From: a virus
IMG/VR virus record: IMGVR_UViG_3300036760_000442
Coordinates: 1-46,186 of that record
DNA length: 46,186 nucleotides
Reading direction: 5' to 3' (one strand)
The translations under genes and the position numbers were made by a program. The notes beneath the pieces were generated by a model, which was not told where the DNA came from, made no database searches, and saw nothing but the letters and a program-made list of their open reading frames with translations. Positions 1 to 46,186 of this stretch are shown piece by piece (position 1 is the stretch's first letter; each line of letters opens with the position of its first letter).

Positions 1-126
1 TGCGGTAGCATTACTGGATGCGGTCTTCAAAGAGCTGAAGGCAGGAACGAGAGAGCTCTCTCCGTCATCCTTCATCGGCTGTCCGGCAGAACTAGCATAC
101 ATACCTACAAGATCAGGCTTTGCCAT
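1..126 (-). CDS. Unknown structural-locus protein, N-terminal 42 residues only (window edge)
   Basis: The ATG at 126-124 is preceded by a perfect AAGGAGG Shine-Dalgarno (SD) sequence, and the frame stays open to the window edge. The visible protein starts MAKPDLVGMYASSAGQP and is Ser/Ala-rich without a recognisable domain. It lies just downstream of the head protease, the 90-residue gene and an HNH endonuclease. That is the place where tailed phages usually keep the scaffold or major capsid gene, so a capsid-related role is a positional inference only. Confidence 0.7.
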   Translation of the reverse strand, partial: MAKPDLVGMYASSAGQPMKDDGESSLVPAFSSLKTASSNATA

Positions 127-138
127 GGGTTATCCTCC

Positions 139-813
139 TTATGGGTGTATTAGGGATAGAAATTCTTCTGCTGTCTTAACATTCTTCTTGAGATTGCAAT
201 CTGGGCACGCCAAACAGATGTTTTCTCTTCCGTTAGAACCCCCTCGTGCCAAGGGAACCATGTGATCCACGTGATAATCACTTAACGGCTTTTCACAATA
301 CAAACATCTGTTATTCTGGGAGAGACGGAGGACTAGAATATCCTCCGCCGTGTGCGATCCTCCGGCAGCTCTTTTTCTAGCTCTTCTGCGAGCAGAACAA
401 GCTTTCTGATATTCTGGAGTTCCACATAAGCCATGTATAATAGTCCTGATGCCTTTTCTAGCACACCCACAGCTTGTGGTGGTTCCGTTTTTTATCCTGT
501 GTGCCTGTATTGTTGTAGTTTCACCGCAATCACAAAGACACAAATACATACTTCTGTTGTTTTCCATTCCTGAAAACTGAAGTACCTTTAGTTTCGCAAA
601 ACGACTTCCTATACGAATAGGTTTCCGCACTGCGTCTGCCTGTCCGCATCCGCAACTTCTACTTCTCCCTTTACGAAGGTTGGCACCATTTACCCGCTTC
701 TTTTTTCCACAAGAGCACACACACTCCCACATAGCCTGCTTAAACTTGTTTGATCCGCTCCGCTTTAATACACGCAAGCGACCAAATTTTCTACCCGTCA
801 AATCCTTAGACAT
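139..813 (-). CDS. HNH homing endonuclease with two Cys-rich DNA-binding modules
   Basis: A 224-residue free-standing homing endonuclease. The N-terminal half holds two tandem modules of the type G-(K/S)-x-F-x-(R/K)-L-x-V followed by CxCDCG/CSCG and a closing SCGC, typical of phage HNH proteins and probably zinc-binding DNA readers. The C-terminal HNH domain has CLYC, the HVDHMVPLARGG core (catalytic His) and CPDCN, giving a two-CxxC zinc cradle. An ATG at 864 in the same frame is possible, but the ATG at 813 has a GGAG SD and gives an 8-nt overlap with the upstream 90-residue gene, so 813 is preferred. It sits as an insertion between head genes and probably spreads itself rather than serving the virion. 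Confidence 0.88.
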   Translation of the reverse strand: MSKDLTGRKFGRLRVLKRSGSNKFKQAMWECVCSCGKKKRVNGANLRKGRSRSCGCGQADAVRKPIRIGSRFAKLKVLQFSGMENNRSMYLCLCDCGETTTIQAHRIKNGTTTSCGCARKGIRTIIHGLCGTPEYQKACSARRRARKRAAGGSHTAEDILVLRLSQNNRCLYCEKPLSDYHVDHMVPLARGGSNGRENICLACPDCNLKKNVKTAEEFLSLIHP

Positions 814-1078
814 TCGTTCTCCGAGAGAGCACAAGCTGATCCTTGGCGGTAATGATCCCTCCAACTTTGAATTGGAGTTTCGAAAGGAACACTACCGTGT
901 CTTTTTCTTCTAGTATTTTCACAGCTCGTTCGACCGCAAGTTCGCGATCTTCCCCGGCCGATAATACTTGCGAGCCGGAGCCTACCAGAAGAACAAATCC
1001 TGAAACCTTTTCTCTCTCACCCTTTGCGTCAAGTCTGCTGAGGGCTTGGGAAGCGTCGGCTCTATTCTTGAACCTCAT
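806..1078 (-). CDS. Hypothetical head-locus protein, 90 residues
   Basis: A 90-residue protein with no family I recognise. It has a charged N-terminus (MRFKNRADASQAL), then a segment rich in Val, Leu and Gly (FVLLVGSGSQVLSAG) and predicted beta strands towards the C-terminus (DTVVFLSKLQFKVGGIIT). The start has only an A/G-rich stretch (AAAGAAAAG) as SD and lies 47 bp after the protease stop. It lies between the protease and the truncated gene at the window edge, so a small head or decoration role is possible. Nothing in the sequence proves it. Confidence 0.65.
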   Translation of the reverse strand: MRFKNRADASQALSRLDAKGEREKVSGFVLLVGSGSQVLSAGEDRELAVERAVKILEEKDTVVFLSKLQFKVGGIITAKDQLVLSRRTNV

Positions 1079-1125
1079 CGTCTTTTCTTTGGTAATGATG
1101 GACGCCGAGGTAATGGGCTGACTAA

Positions 1126-2532
1126 CTATTTGGAAGTTTTTTTTTCGGCGGAAAGAACATACTCTCGCAACGAATCGCGCAGAGCCTTCGCCTCATCTCT
1201 CATCTTGGCGATGTGTTCCGTAGGCATAGAAACTGCCGAAGCAGAACCGGACTGCAGCACGGTTGTGTTGGTATTAGAAGGAGCGTTGTCCAAGTGCTCT
1301 CGAAGAGTTCGGGTAATAGTGCTATCCACAGGATCCTTGGTTACGGAGTTTCTCTGATTGCGCAAGCACTCTGGAGCCTTCGCAGACGCGCCGATAACCG
1401 GGCAAGCTTCCTCGAACAGCGCGCACCAGTGCTCATGCAGAACAACCCCTTCAGATTGATCCAGAGCGTTGAACTTGGTTACGCGCTTCTTAAAGCTCGC
1501 GCATAAGGAGTCTGGCCAATAGTTGATTGTTCCGGGACCGCCGATACCAGGACCGGTATAGCGAAGGGCGTTTTCTTTTCCGCCGGTGGAAAGAATTCTC
1601 TTTAGTCCGCCAGTTTCTTCGTCGATTTCTACATAGACCTGCATACGGCCATCGGAAGCATCCGCGCCTTCCTCAGTTAGAGCAGTTACTTCTACTAAAG
1701 TATCCGTCTTTTCTTCCACTTTATCAACCTCCGTGGCTGCTTCTTTGTTGGTATTCACAATGATAGAGTGTCCTCGTAGATTATCAATGGACTCAAGGTT
1801 GATCACTACATCCCCTCGTTCCTTTAGCTCTTTGTGAGCGGCTGTTTCAAGAACGATGGAGTGGGGGTTGGCTGGGTTCTTTACGATGCCCATACCGCTG
1901 AAGGTGATACCTCGAAGTACGCGAGCTACGAAGTGCTTACCAAGGGCTTTTTGTCCCGCCATGATTTTTACGAAACCACCGATCAAGTCCTCTGGAGTAT
2001 AACCAAGAGTGACTGCTTCGGTGCGGGTAATGATTTGATTTCCTACCTTAATGTCGAAATCTTTGAAGAAACACTCCATGCTGACCTTCCATTCGCCGCG
2101 AGTAATCTCATCGGCGTATTCAGGAAAGCGCATCTTGTGAATGACACCGGCAATAGCGATGTCGATGTCCATCTCGTCAGGGTCGCGAGATGTTTCTTTG
2201 AATTCAGCCATAAGCTTCATCGGGTCAAACGATTCTCCGTCCTTATACAGGAAGGCGGAATCATAAATGTGTCCGATCACCTTGGTCTCATCGTGCTCGA
2301 TGTCGATAGCCTTATGGACGATTGTGTTGTGGGCTCGCATCATTTCTGATGGTAAGAAGTGAGCCCCGTTTTTGTTGGTTCCTGCGGAAACCAGAATGGA
2401 ACGAATGTACTGAAGATCCCCCTGGCGTTCATCGGGGAAAGCCAAAACAGCTGCTTTTTCCTGAGCGGCACGTTCTGCCTTATCCAGAACGCTGATTGCT
2501 GCTTCTACTATAACCTTATTTTCTACAGCCAT
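1126..2532 (-). CDS. Head maturation (prohead) protease with C-terminal scaffold-like tail
   Basis: A 468-residue protein. Residues about 65-230 match the pattern of the herpesvirus-assemblin-fold prohead proteases: a catalytic His in DIEHDETKVIGHI (H80), a downstream beta region, then a Ser in GEWKVSMECFF (S151), and the closing GITFSGMGIVKNPANP segment that recurs in these enzymes. Such proteases digest the internal scaffold and trim capsid proteins during head maturation. Residues about 240-468 are acidic and Thr/Glu-rich, ending in a predicted helical stretch (MRDEAKALRDSLREYVL), and could be a fused scaffold. The SD GGAGG overlaps the end of the preceding small gene. Its place after the portal supports the role. 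Confidence 0.78.
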   Translation of the reverse strand: MAVENKVIVEAAISVLDKAERAAQEKAAVLAFPDERQGDLQYIRSILVSAGTNKNGAHFLPSEMMRAHNTIVHKAIDIEHDETKVIGHIYDSAFLYKDGESFDPMKLMAEFKETSRDPDEMDIDIAIAGVIHKMRFPEYADEITRGEWKVSMECFFKDFDIKVGNQIITRTEAVTLGYTPEDLIGGFVKIMAGQKALGKHFVARVLRGITFSGMGIVKNPANPHSIVLETAAHKELKERGDVVINLESIDNLRGHSIIVNTNKEAATEVDKVEEKTDTLVEVTALTEEGADASDGRMQVYVEIDEETGGLKRILSTGGKENALRYTGPGIGGPGTINYWPDSLCASFKKRVTKFNALDQSEGVVLHEHWCALFEEACPVIGASAKAPECLRNQRNSVTKDPVDSTITRTLREHLDNAPSNTNTTVLQSGSASAVSMPTEHIAKMRDEAKALRDSLREYVLSAEKKTSK

Positions 2533-2544
2533 CTTTTCCTCCGA

Positions 2545-2724
2545 TTAACTTACAAGGATAGGCGCTTCTAGTGCCTCTTCCTTTGTTTTAGTCTCTGCTG
2601 AGATTTTATCCTCAAGCATCGCAAAAAGAGATGCCAGGTTTTTCTGGGTAGCGGTCTTACGTTCTTTGGACTGGTTCTTGATTTCCTTTACTTGCTGGTC
2701 GAGGATCTCTAATTTGTCCATCAT
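2545..2724 (-). CDS. Small coiled-coil protein, 59 residues
   Basis: A short gene with an AAGGAGA SD 11 nt before ATGATG. The product (MMDKLEILDQQVKEIKNQSK...) is highly charged with heptad-like hydrophobics, so it is probably one alpha-helical coiled coil. It fills the gap between the membrane protein and the protease, and its 3' end contains the protease SD, suggesting coupled translation. No family was recognised. A scaffold- or chaperone-like small head protein is possible. Confidence 0.75.
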   Translation of the reverse strand: MMDKLEILDQQVKEIKNQSKERKTATQKNLASLFAMLEDKISAETKTKEEALEAPILVS

Positions 2725-2751
2725 GGGGATTTGTTCTCCTTTTCATCCATC

Positions 2752-3042
2752 TTAACCTTCCTCATCTTCCGTATTCTTACGGAAAACCTTGATTAACAGG
2801 TTAATGTGTTTATCCAAGTCTCGTGCCAATTCCTCATAATCCTGCCTTTCTTCCTTAGCATCCGCCAGTCTTTTCTCTGAGAGTTCCAAGAGCTTGGTCT
2901 GAAGATCAGTATTCTTCGTTTGCTCGGATTTTAACTGGCGGAACAAATGAATAACTATCCCCGTTAAGACCGCAAGAGAAATAGCCACAAGTCCGTATTC
3001 TTTAAGTAGAAGTGTAAGAAAAGTCCAGAACTCGCTGTCCAT
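2752..3042 (-). CDS. Small membrane-anchored coiled-coil protein
   Basis: A 96-residue protein. Residues about 12-34 form one transmembrane helix (YGLVAISLAVLTGIVIHLF). The rest is a charged coiled coil (SEQTKNTDLQTKLLELSEKR and on). The start ATG abuts the stop of the -1 frameshift extension of the upstream gene (TAAATG), which itself supports that extension being translated. The layout (N-terminal anchor plus long helix) is shared by phage i-spanins, XhlA-like proteins and some holins. None can be chosen from sequence alone. Confidence 0.75.
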   Translation of the reverse strand: MDSEFWTFLTLLLKEYGLVAISLAVLTGIVIHLFRQLKSEQTKNTDLQTKLLELSEKRLADAKEERQDYEELARDLDKHINLLIKVFRKNTEDEEG

Positions 3043-3291
3043 TTATCCCCTACTTCTTCGGTAAGCCGCTACAGCCGCCTGGGCGGTAGGGCTTTCCGGT
3101 ACACAGAAGCCATTCTTCTCGTCCAGCAAGAAGCCGGGAGGACATTCTAATGTTCCACGTGGTTCAGCGTTTCCCACATTGGTAATGGGAACACAAGAAC
3201 CAGACTTAGGATCGAATACTTCTTCTGCCCGGCACTGAGGATGGAATAACGCAGGATCTGTTCCTGTCCATTGACCCTCAGTGCTTAGCTT
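3043..3291 (-). CDS. -1 frameshift extension of the Cys-module protein (82 residues, two more modules)
   Basis: This open frame begins in the -1 frame at the end of the 715-residue gene and runs to a TAA that touches the next gene's ATG. It has no ATG and no SD of its own. The peptide contains two more copies of the same module (CRAEEVFDPKSGSC and CPPGFLLDEKNGFC), both with the exact C-x12-C spacing and Asp at +7. That is hard to explain unless it is read as one protein with the upstream frame. Slipping on GGGAAAA gives a 796-residue fusion with nine modules. Confidence 0.8.
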   Translation of the reverse strand, partial: KLSTEGQWTGTDPALFHPQCRAEEVFDPKSGSCVPITNVGNAEPRGTLECPPGFLLDEKNGFCVPESPTAQAAVAAYRRSRG

Positions 3292-3297
3292 TTTCCC
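3232..3297 (-). promoter_or_regulatory. Programmed -1 ribosomal frameshift signal (slippery site plus stem-loop)
   Basis: In the direction of reading: the heptamer GGGAAAA (3297-3291), in phase G_GGA_AAA, so both tRNAs can re-pair after a one-base slip. Then six spacer bases including the zero-frame TAA (3287-3285), then a perfect 9-bp stem GCACTGAGG (3284-3276) with CCTCAGTGC (3240-3232), extendable by one G-U and one A-U pair. The 35-nt loop contains a nested 5-bp hairpin (CAGGA/TCCTG). Slippery heptamer, 5-9 nt spacer and stable structure are the canonical elements of -1 frameshifting. Confidence 0.85.
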
Positions 3298-5432
3298 AGA
3301 TACGCTTTAACCACCTCTCGAGCATGATCGATAAGGTGCTTGGTAGCATCTTCGACAGCCTGGGCAGAGTATCCTTCGATCTTGCTGACCCTCGCGAGAG
3401 AATTGCGGAGACGAGCAGTATCAATAGAAGCGTTATCATAGGAGTCCTTCACGCCTGGGGTGTGATGGAGAAGAGCTCGGCGAGTAGAACTTACGAGAGC
3501 AGGCGGAAACGCCTCATTCGGAAGTTCCTTCGCGTCGATCTTAAACTTCTCGCGGGATCCGGATGCCTTTTCCACATTGATGATTTCATCGAGGTGTCGA
3601 ATAAGCTGAGCTACGGACATGGCGTCCGTAGATGCGGTGCTCTTCGGGCTCTGGGGAGAAGCTCCACTTGGGCGGCTCTTATCCGAGGAATCCAGCGGGC
3701 GGCAGAGCTTATTCACACCGTCCCAAAGGGTTTCTGCTGGGCAGTCCGAAGGAAGCTTTACCTTACCAGCGGGAGCGGGAACAAGTCCCTCATCACCAGC
3801 AGCCTCGGTTTCTCCCTTAGTCTTCTTGCTCGAGTCCAGAGTAATGCACTCCTCGCGATCTGCATTCCAACTGGTGTTAGGAGGGCAATCAGAAGGAAGG
3901 CGCGCGGGGCGGCCAGCAGGGGAGGGCGCGAGGTCACGCTGGGCTGCATCTTCAACAGCGGCCTTCGAAGTAGTAGTTCCGGTCTTCTTGGAAGGATCAA
4001 GAGCTACACATTCGCGCTTCGAAAAATCAAAGAAGGAACCAGGGGGGCACTGAAAACCTGGAGTATCCTTTCGTCCTTCCGGATCAAGGGCAATGATTTC
4101 AGAATGAGAACCCTGAGTCTTGATCGCGTCATAGAAACCCTTGGTCTTGCCGCACTTCTTAGCCTTTGGATCCCATTCCATCCAAGGGGGGCAGGGGCCC
4201 TTCTTCATCTCTGCCATTTCAGTTTCCTCCGCATTCTTGTTAGTATTTTTTACTGGCTGTACAATTTTCGCTTCAAGTAGAAGATCATTTAATACGCCAG
4301 CAAACTCTTCGTTGCTGTTTGCCTTGGCGAAGTTATTAACCTTGATACCACACTTTGATGCGGCCGCCATAATTTTTCGGCGGAGAGAAGCCTTTTCCCC
4401 AACGGTCAGACCCTTGGCCTGGTTGAAGCGCGCCATAGCGTTTCGAACTCGTGCACAGGTGTCGAGCGGGAACTTTCTCTTACCAGGAACCCCAAAGGTG
4501 CTATCCGGTAGAGACTTCCTCTGCTTGGTAGTAATAGGGGCCGCGGTCTCTACAGCAGCCTCTTCAGAGCAACAAACAGAGGGCTGGGACATTACACGAT
4601 CGCGCTCTTCGTCATTCTTCCACTCCCACATGTCCTTCGGGATAACAAAACCGAAGTGTTTGGAGGTATAATCGCCGGCCGAATAATCCTTTACCGCGTA
4701 CTCGCTGACATCATGAGAGTGTGGGTAGGATTCCGATCCAGCGTAGCTCGAAGAAACCGAAGTCTTTCCATCTCCATTCTCATCAACGGTTACCAAGTGA
4801 GTATGCCCGTCGAGAGGATCAGGAGAGGTCATAGCAAGGCGACCAGAGAGGTGGGAGGCAAAGAGTGTTTTAAACTCAGCATCGACGCTCTCGGAAGCCA
4901 TTACGGTGTCCTTGTTTAGAGGAATACATTCTCGGCGGGAAAAATCAAAGAACTGAGAAGGAGGGCATTTGAAACCTACAGGATCTTTTCGTCCTTCCGG
5001 ATCGAGCGCCACTACGTCCTGATGGGTTGCAACTTCTTCCTCTACGTAGTCTGTGTCCGAAGACATCGCAGACTCGTCGCTATTCTCCTGCTCCGCCTGC
5101 TCTAAAGGAACGCAAGTTCGGCTAATAAAAGAAAAAGTTGTACCTTCGGCACAACTTACTGGTTCGTCCATGTCCTCGGCATCCGTAAGAGCGACTTCCT
5201 TATTTTCGGAAGCGGCGGTCTTATCCTTAAGTCCGCGCCATAGATCGCCCTGGTCGTCATTGACGCTACGGGTTTCCGCAGTATGATCAATGGAACCTAT
5301 AGGCAAACACGCGCCGCTCGCGGGATCGCGGCGATGCTGCGGAGGACATTCTTCTACGAGCGTTGTCGCAAAAGACTTCATTTCCTGAAGTAGTTTCTGC
5401 GCCTTGGTAAGTTCTGTATTCTTTGTGGTCAT
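3285..5432 (-). CDS. Large Cys-module head-locus protein (zero-frame product, 715 residues)
   Basis: Encoded between portal and protease. It carries seven modules with an invariant C-x12-C spacing (Cys pairs at 29/42, 94/107, 156/169, 414/427, 462/475, 516/529, 564/577), usually CPP at the first Cys, Asp/Asn at +7, and often Pro-Leu after the second Cys. Between modules 3 and 4 lie a His-rich stretch (GHTHLVTVDENGDG...HSHDV, residues 209-241) and a helical segment, residues 321-364 (CARVRNAMARFNQAKGL...), resembling the DUF6582-type helix found in phage proteins. A related helix (RLRNSLARVSKIEGY) is at 674-688. Modules are linked by low-complexity acidic stretches. The last codons form a -1 slippery site (see the frameshift entry), adding two more modules. 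Function is unknown; a virion or head protein is inferred from position. Confidence 0.85.
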   Translation of the reverse strand: MTTKNTELTKAQKLLQEMKSFATTLVEECPPQHRRDPASGACLPIGSIDHTAETRSVNDDQGDLWRGLKDKTAASENKEVALTDAEDMDEPVSCAEGTTFSFISRTCVPLEQAEQENSDESAMSSDTDYVEEEVATHQDVVALDPEGRKDPVGFKCPPSQFFDFSRRECIPLNKDTVMASESVDAEFKTLFASHLSGRLAMTSPDPLDGHTHLVTVDENGDGKTSVSSSYAGSESYPHSHDVSEYAVKDYSAGDYTSKHFGFVIPKDMWEWKNDEERDRVMSQPSVCCSEEAAVETAAPITTKQRKSLPDSTFGVPGKRKFPLDTCARVRNAMARFNQAKGLTVGEKASLRRKIMAAASKCGIKVNNFAKANSNEEFAGVLNDLLLEAKIVQPVKNTNKNAEETEMAEMKKGPCPPWMEWDPKAKKCGKTKGFYDAIKTQGSHSEIIALDPEGRKDTPGFQCPPGSFFDFSKRECVALDPSKKTGTTTSKAAVEDAAQRDLAPSPAGRPARLPSDCPPNTSWNADREECITLDSSKKTKGETEAAGDEGLVPAPAGKVKLPSDCPAETLWDGVNKLCRPLDSSDKSRPSGASPQSPKSTASTDAMSVAQLIRHLDEIINVEKASGSREKFKIDAKELPNEAFPPALVSSTRRALLHHTPGVKDSYDNASIDTARLRNSLARVSKIEGYSAQAVEDATKHLIDHAREVVKAYLGKS

Positions 5433-5452
5433 GGTGTTTCTACACCCTCCTT
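5433..5452 (-). promoter_or_regulatory. Ribosome-binding site with a hairpin between SD and start codon
   Basis: The AAGGAG SD (5452-5447) lies 14 nt from the ATG of the Cys-module gene, too far for a normal site. The 14 nt form a perfect hairpin GGTGT-AGAA-ACACC that abuts the ATG. Folding it would bring the SD next to the start codon, as described for some phage T4 mRNAs. It could serve as a translation-control point. Confidence 0.6.
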
Positions 5453-5474
5453 TTATTTTGTTCTGGTGTGGCTA

Positions 5475-7340
5475 TTACTTTGGGAAACCCTTTGGTTTCT
5501 TGGGCTTGGTCGCTCCGCCCTTTTTCGGGCGGCCCTCACTTGGGGTACCTGTGGGAGTTCTCTGGATTGGCTGAATCTGCGGTTGCATGTTCTTCAAGCC
5601 TATCTTGATTAGGTTCTCTACGTTGGTCTGGAAGTCTTTGAGATCTTCCTGAGTGACCACGGTCTTAGGAGCCGAGTCAGTAGTATCCTGGGTAGGAACT
5701 GGTCCGGAAGGCGGAAGAGCCTTCGGATTGTACGGAGAACCAATGATGCCAAGAGTTCCATCCTGAACCAGCGGCTTCTCTTGAAGCATGTTGGAAAGTT
5801 CGTTTCCGAAGTCCAAGCCGAGTTTCTCGAGACCGGTTTCGTAGGAGATGATGCGACGATCAATCATGCCCTGAATAACGCTCATCAACATGATCTCGTC
5901 CTTTAGGGCATTCTCATCGAAACGAACATTGGGATAGCGATCAAATCCCATAGCAAGTGCGATCTCTTCGTACTCTCCATCGATCCAACGCTTAACGCAG
6001 CGACGTGCGTAGTTAATCTCTTCTGAGAAAGCCTTAACTGCGGTTTCTACTGCTTTAGCATTGGCAGAAAGGTTTCCATCAATCAACGCGCGAGTGACGC
6101 CCCAGGCCATAGTCAGATCGTCATTTACCTGTGCGAACTTATCTTGTCCCAAGATCTGGCTGATTTCCGGAAAGGTAATCTTCTCGATCTGAAGGGTGTG
6201 ATTCCAGACGATGTCAAAGCCTTTACTGGAAGTATCGAAGAGACGGGCGATGGCATCCAGTTGAGACTGATCGCATACAGGATGTTCGTCATTGCCAATG
6301 GTGATCTTTAGAATGTAATTGGTGATGCCGTCAAGTGTAGAATAATCTGCCTTAACCAGAGCATCTTTGTAGTCCATCGCATCAAAGGCGCGCAGCACAC
6401 GAGGCATCGCATACCGTTCATAATCCTGTTTGCGGTAATCACACTTGCCTACCAACTCAGGCGGGAGCTTTACGGGCTTTCCGGCTTTGATATCCTTTAC
6501 GAGATCCACGGGAAGAGTACGAATGAATTCCTTCTGCTCTTTGGTTTGCTTTCCGGTGTTCTTAAGTAGCGCCCGAAGTTCAGTGAAAGCTTGAGGCTTA
6601 AGATAAGTATCAGTCTGATCGAACAGCAGAGGTCCCTTGATTTCAATTAAGCGGGGATCCAAAATAGAGTATTGAAGAGGAAGGAAAGACTTGGACCAAA
6701 TTTTCTTGGCCGCTGCGTAATCTCTATACCCAATCAAATCCTGCATCTTCGGATCAGTTTTTAGGTTCTTGATCGCTGCCGAAGTTTTAACTACAGCCTG
6801 AAAGTTTTCTGGCTTTAGACGGGGGTCAAACTTTCCAATAGTCTTCAAAGTTCGAACCATTCCCACTCTAAAGAAGTCAAAGAAGATCTTCTCGACCGTT
6901 TCCTTGAAGCCTACCTCACGAACCCACACATCAAAAAAGAGTTTTACATCTGCGTCGTCCGTGTCATTGCTAAAGCCCTTCGCCGCGAAATTAGTGAGCG
7001 TATCAATGGTTGTACCATACGCACCCTTAGAACGATAGAGGGCAAGCGCCTTTGCGTAAGACTTATCTGCTTTGATGGCGGTAGGGTCGGGCTGCCCGGA
7101 CAGGAGGTCGAGATCGATGCGTCGTAAATAGTCTCGGCTGATAACACCTGCGTCAGTTCGAAACTTAATAGGGCTTGGCTGTCCATCCTGACCAGTAAGG
7201 TATGCAAGTTCTCGAACAGGTGTTCCGCCAGGGCCTACGGCTATTTCCATCTCATGGACACCAGGGCGTACTTCGTCGTGGGAAAGAACTTGAGCATGCT
7301 CCAACTTTGCGTTTAAGTTGCTCTTAATTTCTTCCGACAT
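5475..7340 (-). CDS. Portal protein
   Basis: A 621-residue protein that starts 11 nt after the terminase stop with an AAGGAG SD. The portal is the dodecameric ring at the head vertex through which DNA is packaged and the tail is joined. Supporting signs are length, the position directly after the large terminase, and an N-terminal pattern usual in portals (RRIDLDLLSGQPD, then YGTTIDTLTNFAAKGF, then FDVWVREVGF). The central long alpha/beta region ends in helices (VETAVKAFSEEINYARRCVKRW). A Pro-rich C-terminus (PPSGPVPTQD...) ends in a Lys/Pro tail (KKGGATKPKKPKGFPK). No catalytic motif is expected. The identification rests on context plus general pattern. Confidence 0.85.
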   Translation of the reverse strand: MSEEIKSNLNAKLEHAQVLSHDEVRPGVHEMEIAVGPGGTPVRELAYLTGQDGQPSPIKFRTDAGVISRDYLRRIDLDLLSGQPDPTAIKADKSYAKALALYRSKGAYGTTIDTLTNFAAKGFSNDTDDADVKLFFDVWVREVGFKETVEKIFFDFFRVGMVRTLKTIGKFDPRLKPENFQAVVKTSAAIKNLKTDPKMQDLIGYRDYAAAKKIWSKSFLPLQYSILDPRLIEIKGPLLFDQTDTYLKPQAFTELRALLKNTGKQTKEQKEFIRTLPVDLVKDIKAGKPVKLPPELVGKCDYRKQDYERYAMPRVLRAFDAMDYKDALVKADYSTLDGITNYILKITIGNDEHPVCDQSQLDAIARLFDTSSKGFDIVWNHTLQIEKITFPEISQILGQDKFAQVNDDLTMAWGVTRALIDGNLSANAKAVETAVKAFSEEINYARRCVKRWIDGEYEEIALAMGFDRYPNVRFDENALKDEIMLMSVIQGMIDRRIISYETGLEKLGLDFGNELSNMLQEKPLVQDGTLGIIGSPYNPKALPPSGPVPTQDTTDSAPKTVVTQEDLKDFQTNVENLIKIGLKNMQPQIQPIQRTPTGTPSEGRPKKGGATKPKKPKGFPK

Positions 7341-7350
7341 CTACCGCTCC

Positions 7351-10300
7351 TTACTTCTTTTTGCCGGGCTTCGGTTTTAGAAGGGCCGTGGGGCTTGTTA
7401 AGACTTCTCTTGAATGCTGCATACCTTGCAGCATTTTCATGCGGTAGGCGTCTGGGTCGAGCGAGATTTCCAACTTTTCCCGCAGCGCGTCCGGGATGTT
7501 CATCACACTGGCCCCCAATTCAGGATCGCCGATAAAGGTAATTGGGTTTTTTTCTTCGCGAGGAGTTAGAACTCCACCATGGTAAAGAACGCTCTCTGGA
7601 AGTTGCTCAGACCAAAGCATGTCATAGACAGCGCGCGCCGCCAAAATGAAAGAGGTGTATAAGTCCTTCTTCTGCTTGCCGTGGCCTTCTCCCCTGGGAA
7701 CATCAAAGTGATGCTTTCCGGTCGGGGTCTCAGTGAGCTCTATAGTCTGCATCTGCAGCTTCATAGTCTGGATAGTGGACCAGGCTTCTTCTTGTGCGAA
7801 GGTCGGCTCGAAATCCTTGGGTATGTTGGGGAACAGAATGTCTCTGTGCTCCAAAAGACGAAGAGCCGCGAAGTTAGATGTAGAGATGAACTCAGTGGTA
7901 AAGTCGCACATCGTAAGAATGTGACGTCCGGCTTTATACTGATGAACTTCATCTTCAGGATCTAAGATCGGGCCCTTAGGGTTACTTCTTGAGTTTTCTG
8001 CGAGAATGTCTTTGATGGCCAATCCCCCGCCACCGGCATCCATGTAAATAGAAGTTACGTTGAAGGCGTCACTCAAGTCTTCAATGGTCTCTGCCATCCT
8101 TGGGAAGGGCTGCTTGCGTAATTCTATAGCATGAACGACCTTTGCTGGGACACCAACCTCAACAACAGAGATGGCAAATGAGTCTTCGCTTCTGGCCGGG
8201 TCGATACCTAAAACATAAGACTTTCCTGGAATTCCCACAACCTGAGGAGAGAAGGAAGCAGTGCTACACGAATCAAGAAGAGAAGCTTTATAGAACGCAT
8301 CAGTATCAGGAATGAAGGCGGCTTCATACTCCATACGGAACTGAAGGCTGGACATTTCTGCTTTTGCGGCTTCGATGTTATCTTCAGAAAGGAAACCTTC
8401 CGGAAGAAGCCAGTAAGGAACTCTGAACACAGCATACTTATCGTTCCCGTTTCTTTGCTGTTCCTTGTACGCACAATACAACTTGAACATGTGATTGAAC
8501 TGGAAATAACCGGACGAAGTAATGATTATCTGATTTGCGGCCTGGGGCGCGTCGATCTCATCCTGCGTAATCAGACCAAGATCAAGTAGTTTCTTCTGCT
8601 GTCGTAGTCTCCTCACGTTCTCCATTGGTTCAGCCACGGTAGCTGCCATCGGGCGGATAACCATGTTGAAGATGTCTTCGGGAATGTGAGGAAACTCATC
8701 GCAGAGAATGGTGTAAAAGCGGGAACCTCTGATCTTGGAGCCATCGCCTAGAGGAATGCCCTGTATAACCGAAGCGTTACGTCCACCTACGGCTTTGAAT
8801 CTAATGTAGCAGTTATCGGATTGCTGAGTAGGTTTGCGCTCGGTGGCTGCTTGGAATATAGGAGATCTTTGCCAAAGTTTGGTACATTCATCAAACATCA
8901 TCTTGGAGTTGTGGCTTACCAGACCATTGGAAACATAGTTGTGAGTACGATCTACCGTAAAATCGTAAGTATAAGAGAAGCCGTACTCTTTAGAAACCAC
9001 CGTATCAAAAAGAAGGTTACCTTGAACTAAATCCTCTATCTCTTTTATTGCCGGGCAGTTTATACCATTAGTCTGGCAATACTCAAGCATCTTCTTTAGG
9101 AACTCTGACGTAAGGTTATGATTGGGTTTTACCTTCCCCTCTTTGGTAAAGTGCTTCCAAAGACTTAGACTACCAAATCCTTTCTGGGTCTTTCTCAGGG
9201 CGTTGCACACTTCCTCTGCCAAAGGTTTAACGTTTCTAATAACCGCGGAATGGCAACGGTTCGTATCGGTTTTACGAACATACTCCACACCCGCTTCCAG
9301 TATTTTACTTTTCTCAGCACTTCTAAAACCAACCAGTTCTGCAAACAAAAGAAAACTTTTCTTATCGCTTATCTCTAAACTATAGAGCGTGTTTTTTCTA
9401 GAAGTACGTTGTTCAAAAGAGGAGGAAATAATCCCCAGGTTTAGCAACAAAACTTTTACTTCTCTAATAAGTTTGCAAGAAGTGTTGTAAAATCCCACCT
9501 TATATGGGTGTGTAGTTTCAGGGTAAAAGTAAGCACCGCCGTCCGTATCGAACAAGCCCTGAAGATAAGCACAAACATTTTGTTGGGTACTCTGGAGAAT
9601 AATAGAAGGCGTAGATTTTTCTATGGCTGTTTTTCTACCCAAACCAAGTGCGGTTAGAAAACCAAAGAACTTCTTACTCCCCTGGGTTAAATCATAATGA
9701 TTGTCTTTTTTCTGGCGGGAAGCAACCTTACCAAAATACTTCATGGATTGGCGGTCGTATTCTTGAAGGAGGCTGGGATCTCCATTAGTAAAAATGATGT
9801 AGTTTTCGGCAGTTAAACACCCATCACCAGTCAGTAATCCCAAGAAATAGCTCAAGTCGCAATCCAACTCAGACGGGATAAAACAATCACGCGTATTTCC
9901 TACCAAAAAAACCTCGGGAATGAAGCCCCGTAAATCTCGTTCGGTTCCAAAAGCGCGAGAACCTTTGTGGATACAAATCTCATCATCCGTAGTTAGAAAT
10001 GAAAGTTCCCTATAGACTAATTTAGAGCCGCTGTCCAGAACCAACACCCGATGGTCGGGGGCGCCTTCTAGTTCGAACCCCATCTTCGTTTTGATCTTTA
10101 TAGTTCGTTCAGCGGGATTAGTGAAAACGTGCGAACAAGAAGAAAATCCCTCGTGGGAAAGAATAAGACTTGGCGGATCCTTGATTTCATTTACGTACTG
10201 AAAACCCTTATCGGTACAAACCAGAGTATCCCCAACGACACACTGACGAAAAGTAGGGGCAAGAAGACCGATACGATAACCAGGGTATAGCATTGCTTTT

Positions 10301-10515
10301 AGGCAGGCGAATACCGCGTTCAAAAAAGTTTTTCCTGAACCTCGGCACATGATGGACATCACATAACTCTTAAACCACATAGACCGCAAGACTACCTTTT
10401 GAATGTCACTTAGTTCAATAAGCAAAAGGTCTTCTGCGGCTACTTCTGGGTATTCCCGATAAAACTTGATGAGTTCTTCAGAGGCGTGGAGGAACTCGGG
10501 GTCTTCTACTTGCAA
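7351..10515 (-). CDS. Terminase large subunit, interrupted by an intein
   Basis: A 1054-residue precursor that becomes a 609-residue terminase after splicing. Terminase is the ATP-driven motor and nuclease that fills the head. ATPase: Walker A CRGSGKT (residues 57-63), Walker B-like ILCDEF after the intein. RuvC/RNase H-fold nuclease: GIDPARSEDSFAI, MDAGGGGLAIKD and a late Asp in KKDLYTSFILAARA. The intein (residues 92-536) interrupts the LAPTFRQ/S motif, a conserved ATPase element. The frame begins with TTG at 10515. AAGGA lies about 13 nt upstream, and no in-frame ATG precedes a much shorter protein. The upstream gene ends only 2 nt before. Confidence 0.95.
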   Translation of the reverse strand: MQVEDPEFLHASEELIKFYREYPEVAAEDLLLIELSDIQKVVLRSMWFKSYVMSIMCRGSGKTFLNAVFACLKAMLYPGYRIGLLAPTFRQCVVGDTLVCTDKGFQYVNEIKDPPSLILSHEGFSSCSHVFTNPAERTIKIKTKMGFELEGAPDHRVLVLDSGSKLVYRELSFLTTDDEICIHKGSRAFGTERDLRGFIPEVFLVGNTRDCFIPSELDCDLSYFLGLLTGDGCLTAENYIIFTNGDPSLLQEYDRQSMKYFGKVASRQKKDNHYDLTQGSKKFFGFLTALGLGRKTAIEKSTPSIILQSTQQNVCAYLQGLFDTDGGAYFYPETTHPYKVGFYNTSCKLIREVKVLLLNLGIISSSFEQRTSRKNTLYSLEISDKKSFLLFAELVGFRSAEKSKILEAGVEYVRKTDTNRCHSAVIRNVKPLAEEVCNALRKTQKGFGSLSLWKHFTKEGKVKPNHNLTSEFLKKMLEYCQTNGINCPAIKEIEDLVQGNLLFDTVVSKEYGFSYTYDFTVDRTHNYVSNGLVSHNSKMMFDECTKLWQRSPIFQAATERKPTQQSDNCYIRFKAVGGRNASVIQGIPLGDGSKIRGSRFYTILCDEFPHIPEDIFNMVIRPMAATVAEPMENVRRLRQQKKLLDLGLITQDEIDAPQAANQIIITSSGYFQFNHMFKLYCAYKEQQRNGNDKYAVFRVPYWLLPEGFLSEDNIEAAKAEMSSLQFRMEYEAAFIPDTDAFYKASLLDSCSTASFSPQVVGIPGKSYVLGIDPARSEDSFAISVVEVGVPAKVVHAIELRKQPFPRMAETIEDLSDAFNVTSIYMDAGGGGLAIKDILAENSRSNPKGPILDPEDEVHQYKAGRHILTMCDFTTEFISTSNFAALRLLEHRDILFPNIPKDFEPTFAQEEAWSTIQTMKLQMQTIELTETPTGKHHFDVPRGEGHGKQKKDLYTSFILAARAVYDMLWSEQLPESVLYHGGVLTPREEKNPITFIGDPELGASVMNIPDALREKLEISLDPDAYRMKMLQGMQHSREVLTSPTALLKPKPGKKK
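8908..10242 (-). mobile_element. Terminase intein with LAGLIDADG homing endonuclease (445 residues)
   Basis: The intein begins with Cys (CVVGDTLVCTDKGF, block A) and has a block-B-like GAPDHRVLVLDSG, two LAGLIDADG motifs (LSYFLGLLTGDGCL and LQGLFDTDGGAYF), and block F/G ending YVSNGLVSHN. The first C-terminal extein residue is Ser (SKMMFDECTKL). Cys1, terminal His-Asn and Ser+1 are all present, so it should splice. The endonuclease motifs look intact (acidic residue in each), so homing may be active. It sits at a highly conserved terminase motif, a common intein site. Confidence 0.93.
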
Positions 10516-10517
10516 AT

Positions 10518-11204
10518 TTAGTAACCATCCTTATCAAGGACGTCATTTAACTTTTTGGAAGCCAGTGCTTCTTCCTTTAGAAGGGTTTCAACACGCGCAC
10601 CGTCTTTCTGTCGCTGTTGATTGTCATAGCGAACTACAAGATCAACAATGTTGACGTCCTGGGAGTTCCGGTTATCCTTACGATCAATGCGCCTGTTGGC
10701 TAGGTTCGCCTTGGCAGTTTGCTTTCGCTTATGAAATCTCTCTTGGGATTGGCTAATACTTACAAGGGCGGCAGGGTCGTTTCGAGAGGCATCCAAAAGA
10801 CGCATCTCCATAACATCGCAAAGGGCGATTTCCAGAATGTCATCCACATCCGAAGCAGTAGGGTCTTCGTTCTTGAAGTCGGAGAGGAAGGTAACTACGA
10901 TACCATTGTAGCGTCTTTTTTCGTTGGAAGTTAAAACTCCCCTTTTCGGAATAAGTCGCTTTACCAGTTCAGGACTGATCTTCCTACCACGAGTGATTTG
11001 CTCGGCTTGAAAGTCAGCTTCAGCCTCCCCGGCGGCTTCATCTTCATCCAGGACTTCAGGAACTATTGGCTCTTCTTTATACTGCTTTAGGTTCTTGCGA
11101 CTGTTCGGATTATTCCAAGCTTTACTCTTGGGATCCTCATTAGCCAGTCCTTCTAGTACTTTCGGGTCAATAGTTGGCTTTTCTTCATCGGAAGGGTTTG
11201 CCAT
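10518..11204 (-). CDS. Hypothetical protein, possible terminase small subunit
   Basis: A 228-residue gene directly upstream of the large terminase (2 nt gap) and first in the transcript from the promoter at 11323-11295. It is charged with a disordered acidic N-terminus (residues 1-75). A helical middle (LTSNEKRRYNGIVVTFLSDF...DVDDILEIALCDVMEMRLLD) is followed by basic helices (FHKRKQTAKANLANRRIDRK) and a helical C-terminus. Length and position fit a small terminase, the DNA-recognition partner, but I see no diagnostic helix-turn-helix. Confidence 0.7.
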   Translation of the reverse strand: MANPSDEEKPTIDPKVLEGLANEDPKSKAWNNPNSRKNLKQYKEEPIVPEVLDEDEAAGEAEADFQAEQITRGRKISPELVKRLIPKRGVLTSNEKRRYNGIVVTFLSDFKNEDPTASDVDDILEIALCDVMEMRLLDASRNDPAALVSISQSQERFHKRKQTAKANLANRRIDRKDNRNSQDVNIVDLVVRYDNQQRQKDGARVETLLKEEALASKKLNDVLDKDGY

Positions 11205-11294
11205 TAAAAACTCCTAAGGGGGAGAAATACTGAGAGGGGAAAATGAGCGAAGACGCAAAAATAGGGATAGCCTTGATAGGCTGCCCTAACTAAC
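11205..11294 (-). other. Untranslated leader of the packaging/head operon
   Basis: About 80 nt between the predicted transcription start and the first ATG. It holds a short hairpin AGCCT-ATCA-AGGCT and an SD (TAGGAG) before the ATG at 11204. I see no other gene or motif. Confidence 0.5.
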
Positions 11295-11323
11295 ATCATA
11301 AGATAAATTCAAGAAAAAGTCAA
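11295..11323 (-). promoter_or_regulatory. Sigma-70 promoter for the packaging/head operon
   Basis: -35 TTGACT (11323-11318), 17-bp spacer, -10 TATGAT (11300-11295), giving 5/6 matches at each box. It lies in the only sizeable gap of this region, directly upstream of the putative small terminase, and predicts a transcript starting near 11288 and reading terminase, portal and head genes. Confidence 0.85.
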
Positions 11324-11370
11324 GTAAAATCTAACAAGGGGAGGATATTTTCTGCGAAAGTACTCCCGTG

Positions 11371-11398
11371 GTATCTAATCCCTTGGAGAGTTAGATAC
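11371..11398 (-). terminator. Stem-loop at the end of the 113-residue gene (possible terminator or processing site)
   Basis: Perfect 8-bp inverted repeat GTATCTAA/TTAGATAC overlapping the stop codon, with a further inner TCC/GGA pairing across an AAG loop. No T-run follows, so it is not a classical intrinsic terminator. It could slow or process the upstream transcript just before the next promoter. Confidence 0.4.
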
Positions 11399-11732
11399 TT
11401 ACGAAACTTGCCTTCCTTGAGGAAGTCCGGTATCTATCCAGCAACTCCAGAAGGGTGTCTTCTGTCGCGCGGAAGGAACTACTAAAGGAAGCGTACGGAA
11501 ATTCGGTACCGGAATAAGCCACTTCAATGTGCGTGGAAATGAACTTAAGTTCCCCTTCTGACTTGATGTTGTTCATTTGCAGGAGGAGCTTTGCCTTATT
11601 CTCGTCAAAGAACTCGGCGTGTTCGGGATATTCAGATTTTAGATCTTCAAAACGACCCAAGTACTTATCTTCCAAATCTTTGCGAGCATTGGACGGGCGA
11701 TCGGAATGCTCGGACTTCTGTCCATTTTTCAT
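11391..11732 (-). CDS. Hypothetical protein, 113 residues
   Basis: A charged, mostly helical protein (DLEDKYLGRFEDLKSEYPEH..., then FRATEDTLLELLDRYR) without recognised motif. A GTG three codons upstream is possible, but the ATG at 11732 lies 10 nt after AAGG and gives the better site. It follows the NusG gene in the same transcript and stops before the packaging promoter. Confidence 0.68.
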   Translation of the reverse strand: MKNGQKSEHSDRPSNARKDLEDKYLGRFEDLKSEYPEHAEFFDENKAKLLLQMNNIKSEGELKFISTHIEVAYSGTEFPYASFSSSFRATEDTLLELLDRYRTSSRKASFVSI

Positions 11733-11760
11733 TTGATGCACACCTTGAGGGAGGATCCTT

Positions 11761-12294
11761 TTAGATGTCCTGTACGCTGGCGTTCTGTAGTTCGGATTTG
11801 CGTTCTATTTGATCCTCACTGAAAACCAAATCAATTCCAGTCTGCCCTAGGATCTTGGCATCTACCTTAACACGCACTTGCCCGCCTTCTGTGCTTAGCA
11901 CAAGTGCCTCGAAACCCTTGAAGGGTCCCGAGAGTAGTACTACCACGTCACCTTCCACGAAACGGCTCGTCTTGATCTCCGATAGAAGCTTCCCCTGGGA
12001 ACGCTCCATAATGAGGATCTCTTCGTCCGTAACTGGGCCCGCAAAGGTAGTGATAAAGGGATAAGCGCTGAGCTTGTGGTACACAACATCGGGATTGGTG
12101 TAGCGAAGGAACAGATAACCCTCGTAAAAAGGACGATCCTTTACGCGGATACCTTTCTTGGTTTGGTATTCTTTCTTTATTTGAGGGTAGAAATACTTAT
12201 CCACCTCAGGAACGTGTCCCTTAATAAAGGATACGACGTGATCCACGCGGTTTCTTTTTATCGCCCAGGCCCACCATCGTTTTCTCTCTGTCAT
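11761..12294 (-). CDS. Phage NusG/RfaH-like transcription elongation factor
   Basis: A 177-residue protein with the two-domain NusG layout. The N-terminal NGN domain, residues 5-95, starts WWAWAIKRNRVDHV and contains PFYEGYLFLRY, the usual hydrophobic core that binds the clamp helices of RNA polymerase, and PFITTFAGPVTDEEI. The C-terminal KOW domain, about 111-160, reads FVEGDVVVLLSGPFKGFEALV. NusG proteins suppress pausing and couple to NusE or Rho, and specialised paralogues such as RfaH act as operon-specific antiterminators. It lies directly ahead of the packaging block behind its own promoter, so a role in late-gene elongation is a reasonable inference. Confidence 0.88.
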   Translation of the reverse strand: MTERKRWWAWAIKRNRVDHVVSFIKGHVPEVDKYFYPQIKKEYQTKKGIRVKDRPFYEGYLFLRYTNPDVVYHKLSAYPFITTFAGPVTDEEILIMERSQGKLLSEIKTSRFVEGDVVVLLSGPFKGFEALVLSTEGGQVRVKVDAKILGQTGIDLVFSEDQIERKSELQNASVQDI

Positions 12295-12327
12295 CTGGTT
12301 CCCCTTATACGAGTTTCATACGAGGAA

Positions 12328-12356
12328 ATAATAAGCCTTTTTTGGAAAATGCGCAA
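12328..12356 (-). promoter_or_regulatory. Probable sigma-70 promoter for the NusG-like gene
   Basis: -35 TTGCGC (12356-12351, 3/6), 17-bp spacer, -10 TATTAT (12333-12328, 5/6). It sits in the 64-bp gap before the NusG-like start. A direct repeat ACTCGTAT/CTCGTAT lies between it and the gene. Confidence 0.55.
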
Positions 12357-12358
12357 GT

Positions 12359-12850
12359 TTAGTGGCCTTTTTTCTTGTCTAGGAGATTTAGTTTATCAGT
12401 CGCGGTTCCCCTAAATCCAACCTTCAAATCCGGATCGTACCCACGAGCTTCCGCTTCCGGATTTTTTGGGGTGACATACTTGTGGCACTTTCCGCAGATA
12501 ACTCCAATGGTGTGCTCACTCCCCCAAAGTATTTCCTGACATTCAGGACATTCCAGAGCTATATTTAGGTGAGAACGGATTGCCTTCTTCTTGGGGAACT
12601 GAAAAGGGAGCCTATCCAAAACGTGCTTGTTCTTATCGTTGTGCTCGTGGATCATGTCGCGATATTTGGTTGTCCCCATTTCTTTTTCCAAAGGGGATTG
12701 CCTATTCACGGATCCAGGGGCAAGGTCGCCATCAACGCCATTTCCGAACTTCTTTCCGGAGGATTTGGATTCGGCCCCTTTAGCCATCTTCTTGGCTTCT
12801 CGTCTTACAGCATCAACGTTTACGGTAGTCTTACTGGCCTTTTTTGTCAT
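12359..12850 (-). CDS. Zinc-ribbon protein, 163 residues
   Basis: A basic, disordered N-terminus (MTKKASKTTVNVDAVRREAK) is followed by residues about 95-125 with CPEC and CGKC separated by 16 residues, a zinc ribbon (CPECQEILWG...GVICGKCHKYV). It could bind nucleic acid or be a structural zinc knuckle. It has an AGGAAA SD, follows the Ig-like virion gene and precedes NusG. No family was identified. Confidence 0.72.
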   Translation of the reverse strand: MTKKASKTTVNVDAVRREAKKMAKGAESKSSGKKFGNGVDGDLAPGSVNRQSPLEKEMGTTKYRDMIHEHNDKNKHVLDRLPFQFPKKKAIRSHLNIALECPECQEILWGSEHTIGVICGKCHKYVTPKNPEAEARGYDPDLKVGFRGTATDKLNLLDKKKGH

Positions 12851-12858
12851 TAGGTTTC

Positions 12859-13719
12859 CTATACGATGTTAACTGAAATACTAGATACACCTTCGGGAGT
12901 GCGAAGTATGTAAGTAGGCGCGAGAAGAGGAGGTTGGGCTTGGCTGCCGTGGGATTGTCCCAAGCGCCCATCCAGAGTTCCAACGCCGATGTCGATAGCG
13001 TCTGCGTTCGGAGGATTGTTGCGGGCATCATCCGCAATAAAGCCTTGTGCAGAGGAGTTTATGTTGAATCCACGAACCGTGATGTCCATAGGGCCCAAAC
13101 TTCTACTAGAGGAGATGTTGTACAAGAAGGTAAAGGTGTGTCTTTGGGCCGCATCTTGATCCCGTCGATCCAAAAATTTAGTGTCAACAGGATGATTATC
13201 GATGATCAGAGTGGCAGAGGTTATGTTACGCAAAGAGTTTACCGTAGCTCGAACTTCTAACTGGCTCCCAGGAGAAAAGCTCGCACCAGGGGCAGGAAGC
13301 TCAATAGAAACATTGGGAAACAAAGCAGCAAAGTTAGTTGCCTCAAGAATACCGCGTTCTATTGCTTTAGCGGCTTCCAGGGCGGCAAAGTCAACAGATT
13401 GATTAGGAAGAGCCGGACGAAGATCGCTTACTTTCTGGACAGAGCCAACCCTAGACGGGGCACCAAACTGCTGTCCTTCAAGAGGAGCCCTGCCTTGGTA
13501 CGCACGAAACACGGGATTCTTAGAAGCATAAGATTCCCCTAGATTATCGGCGTCTGCAGCTTCATAGTCTATTTCTCTACCGCGGGGATCATCTCCCCAA
13601 GGATACGTAGGCTTTCGTTTGATGAAATCAACATCTGGATCACCGCGCTCTACGTTATCTGCGCCAAAGGAAAAATCCGAGCCTTCATCAGGAGACGTCC
13701 CTTCTCGATGTTCGACCAT
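12859..13719 (-). CDS. Virion-type protein with Ig-like domain
   Basis: A 286-residue protein. The first 125 residues are disordered and acidic. Residues about 135-230 look like a bacterial Ig-like fold: VSIELPAPGASFSPGSQLEVRATV (shortened here), TLIIDNHPV, HTFTFLYNI, PMDITVRGFN. These are the alternating strands of the domains that compute as 'P-x-x-G-x-x-F...V-x-V-x-A'. Ig-like domains decorate phage capsids and tails. The start has GGAGG SD and overlaps the dNMP kinase 3' end by 32 nt. Classed as virion-associated by domain type only. Confidence 0.68.
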   Translation of the reverse strand: MVEHREGTSPDEGSDFSFGADNVERGDPDVDFIKRKPTYPWGDDPRGREIDYEAADADNLGESYASKNPVFRAYQGRAPLEGQQFGAPSRVGSVQKVSDLRPALPNQSVDFAALEAAKAIERGILEATNFAALFPNVSIELPAPGASFSPGSQLEVRATVNSLRNITSATLIIDNHPVDTKFLDRRDQDAAQRHTFTFLYNISSSRSLGPMDITVRGFNINSSAQGFIADDARNNPPNADAIDIGVGTLDGRLGQSHGSQAQPPLLAPTYILRTPEGVSSISVNIV

Positions 13720-14269
13720 TGATTTCCTCCATCATAGCATCTATCTTCTTAAAGTAATCCTCGAAGGATCCGTTATTGTCAATGATGAAATCGAAATTCT
13801 TGTAATCCAACATCGCGGTTTCACTGGAATGTCCAGCACCTACCGTTACCCCGGCGCCTTCTCTTATTATCTTGGCAACACTACCGCCTTTATCGTGAAT
13901 TCTATCGCCCTCATTAGGATAGCGAACATCGGAGATTACAAAGCAATCATATCCTTCTTTCTCCCATTCGGAAATAGTGGTGTAGAATACCGTATCCACC
14001 CAAATGTTAGGAAAGATTTGTCGCATCTTTTCACCAACACCCATCATAATTTCTCGTGGTGTCAGGTTGTAGCGAGAATCAATCTTTTCCTTGATTTCCT
14101 GAGGACCATAACATTGCTCATAGGTCAAACCAAATAGGTCCATACAGACCTTCTTTAGTTTGTCTGCGAAAGCAACGCGCTTAACTCGTCCCGGGTATCG
14201 CTTCTCCAAGTACTCCGCAGCAGTATCCTTCCCCACCTGTGCAGTGCAACCAAGTCCGATAATCCACAT
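13688..14269 (-). CDS. Deoxynucleoside monophosphate kinase
   Basis: A 193-residue P-loop kinase resembling T4 gp1. Walker A is GCTAQVGKDTAAEYL (residues 7-21). The following basic patches (KRVAFADKLKKVCMDLFGL) and SDVRYPNEGDRI fit nucleotide kinases of this family, which raise dTMP, dGMP or hydroxymethyl-dCMP to the diphosphate. It lies in the thyA-DHFR transcript, so it probably completes dNTP supply. SD GGGGAG. Confidence 0.83.
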   Translation of the reverse strand: MWIIGLGCTAQVGKDTAAEYLEKRYPGRVKRVAFADKLKKVCMDLFGLTYEQCYGPQEIKEKIDSRYNLTPREIMMGVGEKMRQIFPNIWVDTVFYTTISEWEKEGYDCFVISDVRYPNEGDRIHDKGGSVAKIIREGAGVTVGAGHSSETAMLDYKNFDFIIDNNGSFEDYFKKIDAMMEEINGRTSRRDVS

Positions 14270-14280
14270 TTTCGCTCCCC

Positions 14281-14586
14281 TTAGATTCTAAATTTCGAAT
14301 TACGTTTGATAGACTTTTCCAACTGAGAAAGTCCTTCCTTAATCTTCTCTGCACTTTTTACGGTACTCTTGATAGCATTCTCTACATCTCTATTCACCCG
14401 CGCAATCTCCGCCCCTTGAATTTCCGAGGGACGAGTACCCGGAATAATGGAGATGTCAATCTTAGCTTCTGGACAATCGAACTTCCGCTGGCATTCGCAA
14501 ATGCCAGCTTTTACATCCTGTTCGTAGCAGAAACAGACCAGCTGTCCGCTGCTGTCGAGTCTCACAACTCCACAAAAAGAAATCAT
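14281..14586 (-). CDS. Hypothetical Cys-rich/helical protein, 101 residues
   Basis: The N-terminal 40 residues contain five Cys (C5, CFC, CEC, C) that may bind metal (LVCFCYEQDVKAGICEC). The C-terminal half is a charged helix (VENAIKSTVKSAEKIKEGLS). The start overlaps the DHFR stop (ATGA), so translation is coupled. No family recognised. Confidence 0.65.
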   Translation of the reverse strand: MISFCGVVRLDSSGQLVCFCYEQDVKAGICECQRKFDCPEAKIDISIIPGTRPSEIQGAEIARVNRDVENAIKSTVKSAEKIKEGLSQLEKSIKRNSKFRI

Positions 14587-15242
14587 AGACCAAGTCCTAC
14601 AAAAATGTTAGGGTTTTCGAAGTACCCTTCAGGCAAACCCTCGGCATCTATCGCAGAAGGGGGAGGAGACCCTGCTATGTCCGCAGAGGAGTGGTTAGGG
14701 AAGATAAACCAAGCGGCCGGCTGCTCCATCCCCCCTCCATAATGAGATGCGTCCGATCCGGACCTAACCCTTTGTAGGATCAGGAAAGTATCAATCTCAG
14801 TCTGCTCCGAGTGGATACTCTTGAAATCTCCTTCATAAAAGTCAGGAAAATAGGCATCTCCGTCAATATCCTCTCGATGAAGCCGAGTAAGATACAGTCG
14901 TTCCGCCCGGTCAATAGTTTGCTTATAGAGTTCTCCTCCTCCAATAATAAATACTTCAGGTACTCTCGCGCAAGCTTCTTTTATCGCAACTTCTAAATCA
15001 GTGAAAACGAAAGCTCCTGGAACTTTGTAATCCTCTTGTCGAGTGATGATAAAGTTATCCCTGCCTGGGAGAACTCTGCCAATAGATTCGTGTGTCTTGC
15101 GACCCATTATAACACAGGTCTTTAGCGTATGCTCCCTAAATCTGTGGAGGTCGGCAGGATGATGCCAAGGAAGTTTGTTATCCTTGCCAATCACCCTTTG
15201 TCGTTGCTGATTGTTTGCGTAAGCAGCAATAAGGGAGAGCAT
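14583..15242 (-). CDS. folA: Dihydrofolate reductase with C-terminal extension
   Basis: A 219-residue protein. Residues 1-160 are DHFR: MLSLIAAY, VIGKDNKLPWHHPADLHRF (Trp and acidic-site region), VIMGRKTHESIG (NADPH binding), VFIIGGGELY, YLTRLHREDIDGDAYFPDF. It reduces DHF to THF, regenerating the cofactor that thymidylate synthase oxidises. Its immediate upstream neighbour is thyA. The roughly 60 extra C-terminal residues (SGSDASHYGGGMEQPAAWFI...) have no match I know. In T4, DHFR and TS are also baseplate components, so an extra tail might serve assembly. Confidence 0.93.
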   Translation of the reverse strand: MLSLIAAYANNQQRQRVIGKDNKLPWHHPADLHRFREHTLKTCVIMGRKTHESIGRVLPGRDNFIITRQEDYKVPGAFVFTDLEVAIKEACARVPEVFIIGGGELYKQTIDRAERLYLTRLHREDIDGDAYFPDFYEGDFKSIHSEQTEIDTFLILQRVRSGSDASHYGGGMEQPAAWFIFPNHSSADIAGSPPPSAIDAEGLPEGYFENPNIFVGLGL

Positions 15243-15287
15243 CTGTCATACCTCCAAGGCGGTGTCTCTTGAAGATTTTCCAAATAG

Positions 15288-16094
15288 TCAAACAGACACT
15301 ACCGCCTTTATGTGAGGATGCGCTTCATATTCAATTAGGGCAATGTCTTCAAAAGTAAAATCGTCTATGTTGGTAATGCGGGGATTAAGCTTTACTACGG
15401 GAAGCCCGAAGGGCTCCCGTTCTAGAAGCACCTTTGTTTGCTCTATGTGGTTCTTGTAGAGATGCGCATCCCCGAGAGAAAACACTACTTCATAAGGTTG
15501 AAGTCCTGTACATTGAGAAACCATCAAAAGCAAAAGCGCATAGGAAGCAATGTTAAAAGGAAGCCCAAGGAAACAATCCACACTACGCATATAAACCAAG
15601 CAGGAAAGTTTTTCTTGGTTAGAATAGAACTGGCAGAACATGTGGCAAGGAGGTAACGCCATCGAGGTAACATCACCTACATTCCACGCAGAAATAATGT
15701 GGCGGCGGGAAAAAGGATCGTTCTTCAAATCTCTAATTACGTTTGCCAATTGATCAATCTCAATCTTGTTGCCCTCAGCATCCTGAGTTTCCCATCGGCG
15801 CCACTGCTTGCCATATACAGGTCCTAACTCACCTTGTTCATCGGCCCAAGCGTCCCAGATAGAAACCTTGTTCTCTTTCAGGTACTGAATATTGGTCTTG
15901 CCACTAATGAACCATAGGAGTTCGTGTACGACGGACTTCCAATGAACTTTCTTTGTGGTTATCAGAGGAAAACCCTCTTCCAGGTTAAACCTCATCTGAT
16001 AGCCAAAAATACTATAAGTGCCGGTCCCCGTGCGGTCCGTTTTGTCGGCGCCGCTGGTAAGTATTTCAGAGAGAAGCTCTTTGTATTGTCGCAA
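15288..16094 (-). CDS. thyA: Thymidylate synthase
   Basis: A 268-residue ThyA-type enzyme (dUMP + CH2-THF to dTMP + DHF). Visible: [34 protein letters not shown], catalytic Cys in [27 protein letters not shown] (the Asn that selects dUMP rather than dCMP), and GDAHLYKNH. Two changes from bacterial ThyA: Q to M in the usually fixed QRS (YMRSVD), and C-terminus KAVVSV in place of K-x-P-V-A-x. The start is TTG at 16094 with AAAGGG 8-10 nt upstream. There is no in-frame ATG. First gene after the strong promoter. A dUMP hydroxymethylase is the alternative, made less likely by the partner DHFR. Confidence 0.93.
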
Positions 16095-16208
16095 AATCGT
16101 TCCCTTTCAGGTCTGTCGATGGATACTATTACTAAAGTATTACTCTACTACTACCCTACTTCTATATCTATCCTATTCCTTTCTTAAGGACCCCGCTCAT
16201 TCCTTGGA
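16095..16208 (-). other. Leader of the thyA transcript
   Basis: About 110 nt between predicted transcription start and TTG start. It is rich in TAG/TAA triplets in all frames, with a weak hairpin ATACT/AGTAT. I see no gene and no riboswitch pattern. Confidence 0.5.
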
Positions 16209-16237
16209 ACTATAAAACAATCCACGAAAAATGTCAA
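16209..16237 (-). promoter_or_regulatory. Strong sigma-70 promoter for thyA operon
   Basis: -35 TTGACA (16237-16232, 6/6), 17-bp spacer, -10 TATAGT (16214-16209, 5/6). The -35 box overlaps the TGA stop codon of the upstream gene. Predicted start near 16202. Confidence 0.88.
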
Positions 16238-16503
16238 GTGGCTGGGTTTTTCTTGCTTTCAATGTAAGCAGGCATTCGTTGCTCCGCTTCTTCTCTGGAG
16301 ATGTCTCCTCCGTAGTACATGTTCAGCGGGTGTTGGAAGTCAGGAATACTGCCACAATTTGGACAAGCTTGCGTTCCCTTCCTGCCAAAGTTTCCAGAAG
16401 TGGCCCCGCCTGCCGCCCATAGGTATCTATTCCTACAAGACTCATCCTGTTTGCGAGGGCGCCTCTTTGTTCCAAAACACTGCACAATTCTGTAATCCGA
16501 CAT
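16234..16503 (-). CDS. Small zinc-ribbon-like protein, 89 residues
   Basis: Contains C9, C23 and CPNCG (residues 47-51) with basic patches (GTKRRPRKQ). Gly-rich centre (AAGGATSGNFGRKG). It may bind zinc, but the second Cys pair is not canonical. It has a good GAGGA SD. Its stop codon lies in the -35 box of the thyA promoter. No family recognised. Confidence 0.65.
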   Translation of the reverse strand: MSDYRIVQCFGTKRRPRKQDESCRNRYLWAAGGATSGNFGRKGTQACPNCGSIPDFQHPLNMYYGGDISREEAEQRMPAYIESKKNPAT

Positions 16504-16506
16504 ATT

Positions 16507-16767
16507 TTATCCTCGTCTCGTTCCTATTTTACCAGCGCGAGTACCTGCACCTCTCCAGTTTCCGGCAGGAAGTGGATTGCTTGGTGCAGCTTCTCGGCGT
16601 ACAGGGTCGCGTCTGTGGTCCGCGCCAGAACCCCCGTGCGTACTGGAATCAAAACCCGTAGTAGGGATGTATTCGTTCTCTACCCCATCTTGGGCAGGAA
16701 GAACAGCCTCTGCGTTAAAATGGTTTCCATCCTTATTCGTATCTTTTGGTCGAATGAAGAATCCCAT
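16507..16767 (-). CDS. Disordered Gly/Arg-rich small protein, 86 residues
   Basis: Low-complexity protein, no hydrophobic core: NKDGNHFNAEAVLPAQDG then GGSGADHRRDPVRREAAPSN and a Gly/Arg tail (AGTRAGKIGTRRG). It has an AGGAGG SD and sits in the middle of a co-directional run. The C-terminal LPAGN...AGTR resembles the tail of the gene at 31566-31835 (LPAGNAPLAGVTRR), so the two may be related small virion proteins. Confidence 0.6.
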   Translation of the reverse strand: MGFFIRPKDTNKDGNHFNAEAVLPAQDGVENEYIPTTGFDSSTHGGSGADHRRDPVRREAAPSNPLPAGNWRGAGTRAGKIGTRRG

Positions 16768-17156
16768 TATCTTTCTACCTCCTTGGTCTCAGTCTTTGCG
16801 GGCTCTACTTTTGGGATCTGTAAATCTACCAACCAAGTAGCCGCGGACAGGACCTTGTGATCGTTGTGCGCGGATTCCCAGAGGGTATCCGCCTTTTCGG
16901 AATCGTTAGCTTCCAAAGCTTTCGCTAATCTTCGCAGCATTTCGATGCGATGACGATAAGCAGAAAGCGGTAAACCAGAAAGCGAAACTTGTGCTTCAGT
17001 CCAGGAAATGGCGATGTTTAAATCGCGCACCCGGTTAGCCGTCTTTTGAAGATCGGCGCTCGCATCCTTGGAATACTGATATTCTACTCGGATTTCCAGC
17101 GTCTTTAGTCTTTCGTCCAGCCCGTCTCTCTCTAAAATAGCTTCTCCAAGTTTCAT
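16767..17156 (-). CDS. Helical protein, weak DIP1984-like resemblance
   Basis: 129 residues, nearly all helical and charged (MKLGEAILERDGLDERLKTL...). The opening M-K-L-x-E-A-x-x-x-R and the helix spacing recall the DIP1984 family, whose function is unknown, but the match is weak. SD is poor (GAAGAG). It ends in an acidic/Lys tail and overlaps the next gene's start by one base. Confidence 0.58.
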   Translation of the reverse strand: MKLGEAILERDGLDERLKTLEIRVEYQYSKDASADLQKTANRVRDLNIAISWTEAQVSLSGLPLSAYRHRIEMLRRLAKALEANDSEKADTLWESAHNDHKVLSAATWLVDLQIPKVEPAKTETKEVER

Positions 17157-17157
17157 T

Positions 17158-17424
17158 CTAACTCTTCTTCAAAAAGGGAGGAGTAATCTTTGTGGTTTCC
17201 GCCGAACCTATTTTGGGAGCAGAATCTGGATAGTAGAATCTCTTGTGCTCCACCAGGATAAGACCTTCGATAATCTCCATGGCAATCTGAGGATCAGCTG
17301 CCGAACAAACCCACACCTTGTTTCCACCATCATCGAACTTATACACTACACTTGCCCCGCGCGTGAGCTCAACAGTGTATTTTCCTGTGGAAAGAGTGCT
17401 TTTCTCAGAGGGTTCGCTATTCAT
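17158..17424 (-). CDS. Hypothetical protein, 88 residues
   Basis: Beta-rich pattern (YTVELTRGASVVYKFDDG, KVWVCSAADPQIAMEIIEGL), then a short tail. No motif recognised. It overlaps the next gene (17417) by 8 nt, in the usual coupled arrangement. Confidence 0.62.
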   Translation of the reverse strand: MNSEPSEKSTLSTGKYTVELTRGASVVYKFDDGGNKVWVCSAADPQIAMEIIEGLILVEHKRFYYPDSAPKIGSAETTKITPPFLKKS

Positions 17425-17695
17425 TGTCGTCTATTTCCTCTACCTGTGCCCCTGTCATTTCTGCTCCCGGATGCATAACCTCTTCGTTAAGCTTGTGATC
17501 TTCAGGGAGCTGGAACTCTGGTTTTTCTGCTTGAGGAATGACACCGTGGTGCCGGCCGCACTGAAAGTGTTCTGTGGCATTCTGACCGCCGCTGGGATCT
17601 ACGAACATCTTATCACAGGTAAGGTTAGTACCAGGATCTACCCAATCACACTTAACGATCCAACAACCCATGTCAGGATCAATGAACTTACTCAT
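17417..17695 (-). CDS. Small Cys/His zinc-binding-like protein, 92 residues
   Basis: Residues 11-50 contain C-x4-C, C, and C-x2-H-H (GCWIVKC...LTC..FQCGRHHG), a plausible zinc site. Then a Pro/Glu-rich acidic tail. SD AAGGAGC. No family assigned. Confidence 0.65.
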   Translation of the reverse strand: MSKFIDPDMGCWIVKCDWVDPGTNLTCDKMFVDPSGGQNATEHFQCGRHHGVIPQAEKPEFQLPEDHKLNEEVMHPGAEMTGAQVEEIDDNE

Positions 17696-17705
17696 GTAAT
17701 GCTCC

Positions 17706-18296
17706 TTATTTTATGTTAATGGGGAATGCTTTATCGAAGAATAAAATCATTTCCGCCCCGTCGCAATGGCAATCCTCACCGCAGAGAGTACAGATGTACC
17801 CAAAGTCGGAAAAATCGCTGTGCCACCGATCGGGATGAATCATGATCAACTCCCCGCCGGCTTTGGTGAAGTACTTAAGTGCCGAGTTTCCAGGACTTTG
17901 TACCCAGATGTGGGTAACCCCCGCAACAGCGCCCTGCTGTTTTGCGGTTTCGATGGAATGCTTTAGAAGCAGCGGTCCTAGTCCTTGTCCTCTGTATGAC
18001 TCCTCTACCATGTTGGATTTGAACAAACAAACTTTTTCTTGCGGTACTCCCCATTGTTCAGGGCAGAACCACTGGTCTATGTCCCAATTACCAGGAGCAT
18101 AGGCTAAACGAAAACCAAGTAGTTTACTTCCTCTTTCTTCTTCATAGGCAACATAGCTGCAACTCAAACCCATTCTACAGCTTCTACGCATAATCTTGTC
18201 GCAAGTTTCTATGTCTAGGTAGTTATTCCCGTTGATCTTATTTCCCAACGACACTATTACACCAAAGTCATCTTCTCGTAGGTTGTAAATTCGCAA
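17706..18296 (-). CDS. GNAT-family N-acetyltransferase
   Basis: A 196-residue GNAT protein. The acetyl-CoA signature is ESYRGQGLGPLLLKHSIE (motif A, Q/R-x-x-G-x-G/A), and the next strand/helix pair GVTHIWVQSPGNSALKYFTKAGGE fits motif B. A CxxC-containing segment (ICTLCGEDCHC) near the C-terminus is extra and may bind metal. Substrate unknown. Phage GNATs may acetylate host factors. The start is TTG (18296) with AAGGA close upstream. Confidence 0.82.
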   Translation of the reverse strand: MRIYNLREDDFGVIVSLGNKINGNNYLDIETCDKIMRRSCRMGLSCSYVAYEEERGSKLLGFRLAYAPGNWDIDQWFCPEQWGVPQEKVCLFKSNMVEESYRGQGLGPLLLKHSIETAKQQGAVAGVTHIWVQSPGNSALKYFTKAGGELIMIHPDRWHSDFSDFGYICTLCGEDCHCDGAEMILFFDKAFPINIK

Positions 18297-18297
18297 A

Positions 18298-18528
18298 CTA
18301 TCCTTCCTTTTTTAGATGTTCTAAGATGTCTATACATTCCTCGATGTAATCTAACTCATCTTTGAACTCGTTCAACCTAAAGAAGGCTGCTTCTTCGTAG
18401 TAATACCCCTTCTGTATCTTGTCTAACTCTCGAGCAGCTTCGCTGACTATTTGTTTTTGTAGATAAATCAATCTCTTTCGATACATTTCGAGGGTCTTTA
18501 CTGCGTTATCATTCCGTAGGTTCGACAT
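18298..18528 (-). CDS. Small helical protein, 76 residues
   Basis: The start at M28 of the longer frame is preferred because it has AGAGG SD and cuts the overlap with the preceding gene to 20 nt. Sequence is charged helical (KTLEMYRKRLIYLQKQIVSEAA..., then DELDYIEECIDILEHLKKEG). Coiled-coil likely. No family recognised. Confidence 0.62.
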   Translation of the reverse strand: MSNLRNDNAVKTLEMYRKRLIYLQKQIVSEAARELDKIQKGYYYEEAAFFRLNEFKDELDYIEECIDILEHLKKEG

Positions 18529-18784
18529 CTTTTCCTCTCGACATTCCTCTCTGTCCCAAATTCTCATGGAAAAAAGAGTCTTCTTCGATGTGTTTATGCA
18601 CCTCGTCATGAATGTGCTGTATCTCAGCTGCCAAAGCCTCTATGTTTCTCTGTCGTTTGCGCCTACCCCAAACGGTAAGACCAATAAGGGCAAGTACGAC
18701 CCACTGAATAAGATCATGAAAGGTGATGTAGCAAAACCATACTATCTGAAGCCAATGTGGCCATTTCTCCACCCAATCAAGCAT
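18509..18784 (-). CDS. Small membrane protein with coiled-coil tail, 91 residues
   Basis: One transmembrane stretch (LQIVWFCYITFHDLIQWVVLALIGLT) with basic residues after it (WGRRKRQ), then a charged helix (NIEALAAEIQHIHDEVHKHIEE). Start could be 18799 or 18784. The second (AAAGG SD, 8-nt overlap) is preferred. The shape suits a small phage holin or spanin-type protein, but the neighbours are not lysis genes. Confidence 0.62.
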   Translation of the reverse strand: MLDWVEKWPHWLQIVWFCYITFHDLIQWVVLALIGLTVWGRRKRQRNIEALAAEIQHIHDEVHKHIEEDSFFHENLGQRGMSRGKDVEPTE

Positions 18785-18998
18785 TGCGTAACCTTTCATA
18801 TAACACCTTGGCTACTTGACGCCTAGTAACACCCCAAGTTTCTACTTGTCCGCAGCGGGGGCAGGTGAACTGGGTAACCGCCGCTGTGTCCAAATCCGGA
18901 GATAGGTGAAATCCTGGTTTTACTTCTCCGCTTTCAGTTAAAGACTCTTGAAAGCATTGCTCGTTCTGACAAACAATCTTCTTCCAAGGCTCAAACAT
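18777..18998 (-). CDS. Zinc-ribbon protein, 73 residues
   Basis: C-x4-C near the N-terminus and CPRCG further on (FTCPRCGQVETWG), a likely zinc ribbon, with a basic end (RRQVAKVLYERL). Could be a small nucleic-acid-binding factor. No family assigned. The 55-bp gap to the next gene holds only an SD. Confidence 0.65.
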   Translation of the reverse strand: MFEPWKKIVCQNEQCFQESLTESGEVKPGFHLSPDLDTAAVTQFTCPRCGQVETWGVTRRQVAKVLYERLRNA

Positions 18999-19053
18999 GA
19001 AAGATCTCCTTGTAATCCTATTCCTGGGTATTACCCAAGAGCAGGACTTTTAT

Positions 19054-19854
19054 CTAAAAGGTATTACCGCATCTCCCGCAGAACTTATCACTTCTTCGGG
19101 ATCGCCGTTTTCCGCAGTTAGAACAGAACCTGACTTTCTTCTCTTGATTGGGAACAGTCACGGATTGCTGCACCTTGTTTTCAATTCCGCGAATCTGAAG
19201 AGTCAGCGTAGTAGGAAATAGGTCGGTCGTAAAATCCGCACCTTGTACGAACTGCTGATTGGAGAGATTTCCTTCTACGGTTGCTCCGTTTGCTGGCGTG
19301 GCTTCTACCAAGAAATTAACGGAAGCATTGCATGAAATGTTTGAAGAACCTAACAGTTGAGAATTGAAAGTAAGAGTGTCGAAACCCTCGTTAATTGTCC
19401 AACTGGAAGTACTGGGGAAGGTCCAATTTGGAGCACCTGTGGAACCATTTCCTGCATAGAGATTAATCGGGGACACAGCCTTTGGCCAATTAATCTTGAA
19501 GTCGTACTCTCTGTAGAACTCTACCTTTATAGTGCCGTTCTCATAGTCTGTTGGATCATTTACTCTGCCATCCGAAAGAGGAACAAACTTGAAGCAATTT
19601 CCCTGCGCCAAACTTGAATCCAAGAAGCGTTCCAGGTCTAGGGTTTGTCCGGGCTGCAGAATGAAATCTCCCAGATTGGATACCTGACGACCATCAATCC
19701 AAACACGGGCCTTGGCACGAAGATAGGAATGCTTGTTCTTTAACCTTATCTTATACTCGCTGCCAAAAGGGACATGAACTTTACCATTGATTTCTCTAAC
19801 AGGACTTCCTTTGTGCAGAACGCAGATCACGAACTGCGAATCATAAGCCATCAT
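19054..19854 (-). CDS. Virion-like beta protein with C-terminal double zinc ribbon
   Basis: 266 residues. The N-terminal part (HKGSPVREI, PFGSEYKIRLKNK, RARVWIDGRQV, then PGQTLDLERFL, FKFVPLSDG) matches a pattern I recall from phage-encoded beta proteins of unknown function. The middle is Ser/Thr/Asn-rich. The C-terminus is a zinc ribbon: CSNCG...CGRCG. The ATGATG at 19854 with GGGAG is preferred over the upstream in-frame GTG (19884). Suggests a virion surface or tail protein. Function not proven. Confidence 0.65.
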   Translation of the reverse strand: MMAYDSQFVICVLHKGSPVREINGKVHVPFGSEYKIRLKNKHSYLRAKARVWIDGRQVSNLGDFILQPGQTLDLERFLDSSLAQGNCFKFVPLSDGRVNDPTDYENGTIKVEFYREYDFKINWPKAVSPINLYAGNGSTGAPNWTFPSTSSWTINEGFDTLTFNSQLLGSSNISCNASVNFLVEATPANGATVEGNLSNQQFVQGADFTTDLFPTTLTLQIRGIENKVQQSVTVPNQEKKVRFCSNCGKRRSRRSDKFCGRCGNTF

Positions 19855-19929
19855 AACTCTCCCTCTACACACGGGAGGCTGCACAACCCGCGATGTTTAA
19901 GCAGCGTTTTAGTATCGAGGACTACTCGA

Positions 19930-20253
19930 CTATTTCTTAGCTGGGTATTTCCCATCATGAAACCGAGCAACAAGCTTCGCTACACGCTTTGCTTGCTTCT
20001 TCGGTATGGCCTCGTTCATGTCAATGCCCGATTTAAGGGCAATGACCATCACGACCGCCAGCACATCCGCCAACTCGTCTCCCAAATCCTCTTTAGTCTT
20101 CTTGGACTTGTTGAGACATTCTGCAGTTTCTCCTACTTCTTCCGTAAGTTTGGAGAGATCAAAAAAGATTGATCTGTTCCATCCATCCGGGGTAAGATCT
20201 AACAACTCTCGGGACATTTCTTCCAAGTTACGAATGTCTAACTCAACACTCAT
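19930..20253 (-). CDS. MazG-like NTP pyrophosphohydrolase domain protein
   Basis: 107 residues with the MazG/all-alpha NTP-PPase core: KLTEEVGETAECLNK and DELADVLAVVMVIALK, giving the E-x-x-E...D-E-x-A-D-V metal-binding pattern. Such enzymes remove pyrophosphate from (d)NTPs. In phage they may trim nucleotide pools or damp (p)ppGpp-like signals. Its start overlaps the FAD oxidase stop by ATGA, so the two are co-translated. AGGAG SD. Confidence 0.8.
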   Translation of the reverse strand: MSVELDIRNLEEMSRELLDLTPDGWNRSIFFDLSKLTEEVGETAECLNKSKKTKEDLGDELADVLAVVMVIALKSGIDMNEAIPKKQAKRVAKLVARFHDGKYPAKK

Positions 20254-21428
20254 CTGCCAAATCTCCTGCCGCTAAAAATACCAGGATCTTTTCCTTCTAA
20301 CATCAAGTCTGCCAACACCTGTCCGATCTTGAAAGTGAAACCTAATCCGTGTGCTGTAAAACCAACAGCGTAATAGATGCTGGGGTTGTGGGGAAGGCTT
20401 CCTACCATGGGATAACCATCCGCTGCAAAACCCATGACCCCAGACCATCTGTAGTCTATTTTCTTTCCGCGCAAAATAGGAAAGTGAGCATGAAGGAAAC
20501 CTTCCAGCTTCTCGTTGATAATAGGATTGACCTCGTCCGAGAATCCTACTTCTCTTTCCACATCTGCGTTTCTAAAGCCGCCAATCAAAACCCTACCATC
20601 TACAAGCTGTCTAAAGTAGTCGAGAACAAAGCTGCAGTAGGACGGCTCAAGGAAAGGAGCAATGGGCTCGGTCAAGATGATTTGACCTCGGGTGGGCGCA
20701 ATCTTGTCCGCAAAGAAGCTATCTAGTTGACCAGACCAAGCATTTGTGGCAAGAACTATGGCGGGGGTGTGAAAATCCAGAAGACGACATCTTACCTTGA
20801 GATCTCCAGCAGTCTGCTCTTCAATAGCAAACACTTCGGAATTCTGGAATACTTGAGTATTGGGACAACGGGCACGCAGATAATTCAGAAACTTCATCGG
20901 GTGGATTTCACCGTCATCTTCATAATAAGCCCCACCGAAAAACCCCTCGCAAAGCATACGCTCTTTTACTTGCTTCTCTGGATACCATTTTACATTGATG
21001 CCTTTCTTTGACAACCGATCTACGGTCTCTCCAATGACGTCTATTTCATTCTGTGTTGCTGCTAGGGTCCAACTTCCCAGGGAGCGGTATTCACAAAACT
21101 CTGTAAGCTTATCCTTTCCTAATTCAGATACGACCAGCTTGTGGTTATCTTCTGTGAACTTCCAAATCTCGCTTGCCTTGTCTTCTCCATAAGCGGAGGC
21201 CATCCGGGAGAAGTGTTCTGTAGATCCGCACGTAATAAACCCAGCATTCCTACCTGAAGCCCCATTTCCGAGGGGGCCCTTGTCTACAATAGCGACCTTT
21301 AGTCTGGGTTCTTTCTGATTAAGCCAGTATGCAGTAGAAAGACCTGCCAATCCTGCCCCGATGATAAGTACATCTACAGCGTGGGAGCTTCTTTGCCCGG
21401 CAGTATCTTGCCAATAAGAAACAGACAT
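20250..21428 (-). CDS. FAD-dependent oxidoreductase, DAO/gamma-glutamylputrescine oxidase type
   Basis: 392 residues. N-terminus: YWQDTA, then DVLIIGAGLAGLSTAYWL (dinucleotide-binding GxGxxG) and LGNGASGRNAGFIT, a strong family mark of the DadA/PuuB/OrdL group. C-terminal elements: TRGQIILTEP, LDYFRQLVDGRVLIGG, WSGVMGFAADGYPMVG, and the closing AVGFTAHGLGFTF. The family oxidises amines or amino acids with FAD. The substrate is not visible. The true start (M22 of the longer frame) has AAAGGA and lies 2 nt after the upstream gene. Very unusual in a phage. Confidence 0.88.
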   Translation of the reverse strand: MSVSYWQDTAGQRSSHAVDVLIIGAGLAGLSTAYWLNQKEPRLKVAIVDKGPLGNGASGRNAGFITCGSTEHFSRMASAYGEDKASEIWKFTEDNHKLVVSELGKDKLTEFCEYRSLGSWTLAATQNEIDVIGETVDRLSKKGINVKWYPEKQVKERMLCEGFFGGAYYEDDGEIHPMKFLNYLRARCPNTQVFQNSEVFAIEEQTAGDLKVRCRLLDFHTPAIVLATNAWSGQLDSFFADKIAPTRGQIILTEPIAPFLEPSYCSFVLDYFRQLVDGRVLIGGFRNADVEREVGFSDEVNPIINEKLEGFLHAHFPILRGKKIDYRWSGVMGFAADGYPMVGSLPHNPSIYYAVGFTAHGLGFTFKIGQVLADLMLEGKDPGIFSGRRFGR

Positions 21429-21429
21429 C

Positions 21430-21660
21430 CTAGTCCTTTCTCTTGTAGCGAACCCCGATGTATGCGGCCCCGAGGGCTCCCCCGGTTCCAATCAAACCCA
21501 CGATGATTTCTGTCCAAGAAAGACCCGAGCGATTGTCCTGGATGATGACTTGGGTTTGAGGCAGAGATCTCTGTTCACGAGGATCCAAAGGCTGTCCTGC
21601 TGTAGAGATTCCGGCAACAGAAAGAGTTAGAAAGAAAGCGAATGCTACGGCGCGCATCAT
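21430..21660 (-). CDS. Small exported membrane protein, about 76 residues
   Basis: Starts MMRAVAFAFFLTLSVAGISTAGQP, a signal peptide with a plausible cleavage after AGISTA. The C-terminal hydrophobic segment (IIVGLIGTGGALGAAYIGV) ends in a basic KRKD tail. This matches a periplasmic protein anchored by one helix. SD AGGAG. It may be a lysis accessory or spanin-like protein. No homology claim is made. Confidence 0.6.
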   Translation of the reverse strand: MMRAVAFAFFLTLSVAGISTAGQPLDPREQRSLPQTQVIIQDNRSGLSWTEIIVGLIGTGGALGAAYIGVRYKRKD

Positions 21661-21665
21661 AACTC

Positions 21666-21944
21666 CTAAATGTACTTGATTTTGATTCCAGTAATCAGAC
21701 TTAACCAACGTCGAAGATCTTCCATTTCCTCTTCCCACTTGATGTAAGCCAATCTATGGTCGTTTGTTTCTTCGAATACGGTATAGAGAATGTTGTCTAT
21801 TCGTACCACATCGTCCCAGAGGTAGTCCTTCAGATCCTGTATATCCTTCTCAGACCAATTACAGAGTCTAACTATTTCTTCCATTCCCCCGAGGAATTCC
21901 TGCCTCTGGCGGAGAACCCAAGTCGGGTTGACTACCGCTTTCAT
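21666..21944 (-). CDS. Hypothetical helical protein, 92 residues
   Basis: M21 of the longer frame is preferred (GGGAGGGAGA SD, starting MKAVVNPTWVLRQRQ). The rest is acidic and helical (ILYTVFEETNDHRLAYIKWEEEMEDL...). It overlaps the upstream Rossmann-like gene by about 77 nt. No family assigned. Confidence 0.58.
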   Translation of the reverse strand: MKAVVNPTWVLRQRQEFLGGMEEIVRLCNWSEKDIQDLKDYLWDDVVRIDNILYTVFEETNDHRLAYIKWEEEMEDLRRWLSLITGIKIKYI

Positions 21945-22317
21945 TCTCCCTCCCAACCTGCTCCCAAGGCAGATAGTACTCGTGGATCCCTTGGGTGTAG
22001 GCATCTGATTTTAGATTCGACAACGGGAAGTCTTTTCCTTTCAGGGAGAACTTACCCTGAACGAAATCTACGACTATCTCGCAACTTTCTCCATTGTAAG
22101 GGCTCGCTGGACTACAAATAGCATGAGCACGATAAGTATTTATAACGGAGGGGTCAGAAAAGAAAAGGCCCGCCCCGCTAACACAAAGACGGATAAGAAG
22201 GTCTTGGGCAGCAGTTCCCATTCCTACGATAAGGATCTGCCGTCCTTGTAATTCTTCTCTCCCGTAATGGCCACGAAGGGCGCCACGTAGAAAGCTAAAG
22301 ACTGCTTGGCTGTTCAT
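21868..22317 (-). CDS. Rossmann-like nucleotide-binding domain protein, 149 residues
   Basis: Residues 22-56 read LQGRQILIVGMGTAAQDLLI..., an NAD(P)-binding beta-alpha-beta of the type found in the C-terminal domain of Glu/Leu/Phe dehydrogenases (VxVxGxGxVGxxLA). The catalytic domain of such enzymes is absent and the rest is unlike them. The protein is thus a lone, truncated domain. It may be a remnant or a regulator. Its start overlaps the end of the HNH gene at 22295 by 23 nt. Confidence 0.62.
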   Translation of the reverse strand: MNSQAVFSFLRGALRGHYGREELQGRQILIVGMGTAAQDLLIRLCVSGAGLFFSDPSVINTYRAHAICSPASPYNGESCEIVVDFVQGKFSLKGKDFPLSNLKSDAYTQGIHEYYLPWEQVGRENESGSQPDLGSPPEAGIPRGNGRNS

Positions 22318-22960
22318 TTTCTTTGTCCTGGTGCAGTTCCACGTTCCAGTAAGCCAAATCTAAGAAGTTCACCCACTCTTTGTGGGGAATAAAAGACAGA
22401 GGAACATTTAGGGTAGGGTGCCAAACAGGCTCCTTTGGTGTCTTGAGCATCTTCCAACCAAGCTCCGTAACCAGACGATCTTTTTTCTTGGAATTACACT
22501 TGAAGCACGCACAGACAATGTTAGACCAAGTAGTCTTTCCACCACGAGATCTTGGGACAACGTGATCCAAGTTGAGATGGTTCTTTTCTATCCACTTGAT
22601 TGCTCGCTTTTCATTCGGCGGAGCAATACCGCAGTATTGGCAAGTATAGTTATCTCTTTCAAAGATGTTCTTGCGGCTAAAGCGAACTTCCCGCCTTGGC
22701 AACTTATCGTAGAAAAGAAGTACAATCACGCGCGGAATTCTGATCTTCACACTTGGAGAGCATATGAACTCATCTGCATCTACTTCTACCATCTTCTGGG
22801 AAACATCGGCCCAATTATTGAAGTCATAGGATTGATAGTTTCCGTCTACTACTTTGGCTTGTCCTTGGTAAAGCAAGGAAATAGCTCTCTTGACGGAGGT
22901 TACCTGAACCGCCATCCAGTTTCTATTGAGCACCAAAGTATTGGAGTTCAGCTTGCCCAT
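22295..22960 (-). CDS. HNH endonuclease
   Basis: 221 residues from the ATG at 22960 with GGGGGAG SD. The N-terminus (NTLVLNRNWMAVQVTSVKRAISLLYQGQAKVVD) and the HNH core (CQYCG, LNLDHVVPRSRGGKTTWSNIVCACFKCNSKKKDR) match the large bacterial/phage HNH group with VTSVKRA and DHVxPRSRGG. It is probably a homing-type or DNA-processing nuclease. Intact catalytic His-Asn residues. Confidence 0.88.
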   Translation of the reverse strand: MGKLNSNTLVLNRNWMAVQVTSVKRAISLLYQGQAKVVDGNYQSYDFNNWADVSQKMVEVDADEFICSPSVKIRIPRVIVLLFYDKLPRREVRFSRKNIFERDNYTCQYCGIAPPNEKRAIKWIEKNHLNLDHVVPRSRGGKTTWSNIVCACFKCNSKKKDRLVTELGWKMLKTPKEPVWHPTLNVPLSFIPHKEWVNFLDLAYWNVELHQDKENEQPSSL

Positions 22961-23004
22961 TAACTCCCCCTCGCTAGTAGAATAATACGACAAAAACGAA
23001 AGAC

Positions 23005-23355
23005 TTACAAGTAGCCCTTGTAACCAAGAATACCTTCAACGAAAACGGTACCCGTGGCTGTAATAAGCGATATGGAATGCACTGTGTCAAAATCCATAGT
23101 GAAGATACCCAAACCCGCTACTTTGATGTTATCCCCAGGAATCATTCCCACAGAGGCGGCTGCTACTTGCCCATCCACTCGGAAATAGAGAGAGTTTTCG
23201 GTATTCGTGTTACGGATCACTACACGCTTACACGGGGGGTCTAGATCTATAGTGGTAGCAGTCGAACTAATGGTTCCCTCGAAATACTTTACTACGGAAA
23301 AGCCAACTTCAGAAAACAGTTCCGGAAGTCCACCTTTATGTAGCATGTTAGACAT
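23005..23355 (-). CDS. Probable structural protein of the tail-fibre locus, 116 residues
   Basis: A beta-rich small protein (SVVKYFEGTISSTATTIDL, then VVIRNTNTENSLYFRVDG, VHSISLITATGTVFVEGILGY). The pattern of a short strand-rich domain with Gly/Asn turns is typical of virion proteins. It follows the broken fibre remnant. AGGAG SD. No family assigned. Confidence 0.6.
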   Translation of the reverse strand: MSNMLHKGGLPELFSEVGFSVVKYFEGTISSTATTIDLDPPCKRVVIRNTNTENSLYFRVDGQVAAASVGMIPGDNIKVAGLGIFTMDFDTVHSISLITATGTVFVEGILGYKGYL

Positions 23356-23386
23356 AATCTAATCTCCTGTTCTGTTTATTTCCATC

Positions 23387-23813
23387 TTACGCAGGTTTGT
23401 CTTTTATAATGTCCGTATTATCCATCGCCACCGCATCAAAGGCTACATCTATTCCGCCTTCGGTAACCGCATCACACACGAACGAACTTCCTTGCATCCC
23501 TCGGGTATTAGTTATGCCTAACCCAAACCAGTGGACCAGGTTGTTAGCATAACCGTAAGCTCCAGAATCTGGGTTGTGTTCTAGCTTAGACGCCATTACA
23601 GCAGCTCCGGCGTCCATAGCAACATTCCAAATAGTCACGGAGTATGGCTTTGGAAATACTATCTACGTAGCCTTTAGTTGCCAAATCAGATGCAGAAACA
23701 GGGGTGATGCCGCCGATCGTGCCTGTAAAGGCCCTTGTTCCGGAAACTAACGAATATTGCGTATGATTATCGTCGTGGAAGTCTTGCAATAGCTGCGGCG
23801 AAGGCAGCCCCAT
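23387..23813 (-). pseudogene. Broken tail-fibre C-terminal remnant
   Basis: Two frames read as one fibre tail. Frame 1 (ends around 23655) has LLQDFHDDNHTQYSLVSG..., GTIGGITPVSASDLATKGYVDSISK, the standard fibre repeat (HTQY...TKxYVD). Frame 2 starts PYSVTIWNVAMDAGAAVMAS and runs on to KDKPA. The join needs a +1 shift at TCCAAAGCC. Frame 2 could only start on a GTG without SD. The N-terminal part of the original fibre is missing, and the 93-residue gene overlaps its front. Confidence 0.65.
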
Positions 23814-24048
23814 CATCAATCTGTGAGTTGAGTGCTTCATGTATTGACTCAACTTCAGCCATACGAGAAATGGTATCTGATAGTTTCTTCTCAATGTTTG
23901 AGCGATATTCAGCAGATAAATCTTGTGTAAGCATTTCAGTGAAATTCACTCTATCAAGATTATAGTGAAAGTGTTCAAATTGTCTTGACTGAATTGCTGT
24001 TGCAAGTTGATCGTATTTGTAGTTTGCGTTTATTAGATTGTAGTCCAT
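23767..24048 (-). CDS. Small helical tail-locus protein, 93 residues
   Basis: Starts MDYNLINANYKYDQLATAIQ with AAAGGA SD. A helical, charged protein of a type I recall next to phage tail genes. The end overlaps the fibre remnant in another frame. Function may be in fibre assembly. This is an inference. Confidence 0.62.
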   Translation of the reverse strand: MDYNLINANYKYDQLATAIQSRQFEHFHYNLDRVNFTEMLTQDLSAEYRSNIEKKLSDTISRMAEVESIHEALNSQIDDGAAFAAAIARLPRR

Positions 24049-24062
24049 AATTTTTTCCTTTG

Positions 24063-25091
24063 TTAATGTGAGAATATTGGTTGTCTTCCTTGACCAGTAG
24101 GTGGTGTGCCCGGGTCAGTGAACTTTGTTCCAAATCCACTGGTACTCCACGGATATGCAGTAACAAATGGAGTGGTATCGTGAGCAATTGCAAGAACATC
24201 ATCAAATGATGTGAATGCTGTTCCAAGCCCCTGGCCAGTAGGTTTTGTGCCTGGGTCGGTGAATCTTGTTCCAAATCCACTTCCACTCCACGCATATACA
24301 GAAACAAATGGAGTGATATCGTGAGCAACTGCGATAGCATTATCTGCTGTTGTGAATACTGCATCTCGTCCAACACCAGTAGGTAATGTAGCTGGGTTAG
24401 TGAACTTTGTTCCAAATCCACTGGTACTCCACGGATATACAGTAACAAACGGAGTGCTGGAGTGGGCAAGTGCAAGAGCATTACCTGCTGTTGTGAATGC
24501 TACACCAGCGGTCTGAGTACCAAGGTACGACACCGGGTCGGTGAACTTTGTTCCAAATCCACTGGTACTCCACGGATATGCAGAAACAAATGGAGAGGTG
24601 GCGTGGCCAACTACGATAGCATCATCTGTTGTTGTGAATGCTACCCCGAGTCCTTGACCTGTTGGTGGTGTGCCTGGGTCGGTGAACTTTGTTCCAAATC
24701 CACTGTCAGTCCAAGCATATGCAAGAATAAATGGGGTGAGGTCAGATCCAACTGCGACAGCATCACCTGCTGTTGTGAATACTGTTTGTCTTCCACGACT
24801 TGTTGGTAATGTAGCTGGGTCGGTAAACTTTGTTCCAAATCCGCTGTCAGTCCACGGATATGCAGAAATAAACGGAGTGGTGGCGTGGCCAACTGCGATA
24901 GCATCATTTGAGTTTGTGAATGATACGCCGAATCCATTGCCACCAGGTAATGTAGCTGGGTTAGTGAACTTTGTTCCAAATCCACTGGTACTCCACGGAT
25001 ATGCAGAAATAAACGGAGTGGTGACGTGTGCAACTGCGACATAAGCCGAATTAGCCTGATACGTAAATGGTAGTTGTAGCGATGCGCCCAT
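24063..25091 (-). CDS. Seven-repeat beta-propeller-like fibre or receptor protein
   Basis: 342 residues made of seven 47-residue repeats with the core PFxSxYPWSxSGFGTKFTDP, then a PTGxGxGVAFTT-like stretch and an AxAVAH link. Seven repeats of this length suit a seven-bladed propeller. The ATG at 25091 overlaps the tail-fibre stop (TAATG), and upstream residues MDYYRGWIII are excluded. Probably a receptor-binding or sugar-binding part of the tail fibre. The first repeat starts near residue 23 and the last is shortened (ends PIFSH). Confidence 0.82.
   Translation of the reverse strand: MGASLQLPFTYQANSAYVAVAHVTTPFISAYPWSTSGFGTKFTNPATLPGGNGFGVSFTNSNDAIAVGHATTPFISAYPWTDSGFGTKFTDPATLPTSRGRQTVFTTAGDAVAVGSDLTPFILAYAWTDSGFGTKFTDPGTPPTGQGLGVAFTTTDDAIVVGHATSPFVSAYPWSTSGFGTKFTDPVSYLGTQTAGVAFTTAGNALALAHSSTPFVTVYPWSTSGFGTKFTNPATLPTGVGRDAVFTTADNAIAVAHDITPFVSVYAWSGSGFGTRFTDPGTKPTGQGLGTAFTSFDDVLAIAHDTTPFVTAYPWSTSGFGTKFTDPGTPPTGQGRQPIFSH
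24066..25025 (-). repeat. Tandem 141-bp repeats encoding the propeller blades
   Basis: About 6.8 copies of a 141-bp unit, visible at DNA level as repeats of AACTTTGTTCCAAATCCACT (plus strand) with high but imperfect identity. The near-identical copies suggest recent amplification or gene conversion. Repeats vary mainly at the loop around PTGxG. Such arrays can change copy number. Confidence 0.85.
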
Positions 25092-26284
25092 TATGATAAT
25101 CCAACCCCTGTAATAATCCATTCGGTTGTAACTATTTTAGTAGCAGTAGCGACACCGTATTGTGGCAATGTTCTACTTCCTGTTGCGCCTGTTGGGGACC
25201 AGGTGAGTGTATCACTTGTAATTGAAATTGTCACGTTATTAGGACTTCTATTAATAAAAGTGATTGTAGTTCCAACTGCATATGCTACGTTCGCATTACT
25301 ATCAATCGTAAATATTCTATTGACTGCATCACCAACTGGGTGATAAATGTGCTTACCCGCATCTGCCAATACCGTTGTGTATGCTGCTGATCGGCTATTT
25401 TGTGGAATGTTGATGTAACCAATACTTGCACTTGCTGGCGGGAATGTCATCGTGGTGCTATCGGTACCAGACACTGTTAATGAATTGGTTGCTGTTAATG
25501 TTTTGGTAGATGTGATAGATAAATTTTGTGCCGAAATAGCACCACCGAACTGCCCTGTAGTTCCTGTAATAGTTACGGTCGTGAGCGTGTCGGTAGTCTT
25601 GTTGTAAACGAGACCGGAGTCTCCTCCGAGAGAGCCAGCATCATTGAACTGAACTTGGGTATTAGAACCGCCCGCACCGGCAGTTACAGGAAGACCAGAG
25701 ATAGTGAGAGAAGTAGAAAATGTTCCAGTGCTCGCATCTACAGATGTGAAGGAAGGAGTTGTATCGGCGGTTAGAGTAGTAGTATTCGAGCCGCTGGTAA
25801 TAACTATCAAAGAGTTTGCGGAAATGATAGCAGGCTCGACTTCATCTACAACGGAATCGACGTATGCTGTAGTTGCGTAAGAAGAGAGATCAGGTCCAGT
25901 AATCGTAATGGTCTGACCGACGGTCTGCGTCGTGACGTTCTGGGTGCCGGTTACAAGGACGCTGCCCGTTAGAGCATTTATGCTGTCTACGTCGGAGCCT
26001 TCCACTGCATCTATTTGTGTTTGTAGGAAACCAGAGGCAGCTACGAACTCGGGACGGAAACCTTGAATGGTAGTAAAGTTGGAACCAGAGATTATAGTGA
26101 TGCCATCAGTTCCGACCAGGGTGTTGGGGGTGACATTCTCGAAAATGATGGTTGGACAGGCGGGGTTGGTAAGGTAAACTTTCAGCGCGTGGGTGGGCTC
26201 ATCTAAACGCACAGCGGTAGCATCGGTACCGCTCACCGTACCTTGGATCTTGAGAGAACCTTCTATGGCGCTAAAAACTGACAT
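25091..26284 (-). CDS. Tail fibre protein with exchangeable C-terminal domain
   Basis: 397 residues. The N-terminal half is fibre-like (INALTGSVLVTGTQNVTTQT..., SSYATTAYVDSVVDEVEP, NTQVQFNDAGSLGGDSGL). The C-terminal domain from about residue 285 (GYINIPQNSRSAAYTTVLAD..., HIYHPVGDAVNRIFTI, then TWSPTGATGSRTLPQYG) is a widespread phage fibre tip module. It is followed by the coupled propeller gene. Together they probably bind the host surface. SD GGAG before ATG at 26284. Confidence 0.82.
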   Translation of the reverse strand: MSVFSAIEGSLKIQGTVSGTDATAVRLDEPTHALKVYLTNPACPTIIFENVTPNTLVGTDGITIISGSNFTTIQGFRPEFVAASGFLQTQIDAVEGSDVDSINALTGSVLVTGTQNVTTQTVGQTITITGPDLSSYATTAYVDSVVDEVEPAIISANSLIVITSGSNTTTLTADTTPSFTSVDASTGTFSTSLTISGLPVTAGAGGSNTQVQFNDAGSLGGDSGLVYNKTTDTLTTVTITGTTGQFGGAISAQNLSITSTKTLTATNSLTVSGTDSTTMTFPPASASIGYINIPQNSRSAAYTTVLADAGKHIYHPVGDAVNRIFTIDSNANVAYAVGTTITFINRSPNNVTISITSDTLTWSPTGATGSRTLPQYGVATATKIVTTEWIITGVGLS

Positions 26285-26628
26285 TAGGTCTCCACCATGG
26301 TTGTTGTCGACACCTGTCCACCCGACCTATTGATATCGGTTGTTAAAGTCTGAATGGCAACACCGTTCTCGTCATACTGAATCTCTATAGTTTGTTCCAC
26401 TTCGTTTTGGGCGTTACGGATAATTTGGGTAGTCCTGATGAGAGTACCTCCCGGTGCAGTAAGAATTTTGACGTCGGTTACTTCATTGTTAGAATTACGG
26501 AGAATTTCGGTGGTAGCCCCCTCAGACAAATTATGGACTAGAGTATCTAAAGTTTCATGTTCTCCCTCGGTTATACCCGAACCTCCGAATGCCCCTCCTG
26601 TAGGGAAGAACAGTGATAGTTCCGCCAT
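26284..26628 (-). CDS. Small tail-locus structural protein, 114 residues
   Basis: Begins MAELSLFFPTGGAFGGSGIT, then Thr/Asn/Glu-rich beta repeats (TEILRNSNNEVTDVKIL; RTTQIIRNAQNEVEQTIEIQ). It reads as a short fibre or connector protein. It starts with GGAGAG SD. Immediately upstream (transcriptionally) of the tail fibre, with an overlap of one base. Confidence 0.65.
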   Translation of the reverse strand: MAELSLFFPTGGAFGGSGITEGEHETLDTLVHNLSEGATTEILRNSNNEVTDVKILTAPGGTLIRTTQIIRNAQNEVEQTIEIQYDENGVAIQTLTTDINRSGGQVSTTTMVET

Positions 26629-26682
26629 AGCACACTCTCCGTTTGCTAGTTTCTTGTACTAGTTCGTGAAAAGGGTTCCGCA

Positions 26683-26802
26683 TCAGTCACGAATACTCAC
26701 AAAATAGCGCTTGCGGGGTCCGCGAGGAGGGTACTTATACTTTCCGTAAACCCAACACCCCGCGGTGGTTAACTCTTTAGAAATCTCGACCTGGGGCCGC
26801 AC
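26683..26802 (-). CDS. Possible 39-residue ORF (no SD)
   Basis: GTG start; product MRPQVEISKELTTAGCWVYGK... then a Pro/Arg-rich stretch (YKYPPRGPRKRYFVSIRD). The amino-acid make-up looks protein-like, but no SD or ATG supports it. It overlaps the 28-residue ORF by 26 nt. It may be a remnant. Confidence 0.3.
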   Translation of the reverse strand: MRPQVEISKELTTAGCWVYGKYKYPPRGPRKRYFVSIRD

Positions 26803-26863
26803 CAGTTGTAGTAACAGTGGCGGTAGCTCCAGTTAAAATTTGGTAGTTCCTTAGGATGAACAT
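26777..26863 (-). CDS. 28-residue peptide gene
   Basis: A strong AGGAGG SD lies 7 nt before ATG, and the peptide is MFILRNYQILTGATATVTTTG plus a short tail. The SD lies in the last codons of the preceding 63-residue gene, one base away from its stop. The Thr/Ala-rich end suggests a short export or membrane peptide, but no homology is seen. Confidence 0.55.
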   Translation of the reverse strand: MFILRNYQILTGATATVTTTGAAPGRDF

Positions 26864-26864
26864 G

Positions 26865-27056
26865 TTATTCCTCCTCTTTCTTTTCGTATTTACAATAGGG
26901 CATGCTGGTCATACAGGTTTTGTGCGCCCTATTTCCAGTTTCGTCAGGTATTACACACACTCCCGCCGTAAAATTCCTACCGCAACAACCTCGGGATTCT
27001 ACTCTTGCGAAGTTCTTACAATCCTCTTTTTCGAAGTTGCGCTTAATAACCTTCAT
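26865..27056 (-). CDS. Small Cys-rich protein, 63 residues
   Basis: Six Cys (C13, C24, C25, C34, C48, C55) in a basic protein starting MKVIKRNFEKEDCKNFARV, with an acidic end (KYEKKEEE). May hold a zinc or disulfide site. AAGG SD, 6 nt before ATG. Confidence 0.62.
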   Translation of the reverse strand: MKVIKRNFEKEDCKNFARVESRGCCGRNFTAGVCVIPDETGNRAHKTCMTSMPYCKYEKKEEE

Positions 27057-27065
27057 TGACTACCT

Positions 27066-27227
27066 TCAGTATCCTCCATCATCGGAGAGTAAGATAAACT
27101 CTTCATAGTCCATAACCAGAGTCATGCCATTGTACAAAAGAACTCTAACTTGATTTACAGGTTCCCCATCATAATTCCATACATAAATTCCCCAGTCCGC
27201 GACTACTTGGTCAAAAATGCGTATCAC
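27066..27227 (-). CDS. Small beta-rich protein, 53 residues
   Basis: A perfect AAGGAGGT SD precedes a GTG at 27227 by 5 nt, so the start inside the longer TTG frame is preferred. Product: MIRIFDQVVADWGIYVWNYDG... with VRVLLYNGMTLVMDYEEFIL. No family assigned. Confidence 0.62.
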   Translation of the reverse strand: MIRIFDQVVADWGIYVWNYDGEPVNQVRVLLYNGMTLVMDYEEFILLSDDGGY

Positions 27228-27261
27228 TACGGACCTCCTTCGCGCAGAAAACAAGCGCTAT

Positions 27262-27852
27262 TTAGATGGCGTCGGTAATGTCTTTTAGAACTCGTAGGCT
27301 TTGCTTCAATCTGATCTTTTCGGGAACAGGGAGGCTCTCTTGAAGAGCCCGGTTACCCTCTGCATAGCAAAGTAGAAGATCGCTCTTTCTATCTGCGTTA
27401 AGGGCGAGCTTATCTTCTCTCCATTGCCAAGAAGCGTGGGCTGTGGCGGCATGCACCCAGGATAATGTAGCTTCTTCAAGGGCGGAACCATGCGAAGATT
27501 TTTGTATCTCGAAGAATTGACGCGCCACTGCTTCAGACTTTGCGTACTCTTGCGAAGCGCAAGTAGTTATCCTACAATACACTCTAACATTGGAGCTATA
27601 GATCATGTAGCATTGCGGTTGTTTGTAGTCGGTCTCAATACATTTTTCAGCGAGGACGAAAACCTCTTTTAGTGTCTTTATTAGTTCATCTGGCTCACAA
27701 CCTTGTTTGGTTGGGACGTAATGTGCTCCTTCAGAGCAGGCGTTGTATAGGGCAATGTTTTTGTTATGCGCATCCCGAGCTTGGCTAAAATACATTGTAG
27801 AACAAGACAGCAGCCCAACTACGACGATCAGAAATAGTTTATGAGGTTTCAT
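27262..27852 (-). CDS. Lipoprotein, 196 residues
   Basis: N-terminal MKPHKLFLIVVVGLLSCSTM is a lipoprotein signal with a lipobox LLSC (Cys 17). The rest has six further Cys and a helical, charged body (DELIKTLKEVFVLAEKCIET). SD is only GAGAG. It may be a membrane-anchored virion or host-surface protein (superinfection exclusion, lysis). Function unknown. Confidence 0.7.
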   Translation of the reverse strand: MKPHKLFLIVVVGLLSCSTMYFSQARDAHNKNIALYNACSEGAHYVPTKQGCEPDELIKTLKEVFVLAEKCIETDYKQPQCYMIYSSNVRVYCRITTCASQEYAKSEAVARQFFEIQKSSHGSALEEATLSWVHAATAHASWQWREDKLALNADRKSDLLLCYAEGNRALQESLPVPEKIRLKQSLRVLKDITDAI

Positions 27853-27857
27853 CTCTC

Positions 27858-28592
27858 TTATACCGCCGTATCGATGATATCTACTAACTCATTGAACCCT
27901 TCAGAGTTGAACAATGCCCAGTCCCGCATAGCAGGGAATAGTTCTTTCAGGGCGTCGATGGCTTCCTTAACGTTGGTATCCACGACGGCACCCTGACTGT
28001 TCTGCTTGATGGCCTGCTCAATGGTTGAGAGTTCATTCTGGAGAACATCTCTATTGCGAGCGCAGCAAGAACTAATGTAGGTGAAGTCTACCTGTGGGTA
28101 TTTAACCCGAAGCATTTCCGGATCGGTAATAAACCAGAAATCGTTATAGATCTTCTCTAGAGCGGAGATTGCTTCGGAATCCCAGTTATGTTGAAGAATA
28201 AGATTTCCAAAGTGTTTGTTCAACTCCAAATCCAACTCTACCGAGATGCGCATAATGTTTGGGTCGGCGGGTAGAAAAACCAACTCATCCCACTCTCTCC
28301 CGAGAGCAATTCTTTTCCAGATGAGGAAACCGGTTTCTCCTAAAGACAAGAGTGGCGCCGCAATATTTGCGGCGGGAACAAAAGCCAGGACTCCTCGTAA
28401 AACAGCTACCCCCCGAAGCACATTGTGATCGGAAAGGATACGAGGTTTAATGACAATATACTTTGGATCTACCGGTTGGTCTTCTGACTTTGCGGCTTTG
28501 AGCACACTTAAGATAAGACCAGACCAATTAACCAAGGTAATTCTCCTCCAAAGCCCCTGTATTCGTATCTTTAAGCCGGAAAATAATACCAT
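27858..28592 (-). CDS. Hypothetical protein with hydrophobic segment, 244 residues
   Basis: Start overlaps the upstream stop (TAATG). Contains hydrophobic stretches around residues 18-33 and 60-93 (VAVLRGVLAFVPAANIAAPLLSLG...), then a helical acidic remainder with CC at about 174. It may associate with membrane. No family assigned. Confidence 0.62.
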   Translation of the reverse strand: MVLFSGLKIRIQGLWRRITLVNWSGLILSVLKAAKSEDQPVDPKYIVIKPRILSDHNVLRGVAVLRGVLAFVPAANIAAPLLSLGETGFLIWKRIALGREWDELVFLPADPNIMRISVELDLELNKHFGNLILQHNWDSEAISALEKIYNDFWFITDPEMLRVKYPQVDFTYISSCCARNRDVLQNELSTIEQAIKQNSQGAVVDTNVKEAIDALKELFPAMRDWALFNSEGFNELVDIIDTAV

Positions 28593-29014
28593 TACTGCGG
28601 TTGAACAGGAACTTCTACCTTAACGCCGGCGTCCTCAGCTTCGGTACCCTTTATCTGCAGCTGACCATTAGCAAACTCTCGACCTGCCGCAAGGACAGCG
28701 GTGCGGGACATGTCGATTTTATCAATAGTGAGCTTACCAATCTGAATGTTGTACTTGTTAGCTGCAATTTCAATGGCTTCATTCAGCATCGACTTCGATA
28801 CACCGTTCGCGTATTGACCAGCGCTATCCAGAATAGCATCTACAATTGCTTTCTTCTTCTGTTCGCCGGACAGCTCGGAGCGGAAAGCTACTGCAATGAC
28901 CATAGGAAGTACTGCTTGGACCATGTCTCCCAAAGCCTTGTCGTGCTTATCCCAGAGAGCCTCGATCCACTTCCAAGCGCCTGCAAACCAAGTCTTTAGA
29001 TTATCGAACACCAT
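28592..29014 (-). CDS. Small hypothetical protein with amphipathic helices, 140 residues
   Basis: Starts MVFDNLKTWFAGAWKWIEALW (Trp-rich amphipathic helix), then a hydrophobic helix (ALGDMVQAVLPMVIAVAFRS) and a pattern ending in KKKAIVDAILDSAGQYANGV, SMLNEAIEIAANKYNI that recalls some phage holin-like proteins. GGAGG SD. Lysis role possible but not shown. Confidence 0.6.
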   Translation of the reverse strand: MVFDNLKTWFAGAWKWIEALWDKHDKALGDMVQAVLPMVIAVAFRSELSGEQKKKAIVDAILDSAGQYANGVSKSMLNEAIEIAANKYNIQIGKLTIDKIDMSRTAVLAAGREFANGQLQIKGTEAEDAGVKVEVPVQPQ

Positions 29015-29016
29015 TT

Positions 29017-29292
29017 TCAGACCTCCTCTATGCTAACTTCTCCGTCGAATTGTACATACGCAGAAGCGATTTTCCTGATCTGCAGACCACTTTCTGCTTT
29101 GGTCAGGATAAAGCGCCCATCGGGAAGCTTAACAATTTCGACGTAGTCCCCGACTTTTAGACCATCTTCTAATACAGTCTTACGCCTATCTATCGAAACC
29201 TGCCCATCAATTTTCTGTAATGCGTATGTTGCTGGGGTCAGCAAGTATTGCCCGGATTCGTTTAGGCTGCTTAGCTTTGTCACGGGTTTCAT
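29017..29292 (-). CDS. Hypothetical small beta protein, 91 residues
   Basis: ATG at 29292 with AAAGGAAGAGAGG SD. Two related beta units (ALQKIDGQVSIDRRK...YVEIVKLPDGRFILTK and IASAYVQFDGEVSIEEV) and VGDYVEIVKLPDG recall an AbrB/KOW-like or small barrel pattern, without firm identity. Overlaps the upstream 86-residue gene by 86 nt. Confidence 0.6.
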   Translation of the reverse strand: MKPVTKLSSLNESGQYLLTPATYALQKIDGQVSIDRRKTVLEDGLKVGDYVEIVKLPDGRFILTKAESGLQIRKIASAYVQFDGEVSIEEV

Positions 29293-29467
29293 CCTCTCTC
29301 TTCCTTTCTGCGAAAGAATCAAACTGCTTCTGGCGAGTATTGATGAATTCTAATACTTCAGCTAATCGGGGACCCGGCTGTCCGGTCCAGCCCACATGAA
29401 GTAAGCCGTCATCTGGTTGTTCCATCGCCCAAACCTTATTCGTATAATCTATTACTACTACTGGCAT
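29207..29467 (-). CDS. Hypothetical protein, 86 residues
   Basis: Starts MPVVVIDYTNKVWAMEQPDDG with AGGAGA SD. The remainder is basic and charged (RKREDETRDKAKQPKRIRA). Large overlap with the next gene in another frame means one of the two may be over-called, but both have good SDs. Confidence 0.6.
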   Translation of the reverse strand: MPVVVIDYTNKVWAMEQPDDGLLHVGWTGQPGPRLAEVLEFINTRQKQFDSFAERKREDETRDKAKQPKRIRAILADPSNIRITEN

Positions 29468-29480
29468 CTTGTTCTCCTGA

Positions 29481-29504
29481 AAATAAGCAAACCTGTAGGC
29501 TTGC
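29481..29504 (-). terminator. Possible intrinsic terminator
   Basis: Hairpin GCAAGCC-TACA-GGTTTGC (7 bp with one G-U) followed by TTATTT. It lies after the patatin gene. The adjacent SD of the next gene is close, so it could also act as a weak attenuator. Confidence 0.5.
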
Positions 29505-29538
29505 CTCGTGGAAGATCTTGGTAATCCTGAGGCTAAGC

Positions 29539-30390
29539 CTATCTAACGTATGGAAGTAAGTTCGAGATAATGACGGCATTAAACCCGTACTGTACCAGTC
29601 TTTCTACATCCTCTGGTTTGAGATTGAAGTTGAATCCGCCAATCTCAAAAGTGGGAATGATAACCGTTCTCGACCACTCATTATCAGGAACGTGCTGACT
29701 ATCTACCGCGTCAAGGAAATACTCGGCGATGATCTTCAGATAGTTCCAAAGAATCGTACTGCTTGCTTGCACATCCTGGATCTTTCTCTTAATGAAATGA
29801 TCGGACCGAGGGCGCAAAGAGATTATTGGGCGAGGAGAGTCTGGGAACATATCGAACATCCCAGTCACTAGGGCTCCGTCTGTTACCGGGTCTCCGTCCA
29901 AATCATACCAAGGGAAGATGAACGGAATAGTAGAAGACATCCGAACAGCCTTCCAGACAGGCAGATCGGGGTGGGAATCGCGAGTAAGTATATGGCGTTT
30001 TCGGCCTACAATGCTTACAACAGAGATTCTACAATCGATCTTGAAGTCTTTCAAGGTGGCATCCCCGTAAAGACTTTGATAATACTCGTCCAAGGCACGT
30101 CCCGTGTAAACACTGGGATTCTTGAGGCTAATCAGATTCGCGATGTTGAAGTCTTTAAAGCCGTCGTAGGGGATGTACTGCGCGCGCTCGTACATGTCCT
30201 CAATACTATGACCAAGAGCAAAGCCGGCGGCAATGATCGCACCGCCTGATGTTCCGGCGATTCGTTTGATATGATATCCCTTTTCCTGAATAGCCTTAAG
30301 GCCCCCAATGAAACAGGGAGCCCTGACTCCAGAGGAAGCCAGAATCACATCGAGCTCAGCTTGCTGTCCTCTCCCCGTTGAGAACGACAT
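29539..30390 (-). CDS. Patatin-like phospholipase
   Basis: 283 residues. Nucleophile elbow GTSGG (residues 44-48) in RIAGTSGGAIIAAGFALG, and the catalytic Asp in TDGALVTG form the patatin Ser-Asp dyad. Oxyanion region SSGVRAPCFIGGLKAI differs from the usual GGG-x-R/K. MSSTIPFIFPWYDLDG fits the pre-Asp element. It would cleave phospholipid acyl chains. In a phage this may damage host membranes (lysis or defence-type effector). Starts 35 nt inside the preceding gene, with AAGGA SD. Confidence 0.86.
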   Translation of the reverse strand: MSFSTGRGQQAELDVILASSGVRAPCFIGGLKAIQEKGYHIKRIAGTSGGAIIAAGFALGHSIEDMYERAQYIPYDGFKDFNIANLISLKNPSVYTGRALDEYYQSLYGDATLKDFKIDCRISVVSIVGRKRHILTRDSHPDLPVWKAVRMSSTIPFIFPWYDLDGDPVTDGALVTGMFDMFPDSPRPIISLRPRSDHFIKRKIQDVQASSTILWNYLKIIAEYFLDAVDSQHVPDNEWSRTVIIPTFEIGGFNFNLKPEDVERLVQYGFNAVIISNLLPYVR

Positions 30391-30613
30391 TTGGAAGATC
30401 CTTTAGTTCCTGTACGTGTTTGCTGTTGATGTTCATATGAACCAACTCAAGTCCCTGCGCCTGAAGGGCCTGGTTAACGAGAGCAATAAGTTCTGGGGTT
30501 AATCTAAGCTCGGCGGGTATCGTGATGACTGCTTTACCCTCCTCCTTCTGCTCTACCTTAATGGTAGAGGTGAGGTTAATGTCTTGGGGAGCGGGTGTAT
30601 TACCAATAAGCAT
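30356..30613 (-). CDS. Hypothetical small protein, 85 residues
   Basis: M20 of the longer frame is preferred (AAAGGA SD). The body reads ITIPAELRLTPELIALVNQ..., a short strand-helix unit. Overlaps the patatin start by 35 nt, implying coupled translation. No family assigned. Confidence 0.6.
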   Translation of the reverse strand: MLIGNTPAPQDINLTSTIKVEQKEEGKAVITIPAELRLTPELIALVNQALQAQGLELVHMNINSKHVQELKDLPNVVLNGERTAS

Positions 30614-30614
30614 G

Positions 30615-31049
30615 CTAATTCCTTTCTCCGGTTGAGCCGAAACCTCCCGGGCCTCGGACAGTGTTGTCAAGGTTTTCTCTCTCTACATAAGTTCCTGGTG
30701 CCACGTAGCAAATTACCAACTGGGCAATCCTATCGCCTTTCTTAATCTGGAAGTCTTTCTCCCCCAGATTAATGAGAATGACTTTAACTTCCCCAGTATA
30801 ATCCGAATCCACTGTCCCGGGGGTATTCAAAACAGTAATTCCGTGGTTCAGGGACAGCCCGCTGCGGGGGCGAACCTGAATTTCCGTACCGTTAGGAACA
30901 GACACCGCAAATCCTAAAGGGATAAGCCCAATTTTCCCGGCGGGAATAACCATGTCTACTACAGAACAAACGTCTGCCCCAGAAGACCCGGGGGTCTTAT
31001 GAACAGGAACTATAGCGTCGGGATGAAGTCTCTTAAAGGCTACAATCAA
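30615..31049 (-). CDS. dut: dUTP diphosphatase (trimeric dUTPase)
   Basis: 144 residues with all five dUTPase motifs: GSSGADVCS (1), PRSGLSLNHG (2), GTVDSDYTGEVKVILIN (3), KGDRIAQLVI (4) and RGPGGFGSTG (5). It hydrolyses dUTP to dUMP + PPi, keeping uracil out of DNA and feeding thyA. The start is TTG at 31049 with AAAGGA 7 nt away. A sister gene follows on its upstream side (31061-31504). Confidence 0.94.
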   Translation of the reverse strand: MIVAFKRLHPDAIVPVHKTPGSSGADVCSVVDMVIPAGKIGLIPLGFAVSVPNGTEIQVRPRSGLSLNHGITVLNTPGTVDSDYTGEVKVILINLGEKDFQIKKGDRIAQLVICYVAPGTYVERENLDNTVRGPGGFGSTGERN

Positions 31050-31060
31050 AGATTAGTCCT

Positions 31061-31504
31061 TTATCTTATTTCGAACTTGAAGTTGGAGTTCTTCTTTTGC
31101 GGTTTACTTTCCGCATTGGAAACCGACTTCCAATTCTGTGGCTCTAAGGCCTTCACATTTACTTCCTCAGTCTTTATCACATGCCCAATGGCAATGGTTT
31201 GCTGTGACATAATGTTCAGAACGTTTCTCCCACAGTTTCTAACGGGAAGCTCTAGTTCAACTTCCTGCTCGGACCAACTAACTGCCATAAGACCGGGAAA
31301 GAGTTCTCCTGCTTTTACCGCCAGTGCGGGGGCAGTACTAATGTTTAGAACATAACCGAAAGGTACTCTTACCGATAACCCTGTCTGAACCTTCATGATC
31401 TCGGAAGATTGAATGATGATAGGTTTGGCCGCCAAAAAGACTAGCACCCCATCTTCATACAGAAGGGTTTCGGTGTTATCACTACTATGTACTTGTAAAT
31501 CCAT
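31061..31504 (-). CDS. Divergent dUTPase-fold protein, catalytically inactive-looking
   Basis: 147 residues directly upstream of dut. The fold pattern is visible: TGLSVRVPFGYVLNI, APALAVKAGELFPGLMAVSW..., LPVRNCGRNVLNIMSQQTIAIGHVI align with dUTPase motifs 2-4. The catalytic Asp/Tyr of motif 3 (DSDYTGE in dut) is WSEQE here, motif 1 Asp is missing and the glycine-rich motif 5 is absent. ATG at 31504 with AAGGCGG. It probably has a binding or regulatory role, or is degenerating. Alternative: unrelated beta-barrel. Confidence 0.65.
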   Translation of the reverse strand: MDLQVHSSDNTETLLYEDGVLVFLAAKPIIIQSSEIMKVQTGLSVRVPFGYVLNISTAPALAVKAGELFPGLMAVSWSEQEVELELPVRNCGRNVLNIMSQQTIAIGHVIKTEEVNVKALEPQNWKSVSNAESKPQKKNSNFKFEIR

Positions 31505-31565
31505 TAAGACCGCCTTGAGGCTGAGATTGGGGGCAGCCCAATAACAGCCCAAATACTATAGACGC

Positions 31566-31835
31566 TTACCGACGAGTGACGCCAGCCAGCGGCGCATTGC
31601 CCGCAGGCAATACTCCGGATCGGCCAGTACCAACAGTCGCAACTCCAGTGGACGAAGATCGAATCTCCATTCCATTGTAGCCGCCGTTCCAAGGCATGCC
31701 GCCCCTAGATGGCACAGGACCTGCCATATCAGGATTGCGGGTAGTCTCAGGACCAAAACCATTGGCGTTAGTGTCAAAGATCGGATCCAGTGCGTCTAGG
31801 TTGACCACAGTTCCGTCGTGCTTTAGTACACCCAT
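31566..31835 (-). CDS. Small disordered protein, 89 residues
   Basis: Gly/Asn/Pro-rich, little hydrophobic core: FDTNANGFGPETTRNPDMAG, then GGMPWNGGYNGME. SD GGAGGG before the ATG. The end LPAGNAPLAGVTRR resembles that of the gene at 16507. Possibly a virion or scaffold-like disordered protein. Confidence 0.62.
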   Translation of the reverse strand: MGVLKHDGTVVNLDALDPIFDTNANGFGPETTRNPDMAGPVPSRGGMPWNGGYNGMEIRSSSTGVATVGTGRSGVLPAGNAPLAGVTRR

Positions 31836-31874
31836 TGGATGTTCCCTCCGTTCTTGTGTTTCTTTCTTTCTTTT

Positions 31875-31982
31875 TTATCCTATCTTGGGCTTTTTCGGCT
31901 TAACGCCGATGGGTAGGGCATTGAAGTCCCTAACGGGTCTCCATTCCAAATACCCAGGAGGGAGGCCCCAAGACAGACTCAT
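31875..31982 (-). CDS. Short ORF next to the promoter, 35 residues
   Basis: Sequence MSLSWGLPPGYLEWRPVRD then FNALPIGVKPKKPKIG. The make-up is clearly protein-like (three Trp/Tyr turns, Lys/Pro tail). ATG lies about 11 nt after the predicted transcription start, with no clear SD. It may be a near-leaderless leader peptide. Confidence 0.5.
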   Translation of the reverse strand: MSLSWGLPPGYLEWRPVRDFNALPIGVKPKKPKIG

Positions 31983-31999
31983 GAGTCCATCAATGCCAA

Positions 32000-32028
32000 A
32001 TAATACGATAATCTCTACCCGTTGTCAA
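32000..32028 (-). promoter_or_regulatory. Strong sigma-70 promoter
   Basis: -35 TTGACA (32028-32023, 6/6), 17-bp spacer, -10 TATTAT (32005-32000, 5/6), between the cold-shock gene and the small-gene/dUTPase block. Start near 31993. Confidence 0.87.
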
Positions 32029-32060
32029 CAAGCTCCAAGAAATTCCCTTCCTTGTGTTTC

Positions 32061-32288
32061 CTATGCGCCCTGTCGGGACACATTATCTGCCTGGGGTTTC
32101 GTATCCGGTCCCCAGATGAGCTCAAAAGTAACCGCCTCACCTGCTTCAAGTTTCTTGAAACCCTCCATCTGAATCTTGCTGTAGTGAACAAAGACGTCTC
32201 GAGTTAGACCCGCGTCGTCTGTTACTTCTGGGGAAACGATGAATCCGTACCCCTTCTTAGCATCAAACCATTTTACGATACCTTCCAT
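32061..32288 (-). CDS. Cold-shock domain protein
   Basis: 75 residues, with CSD signature: GIVKWFDAKKGYGFI (RNP1) and VFVHYSKIQ (RNP2). Small single-stranded RNA/DNA-binding protein, an RNA chaperone. The insert VSPEVTDDAGLTRD between RNP1 and RNP2 is slightly longer than in CspA. The gene is preceded by a short AT-rich hairpin (7 bp, ACATTCT/AGAGTGT) in the 44-bp gap. Confidence 0.92.
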   Translation of the reverse strand: MEGIVKWFDAKKGYGFIVSPEVTDDAGLTRDVFVHYSKIQMEGFKKLEAGEAVTFELIWGPDTKPQADNVSRQGA

Positions 32289-32332
32289 GATTAAGTCTCT
32301 AATGCCAACACTCTTAGTAAGAATGTCGTACG

Positions 32333-33103
32333 TTAGCCTCCAATTGTAAGTATTTCTGGTTGCCCAGTGGTGACCAGCACCATGTGCTCGATATGTGTTG
32401 CCCTGGACTGATCCAGGGTCACTATCGTCCAGCCGTCGGGGAGGACCCCTAGTCCGGCCTTGGTTTTCTTTAGCATGGGCTCTAGACAGAAAACCATTCC
32501 TGGTTCAAGATCGATGCCGGTTTTAGGTCGTCCGAAATTGGGAACTTGAGGTTCTTCATGCATCTTTGTACCGATGGCATGACCACAGAACTGATAGACG
32601 TTATGATAGGGGCTTTTCCCTATAGAGTTCTGAATAGCATTACAAACATCACCTAACTTGTTCCCCACTACACAGGCGTCAATGCCCGCCTGAAGTCCCC
32701 CCTCGCTGGCTTTGATTATGGCAGTATCTTCTTCTGTTATTGTGCCGATTCCAAAAAGACGGGCTGCATCTGCAAACCACCCGTCCAGATCCAAACCGCA
32801 ATCTATCGTGATTATGTCCCCCTCCCGAATGATGTCCGTTTCAGACGGTATACCATGTACTAGAACCTGATTGCGGGAAAAACAAATGGACGCCGGGAAA
32901 GGCGTTCTAGCCGCACCCTGAGAGTAATTTTTGAAGGCGGGAATAGCACCCCCATCCCTAATAAATTCCTCCGCCAGACGATCTAGGGCAGCCCCAGATC
33001 GTCCCGGCTGCGCAGCCTTGACTAAAGTGTCCAAGCACTGAGAAAGTAGCTTGGCGGAAGCCCTGAGCTTCTCCACCTGCTCTTCAGTTTTGACTACTGG
33101 CAT
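32333..33103 (-). CDS. map: Methionine aminopeptidase
   Basis: 256 residues, type I MAP. Visible: YSQGAARTPFPASICFSRNQVLVHGIP, and metal ligands Asp in ITIDCGLDLDGWFADAA (two), His in FCGHAIG, Glu in FCLEPM and Glu in HIEHMV. It removes the N-terminal Met after deformylation. Coupled to the preceding transglycosylase (TAATG). A phage copy would supply or alter N-terminal processing late in infection. Confidence 0.93.
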   Translation of the reverse strand: MPVVKTEEQVEKLRASAKLLSQCLDTLVKAAQPGRSGAALDRLAEEFIRDGGAIPAFKNYSQGAARTPFPASICFSRNQVLVHGIPSETDIIREGDIITIDCGLDLDGWFADAARLFGIGTITEEDTAIIKASEGGLQAGIDACVVGNKLGDVCNAIQNSIGKSPYHNVYQFCGHAIGTKMHEEPQVPNFGRPKTGIDLEPGMVFCLEPMLKKTKAGLGVLPDGWTIVTLDQSRATHIEHMVLVTTGQPEILTIGG

Positions 33104-33858
33104 TAAAACTCCCCGTGAAAGATTAGGGTGAGCTCCGTCAACCCGTCCCGAGTATTGATGAGGATATCAATATCCTTATCCTCATCAGCAAGTAGCTTTA
33201 GGGCTTCAATCAAAGCCTTATAGCGAACATCAATGCTCTTGGTGCGATTATCAAATGGATTGGAATTAGATAGAACCGGGAGAACTTCTGCAGGTTTCGC
33301 AACAGGCTTTTTTTCCGCCTCGATAAAATCGTGCCAAGCCACAAACCACAGGAATACTTCAGGTGCGTACTTATCACCCTGGGAACGATACTGAGGAGAA
33401 AGCTGCTTGATAGCGGCAATTGCCTGGGCATGCCCCCCGTACTGAATAACCAATGCTGCGGCTTTTCCTCCGGTATTGTAAAAAGTAAGGCAAGCTTCCA
33501 ATCGAAGCTTCTTGTCTTCAACTTGCGGATACTTTCGGTAGTAAAGCCACCAAAGAGTAGCACATATTGCCTTAATACCCATGTTCTCATCGTCTGCGTC
33601 TTGCTTGGTGAAGTTCTTCAGGTCCGCAGCCTTCGGAGTCATTGCAGCAATGTTCTGAACCTGCTTAGCCCCGATACCAGTGAACTGCCCGTATCCCGTC
33701 GCCCCAGTTGGGCTAACTGCGTTTGCTACAAAGCGAGACTCTTGGGTAATGACAGCGCGCACCAAGTTAGGATCAATTTCGAAAAGCTTAGCGTACTCCT
33801 CAATGTAAGGTCGTACGTCTCGTTCCTTCCTTTTCAGATCCTCGCTTAGGGCGACCAT
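33103..33858 (-). CDS. Lytic transglycosylase (SLT-type) cell-wall enzyme
   Basis: 251 residues. Residues 18-90: FEIDPNLVRAVITQESRFVANAVSPTGATGYGQFTGI..., with the catalytic Glu in QESRF and the AVSPTGATGYGQ motif of SLT/goose-lysozyme-like lytic transglycosylases. It cuts the glycan chain of peptidoglycan. It could be the endolysin or a tail-associated lysin. It is not next to a clear holin. The C-terminal third has no match. Confidence 0.9.
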   Translation of the reverse strand: MVALSEDLKRKERDVRPYIEEYAKLFEIDPNLVRAVITQESRFVANAVSPTGATGYGQFTGIGAKQVQNIAAMTPKAADLKNFTKQDADDENMGIKAICATLWWLYYRKYPQVEDKKLRLEACLTFYNTGGKAAALVIQYGGHAQAIAAIKQLSPQYRSQGDKYAPEVFLWFVAWHDFIEAEKKPVAKPAEVLPVLSNSNPFDNRTKSIDVRYKALIEALKLLADEDKDIDILINTRDGLTELTLIFHGEF

Positions 33859-34910
33859 TATGCTCTCCTGGGGTTACTCTCAAGTCCGTAGGAAGGGGTG
33901 ACCTTCATGAATTCCGCTTTGCGCTGGAGTTCCTTAATGCTTCGAGCCCCGCCGTAGGTTAATCCGCTGCGTAGTCCGCCAAGCAAATCGTCGATCAGCG
34001 CCTGTGCGGATCCGGAAACAGGAGCCCAGAAGTCAGTACCTTCGGCAACGGTCTTCTCTTTCAGTCCGCCATAGTACTCATTCTGGAAATCCTCGCTGGC
34101 TTGGCCTCGATACTTCGCGACCATCTGTGAATACGGAGCCCCGTTGATTTGCTTACCTGCAACAGGAGTCCAAGTTTGTTCTTGTTTCTCAGCGGCACTT
34201 TCGGTAGTAAGAGCAAAGAGCTTGCCCACCATTACTGAGGAAGCGCCAGCAGCCAAGGCAAGAACTAGGTCCCGGCTGTTTCTAATCCCACCATCCGCGA
34301 TAATGGGAACTCGAAGCTTCTGGGCTACCTTCGCACATTCATAAATCGCAGTGAATTGAGGAACTCCAAAACCGGTTACGATACGAGTAGTACAAGCGGC
34401 CCCAGGACCAACCCCAACCTTTACGGCATCTACTCCGGCATTAACCAGGTCCTGATACGCCATCGGGGTACAAATGTTCCCTGCGACTATCTGAATAGTC
34501 TGTCCGTATCGCTTCTTGATAGTAGAGATTAACTTGAACATTTTATCTGAATGACCGTGCGCCACATCTATAACTACCCCAACAGGAAGCTTATCCAGAA
34601 GAACGAATAGAGCGGGATCGTCTTTGATTCCGCAGGATACAAACACATTACGCTTGAACTTTTCTACCCAAGACATTTGAGTCTCGAGAGGGGCGAAGCG
34701 ATGGAAGATAGGAAACCCGCCGTTGCGCAGGATGACCTCTGCTAAATCCTCTCCTATAACCGTATCCATGTTAGCGGGAATAAGAGGCATGTTCATGCGT
34801 ATGTCTTTTGTGATCCAGGTCGAAAGATCTGGTTCGGTTCTGCTGGGAACGTTGTTGTATTGTGGAACTAAACAGACGTCATCGTACGTCAGCCCGGTCT
34901 GAAAACTCAT
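33858..34910 (-). CDS. GMP reductase/IMP dehydrogenase family enzyme
   Basis: 350 residues. The TIM-barrel family motifs are clear: [50 protein letters not shown] (catalytic Cys), [12 protein letters not shown]. There is no CBS domain. The C-terminal flap (YYGG...[15 protein letters not shown]) and [22 protein letters not shown] look closer to GMP reductase than to IMPDH (no Arg-Tyr in the flap). GMP reductase returns GMP to IMP. ATG at 34910 with AAAGGA is chosen over the upstream TTG. Confidence 0.86.
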
Positions 34911-34915
34911 TGAGT

Positions 34916-36127
34916 TCAATCCTTTCCTGAGGTCATAGTACCAATCTTAAGCTTGCCTTCAAGAGCCTTGGTTATTGTTCTTCGAACAGTTCCATTATCC
35001 AACTTCTCCATAACGCTGAGATGTGCGTCGAAGGGATCCGAATAGATTTGATTCTTCCAACCATCCCACATAACATCGGTAGACGAGCTAACCTTCTCTG
35101 CGCTCCCTGCATAGCCAAAGGTCTCAGCCGCTTTTGCGCACGCGATTCGCGTGTTCGTTAGTCCCTTTTCTACAAAGTTCTCCAAAGAACTCTTCAGAGC
35201 TTTCTGCATCTTCGGAAGTCTTTCAAGATCCGTGGCGGTGCTGAGGGTTAGGAAGAAGTTATTCTGAATGCCGATCTCGACGTCCGCATACACTCCATAA
35301 CAAAGACCTCGCTTTTCTCTAAGCTCCGTAAATAGGTACTGCTCCAGGCAGGTAAGTCCTAAGGAAAGTGCGATTCGATGTCGAAGGTTTCGGGAGAAAG
35401 GGATCGGCTTAACCGCAGTGATGAGCGCTTGCTCTACAGGTCTAACCATTTTTACCGGCGCGGAATTGAAACCAAAGCTTACTTTGTTTATTGGGGCAGG
35501 TGTGTTCTTTCGGATCTTATCGTGGCGCTCCACTGTTCGTAGGACTTGGGTCTCCGATAAATCTCCTGCAATGACAAACACCACGTTGTTGCCACAGTAG
35601 TGCTGCTCGTAGAACTTCTTTAGATCGTCTACGGAAGCTTTCTGAATGTTCTCGATGTCTCCAAGAATGGGGTGATAGTTCTCGCCGAACGCATCTGAGT
35701 AGGTGGCTTCCTGCAGCTGTTCTGCATGATTATCTTGGGTCCTCTGGATCTCAGAGATAATAGCACCCTTTTCAATGTCTTCCCAACGATCCTTTGGAAA
35801 GTTAGCATTGTAGAACATATCCGCCAGAATTTCGTAGCTTTCTTGCCAGTTCTTCTTGAGAGCCGTATTCACATAGGCGGTGTGATCGTAGTCTGTAAAA
35901 GCGTTGTAGTAAGCTCCAAGTTTATCCCAAGCAATCTTGATCTCGACGGAGTTTCTTGTGTTAGTACCACAGAAGAGAGCATGCTCCAGGGCGTGGCATA
36001 GTCCGTATTCGCTGGGAATCAACTCATTAACGGATCCGCAAAGAACATAGTAGCGCATCTCTACGAGAGCGGAGTCCATGTGTCTAAAAAGAACAGGTAA
36101 TCCTTTCTTCGTGTAAAGTAGCTTCAT
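34916..36127 (-). CDS. M16 family (insulinase/pitrilysin-like) zinc metalloprotease
   Basis: 403 residues. The inverted zinc motif HxxEH is present: GLCHALEHALFCGT (residues 43-56), with ISEIQRTQDN further on carrying the third ligand Glu. Family length (about 400 for one half) and HYCGNNVVFVIAGDL fit M16B peptidases, which clear peptides in periplasm, mitochondria or cytoplasm. No signal peptide, so cytoplasmic unless carried in the virion. Very rare in phages. SD AGGAG. Confidence 0.9.
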   Translation of the reverse strand: MKLLYTKKGLPVLFRHMDSALVEMRYYVLCGSVNELIPSEYGLCHALEHALFCGTNTRNSVEIKIAWDKLGAYYNAFTDYDHTAYVNTALKKNWQESYEILADMFYNANFPKDRWEDIEKGAIISEIQRTQDNHAEQLQEATYSDAFGENYHPILGDIENIQKASVDDLKKFYEQHYCGNNVVFVIAGDLSETQVLRTVERHDKIRKNTPAPINKVSFGFNSAPVKMVRPVEQALITAVKPIPFSRNLRHRIALSLGLTCLEQYLFTELREKRGLCYGVYADVEIGIQNNFFLTLSTATDLERLPKMQKALKSSLENFVEKGLTNTRIACAKAAETFGYAGSAEKVSSSTDVMWDGWKNQIYSDPFDAHLSVMEKLDNGTVRRTITKALEGKLKIGTMTSGKD

Positions 36128-36171
36128 AATGCTCCTGGTCTGAAGAAACCTAACGTCTCTTAAGGGAATGA

Positions 36172-36414
36172 CTACTTCTTATCGCTATCCACCGTGATGT
36201 TGATTCCACCACCGCTTCCGCCCGCACCCGGACGGGGCTTTCTCTTAGCCTTGATAGCTGCAAAGCGATCTTCCTTGATCTTTTCCTTCTCCGCTTGACC
36301 CGCCTTGAAATCCGACAGCTGCTGCTTGCGATCGTCAGCACTCTGGGGAAGGTGTCGGGTAGAAACCGTATCCTTATTCGTAGGCTTCATCACATTGATT
36401 TTCTTATTAGCCAT
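36172..36414 (-). CDS. Small charged protein, 80 residues
   Basis: MANKKINVMKPTNKDTVSTR... then a Lys/Glu helix (AEKEKIKEDRFAAIKAKRK) and a Gly-rich tail. GGGAGA SD. Overlaps the cupin stop by 8 nt. Probably a nucleic-acid-associated or scaffolding small protein. No family assigned. Confidence 0.63.
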   Translation of the reverse strand: MANKKINVMKPTNKDTVSTRHLPQSADDRKQQLSDFKAGQAEKEKIKEDRFAAIKAKRKPRPGAGGSGGGINITVDSDKK

Positions 36415-36772
36415 TTTTTACTCTCCCGTATTTATCCGATAGGCGCGTTATGTCTTCCTCATCGAAGGTGCCAAAGGCTACCTCAAGAAGGCGGGACTGG
36501 TGATAGTGTCGATTGGTCGCAGTGTGAACGGAGCCCCTGGGAATCCAGAGTTCTCCGCCCAGTCCCAATCCAATCGTCTCCCCATCAAGTTCTGCTACGA
36601 TACTACCATCAAGGGCAATCCAGAGCTCATCTCTGTTCTTATGTTTTTGAACGGACAGGGATTGCCCTGGGTTTAAAGCAATGATCTTTACGGTCACTGG
36701 TTCGTTTAAGCAATAGCGCTTAAAGTTTCCCCAAGGACGATAATCTACAACCGTTTCTTTTTGACGCCGCAT
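36407..36772 (-). CDS. Cupin, mannose-6-phosphate isomerase type II domain
   Basis: 121 residues matching the ManC-type cupin: YRPWGNFKRY, PGQSLSVQKHKNRDELWIAL (His ligands), IPRGSVHTATNR, and LLEVAFGTFDEEDITRLSDKYGR. In bacteria this domain is the C-terminal part of mannose-1-phosphate guanylyltransferase. Here it stands alone. It may modify sugar nucleotides or bind a small molecule. Substrate not visible. Confidence 0.85.
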   Translation of the reverse strand: MRRQKETVVDYRPWGNFKRYCLNEPVTVKIIALNPGQSLSVQKHKNRDELWIALDGSIVAELDGETIGLGLGGELWIPRGSVHTATNRHYHQSRLLEVAFGTFDEEDITRLSDKYGRVKNG

Positions 36773-36781
36773 AAAAACACC

Positions 36782-36892
36782 TTATGCCATAGAGGTGGCA
36801 TGTCTACGTCTAAATCTGTGATTCAAACTAGTGATAGTTTGACCTACATACTTTTTTCCACTAATTGTATTTTCTATCGCGTAGATGAACAT
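36782..36892 (-). pseudogene. GIY-YIG endonuclease remnant, 36 residues
   Basis: MFIYAIENTISGKKYVGQTI... then LNHRFRRRH is the N-terminal part of a GIY-YIG nuclease (Y-A-I-x-N...KKYVGQT). It stops after 36 residues, well short of a functional enzyme, where the cupin begins. The ATG overlaps the upstream stop (TGATG). A remnant of a homing endonuclease. Confidence 0.72.
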
Positions 36893-38220
36893 CAGCGCAT
36901 GGTCGCTGCCAAAACCAGCCCATTGGCCACGCTATGCAGAGGATCGCTTGCGTGCCGAACTCCAGAAATTCTAACTGGCATCTCTACTGCCGCCAGCGCC
37001 TGTTCAAACTTCTGAAGGAAACCCTTGGGAAGGGAAGTTCCACCCGCGACCACAAAAGGTATTGGATCTTTGAACTTCGGAAGAGAAGGGGACCTAGACA
37101 AATCATAAGCGATTTGTTGTAAAGTGTAAACCAGAAGATTACCATAATACACGGAAATAGCAGCATGGATCTGATTTCCTGGCTCGGGATGCATCAAATC
37201 GATCTCCGAAGATTCCTTTTCTTGCTGGATAATGCTGTTGGTCATGTTGGTTGCGATAGCTGCTTGCTGGTCTATCCAATCCCCAGACTTGGAAGTGCTA
37301 AAGGTAACCACCGGATCACCAGAAGAAAGAACAGCCACGTTCATCATTCCCGCGCCGGCGCTCAGGACAACACCCGTTAAACCTTCGTCCAGGAGTTCGG
37401 AATAGGCGAGCGCTTCCGCTTCATTCATGGCGTGCGCATCAAAACCCAGTCCCTTCAGGAAGGAAGACAGCATATCCTGATGGAACAGCTGATCAAAGTC
37501 CGCATCAATTGGTTTGGCGGGAACAGAAAAGACCAACCGCTCATTTTCTACGGCAGGGCTTCCAACGATACGAGACAGAAGCTCTTTCAGAATTGGGAAG
37601 GCTTCTTTTTCACTAGGAGACAGAACACCTCGGTGCATAGGTCTGCGAGTATTCACGTGTCTTTCGTTTGCCATTAAGAAAGCATCCTCGCCCAGGACAT
37701 AAAACTTATCGTTCTTCTCGAGGTACGGAGCCTTGCGGTCATCCAGTCCCTTCTGAATGAACTTTTTGTTGATCGAGCTCTTGGGTTCCAGTTCTAGGAA
37801 GCAATCACGCATCTTCTTGAAGCGGATCTTTCCGTCTTTACCAAATCTTCCGGCAACCAAAAAAGAGGTACCAACGTCCAGACCTACTCCTTTGGGAATG
37901 TCAGCATCCGCCATAACAAACTCCTTCTTTTCAAAATGCTTACTGAGGTGTTCTTGTTTCTTTAAGTCCGGAGGAAGTAGGGTTTTCTTACTCGCCTCTT
38001 CCTCCACTACTTGAATAGGTTCTGTCTTTTCCTTGGGGATGGGAAGAGTTTTCGCTTCTCCCTTCCTTCGTGCTCTTATCTGTCTTCGATCATCTTGGGA
38101 GAACCCTGTATGTCCAGGATGTTCTCTTAACTTCTGTGCGTCAATAACACGAATACCGTCCGGGTCAGATGAGACTATGCCCTTCTCATGAAGATCTCGC
38201 AAGGTTTTCGCATCAACCAT
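36892..38220 (-). CDS. Actin/Hsp70-fold ATPase (ParM/MreB-like)
   Basis: 442 residues. The core from about residue 103 shows actin-superfamily motifs: phosphate-1 GVGLDVGTSFLVAG (about 111-124), phosphate-2 GVVLSAGAGMMNVAVL, adenosine motif PFVVAGGTSLPKGF. The N-terminal 102 residues are charged and unrelated, and a second start with strong SD precedes residue 103. The long form starts at 38220 (TAATG coupled, AAAGG SD). Phage actins move plasmid-like genomes or position them. The role here is unknown. Confidence 0.86.
   Translation of the reverse strand: MVDAKTLRDLHEKGIVSSDPDGIRVIDAQKLREHPGHTGFSQDDRRQIRARRKGEAKTLPIPKEKTEPIQVVEEEASKKTLLPPDLKKQEHLSKHFEKKEFVMADADIPKGVGLDVGTSFLVAGRFGKDGKIRFKKMRDCFLELEPKSSINKKFIQKGLDDRKAPYLEKNDKFYVLGEDAFLMANERHVNTRRPMHRGVLSPSEKEAFPILKELLSRIVGSPAVENERLVFSVPAKPIDADFDQLFHQDMLSSFLKGLGFDAHAMNEAEALAYSELLDEGLTGVVLSAGAGMMNVAVLSSGDPVVTFSTSKSGDWIDQQAAIATNMTNSIIQQEKESSEIDLMHPEPGNQIHAAISVYYGNLLVYTLQQIAYDLSRSPSLPKFKDPIPFVVAGGTSLPKGFLQKFEQALAAVEMPVRISGVRHASDPLHSVANGLVLAATMR
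37912..37926 (-). promoter_or_regulatory. Internal ribosome-binding site in the actin-like gene
   Basis: AAGGAG (37926-37921), 6 nt, then in-frame ATG (37914-37912) just before the ATPase core MADADIPKGVGLDVG. The site is stronger than that of the annotated start. It predicts a 340-residue core protein beside the 442-residue full form. Confidence 0.7.
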
Positions 38221-38690
38221 TAGCTGTTGCCTTTCAGTTTCCTCAGCTTCTCCAGCTTATCACCGGAGTCCTCTGTGCTTTCCTGATCCTGACCAAGGCT
38301 ATCACCGTGGCTTACCTCTACACTCTCATCTACCTGCACGAACTCGGTTAGAGAAACATACTTCATCTTTGGACGAGAAGGATCTTCGGAGGAGGCGGGG
38401 GCGCCTGTGTAAGCTCCCGCAGGAAGATTCTTGAAAGCTTCTGCTACCGCCCCCTTGATGGCGTCTGTCAGCGCATTAGTATTAATCGCGGGGGCTTCCT
38501 TTGGTTCTGTGTTCTGCGCAAGGGCTTTCTGAAGCTCTAGAGCAAGTTTCAGAGTTTCCAGTTGGCGGGTATCTGCCTCGTGGAGTCTTCCTTGCTGAAC
38601 CATGGTCAGAATCTCAAGCATGTCCTGTTGTCGTGCTTTTTGTTCTTGAGCTAACTTGGTTCTTCGTATCTGATCATTAACTCCGGGCAT
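38220..38690 (-). CDS. Hypothetical helical protein, 156 residues
   Basis: ATG at 38690 with GAGGA, just past the stop of the membrane gene. Helical front (IRRTKLAQEQKARQQDMLEI), then a linker and an acidic Ser/Asp/Glu tail (VDESVEVSHGDSLGQDQEST). The next gene (actin-like) overlaps it (TAATG), so the two are co-translated and may interact. No family assigned. Confidence 0.65.
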   Translation of the reverse strand: MPGVNDQIRRTKLAQEQKARQQDMLEILTMVQQGRLHEADTRQLETLKLALELQKALAQNTEPKEAPAINTNALTDAIKGAVAEAFKNLPAGAYTGAPASSEDPSRPKMKYVSLTEFVQVDESVEVSHGDSLGQDQESTEDSGDKLEKLRKLKGNS

Positions 38691-38694
38691 TTCT

Positions 38695-39144
38695 TTATTC
38701 CTCGTCCAAAATTTCACGCATTCTTTGATCCAGCCCAGTATCGTCTGCCACTGTCTCGGTTGGCGCATTTGCATTGGTTAGAACCTCAACTTGTTTCTTT
38801 AGATCTTCCTTCTCAACGTGGATCTCTTCCATCTTCTTGTTCCACTTCTTGTCTCCGATAAAGAGGTCGTAGGATTTACTGGCAGAGAGCCAAGTAGCGA
38901 AGGATACGACGATAAGATCAATGGTGTGTCGAATCTTCACAACAAGTGTTGCATTAAGCATAGTCATGATGTCCGCTTCAGCGGCGTGGTAAAATTGCCA
39001 TCCAAAACAGACCAGAAAAGAAACGAGTAGCGAAATAACATCAGACTTCCTGTTGAAGTTGAAACTCTTCTTTAGGAACTGCGTTATCGCTATGATTATT
39101 GGCACCGCTGCGGCATTGCCTAATAGAGAGATGTCCGGATCCAT
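38695..39144 (-). CDS. Holin-like membrane protein, 149 residues
   Basis: Three likely transmembrane stretches: AAAVPIIIAITQFLKK, DVISLLVSFLVCFGWQFY, TIDLIVVSFATWLSASK, then a charged coiled coil (EEIHVEKEDLKKQVEVL). Size, helix count and charged tail match holins. SD GGAGG. The lytic transglycosylase lies some 5 kb away, so lysis genes may be dispersed. Confidence 0.65.
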   Translation of the reverse strand: MDPDISLLGNAAAVPIIIAITQFLKKSFNFNRKSDVISLLVSFLVCFGWQFYHAAEADIMTMLNATLVVKIRHTIDLIVVSFATWLSASKSYDLFIGDKKWNKKMEEIHVEKEDLKKQVEVLTNANAPTETVADDTGLDQRMREILDEE

Positions 39145-39158
39145 TTGGCCCGTACCTC

Positions 39159-40415
39159 CTAATAGATCCCGGAAAGCACCTCGTCCCTAGTTTTTCGGGC
39201 TTCGATTACATCCGCTAGGATCTTATTCTCATCCTTCAGATACTCCAAGAAAGCATCGAAGTCAGGAAAGATGGCTGTAGTTTCTCCAATGAGCCAGGTT
39301 GGTATTTTTTCCACGGGAAAATCAGTGACCAAATACACAGGTCGCCCTTCCCGGAAGGCCTCCCAGGCTTCAGACAGGGTTCCAGCCCCACGTTGAACGG
39401 ACTCATCATAATAAACCACAATAGCATCGGCTACTTGAATACCAAACATGTCCTTACGGAAAAGAAAATGTCGCACCATACGACGAACTTCATCCAGATT
39501 ACCATCCAGTTTCAACTGGGTTAATCTGGCTTGAACGGGAATTCCTGCTTCATCGGGAGCTTCTAGTTTTACAGGATCGACCGCGTCGTGCCCCATTTCT
39601 TGAAGTCTTTCTGTAAGCCAGGTTCTCCACTTCGAACCCAAGTTTTTCTTATACTCCATTCCCCCTGAAAGATACACCGAAATCCCTAAGCATTTCCATA
39701 CTTTACGACGCATACACATAGGAATGTGAGGACGAATGATCAAAAGAAACTTACGAGTATCTTCCTTATTGAAGTAAATGTAGTTGTATCCATAGTACTT
39801 CCGAACATTTCCTACTACACCCCAAGTATTCTTCAAATACTCTACAATTAAATCATTTTCCTCTTTGGTAAAGGAGCAAGTTGAAAGCCTCGATTGGTTT
39901 CCATTTGGCAGAAGCTGCCCATCGTCCATAAACCAAACAGCGAGAGAAAGAGGTGTAAGTTTAGCAAGAATTTCTCTTGTAATTCTTTTGGTTCCTTGTT
40001 GATAGTATTCCTTCCTTAAACTAATACCAAAGTCATGGCTACAAGAACGAATTCTACCTCCCGTCCTATGTGGCTTTACTTCATTGAAATAAGGGTTTAG
40101 ATTTCTATAGAGCCAGTCCAGATAGTCGAGTTGTTTTTTCCCATGTTCAATAGTGAAAGCTCCGCTGGGATCTACATAGGCGTCTCCAAGTAAGGACCCC
40201 CGTAGTATTTGCTCTTGCCTATCCGTAATCTTTATGAGTTTAGTGTTTCTTTCCCTTGGTGTGGTCGCGGCAATTCCAAATTTCTTGCGCGCCACATAAA
40301 CAGATTGTTTGGCACAATTCAATTCTGACGCAACTTCTTCATCCGTCCAATGCTTTTCTAAATACAGGTGTTCCAATTGTGCTTTGAAGATTTTTCTTTG
40401 TGCATCACTAACCAC
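39159..40415 (-). CDS. LAGLIDADG endonuclease fused to deoxyribosyltransferase-like domain
   Basis: 418 residues. Residues 1-50: helix-turn-helix-like segment (WTDEEVASELNCAKQSVYVA). Residues 66-235: LAGLIDADG domain (ILRGSLLGDAY; LTPLSLAVWFMDDG). From residue 246: a nucleoside 2-deoxyribosyltransferase-like domain: VYLSGGMEYKKNLGSKW, then AGTLSEAWEAFREGRPVYLV with the catalytic Glu. The domain start is exactly where a free enzyme would start. An internal GTG at 39677 with AGGG about 7 nt upstream may restart it. The main start is GTG at 40415, overlapping the HAD stop. Confidence 0.82.
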   Translation of the reverse strand: MVSDAQRKIFKAQLEHLYLEKHWTDEEVASELNCAKQSVYVARKKFGIAATTPRERNTKLIKITDRQEQILRGSLLGDAYVDPSGAFTIEHGKKQLDYLDWLYRNLNPYFNEVKPHRTGGRIRSCSHDFGISLRKEYYQQGTKRITREILAKLTPLSLAVWFMDDGQLLPNGNQSRLSTCSFTKEENDLIVEYLKNTWGVVGNVRKYYGYNYIYFNKEDTRKFLLIIRPHIPMCMRRKVWKCLGISVYLSGGMEYKKNLGSKWRTWLTERLQEMGHDAVDPVKLEAPDEAGIPVQARLTQLKLDGNLDEVRRMVRHFLFRKDMFGIQVADAIVVYYDESVQRGAGTLSEAWEAFREGRPVYLVTDFPVEKIPTWLIGETTAIFPDFDAFLEYLKDENKILADVIEARKTRDEVLSGIY

Positions 40416-41011
40416 TACAGCAACTCCTTTGCTGCTACGAACGCTTCTCGCCAGTTATTTACTCTTCTGATGCGAGACTTTTGTTCATGTAGCTCTGTTG
40501 TAAGATCTCGGTTCCATGGCTGATCCATTACTATGACATCAATACCGTTATCCGAAAGATCTATGATATGATTGACTTGATCTTCAATCATTACGGAAAT
40601 GCCCTTCTCTACACAGAAACTGGCTTTATCGTCCGCATGGTGGATGCCGTGGCACAGGAAACCATTTTCCTTAATCCACAAACGAGTATCCTCTACTACT
40701 TCAATGTAGGTAGGTCTTGCCGTGACGAAATGAATCTGCAATCCAGGAATGTCTCTATACAGGGAGCTGGTTAGAAGATGATTATCCTCTTCCAGTTTTG
40801 GCAGGTCTCTAAATAGTCTCTTACCTTTGTAGACGAAGTCCTTTATGTCCCTATGAAAAGTACCAGGCACAAGATCGAAGATCTCGTCCATTCCCAAAAA
40901 ACCCTTCGAGAGGTCTGGTTCGTGCCCAAAGTATTCTTTGATTACTTGCGAGGCCCCTACAATAAAGTTGGCCACGGTTCCATCAAGATCAATTCCGATT
41001 TTCTTCTTCAA
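40415..41011 (-). CDS. HAD-family 5'(3')-deoxyribonucleotidase-like protein
   Basis: 198 residues: nucleophile KIGIDLDGTVANF (DxDGT/V), HFVTARPTYIEVVEDT (motif 2), and MIEDQVNHIIDLSDNGIDVIV (late acidic motif), then MDQPWNR as in NT5C-type nucleotidases. It dephosphorylates (deoxy)nucleotides. Start TTG at 41011 with AGGGGG 6 nt away. Acts with the deoxyribosyltransferase-like neighbour in nucleotide salvage. Confidence 0.82.
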   Translation of the reverse strand: MKKKIGIDLDGTVANFIVGASQVIKEYFGHEPDLSKGFLGMDEIFDLVPGTFHRDIKDFVYKGKRLFRDLPKLEEDNHLLTSSLYRDIPGLQIHFVTARPTYIEVVEDTRLWIKENGFLCHGIHHADDKASFCVEKGISVMIEDQVNHIIDLSDNGIDVIVMDQPWNRDLTTELHEQKSRIRRVNNWREAFVAAKELL

Positions 41012-41258
41012 CCCCTGCCCCCTGCTGATCCCTCTGTTTTGGAACCTTATTCAGATTCCCAGCGAACCAGCCAGAAACTTCTTGCTCCTCCTCATAATCC
41101 AGGTGAGTGAGGATGCGGAAGAAGCCATTGTCTCGGTCGTAATGGCAAAATATCAGACGACCGCCCCAAAGAAAAGATAGTCTGTTAAGATCTACCCATT
41201 CTAAAGTGGCTTGCGCGATAAGCGCCTTTCTTTTAGTCTCTACTTCGTTGTTAAGCAT
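40989..41258 (-). CDS. Hypothetical protein, 89 residues
   Basis: M16 of the longer frame preferred (AGGAAT SD). Pattern ALIAQATLEWVDLNRLSFLW, GGRLIFCHYDRDNGFFRIL suggests a small alpha/beta domain. Ends in Glu/Asn tail. Overlaps both neighbours by 8-23 nt. No family assigned. Confidence 0.62.
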   Translation of the reverse strand: MLNNEVETKRKALIAQATLEWVDLNRLSFLWGGRLIFCHYDRDNGFFRILTHLDYEEEQEVSGWFAGNLNKVPKQRDQQGAGVEEENRN

Positions 41259-41559
41259 TGAACCATTCCTGCGCCAACTTGCGCTTATCGCCCAAGCTAA
41301 CATCCGTTTGGAATGCCTTGCCGATGTTCTTGGGGAGTTGGTTGTGTTTCTTTAGGTACTTAAGGACTGCGTAATCCAGCGATGCTTCTACTTCCTGCTC
41401 GTCCCAAGTTCCAATAGGATCGGTATTGGTTTTTTGGCGAAGCTTGATATTCTTGTAGGCAGCTTCTGCGGTAGTTAACATCAAAGAGAAGCTAGTGAAG
41501 GTGGTCATCTCTGAGTTTCGATTCGTTAGGTAGTAACGTGCTTTAGTTATGTCGTTCAT
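41251..41559 (-). CDS. Hypothetical protein, probably leaderless, 102 residues
   Basis: MNDITKARYYLTNRNSEMTT... is helical and polar. The ATG sits at the predicted transcription start of the 41594-41566 promoter with no SD immediately before it. No family assigned. It is the first gene of the salvage/actin transcript. Confidence 0.62.
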   Translation of the reverse strand: MNDITKARYYLTNRNSEMTTFTSFSLMLTTAEAAYKNIKLRQKTNTDPIGTWDEQEVEASLDYAVLKYLKKHNQLPKNIGKAFQTDVSLGDKRKLAQEWFNA

Positions 41560-41565
41560 ACTTCA

Positions 41566-41594
41566 ATAATACCTCATTAGGGCGTCAATGTCAA
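41566..41594 (-). promoter_or_regulatory. Strong sigma-70 promoter, leaderless
   Basis: -35 TTGACA (41594-41589, 6/6), 17-bp spacer, -10 TATTAT (41571-41566, 5/6). The -35 lies in the last codons of the delta subunit gene. The ATG of the next gene is 7 nt beyond the -10, at the expected start point. Confidence 0.87.
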
Positions 41595-42314
41595 TTTGAT
41601 TAGACACATTTGGATGAGCATTTGCTCATCATATTGCCAAGTACGAATTAGCCTGCCCAAATCACTCAGCTGTCTGAGCGCTGTGGAGATCTGTTCCTTA
41701 GACCAGTATCTATTGGCAACCATGGCTTTCTTGATGCGGAACTCATGTTCTTTTAGTTCCCGAGAAATTTGTTGGGCGGAAAACTTTTCCCGATCCTTTA
41801 CCTGTTTCAACAGGGTAAAGTGCCCACAGAGAAGCGAGTACAAAGCAAGCGCATTGTAATCCGCCGCGAATAATCGGTTTGCGTGGTGGAGAACCTTTCC
41901 AGCAGACTTGCTGTTCAAGGCATCCAGTAGGTCGAAAGGTTTTATTTCGGGGAGAACAAACTCCCGTACCATGAACTTATCTTTTACCAGTTTGCCCAAC
42001 CGAGTAGTTTTATTGTGCCCAGAAGCAATAAGGACCAAGGCGTTACCATGAATAGGATTATCAACCACTGCTTCAGCGAGAGCTTCTGATTGCGCAGGTT
42101 TGCTATCTGCGTTGCGTACGACGATAACCTTACCCTTACTGAAGAGATCATTGGAGCAATACTCCGTGATGAGCTTGCCAACAGGCAGGTCATCTATGGT
42201 AGCATCATAGCGAAACCAAGCGGCGTCCGGATACTTCTTTTGGATATCCGGGAGCCACTTCTTTTCAATCATGTCGGTGTCATCACCGAAGGTGTAGTAG
42301 AGGGCCGGTTTCAT
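41577..42314 (-). CDS. DNA polymerase III delta-like clamp-loader subunit
   Basis: 245 residues with the HolA layout: MKPALYYTFGDDTDMIEKKW (the 'YxFxGDE' start), DLFSKGKVIVVRNAD, ALVLIASGHNKTTRLGK, VREFVLPEIKPFDLLDALN, and a C-terminal helical collar (WQYDEQMLIQMCLIKL). It is shorter than bacterial HolA (about 340). Start overlaps dnaX by ATGA. Delta opens the sliding clamp. Confidence 0.78.
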   Translation of the reverse strand: MKPALYYTFGDDTDMIEKKWLPDIQKKYPDAAWFRYDATIDDLPVGKLITEYCSNDLFSKGKVIVVRNADSKPAQSEALAEAVVDNPIHGNALVLIASGHNKTTRLGKLVKDKFMVREFVLPEIKPFDLLDALNSKSAGKVLHHANRLFAADYNALALYSLLCGHFTLLKQVKDREKFSAQQISRELKEHEFRIKKAMVANRYWSKEQISTALRQLSDLGRLIRTWQYDEQMLIQMCLIKLTLTP

Positions 42315-43279
42315 ACACAGAGGGCAATTATGCCCATGTCGAGCACCGACTTGCTGTTAGGGGTAGCATTGAAGTTTCTTTCGATATCCAAGCAAGTAGC
42401 AAACAATTTCTGTAGATGCGCCAGGTCAAAACCCTTGGCTGCTGAAGCAGGGATCTTATCTCTAATCGGGGTCTTCATCCCAAAAAATTCGAGGCTGGAC
42501 CAATACACCCACTTCTCGAGGGTCTGGATGATTACTCTTGCTTCTTCTTTCTTCCTGAGCTGTCCTACGACTTCAAGGGCGGTAGCAACATCCTGTCCGT
42601 AGATCGCGGATACCAGTTCTAGATACTTATCAGAGAAGTCTTCAACTTCTTCACCAGATAGATACTTTTGCAGAAGGGATAGTCCGTCTCGCACAGAACC
42701 CTCGGCTTTGATGGCTACGGTATGGAGGACTTCTGGGGTAAGGGTAAGTTTTTCTTCCGCCGCTACAAAAGTGTAATACTTCTCCAAAGTTTCCACAGGC
42801 ACATCAGAGAACTCATAGATCTGACAGCGAGACTTTACTGTGGGGATAAGCTTATGAAGCTCAGTAGTAAGAAGAATGAAGCTAACTCCTGGAGGAGGTT
42901 CTTCCAAAGTCTTCAGTAGGGAATTGAACGCATTCTTGGAGAGCATGTGCGCCTCGTCCAGAATAACGACCTGATGTCCCTTACGAGAGTAGCGGATGTT
43001 CTCAATGATCTCTCGAACGTTGTCCACACCAGTATTAGAAGCAGCATCTACTTCGGTAACCAGCATTGGCAGTTCGTTAGTAGGAATACCTGTGTTTAGA
43101 ACTTGAGCTACGATACGAGCAGAGGTAGTCTTACCTGATCCTCTAGTTCCACAGAAAATGAGAGCGTGCCCAAGAGTGTTATTCTCCAGTGCTGCTTTCA
43201 ATTGTTTTATTGTTTGGTCTTGTCCGATGACTTCTTCGAAAGTCTTCGGTCTGTACTTTAAGGCAAGAACATCACTCAC
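42311..43279 (-). CDS. dnaX: DNA polymerase III gamma/tau-like clamp loader ATPase
   Basis: 322 residues, starting GTG (AAAGGG SD): LKYRPKTFEEVIGQ, Walker A CGTRGSGKTTSA, TEVDAASNTGVDNVREI, Walker B VVILDEAHML with sensor LLTTELHKLIPTVKSRC, all typical of DnaX. The zinc-binding Cys loop seen in bacterial DnaX is missing (NTGIPTNELPML). No tau domain. Loads a beta-type clamp, so the phage likely uses either a host or own clamp. Confidence 0.93.
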   Translation of the reverse strand: MSDVLALKYRPKTFEEVIGQDQTIKQLKAALENNTLGHALIFCGTRGSGKTTSARIVAQVLNTGIPTNELPMLVTEVDAASNTGVDNVREIIENIRYSRKGHQVVILDEAHMLSKNAFNSLLKTLEEPPPGVSFILLTTELHKLIPTVKSRCQIYEFSDVPVETLEKYYTFVAAEEKLTLTPEVLHTVAIKAEGSVRDGLSLLQKYLSGEEVEDFSDKYLELVSAIYGQDVATALEVVGQLRKKEEARVIIQTLEKWVYWSSLEFFGMKTPIRDKIPASAAKGFDLAHLQKLFATCLDIERNFNATPNSKSVLDMGIIALCV

Positions 43280-43295
43280 ATTAAACCCTTTCTTG

Positions 43296-43571
43296 TTATT
43301 CGGTTCCGTCTACGCCAAAGAACGCACGAAACGCGGCGCTTTCCTGAAGATCGTAAGGATCTACCTTCCAGCGTTTCTTCATGCGGTGATAACCAAGGTG
43401 TCCTTCACAGGTGTCGCACCAGAACCAGCGTGTGTCGGCGTTCAGTCTCTTATAGTCGTAGCCGTCTTCTGCGTTTTCCAGATAGGACTGGCACACGGGG
43501 CATACGGGCTTGTTCTCGAGACCCTCGGCATTTAAACCATCTACCAGAGGACTATCAATCTCATCAATCAT
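43296..43571 (-). CDS. Zinc-ribbon protein, 91 residues
   Basis: CPVC and CDTC pairs (VCPVCQSYLENA..., WFWCDTCEGHLGYHRM), a zinc ribbon with 22-residue loop, and an acidic C-terminus. The ATG at 43571 with AGGAGA is preferred. Immediately upstream of dnaX (16 nt), so it may be a replication accessory. Confidence 0.7.
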   Translation of the reverse strand: MIDEIDSPLVDGLNAEGLENKPVCPVCQSYLENAEDGYDYKRLNADTRWFWCDTCEGHLGYHRMKKRWKVDPYDLQESAAFRAFFGVDGTE

Positions 43572-43581
43572 TAGTTGTCTC

Positions 43582-43875
43582 CTAATCCCTCTTGCCGTCG
43601 GGCAATGAGGTCGGTCTTTCAAGACGTGCAATCAACCTCTTCAGTCTCCATTTCTTGAACGGAATGTAATCCCGAAGGATCATCAAGCCGTTTGCTATCA
43701 TGAACCTATTGGGATAGCGCGCTCCCAAGATCTTCAGTACGGTGCGCAAATGAAGACGCATTATGTACTTGTTGTTCTCTGAAAGCTTTTCATAGCGAGA
43801 CAGACATTTAGCGCTCGCCAGAAACTTATTCAGGCGCTCCTTCTCGGTTAGGCGTGGGGCTTGATAGGGCCGCAT
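43582..43875 (-). CDS. Basic helical protein, 97 residues
   Basis: ATG at 43875 (GGAG SD) preferred. A helical, Arg/Lys-rich protein (LTEKERLNKFLASAKCLSRY, LHLRTVLKILGARYPNRF..., KKWRLKRLIARLE), likely to bind nucleic acid. Overlaps deoC's end by 50 nt. No family assigned. Confidence 0.6.
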   Translation of the reverse strand: MRPYQAPRLTEKERLNKFLASAKCLSRYEKLSENNKYIMRLHLRTVLKILGARYPNRFMIANGLMILRDYIPFKKWRLKRLIARLERPTSLPDGKRD

Positions 43876-44545
43876 ACTGCTCCATAATCTCCACGGATGC
43901 GCTTGTTCCCAATCTGTCTGCTCCTGCATCAATCATTGCTAATGCGCGTTCTGCTGACTTTATCCCTCCAGAGGCTTTGATTAACGGAGAGGGATCGCCG
44001 TTGCGTAGTGAATTCCAAAGTTTGATGTGCTCTACTTTGGCGCCGTCTCCCACATAACCTGTGGAGGTTTTGATAAAGTCAACACCGGTGTCTCGAGCGC
44101 ACCGGAATACTCTTTCAATAAGAGAGGGTGCGATCAAGGCGCCTGTTTCTACGATACACTTGGATACAACCCCTGCCGATCGGCAGAGAGATGACATCTG
44201 CCCCATTTCAAAGGTGATGTTGTGCCAATTATCATTGTACGCTTCAATGTAGTTTAACACCCAATCAATTTCCTGAACACCATTCTCAATGAAGTAAGAT
44301 GCTTGCTGAAGTTTGAATACGAGAGGAACGTTCCCATGCGGGAAAGCCACTACGGTACAAACCTTGGTATTGGGGTAAGGCCTCATTGCCCTAACAATCG
44401 GAACTGCGATGTAAGGAGATACACATACAGCACGGAAATCGTACTTGACGGCCTCGTCCAAGAGGCTTTCGAATGCTACGTCCATTGCAGTGGTCTTTAG
44501 AAGCGTATGATCGATGTATCTATTTAGCGGCTGCGTTAATGCCAA
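43826..44545 (-). CDS. deoC: Deoxyribose-phosphate aldolase
   Basis: 239 residues: YIDHTLLKTTA, RAVCVSPYIAV, TVVAFPHGNV, QEIDWVLNYIEAYNDNW, the Schiff-base Lys in VDFIKTSTGY and second Lys in IKASGGI. It splits deoxyribose-5-phosphate to acetaldehyde and glyceraldehyde-3-phosphate, recycling deoxynucleosides for energy. Start TTG at 44545 with GAGGAG about 8 nt upstream. It overlaps the previous gene by 26 nt. Confidence 0.93.
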   Translation of the reverse strand: MALTQPLNRYIDHTLLKTTAMDVAFESLLDEAVKYDFRAVCVSPYIAVPIVRAMRPYPNTKVCTVVAFPHGNVPLVFKLQQASYFIENGVQEIDWVLNYIEAYNDNWHNITFEMGQMSSLCRSAGVVSKCIVETGALIAPSLIERVFRCARDTGVDFIKTSTGYVGDGAKVEHIKLWNSLRNGDPSPLIKASGGIKSAERALAMIDAGADRLGTSASVEIMEQYAALSSPTPNREGAPE

Positions 44546-44822
44546 AACTCTGTCTCCTCTGTAATTCTGCGTTAAAGCTCGTGGTAATAGTACTGAGTCC
44601 CTGCTTTAGGTCCTCATCTCGCCAGAACTTCAGGAAAAATACCTGGTTTCCGAACAGGAGTGCGGCTCCGAATTCGGGATGATTGATGTAATCAAATGAT
44701 AACACATTTCCATTCTCTTCTTCTATGGAGAAGCCGTGGTCTTTACTCAGAACCATGCCCTTATCTGTCTTCACCGAAACCTTCATGTTGCCTTTAATAG
44801 CGGCGCTAATGTTTTCACTCAT
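44520..44822 (-). CDS. Hypothetical protein, 100 residues
   Basis: Start overlaps the lipoprotein stop (TAATG). Mixed beta/helical (MKVSVKTDKGMVLSKDHGFS, LSFDYINHPEFGAALLFG). No family assigned. Probably a small cytosolic protein. Confidence 0.62.
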   Translation of the reverse strand: MSENISAAIKGNMKVSVKTDKGMVLSKDHGFSIEEENGNVLSFDYINHPEFGAALLFGNQVFFLKFWRDEDLKQGLSTITTSFNAELQRRQSFGINAAAK

Positions 44823-45373
44823 TACAAATCCTTCTTTGGCGAGTTTTTCGTCTCTTGTTCTATGAAGAGATCCTCGTCTGTTTTAGTTTTATTCCGAAGC
44901 TGCTGCCTGATAAGAACATGATCTACAATCTTTCGCGTCTGCTCAATGATTTTTTTATCAACCACAAACTTACTCTCCTGCAGCGTGGAAACTACTTTGC
45001 CGCGAAACACGCACATGTATGTGTTTGCGGAATAGTTTTCGTTCTCGGCTTCGTAGTACCACTGCGTACCATACATTGTTATCTCTACTGCGGTATTTTC
45101 TTGTACGCCAACTTTACAAGAGCGTTCCATTTCGGATTTAGGACTTCCGAGTAAATCCTTAACCTCTTCCTCCGTTTTGCCAACAAAGTTCTCTTCGAGT
45201 GGGAAACGAACTGCCGGGACGGGGATTTCTAACTTCTTTTCAGTTTCTGCAGGAAGTTCTGTCCCCGCGCGTTGGGCTAGAGGTGTAGGAATTGCATCGA
45301 TAGTTAGTGTGGGTCTGGAAGTCTGACATCCGAAAGCTACAATCAGAAGCAAAGGTCCTATCCATTTTTTCAT
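44822..45373 (-). CDS. Lipoprotein with BamE/SmpA-like domain, 183 residues
   Basis: MKKWIGPLLLIVAFGCQTS is a lipoprotein signal with Cys at 16 (AFGC). Then FPLEENFVGKTEEEVKDLLG is the BamE/SmpA motif (G-x-T-x-x-E/Q-V-x-x-L-L-G-x-P). A charged tail ends DEDLFIEQETKNSPKKDL. It may anchor in the outer membrane of the host. Coupled to the next upstream gene by ATGA. Confidence 0.75.
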   Translation of the reverse strand: MKKWIGPLLLIVAFGCQTSRPTLTIDAIPTPLAQRAGTELPAETEKKLEIPVPAVRFPLEENFVGKTEEEVKDLLGSPKSEMERSCKVGVQENTAVEITMYGTQWYYEAENENYSANTYMCVFRGKVVSTLQESKFVVDKKIIEQTRKIVDHVLIRQQLRNKTKTDEDLFIEQETKNSPKKDL

Positions 45374-45747
45374 ACTATGTGGTGTCCCAACTCCCTCATG
45401 TGTGCGACGAGTTCTTCTTCAAACGCTCGGTGGTCTTTTCCATGATCCCAGCAGCGCAGATGCGCAAGCTCATGGGCCAGCGTGCGGAGAATGGTAGAAG
45501 TAGCAAGAGGCTTTCGAGGATTGTTTAGATGATGAATGCGAATGGAGAGAATCTTCTCATTGCAGTTGCGCTCATCTACATGCGCCGCGGAGCAACACTT
45601 CTGGCAGGGCCGGCATTCTCCAAAGTGTCGGGATTGCTTGCGGGTTTCAGGAACAATCTTACTATAACTCAACCCGTAATACTTGCAGATCTTATCGGAG
45701 ATTTCGTGAATGTCTTTCCAGAGAACTACGGAGTTTGGTATGTTCAT
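45370..45747 (-). CDS. SprT/WLM-like zinc metallopeptidase, 125 residues
   Basis: The HExxH motif is in ILRTLAHELAHLRCWDHGKDHRAFEEEL, with a downstream His as third ligand. CRPCQKCCSAAHVDERNC adds a Cys cluster. Similar small metallopeptidases (SprT, WLM) act on DNA-bound proteins. Start ATG at 45747 with AGGAGG SD. No secretion signal. Confidence 0.82.
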   Translation of the reverse strand: MNIPNSVVLWKDIHEISDKICKYYGLSYSKIVPETRKQSRHFGECRPCQKCCSAAHVDERNCNEKILSIRIHHLNNPRKPLATSTILRTLAHELAHLRCWDHGKDHRAFEEELVAHMRELGHHIV

Positions 45748-45750
45748 TCC

Positions 45751-46186
45751 CTAACCTCCTATCACGATGCTATCCTTGTAGGTAAGTTTGAAAGGCTCCT
45801 TTAATCGGTCTATACAGAGATTGCCGTTAAGGTGGTCTATTTCATGTTGCAGCACGGAGGACAGTAACGAGTTATCATCCGAGATAGTGTATTCCTTTCC
45901 ATCCAGTCCTACGAACCGAGCCTTGATGTTTCGGAACCTTCCAACATGAACTCCCACATCTGGAAGGCTTAAACAGCCTTCCGGAGAGGAGTAGATCTCC
46001 TCCCCGTGCTCTACGATCTCCGGATTGAACATAACGATCGGGAGTTTCTTTCCGTAGAGCCATGCAGGATCAAGCGCGCACAGACTAATCTTCAGACCCA
46101 TTTGATTGGCTGCAAGACCAACTGCGTTCATCTGGTACATTCCCTTCACCAGATTAAGGGCTACATCTCGCAGCCTTTCGGTAATA
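45751..46186 (-). CDS. def: Peptide deformylase, 5'-truncated by the window edge
   Basis: At least 144 residues. All three motifs are present: GLAANQ (1), EGCLSLP (2) and QHEIDHLNG (3, with the two His and Glu). The frame stays open to the window edge (ITERLRDVALNLVKGMYQMN), where the first 30 or so residues should lie outside. It removes the formyl group from N-terminal Met. The internal GTG at 46149 is not the true start. Confidence 0.93.
   Translation of the reverse strand, partial: ITERLRDVALNLVKGMYQMNAVGLAANQMGLKISLCALDPAWLYGKKLPIVMFNPEIVEHGEEIYSSPEGCLSLPDVGVHVGRFRNIKARFVGLDGKEYTISDDNSLLSSVLQHEIDHLNGNLCIDRLKEPFKLTYKDSIVIGG

What the first reader, a model, noticed from the sequence alone, without database searches (positions are those of the whole stretch)
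3043..5432. Programmed -1 frameshift adding two more Cys modules to a nine-module head-locus protein
The 715-residue product ends in G_GGA_AAA, then a 6-nt spacer with the stop, then a perfect 9-bp stem. The -1 frame continues 82 residues to a stop abutting the next ATG, has no start of its own, and carries two further modules with the same C-x12-C spacing as the seven upstream modules. Sequence signal and protein continuity support each other.
Basis: partly seen in the sequence, partly recalled or inferred. Interest (0 to 1): 0.88.

Follow-up and report, generated by a model that had tools for sequence, protein, structure and literature searches.

The report
Lineage-conserved ribosomal frameshift in phage head gene
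In a group of uncultivated large phages, the gene next to the DNA-entry portal carries a built-in signal that makes some ribosomes slip back one base and add an extra tail of cysteine-hairpin (and sometimes iron-storage-like) domains to the protein, and all 21 relatives examined keep this signal.

Summary
The window gene (3285-5432, -) ends G_GGA_AAA AGC TAA, followed by a 9-bp stem (11 bp with G-U). The -1 frame continues 82 codons to a TAA touching the next ATG, with no start codon of its own.

I recovered 20 other distinct loci (19 IMG/VR, 1 MAG contig). All 21 have an in-phase X_XXY_YYZ heptamer (GGGAAAA in 9, AAAAAAA in 12) at the very end of the main ORF, with the stop 0-1 codons later. 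Wherever the contig continues, the -1 frame encodes two C-x12-C modules (16 invariant residues; median pN/pS 0.18). Background for such heptamers in these genes is 0.18% per codon. The heptamer type changed at least three times on the tree, so slipperiness rather than peptide is conserved. No in-frame or extension-less member was found. This excludes sequencing error and decay; reinitiation and transcriptional slippage are unlikely.

The extension's far end varies: nothing, a small 'ERCI..SAIAIC' domain, or a Dps-like ferritin domain.

Best reading: programmed -1 frameshifting makes a minor, C-terminally extended isoform of a multi-hairpin head-locus protein. The mechanism type is known in phages; gene, domains and lineage look new. 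Frameshifting, and the protein's presence in virions, remain unmeasured.

The parts
3285..5432 (-). Main (0-frame) product, 715 aa plus stop: N-terminal helix, seven C-x12-C hairpin modules, a His-rich stretch, a DUF6582 domain and a C-terminal helical domain
   Evidence: 20 homologues aligned
3291..3297 (-). Slippery heptamer G_GGA_AAA in the 0 frame
   Evidence: 21/21 homologues have GGGAAAA or AAAAAAA here in phase
3285..3290 (-). 6-nt spacer AGC TAA with the 0-frame stop
   Evidence: stop 0-1 codons after the heptamer in all 21
3276..3284 (-). 5' arm GCACTGAGG of the putative stimulatory stem (extends to 3274 with G-U and U-A)
3232..3240 (-). 3' arm CCTCAGTGC of the stem (extends to 3242); lies on the Pro-Gln-Cys codons of the first extension module
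   Evidence: same helix in L041, L043, L059, L006, another register in L003, L110 and others
3043..3291 (-). -1-frame extension, 82 aa plus stop (3043-3045), two C-x12-C modules; no start codon of its own
   Evidence: purifying selection
2752..3042 (-). Next gene, small protein with an N-terminal hydrophobic stretch; its ATG abuts the extension's stop
   Evidence: counterpart with its own RBS in relatives
5475..7340 (-). Portal protein, immediately upstream
   Evidence: phrog_2833, weak; Gordonia phage portal, 19% over 62%; 32 relatives
7351..10515 (-). Large terminase with an intein/homing-endonuclease insertion (context)
1126..2532 (-). Conserved gene between the frameshifted gene and the capsid genes, likely prohead protease/scaffold by position and N-terminal sequence (context)
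   Evidence: phrog_16389, unknown function; protease assignment is inference

Best explanation
The gene just downstream of the portal is expressed as two nested proteins. Most ribosomes stop at the TAA and make the 715-aa form. A minority, at G_GGA_AAA (A_AAA_AAA in many relatives), slip back one base by tandem P/A-site tRNA slippage, helped perhaps by the stop codon nearby and, at the weaker GGGAAAA sites, by a stem about 6 nt downstream. They read 82 more codons and make a form of about 796 residues with two extra disulfide-type hairpin modules (in relatives also a small Cys/helix domain or a Dps-like ferritin domain). Strongly supported by comparison: the signal and the selected -1-frame protein. 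Inferred: that slippage is the minority outcome and its ratio matters; that the protein is a head or head-assembly component; and that the extended form displays or carries an extra function (surface binding or cargo), as with frameshifted Ig-like or T7 10B extensions.
For: Heptamer in phase and stop 0-1 codons later in 21/21 distinct loci, against 0.18% background. Heptamer type switched at least three times on the main-protein tree, so slipperiness, not peptide, is conserved. -1-frame extension alignable in 20 loci with 16 invariant residues, including all four Cys; synonymous sites near saturation while pN is 0.06-0.22 against the window, median pN/pS 0.18. No start codon in the -1 frame before the first Cys in most loci. 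GGGAAAA sites carry excess structure (mean z -2.39 against codon-synonymous shuffles) and AAAAAAA sites much less (-0.34), Mann-Whitney p = 1.6e-5, not corrected for phylogeny. Window stem 7/1000, L041 4/1000, L059 6/1000. Head locus: portal upstream, major head protein downstream in relative L131.
Against: No protein, reporter or ribosome-profiling data. Covariation is weak: one compensatory pair, shuffles not exceeded. The stem changes register between subgroups and is not significant in most AAAAAAA members, so a stimulator is not universal. No isolated phage relative exists in the collection searched, so nothing can be read off a virion proteome. AlphaFold confidence is low (pLDDT 65 and 53).
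Confidence: 0.9

Rival explanations
1. Transcriptional slippage: the phage or host RNA polymerase adds an A in the A-run, giving an in-frame mRNA fraction.
For: 12 of 21 members have 7-8 consecutive A's; polymerases can slip on such runs, and one extra A gives the same frame.
Against: L004, L007, L010 and L017 have only GGG AAAA (four A's) and the window five, too short for usual polymerase slippage (own knowledge). The phase of the heptamer relative to codons is exact in all, which polymerase slippage does not need. Excess downstream structure at GGGAAAA sites.
Confidence: 0.04
2. The extension is a separate cistron translated by reinitiation or coupling after the TAA.
For: Termination and the -1 ORF overlap, a layout that can couple cistrons.
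Against: In the window, L024, L043, L049, L059 and most others there is no ATG/GTG/TTG in the -1 frame between the preceding stop (or the last 25 codons) and the first conserved Cys. Start codons occur after the site in only four members (L006, L016, L019, L050), and four more have a GTG 13 codons upstream; they are not conserved. Coupling would not need a slippery heptamer at 21/21 sites.
Confidence: 0.02
3. Sequencing/assembly error or recent frameshift mutation (decaying pseudogene tail).
For: A one-base indel in the A-run would look the same in a single genome.
Against: Same arrangement in 21 divergent loci from separate assemblies; strong purifying selection in the -1 frame; no in-frame relative among the loci found.
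Confidence: 0.01
4. Frameshifting is real, but the protein is a non-virion assembly factor (like lambda gpG/gpGT) and the isoform ratio tunes assembly. (This competes only with the functional part of the best explanation.)
For: -1 product of a head/tail-locus gene; long, mostly disordered beads-on-a-string protein; Cys pairs could stay reduced in the cell.
Against: It lies between portal and head genes, not between tail tube and tape measure. Cys modules and Dps domains are more typical of display or cargo than of chaperones (inference).
Confidence: 0.25

Closest known systems
Frameshifted Ig-like C-terminal extensions of phage capsid/tail proteins (phage A2, T3, SPP1; reviewed in PMC5009743 and PMC3185693)
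   Same: A C-terminally extended isoform of a structural-locus protein made by programmed frameshifting; the extension is a modular, exchangeable domain.
   Different: No Ig domain: C-x12-C hairpin modules, sometimes with a Dps-like or ERCI..SAIAIC domain. The host gene is the one after the portal, not the major capsid or tail protein. Frameshift direction and site are uniform across the lineage, whereas Ig-like extensions vary between -1, +1 and in-frame (PMC5009743).
T7 gene 10A/10B capsid frameshift (PMC3185693)
   Same: -1 frameshift near the gene's end gives a short C-terminal extension on a minority of copies.
   Different: Not the major capsid protein, which in relative L131 is a separate gene (phrog_2522).
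Lambda gpG/gpGT tail-assembly chaperone (PMC5009743)
   Same: -1 slippage near the end of the upstream ORF giving a low-abundance fusion.
   Different: Gene position and domains differ; neither lambda product is in the mature virion, and nothing here links the extension to a tail protein.
CBM_14 (peritrophin-A) chitin-binding domain, PF01607
   Same: Short CP.G..FD....C stretch matches profile positions about 27-49; summed match 3.9e-10 in the main protein and 1.1e-4 in the extension.
   Different: Only two Cys per module, not six; only the hairpin half of the profile is matched.

Membership tests
Canonical programmed -1 ribosomal frameshift site | X_XXY_YYZ heptamer in the phase of the upstream ORF | tested here: met
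   21/21 loci; background 0.18% per codon
Canonical programmed -1 ribosomal frameshift site | -1-frame ORF past the stop under protein-level selection and lacking its own start | tested here: met
   median pN/pS 0.18; no usable start in the window and most loci
Canonical programmed -1 ribosomal frameshift site | Downstream stimulatory RNA structure at 5-9 nt | tested here: inconclusive
   Window, L041 and L059 strong (7, 4 and 6 of 1000 synonymous shuffles), L110 z -4.64; most AAAAAAA members near chance; little covariation
Canonical programmed -1 ribosomal frameshift site | Trans-frame protein actually made | not testable with these tools
   needs reporter, ribosome profiling or mass spectrometry
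CBM_14 / peritrophin-A chitin-binding domain | about 50-60 aa domain with six conserved Cys | tested here: not met
   two Cys per module, profile positions 27-49 only
Phage Ig-like frameshift extensions | Ig-like fold in the extension | tested here: not met
   No Ig family matched; model shows two beta-hairpins (moderate confidence)
T7-type major-capsid frameshift | Upstream ORF is the major capsid protein | tested here: not met
   Separate major head protein in relative L131:12185-13249
Lambda G/GT tail-assembly chaperone frameshift | Located between tail tube and tape-measure genes | tested here: not met
   Located right after the portal, in the head locus
Virion structural protein | Present in purified particles | not testable with these tools
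   no isolate or proteome among the records searched

The most novel reading that the evidence does not exclude
The -1 frame behind this slippery site is a lineage-wide, frameshift-metered cargo slot on a portal-adjacent head protein. The slip rate sets how many copies carry an extra cargo, and the cargo is exchanged in evolution (hairpins only, a Cys/helix domain, or a Dps-like ferritin that would put a DNA-protecting or iron-handling protein into or onto the head). Site and stimulator are co-tuned: a weak heptamer goes with a strong stem, a strong A7 heptamer with little structure.
Probability: 0.3. Interest if true: 0.78.

Novelty: new variant of a known kind. Interest (0 to 1): 0.62.

Why it matters
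Frameshifted extensions on phage structural proteins are known case by case, with Ig-like domains moving between frames. Here one site is kept through a whole lineage of uncultivated large phages (records up to about 297 kb), while its heptamer, stem and appended domains turn over. That makes it a natural series for how slippery-site strength and stimulator trade off and what isoform ratio selection maintains, and it links a Dps-like ferritin to a phage head locus by fusion in two members. Ordinary gene callers would end these proteins at the TAA, so the extension is probably missing from annotations.

Tried and rejected
Direct searches for the main protein among phage records and, as a single sequence, in viral contigs found nothing; the route that worked was portal first, then alignments. 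DUF6582-only hits (L062-L091, L111-L124) were checked for Cys modules and a similar junction: none has the hairpin module, and the two heptamers near an ORF end (L074, L083) are isolated. An archaeal host, suggested by a Volactin-type actin and an Altiarchaeales MAG contig, was considered; bacterial-type DnaX/HolA clamp-loader genes speak against it and no rRNA lies on the viral records, so the host is left open. Rfam gave no known frameshift element. PDB sequence search gave no significant relative. Covariation as proof of the stem was tried and is not sufficient. Fold search was not run because the models are of low confidence. A trans-frame translation with a four-letter codon word was tried and gave the wrong (+1) frame; the extension was read directly instead.

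Full report
Observation. The gene at 3285-5432 (-) encodes 715 aa and ends CTG GGA AAA AGC TAA. The heptamer GGGAAAA (3297-3291) is in the phase X_XXY_YYZ. Six nucleotides later begins a stem GCACTGAGG/CCTCAGTGC, 9 perfect pairs, extendable to 11. The -1 frame continues 82 codons and its TAA abuts the ATG of the next gene. It has no ATG, GTG or TTG before its first Cys. All Cys modules, seven before and two after the shift, have exactly twelve residues between the cysteines.

Context. Upstream lie the portal (phrog_2833 weakly, and Gordonia phage portals at 19% identity) and a large terminase carrying an intein with homing endonuclease. In a 297-kb relative (L131) the same order continues to a major head protein (phrog_2522). 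The window is a 46-kb virus record. No phage isolate in the collection is related at the frameshifted gene. The host is unknown.

Relatives. The portal found 32 IMG/VR loci; the main-protein alignment added more, including one contig in an Altiarchaeales MAG. With exact duplicates removed, 20 loci besides the window contain the junction. Every one has an in-phase heptamer, GGGAAAA in nine (window included) and AAAAAAA in twelve, with the stop next (L049) or one codon later (all others). In 20 of the 21 the contig reaches the Cys modules, and they are in the -1 frame in every case; L007 ends 13 codons into the extension. The background rate of in-phase heptamers elsewhere in these ORFs is 26 of 14,673. 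A search with the extension itself returned only this family, none in frame. Contigs cut before the junction (L001, L005, L008, L009, L011, L012, L014, L015, L020, L023) are untested.

Selection. Extensions align with 16 invariant residues, including all four module Cys. In the module core synonymous differences are near saturation while pN is 0.06-0.22 against the window; median pN/pS over 189 pairs is 0.18. On a maximum-likelihood tree of the main proteins the heptamer type changes at least three times (weak deep branches, and the branches with high support alone force only one). The peptide at the site alternates between Gly-Lys and Lys-Lys while slipperiness remains.

RNA structure. Against shuffles that keep the extension's amino acids, the downstream 75 nt of GGGAAAA sites are more structured than expected (mean z -2.39, range -1.38 to -4.64) and those of AAAAAAA sites hardly (mean -0.34); Mann-Whitney p = 1.6e-5. 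The sequences share ancestry, so the p-value overstates the evidence. Two stem registers exist: GCACTGAGG with CCTCAGTGC (window, L041, L059, and with mismatches L043, L006) and GCGGRUGG with CCAYCCGC or UCAUCCGC (L110, L002, L003, L013, L024, L034). Helices are 94-96% paired and fall to 27-53% when slid (the structure was read from these sequences, which favours it), but compensatory change is minimal, so covariation does not prove the stem.

What is appended. In the window and L017 the extension ends soon after the two hairpins. In most others a small domain ERCI..VK......KS.AIAICRS follows. In L010 and L049, which sit apart on the tree, a ferritin/Dps-like domain is fused in frame with the extension (PF00210, 1e-21 and 1.4e-18). 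In L006, L050, L059 and L110 a Dps-like ORF lies directly downstream as a separate frame. L016, L019 and L058 carry a charged insert of about 50 codons between the shift and the hairpins.

Mechanism. The evidence fits tandem-slippage -1 ribosomal frameshifting. Polymerase slippage is unlikely with only four or five A's (L004, L007, L010, L017, window). Reinitiation lacks start codons. Error or decay is excluded by conservation. What the protein does is inference: a beads-on-a-string of disulfide-type hairpins (each C-x12-C modelled as a beta-hairpin, low to moderate confidence) in the head locus suggests a virion-associated decoration or internal head protein whose minor isoform shows extra modules, comparable in logic to frameshifted Ig-like or T7 10B extensions (PMC5009743; PMC3185693). 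A non-virion assembly factor remains possible (about 0.25).

Novelty. Phage frameshift extensions are a known kind; the gene, the domains, the lineage-wide constancy and the Dps fusions are not described in the papers searched, which are an open-access subset. Filed as a new variant of a known kind.

Noticed in passing
L010:10296-11174 and L049:6190-6936: A Dps/ferritin-like domain is fused to the frameshift extension in two members well apart on the tree, and is a separate ORF right behind it in L006, L050, L059 and L110.
   Followed up: partly
window 36892-38220 (-): Actin-like protein matching Pfam Volactin (1.1e-63), also present in the records of relatives L006, L010, L013 and L017.
   Followed up: partly
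window 7351-10515 (-): Large terminase interrupted by an intein with a homing-endonuclease-like region.
   Followed up: no
window 39159-40415 (-): LAGLIDADG_2 endonuclease domain joined to a weakly matching nucleoside deoxyribosyltransferase-like region; an HNH-like ORF lies at 139-864 (-).
   Followed up: no
window 41577-43279 (-): Adjacent bacterial-type clamp-loader genes (DnaX-like ATPase and HolA-like delta).
   Followed up: no
window 20250-38220 (-): Unusual metabolic/enzymatic cargo: FAD-dependent oxidoreductase (DAO), patatin-like phospholipase, M24 and M16 peptidases, IMP dehydrogenase, SLT transglycosylase.
   Followed up: no
L026-L030: Relatives with a 43-46% identical portal lack the Cys-module gene; an ORF of about 420-450 codons without the modules follows the portal instead.
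   Followed up: partly
L016, L019, L058 (extension start): Insert of about 50 charged codons between slippery site and first hairpin; the stop is TAG and no strong stem is present.
   Followed up: no
L110 (WJJK01000045.1): A member of this phage lineage is binned in an Altiarchaeales archaeon MAG; possibly misbinned, host unresolved.
   Followed up: partly
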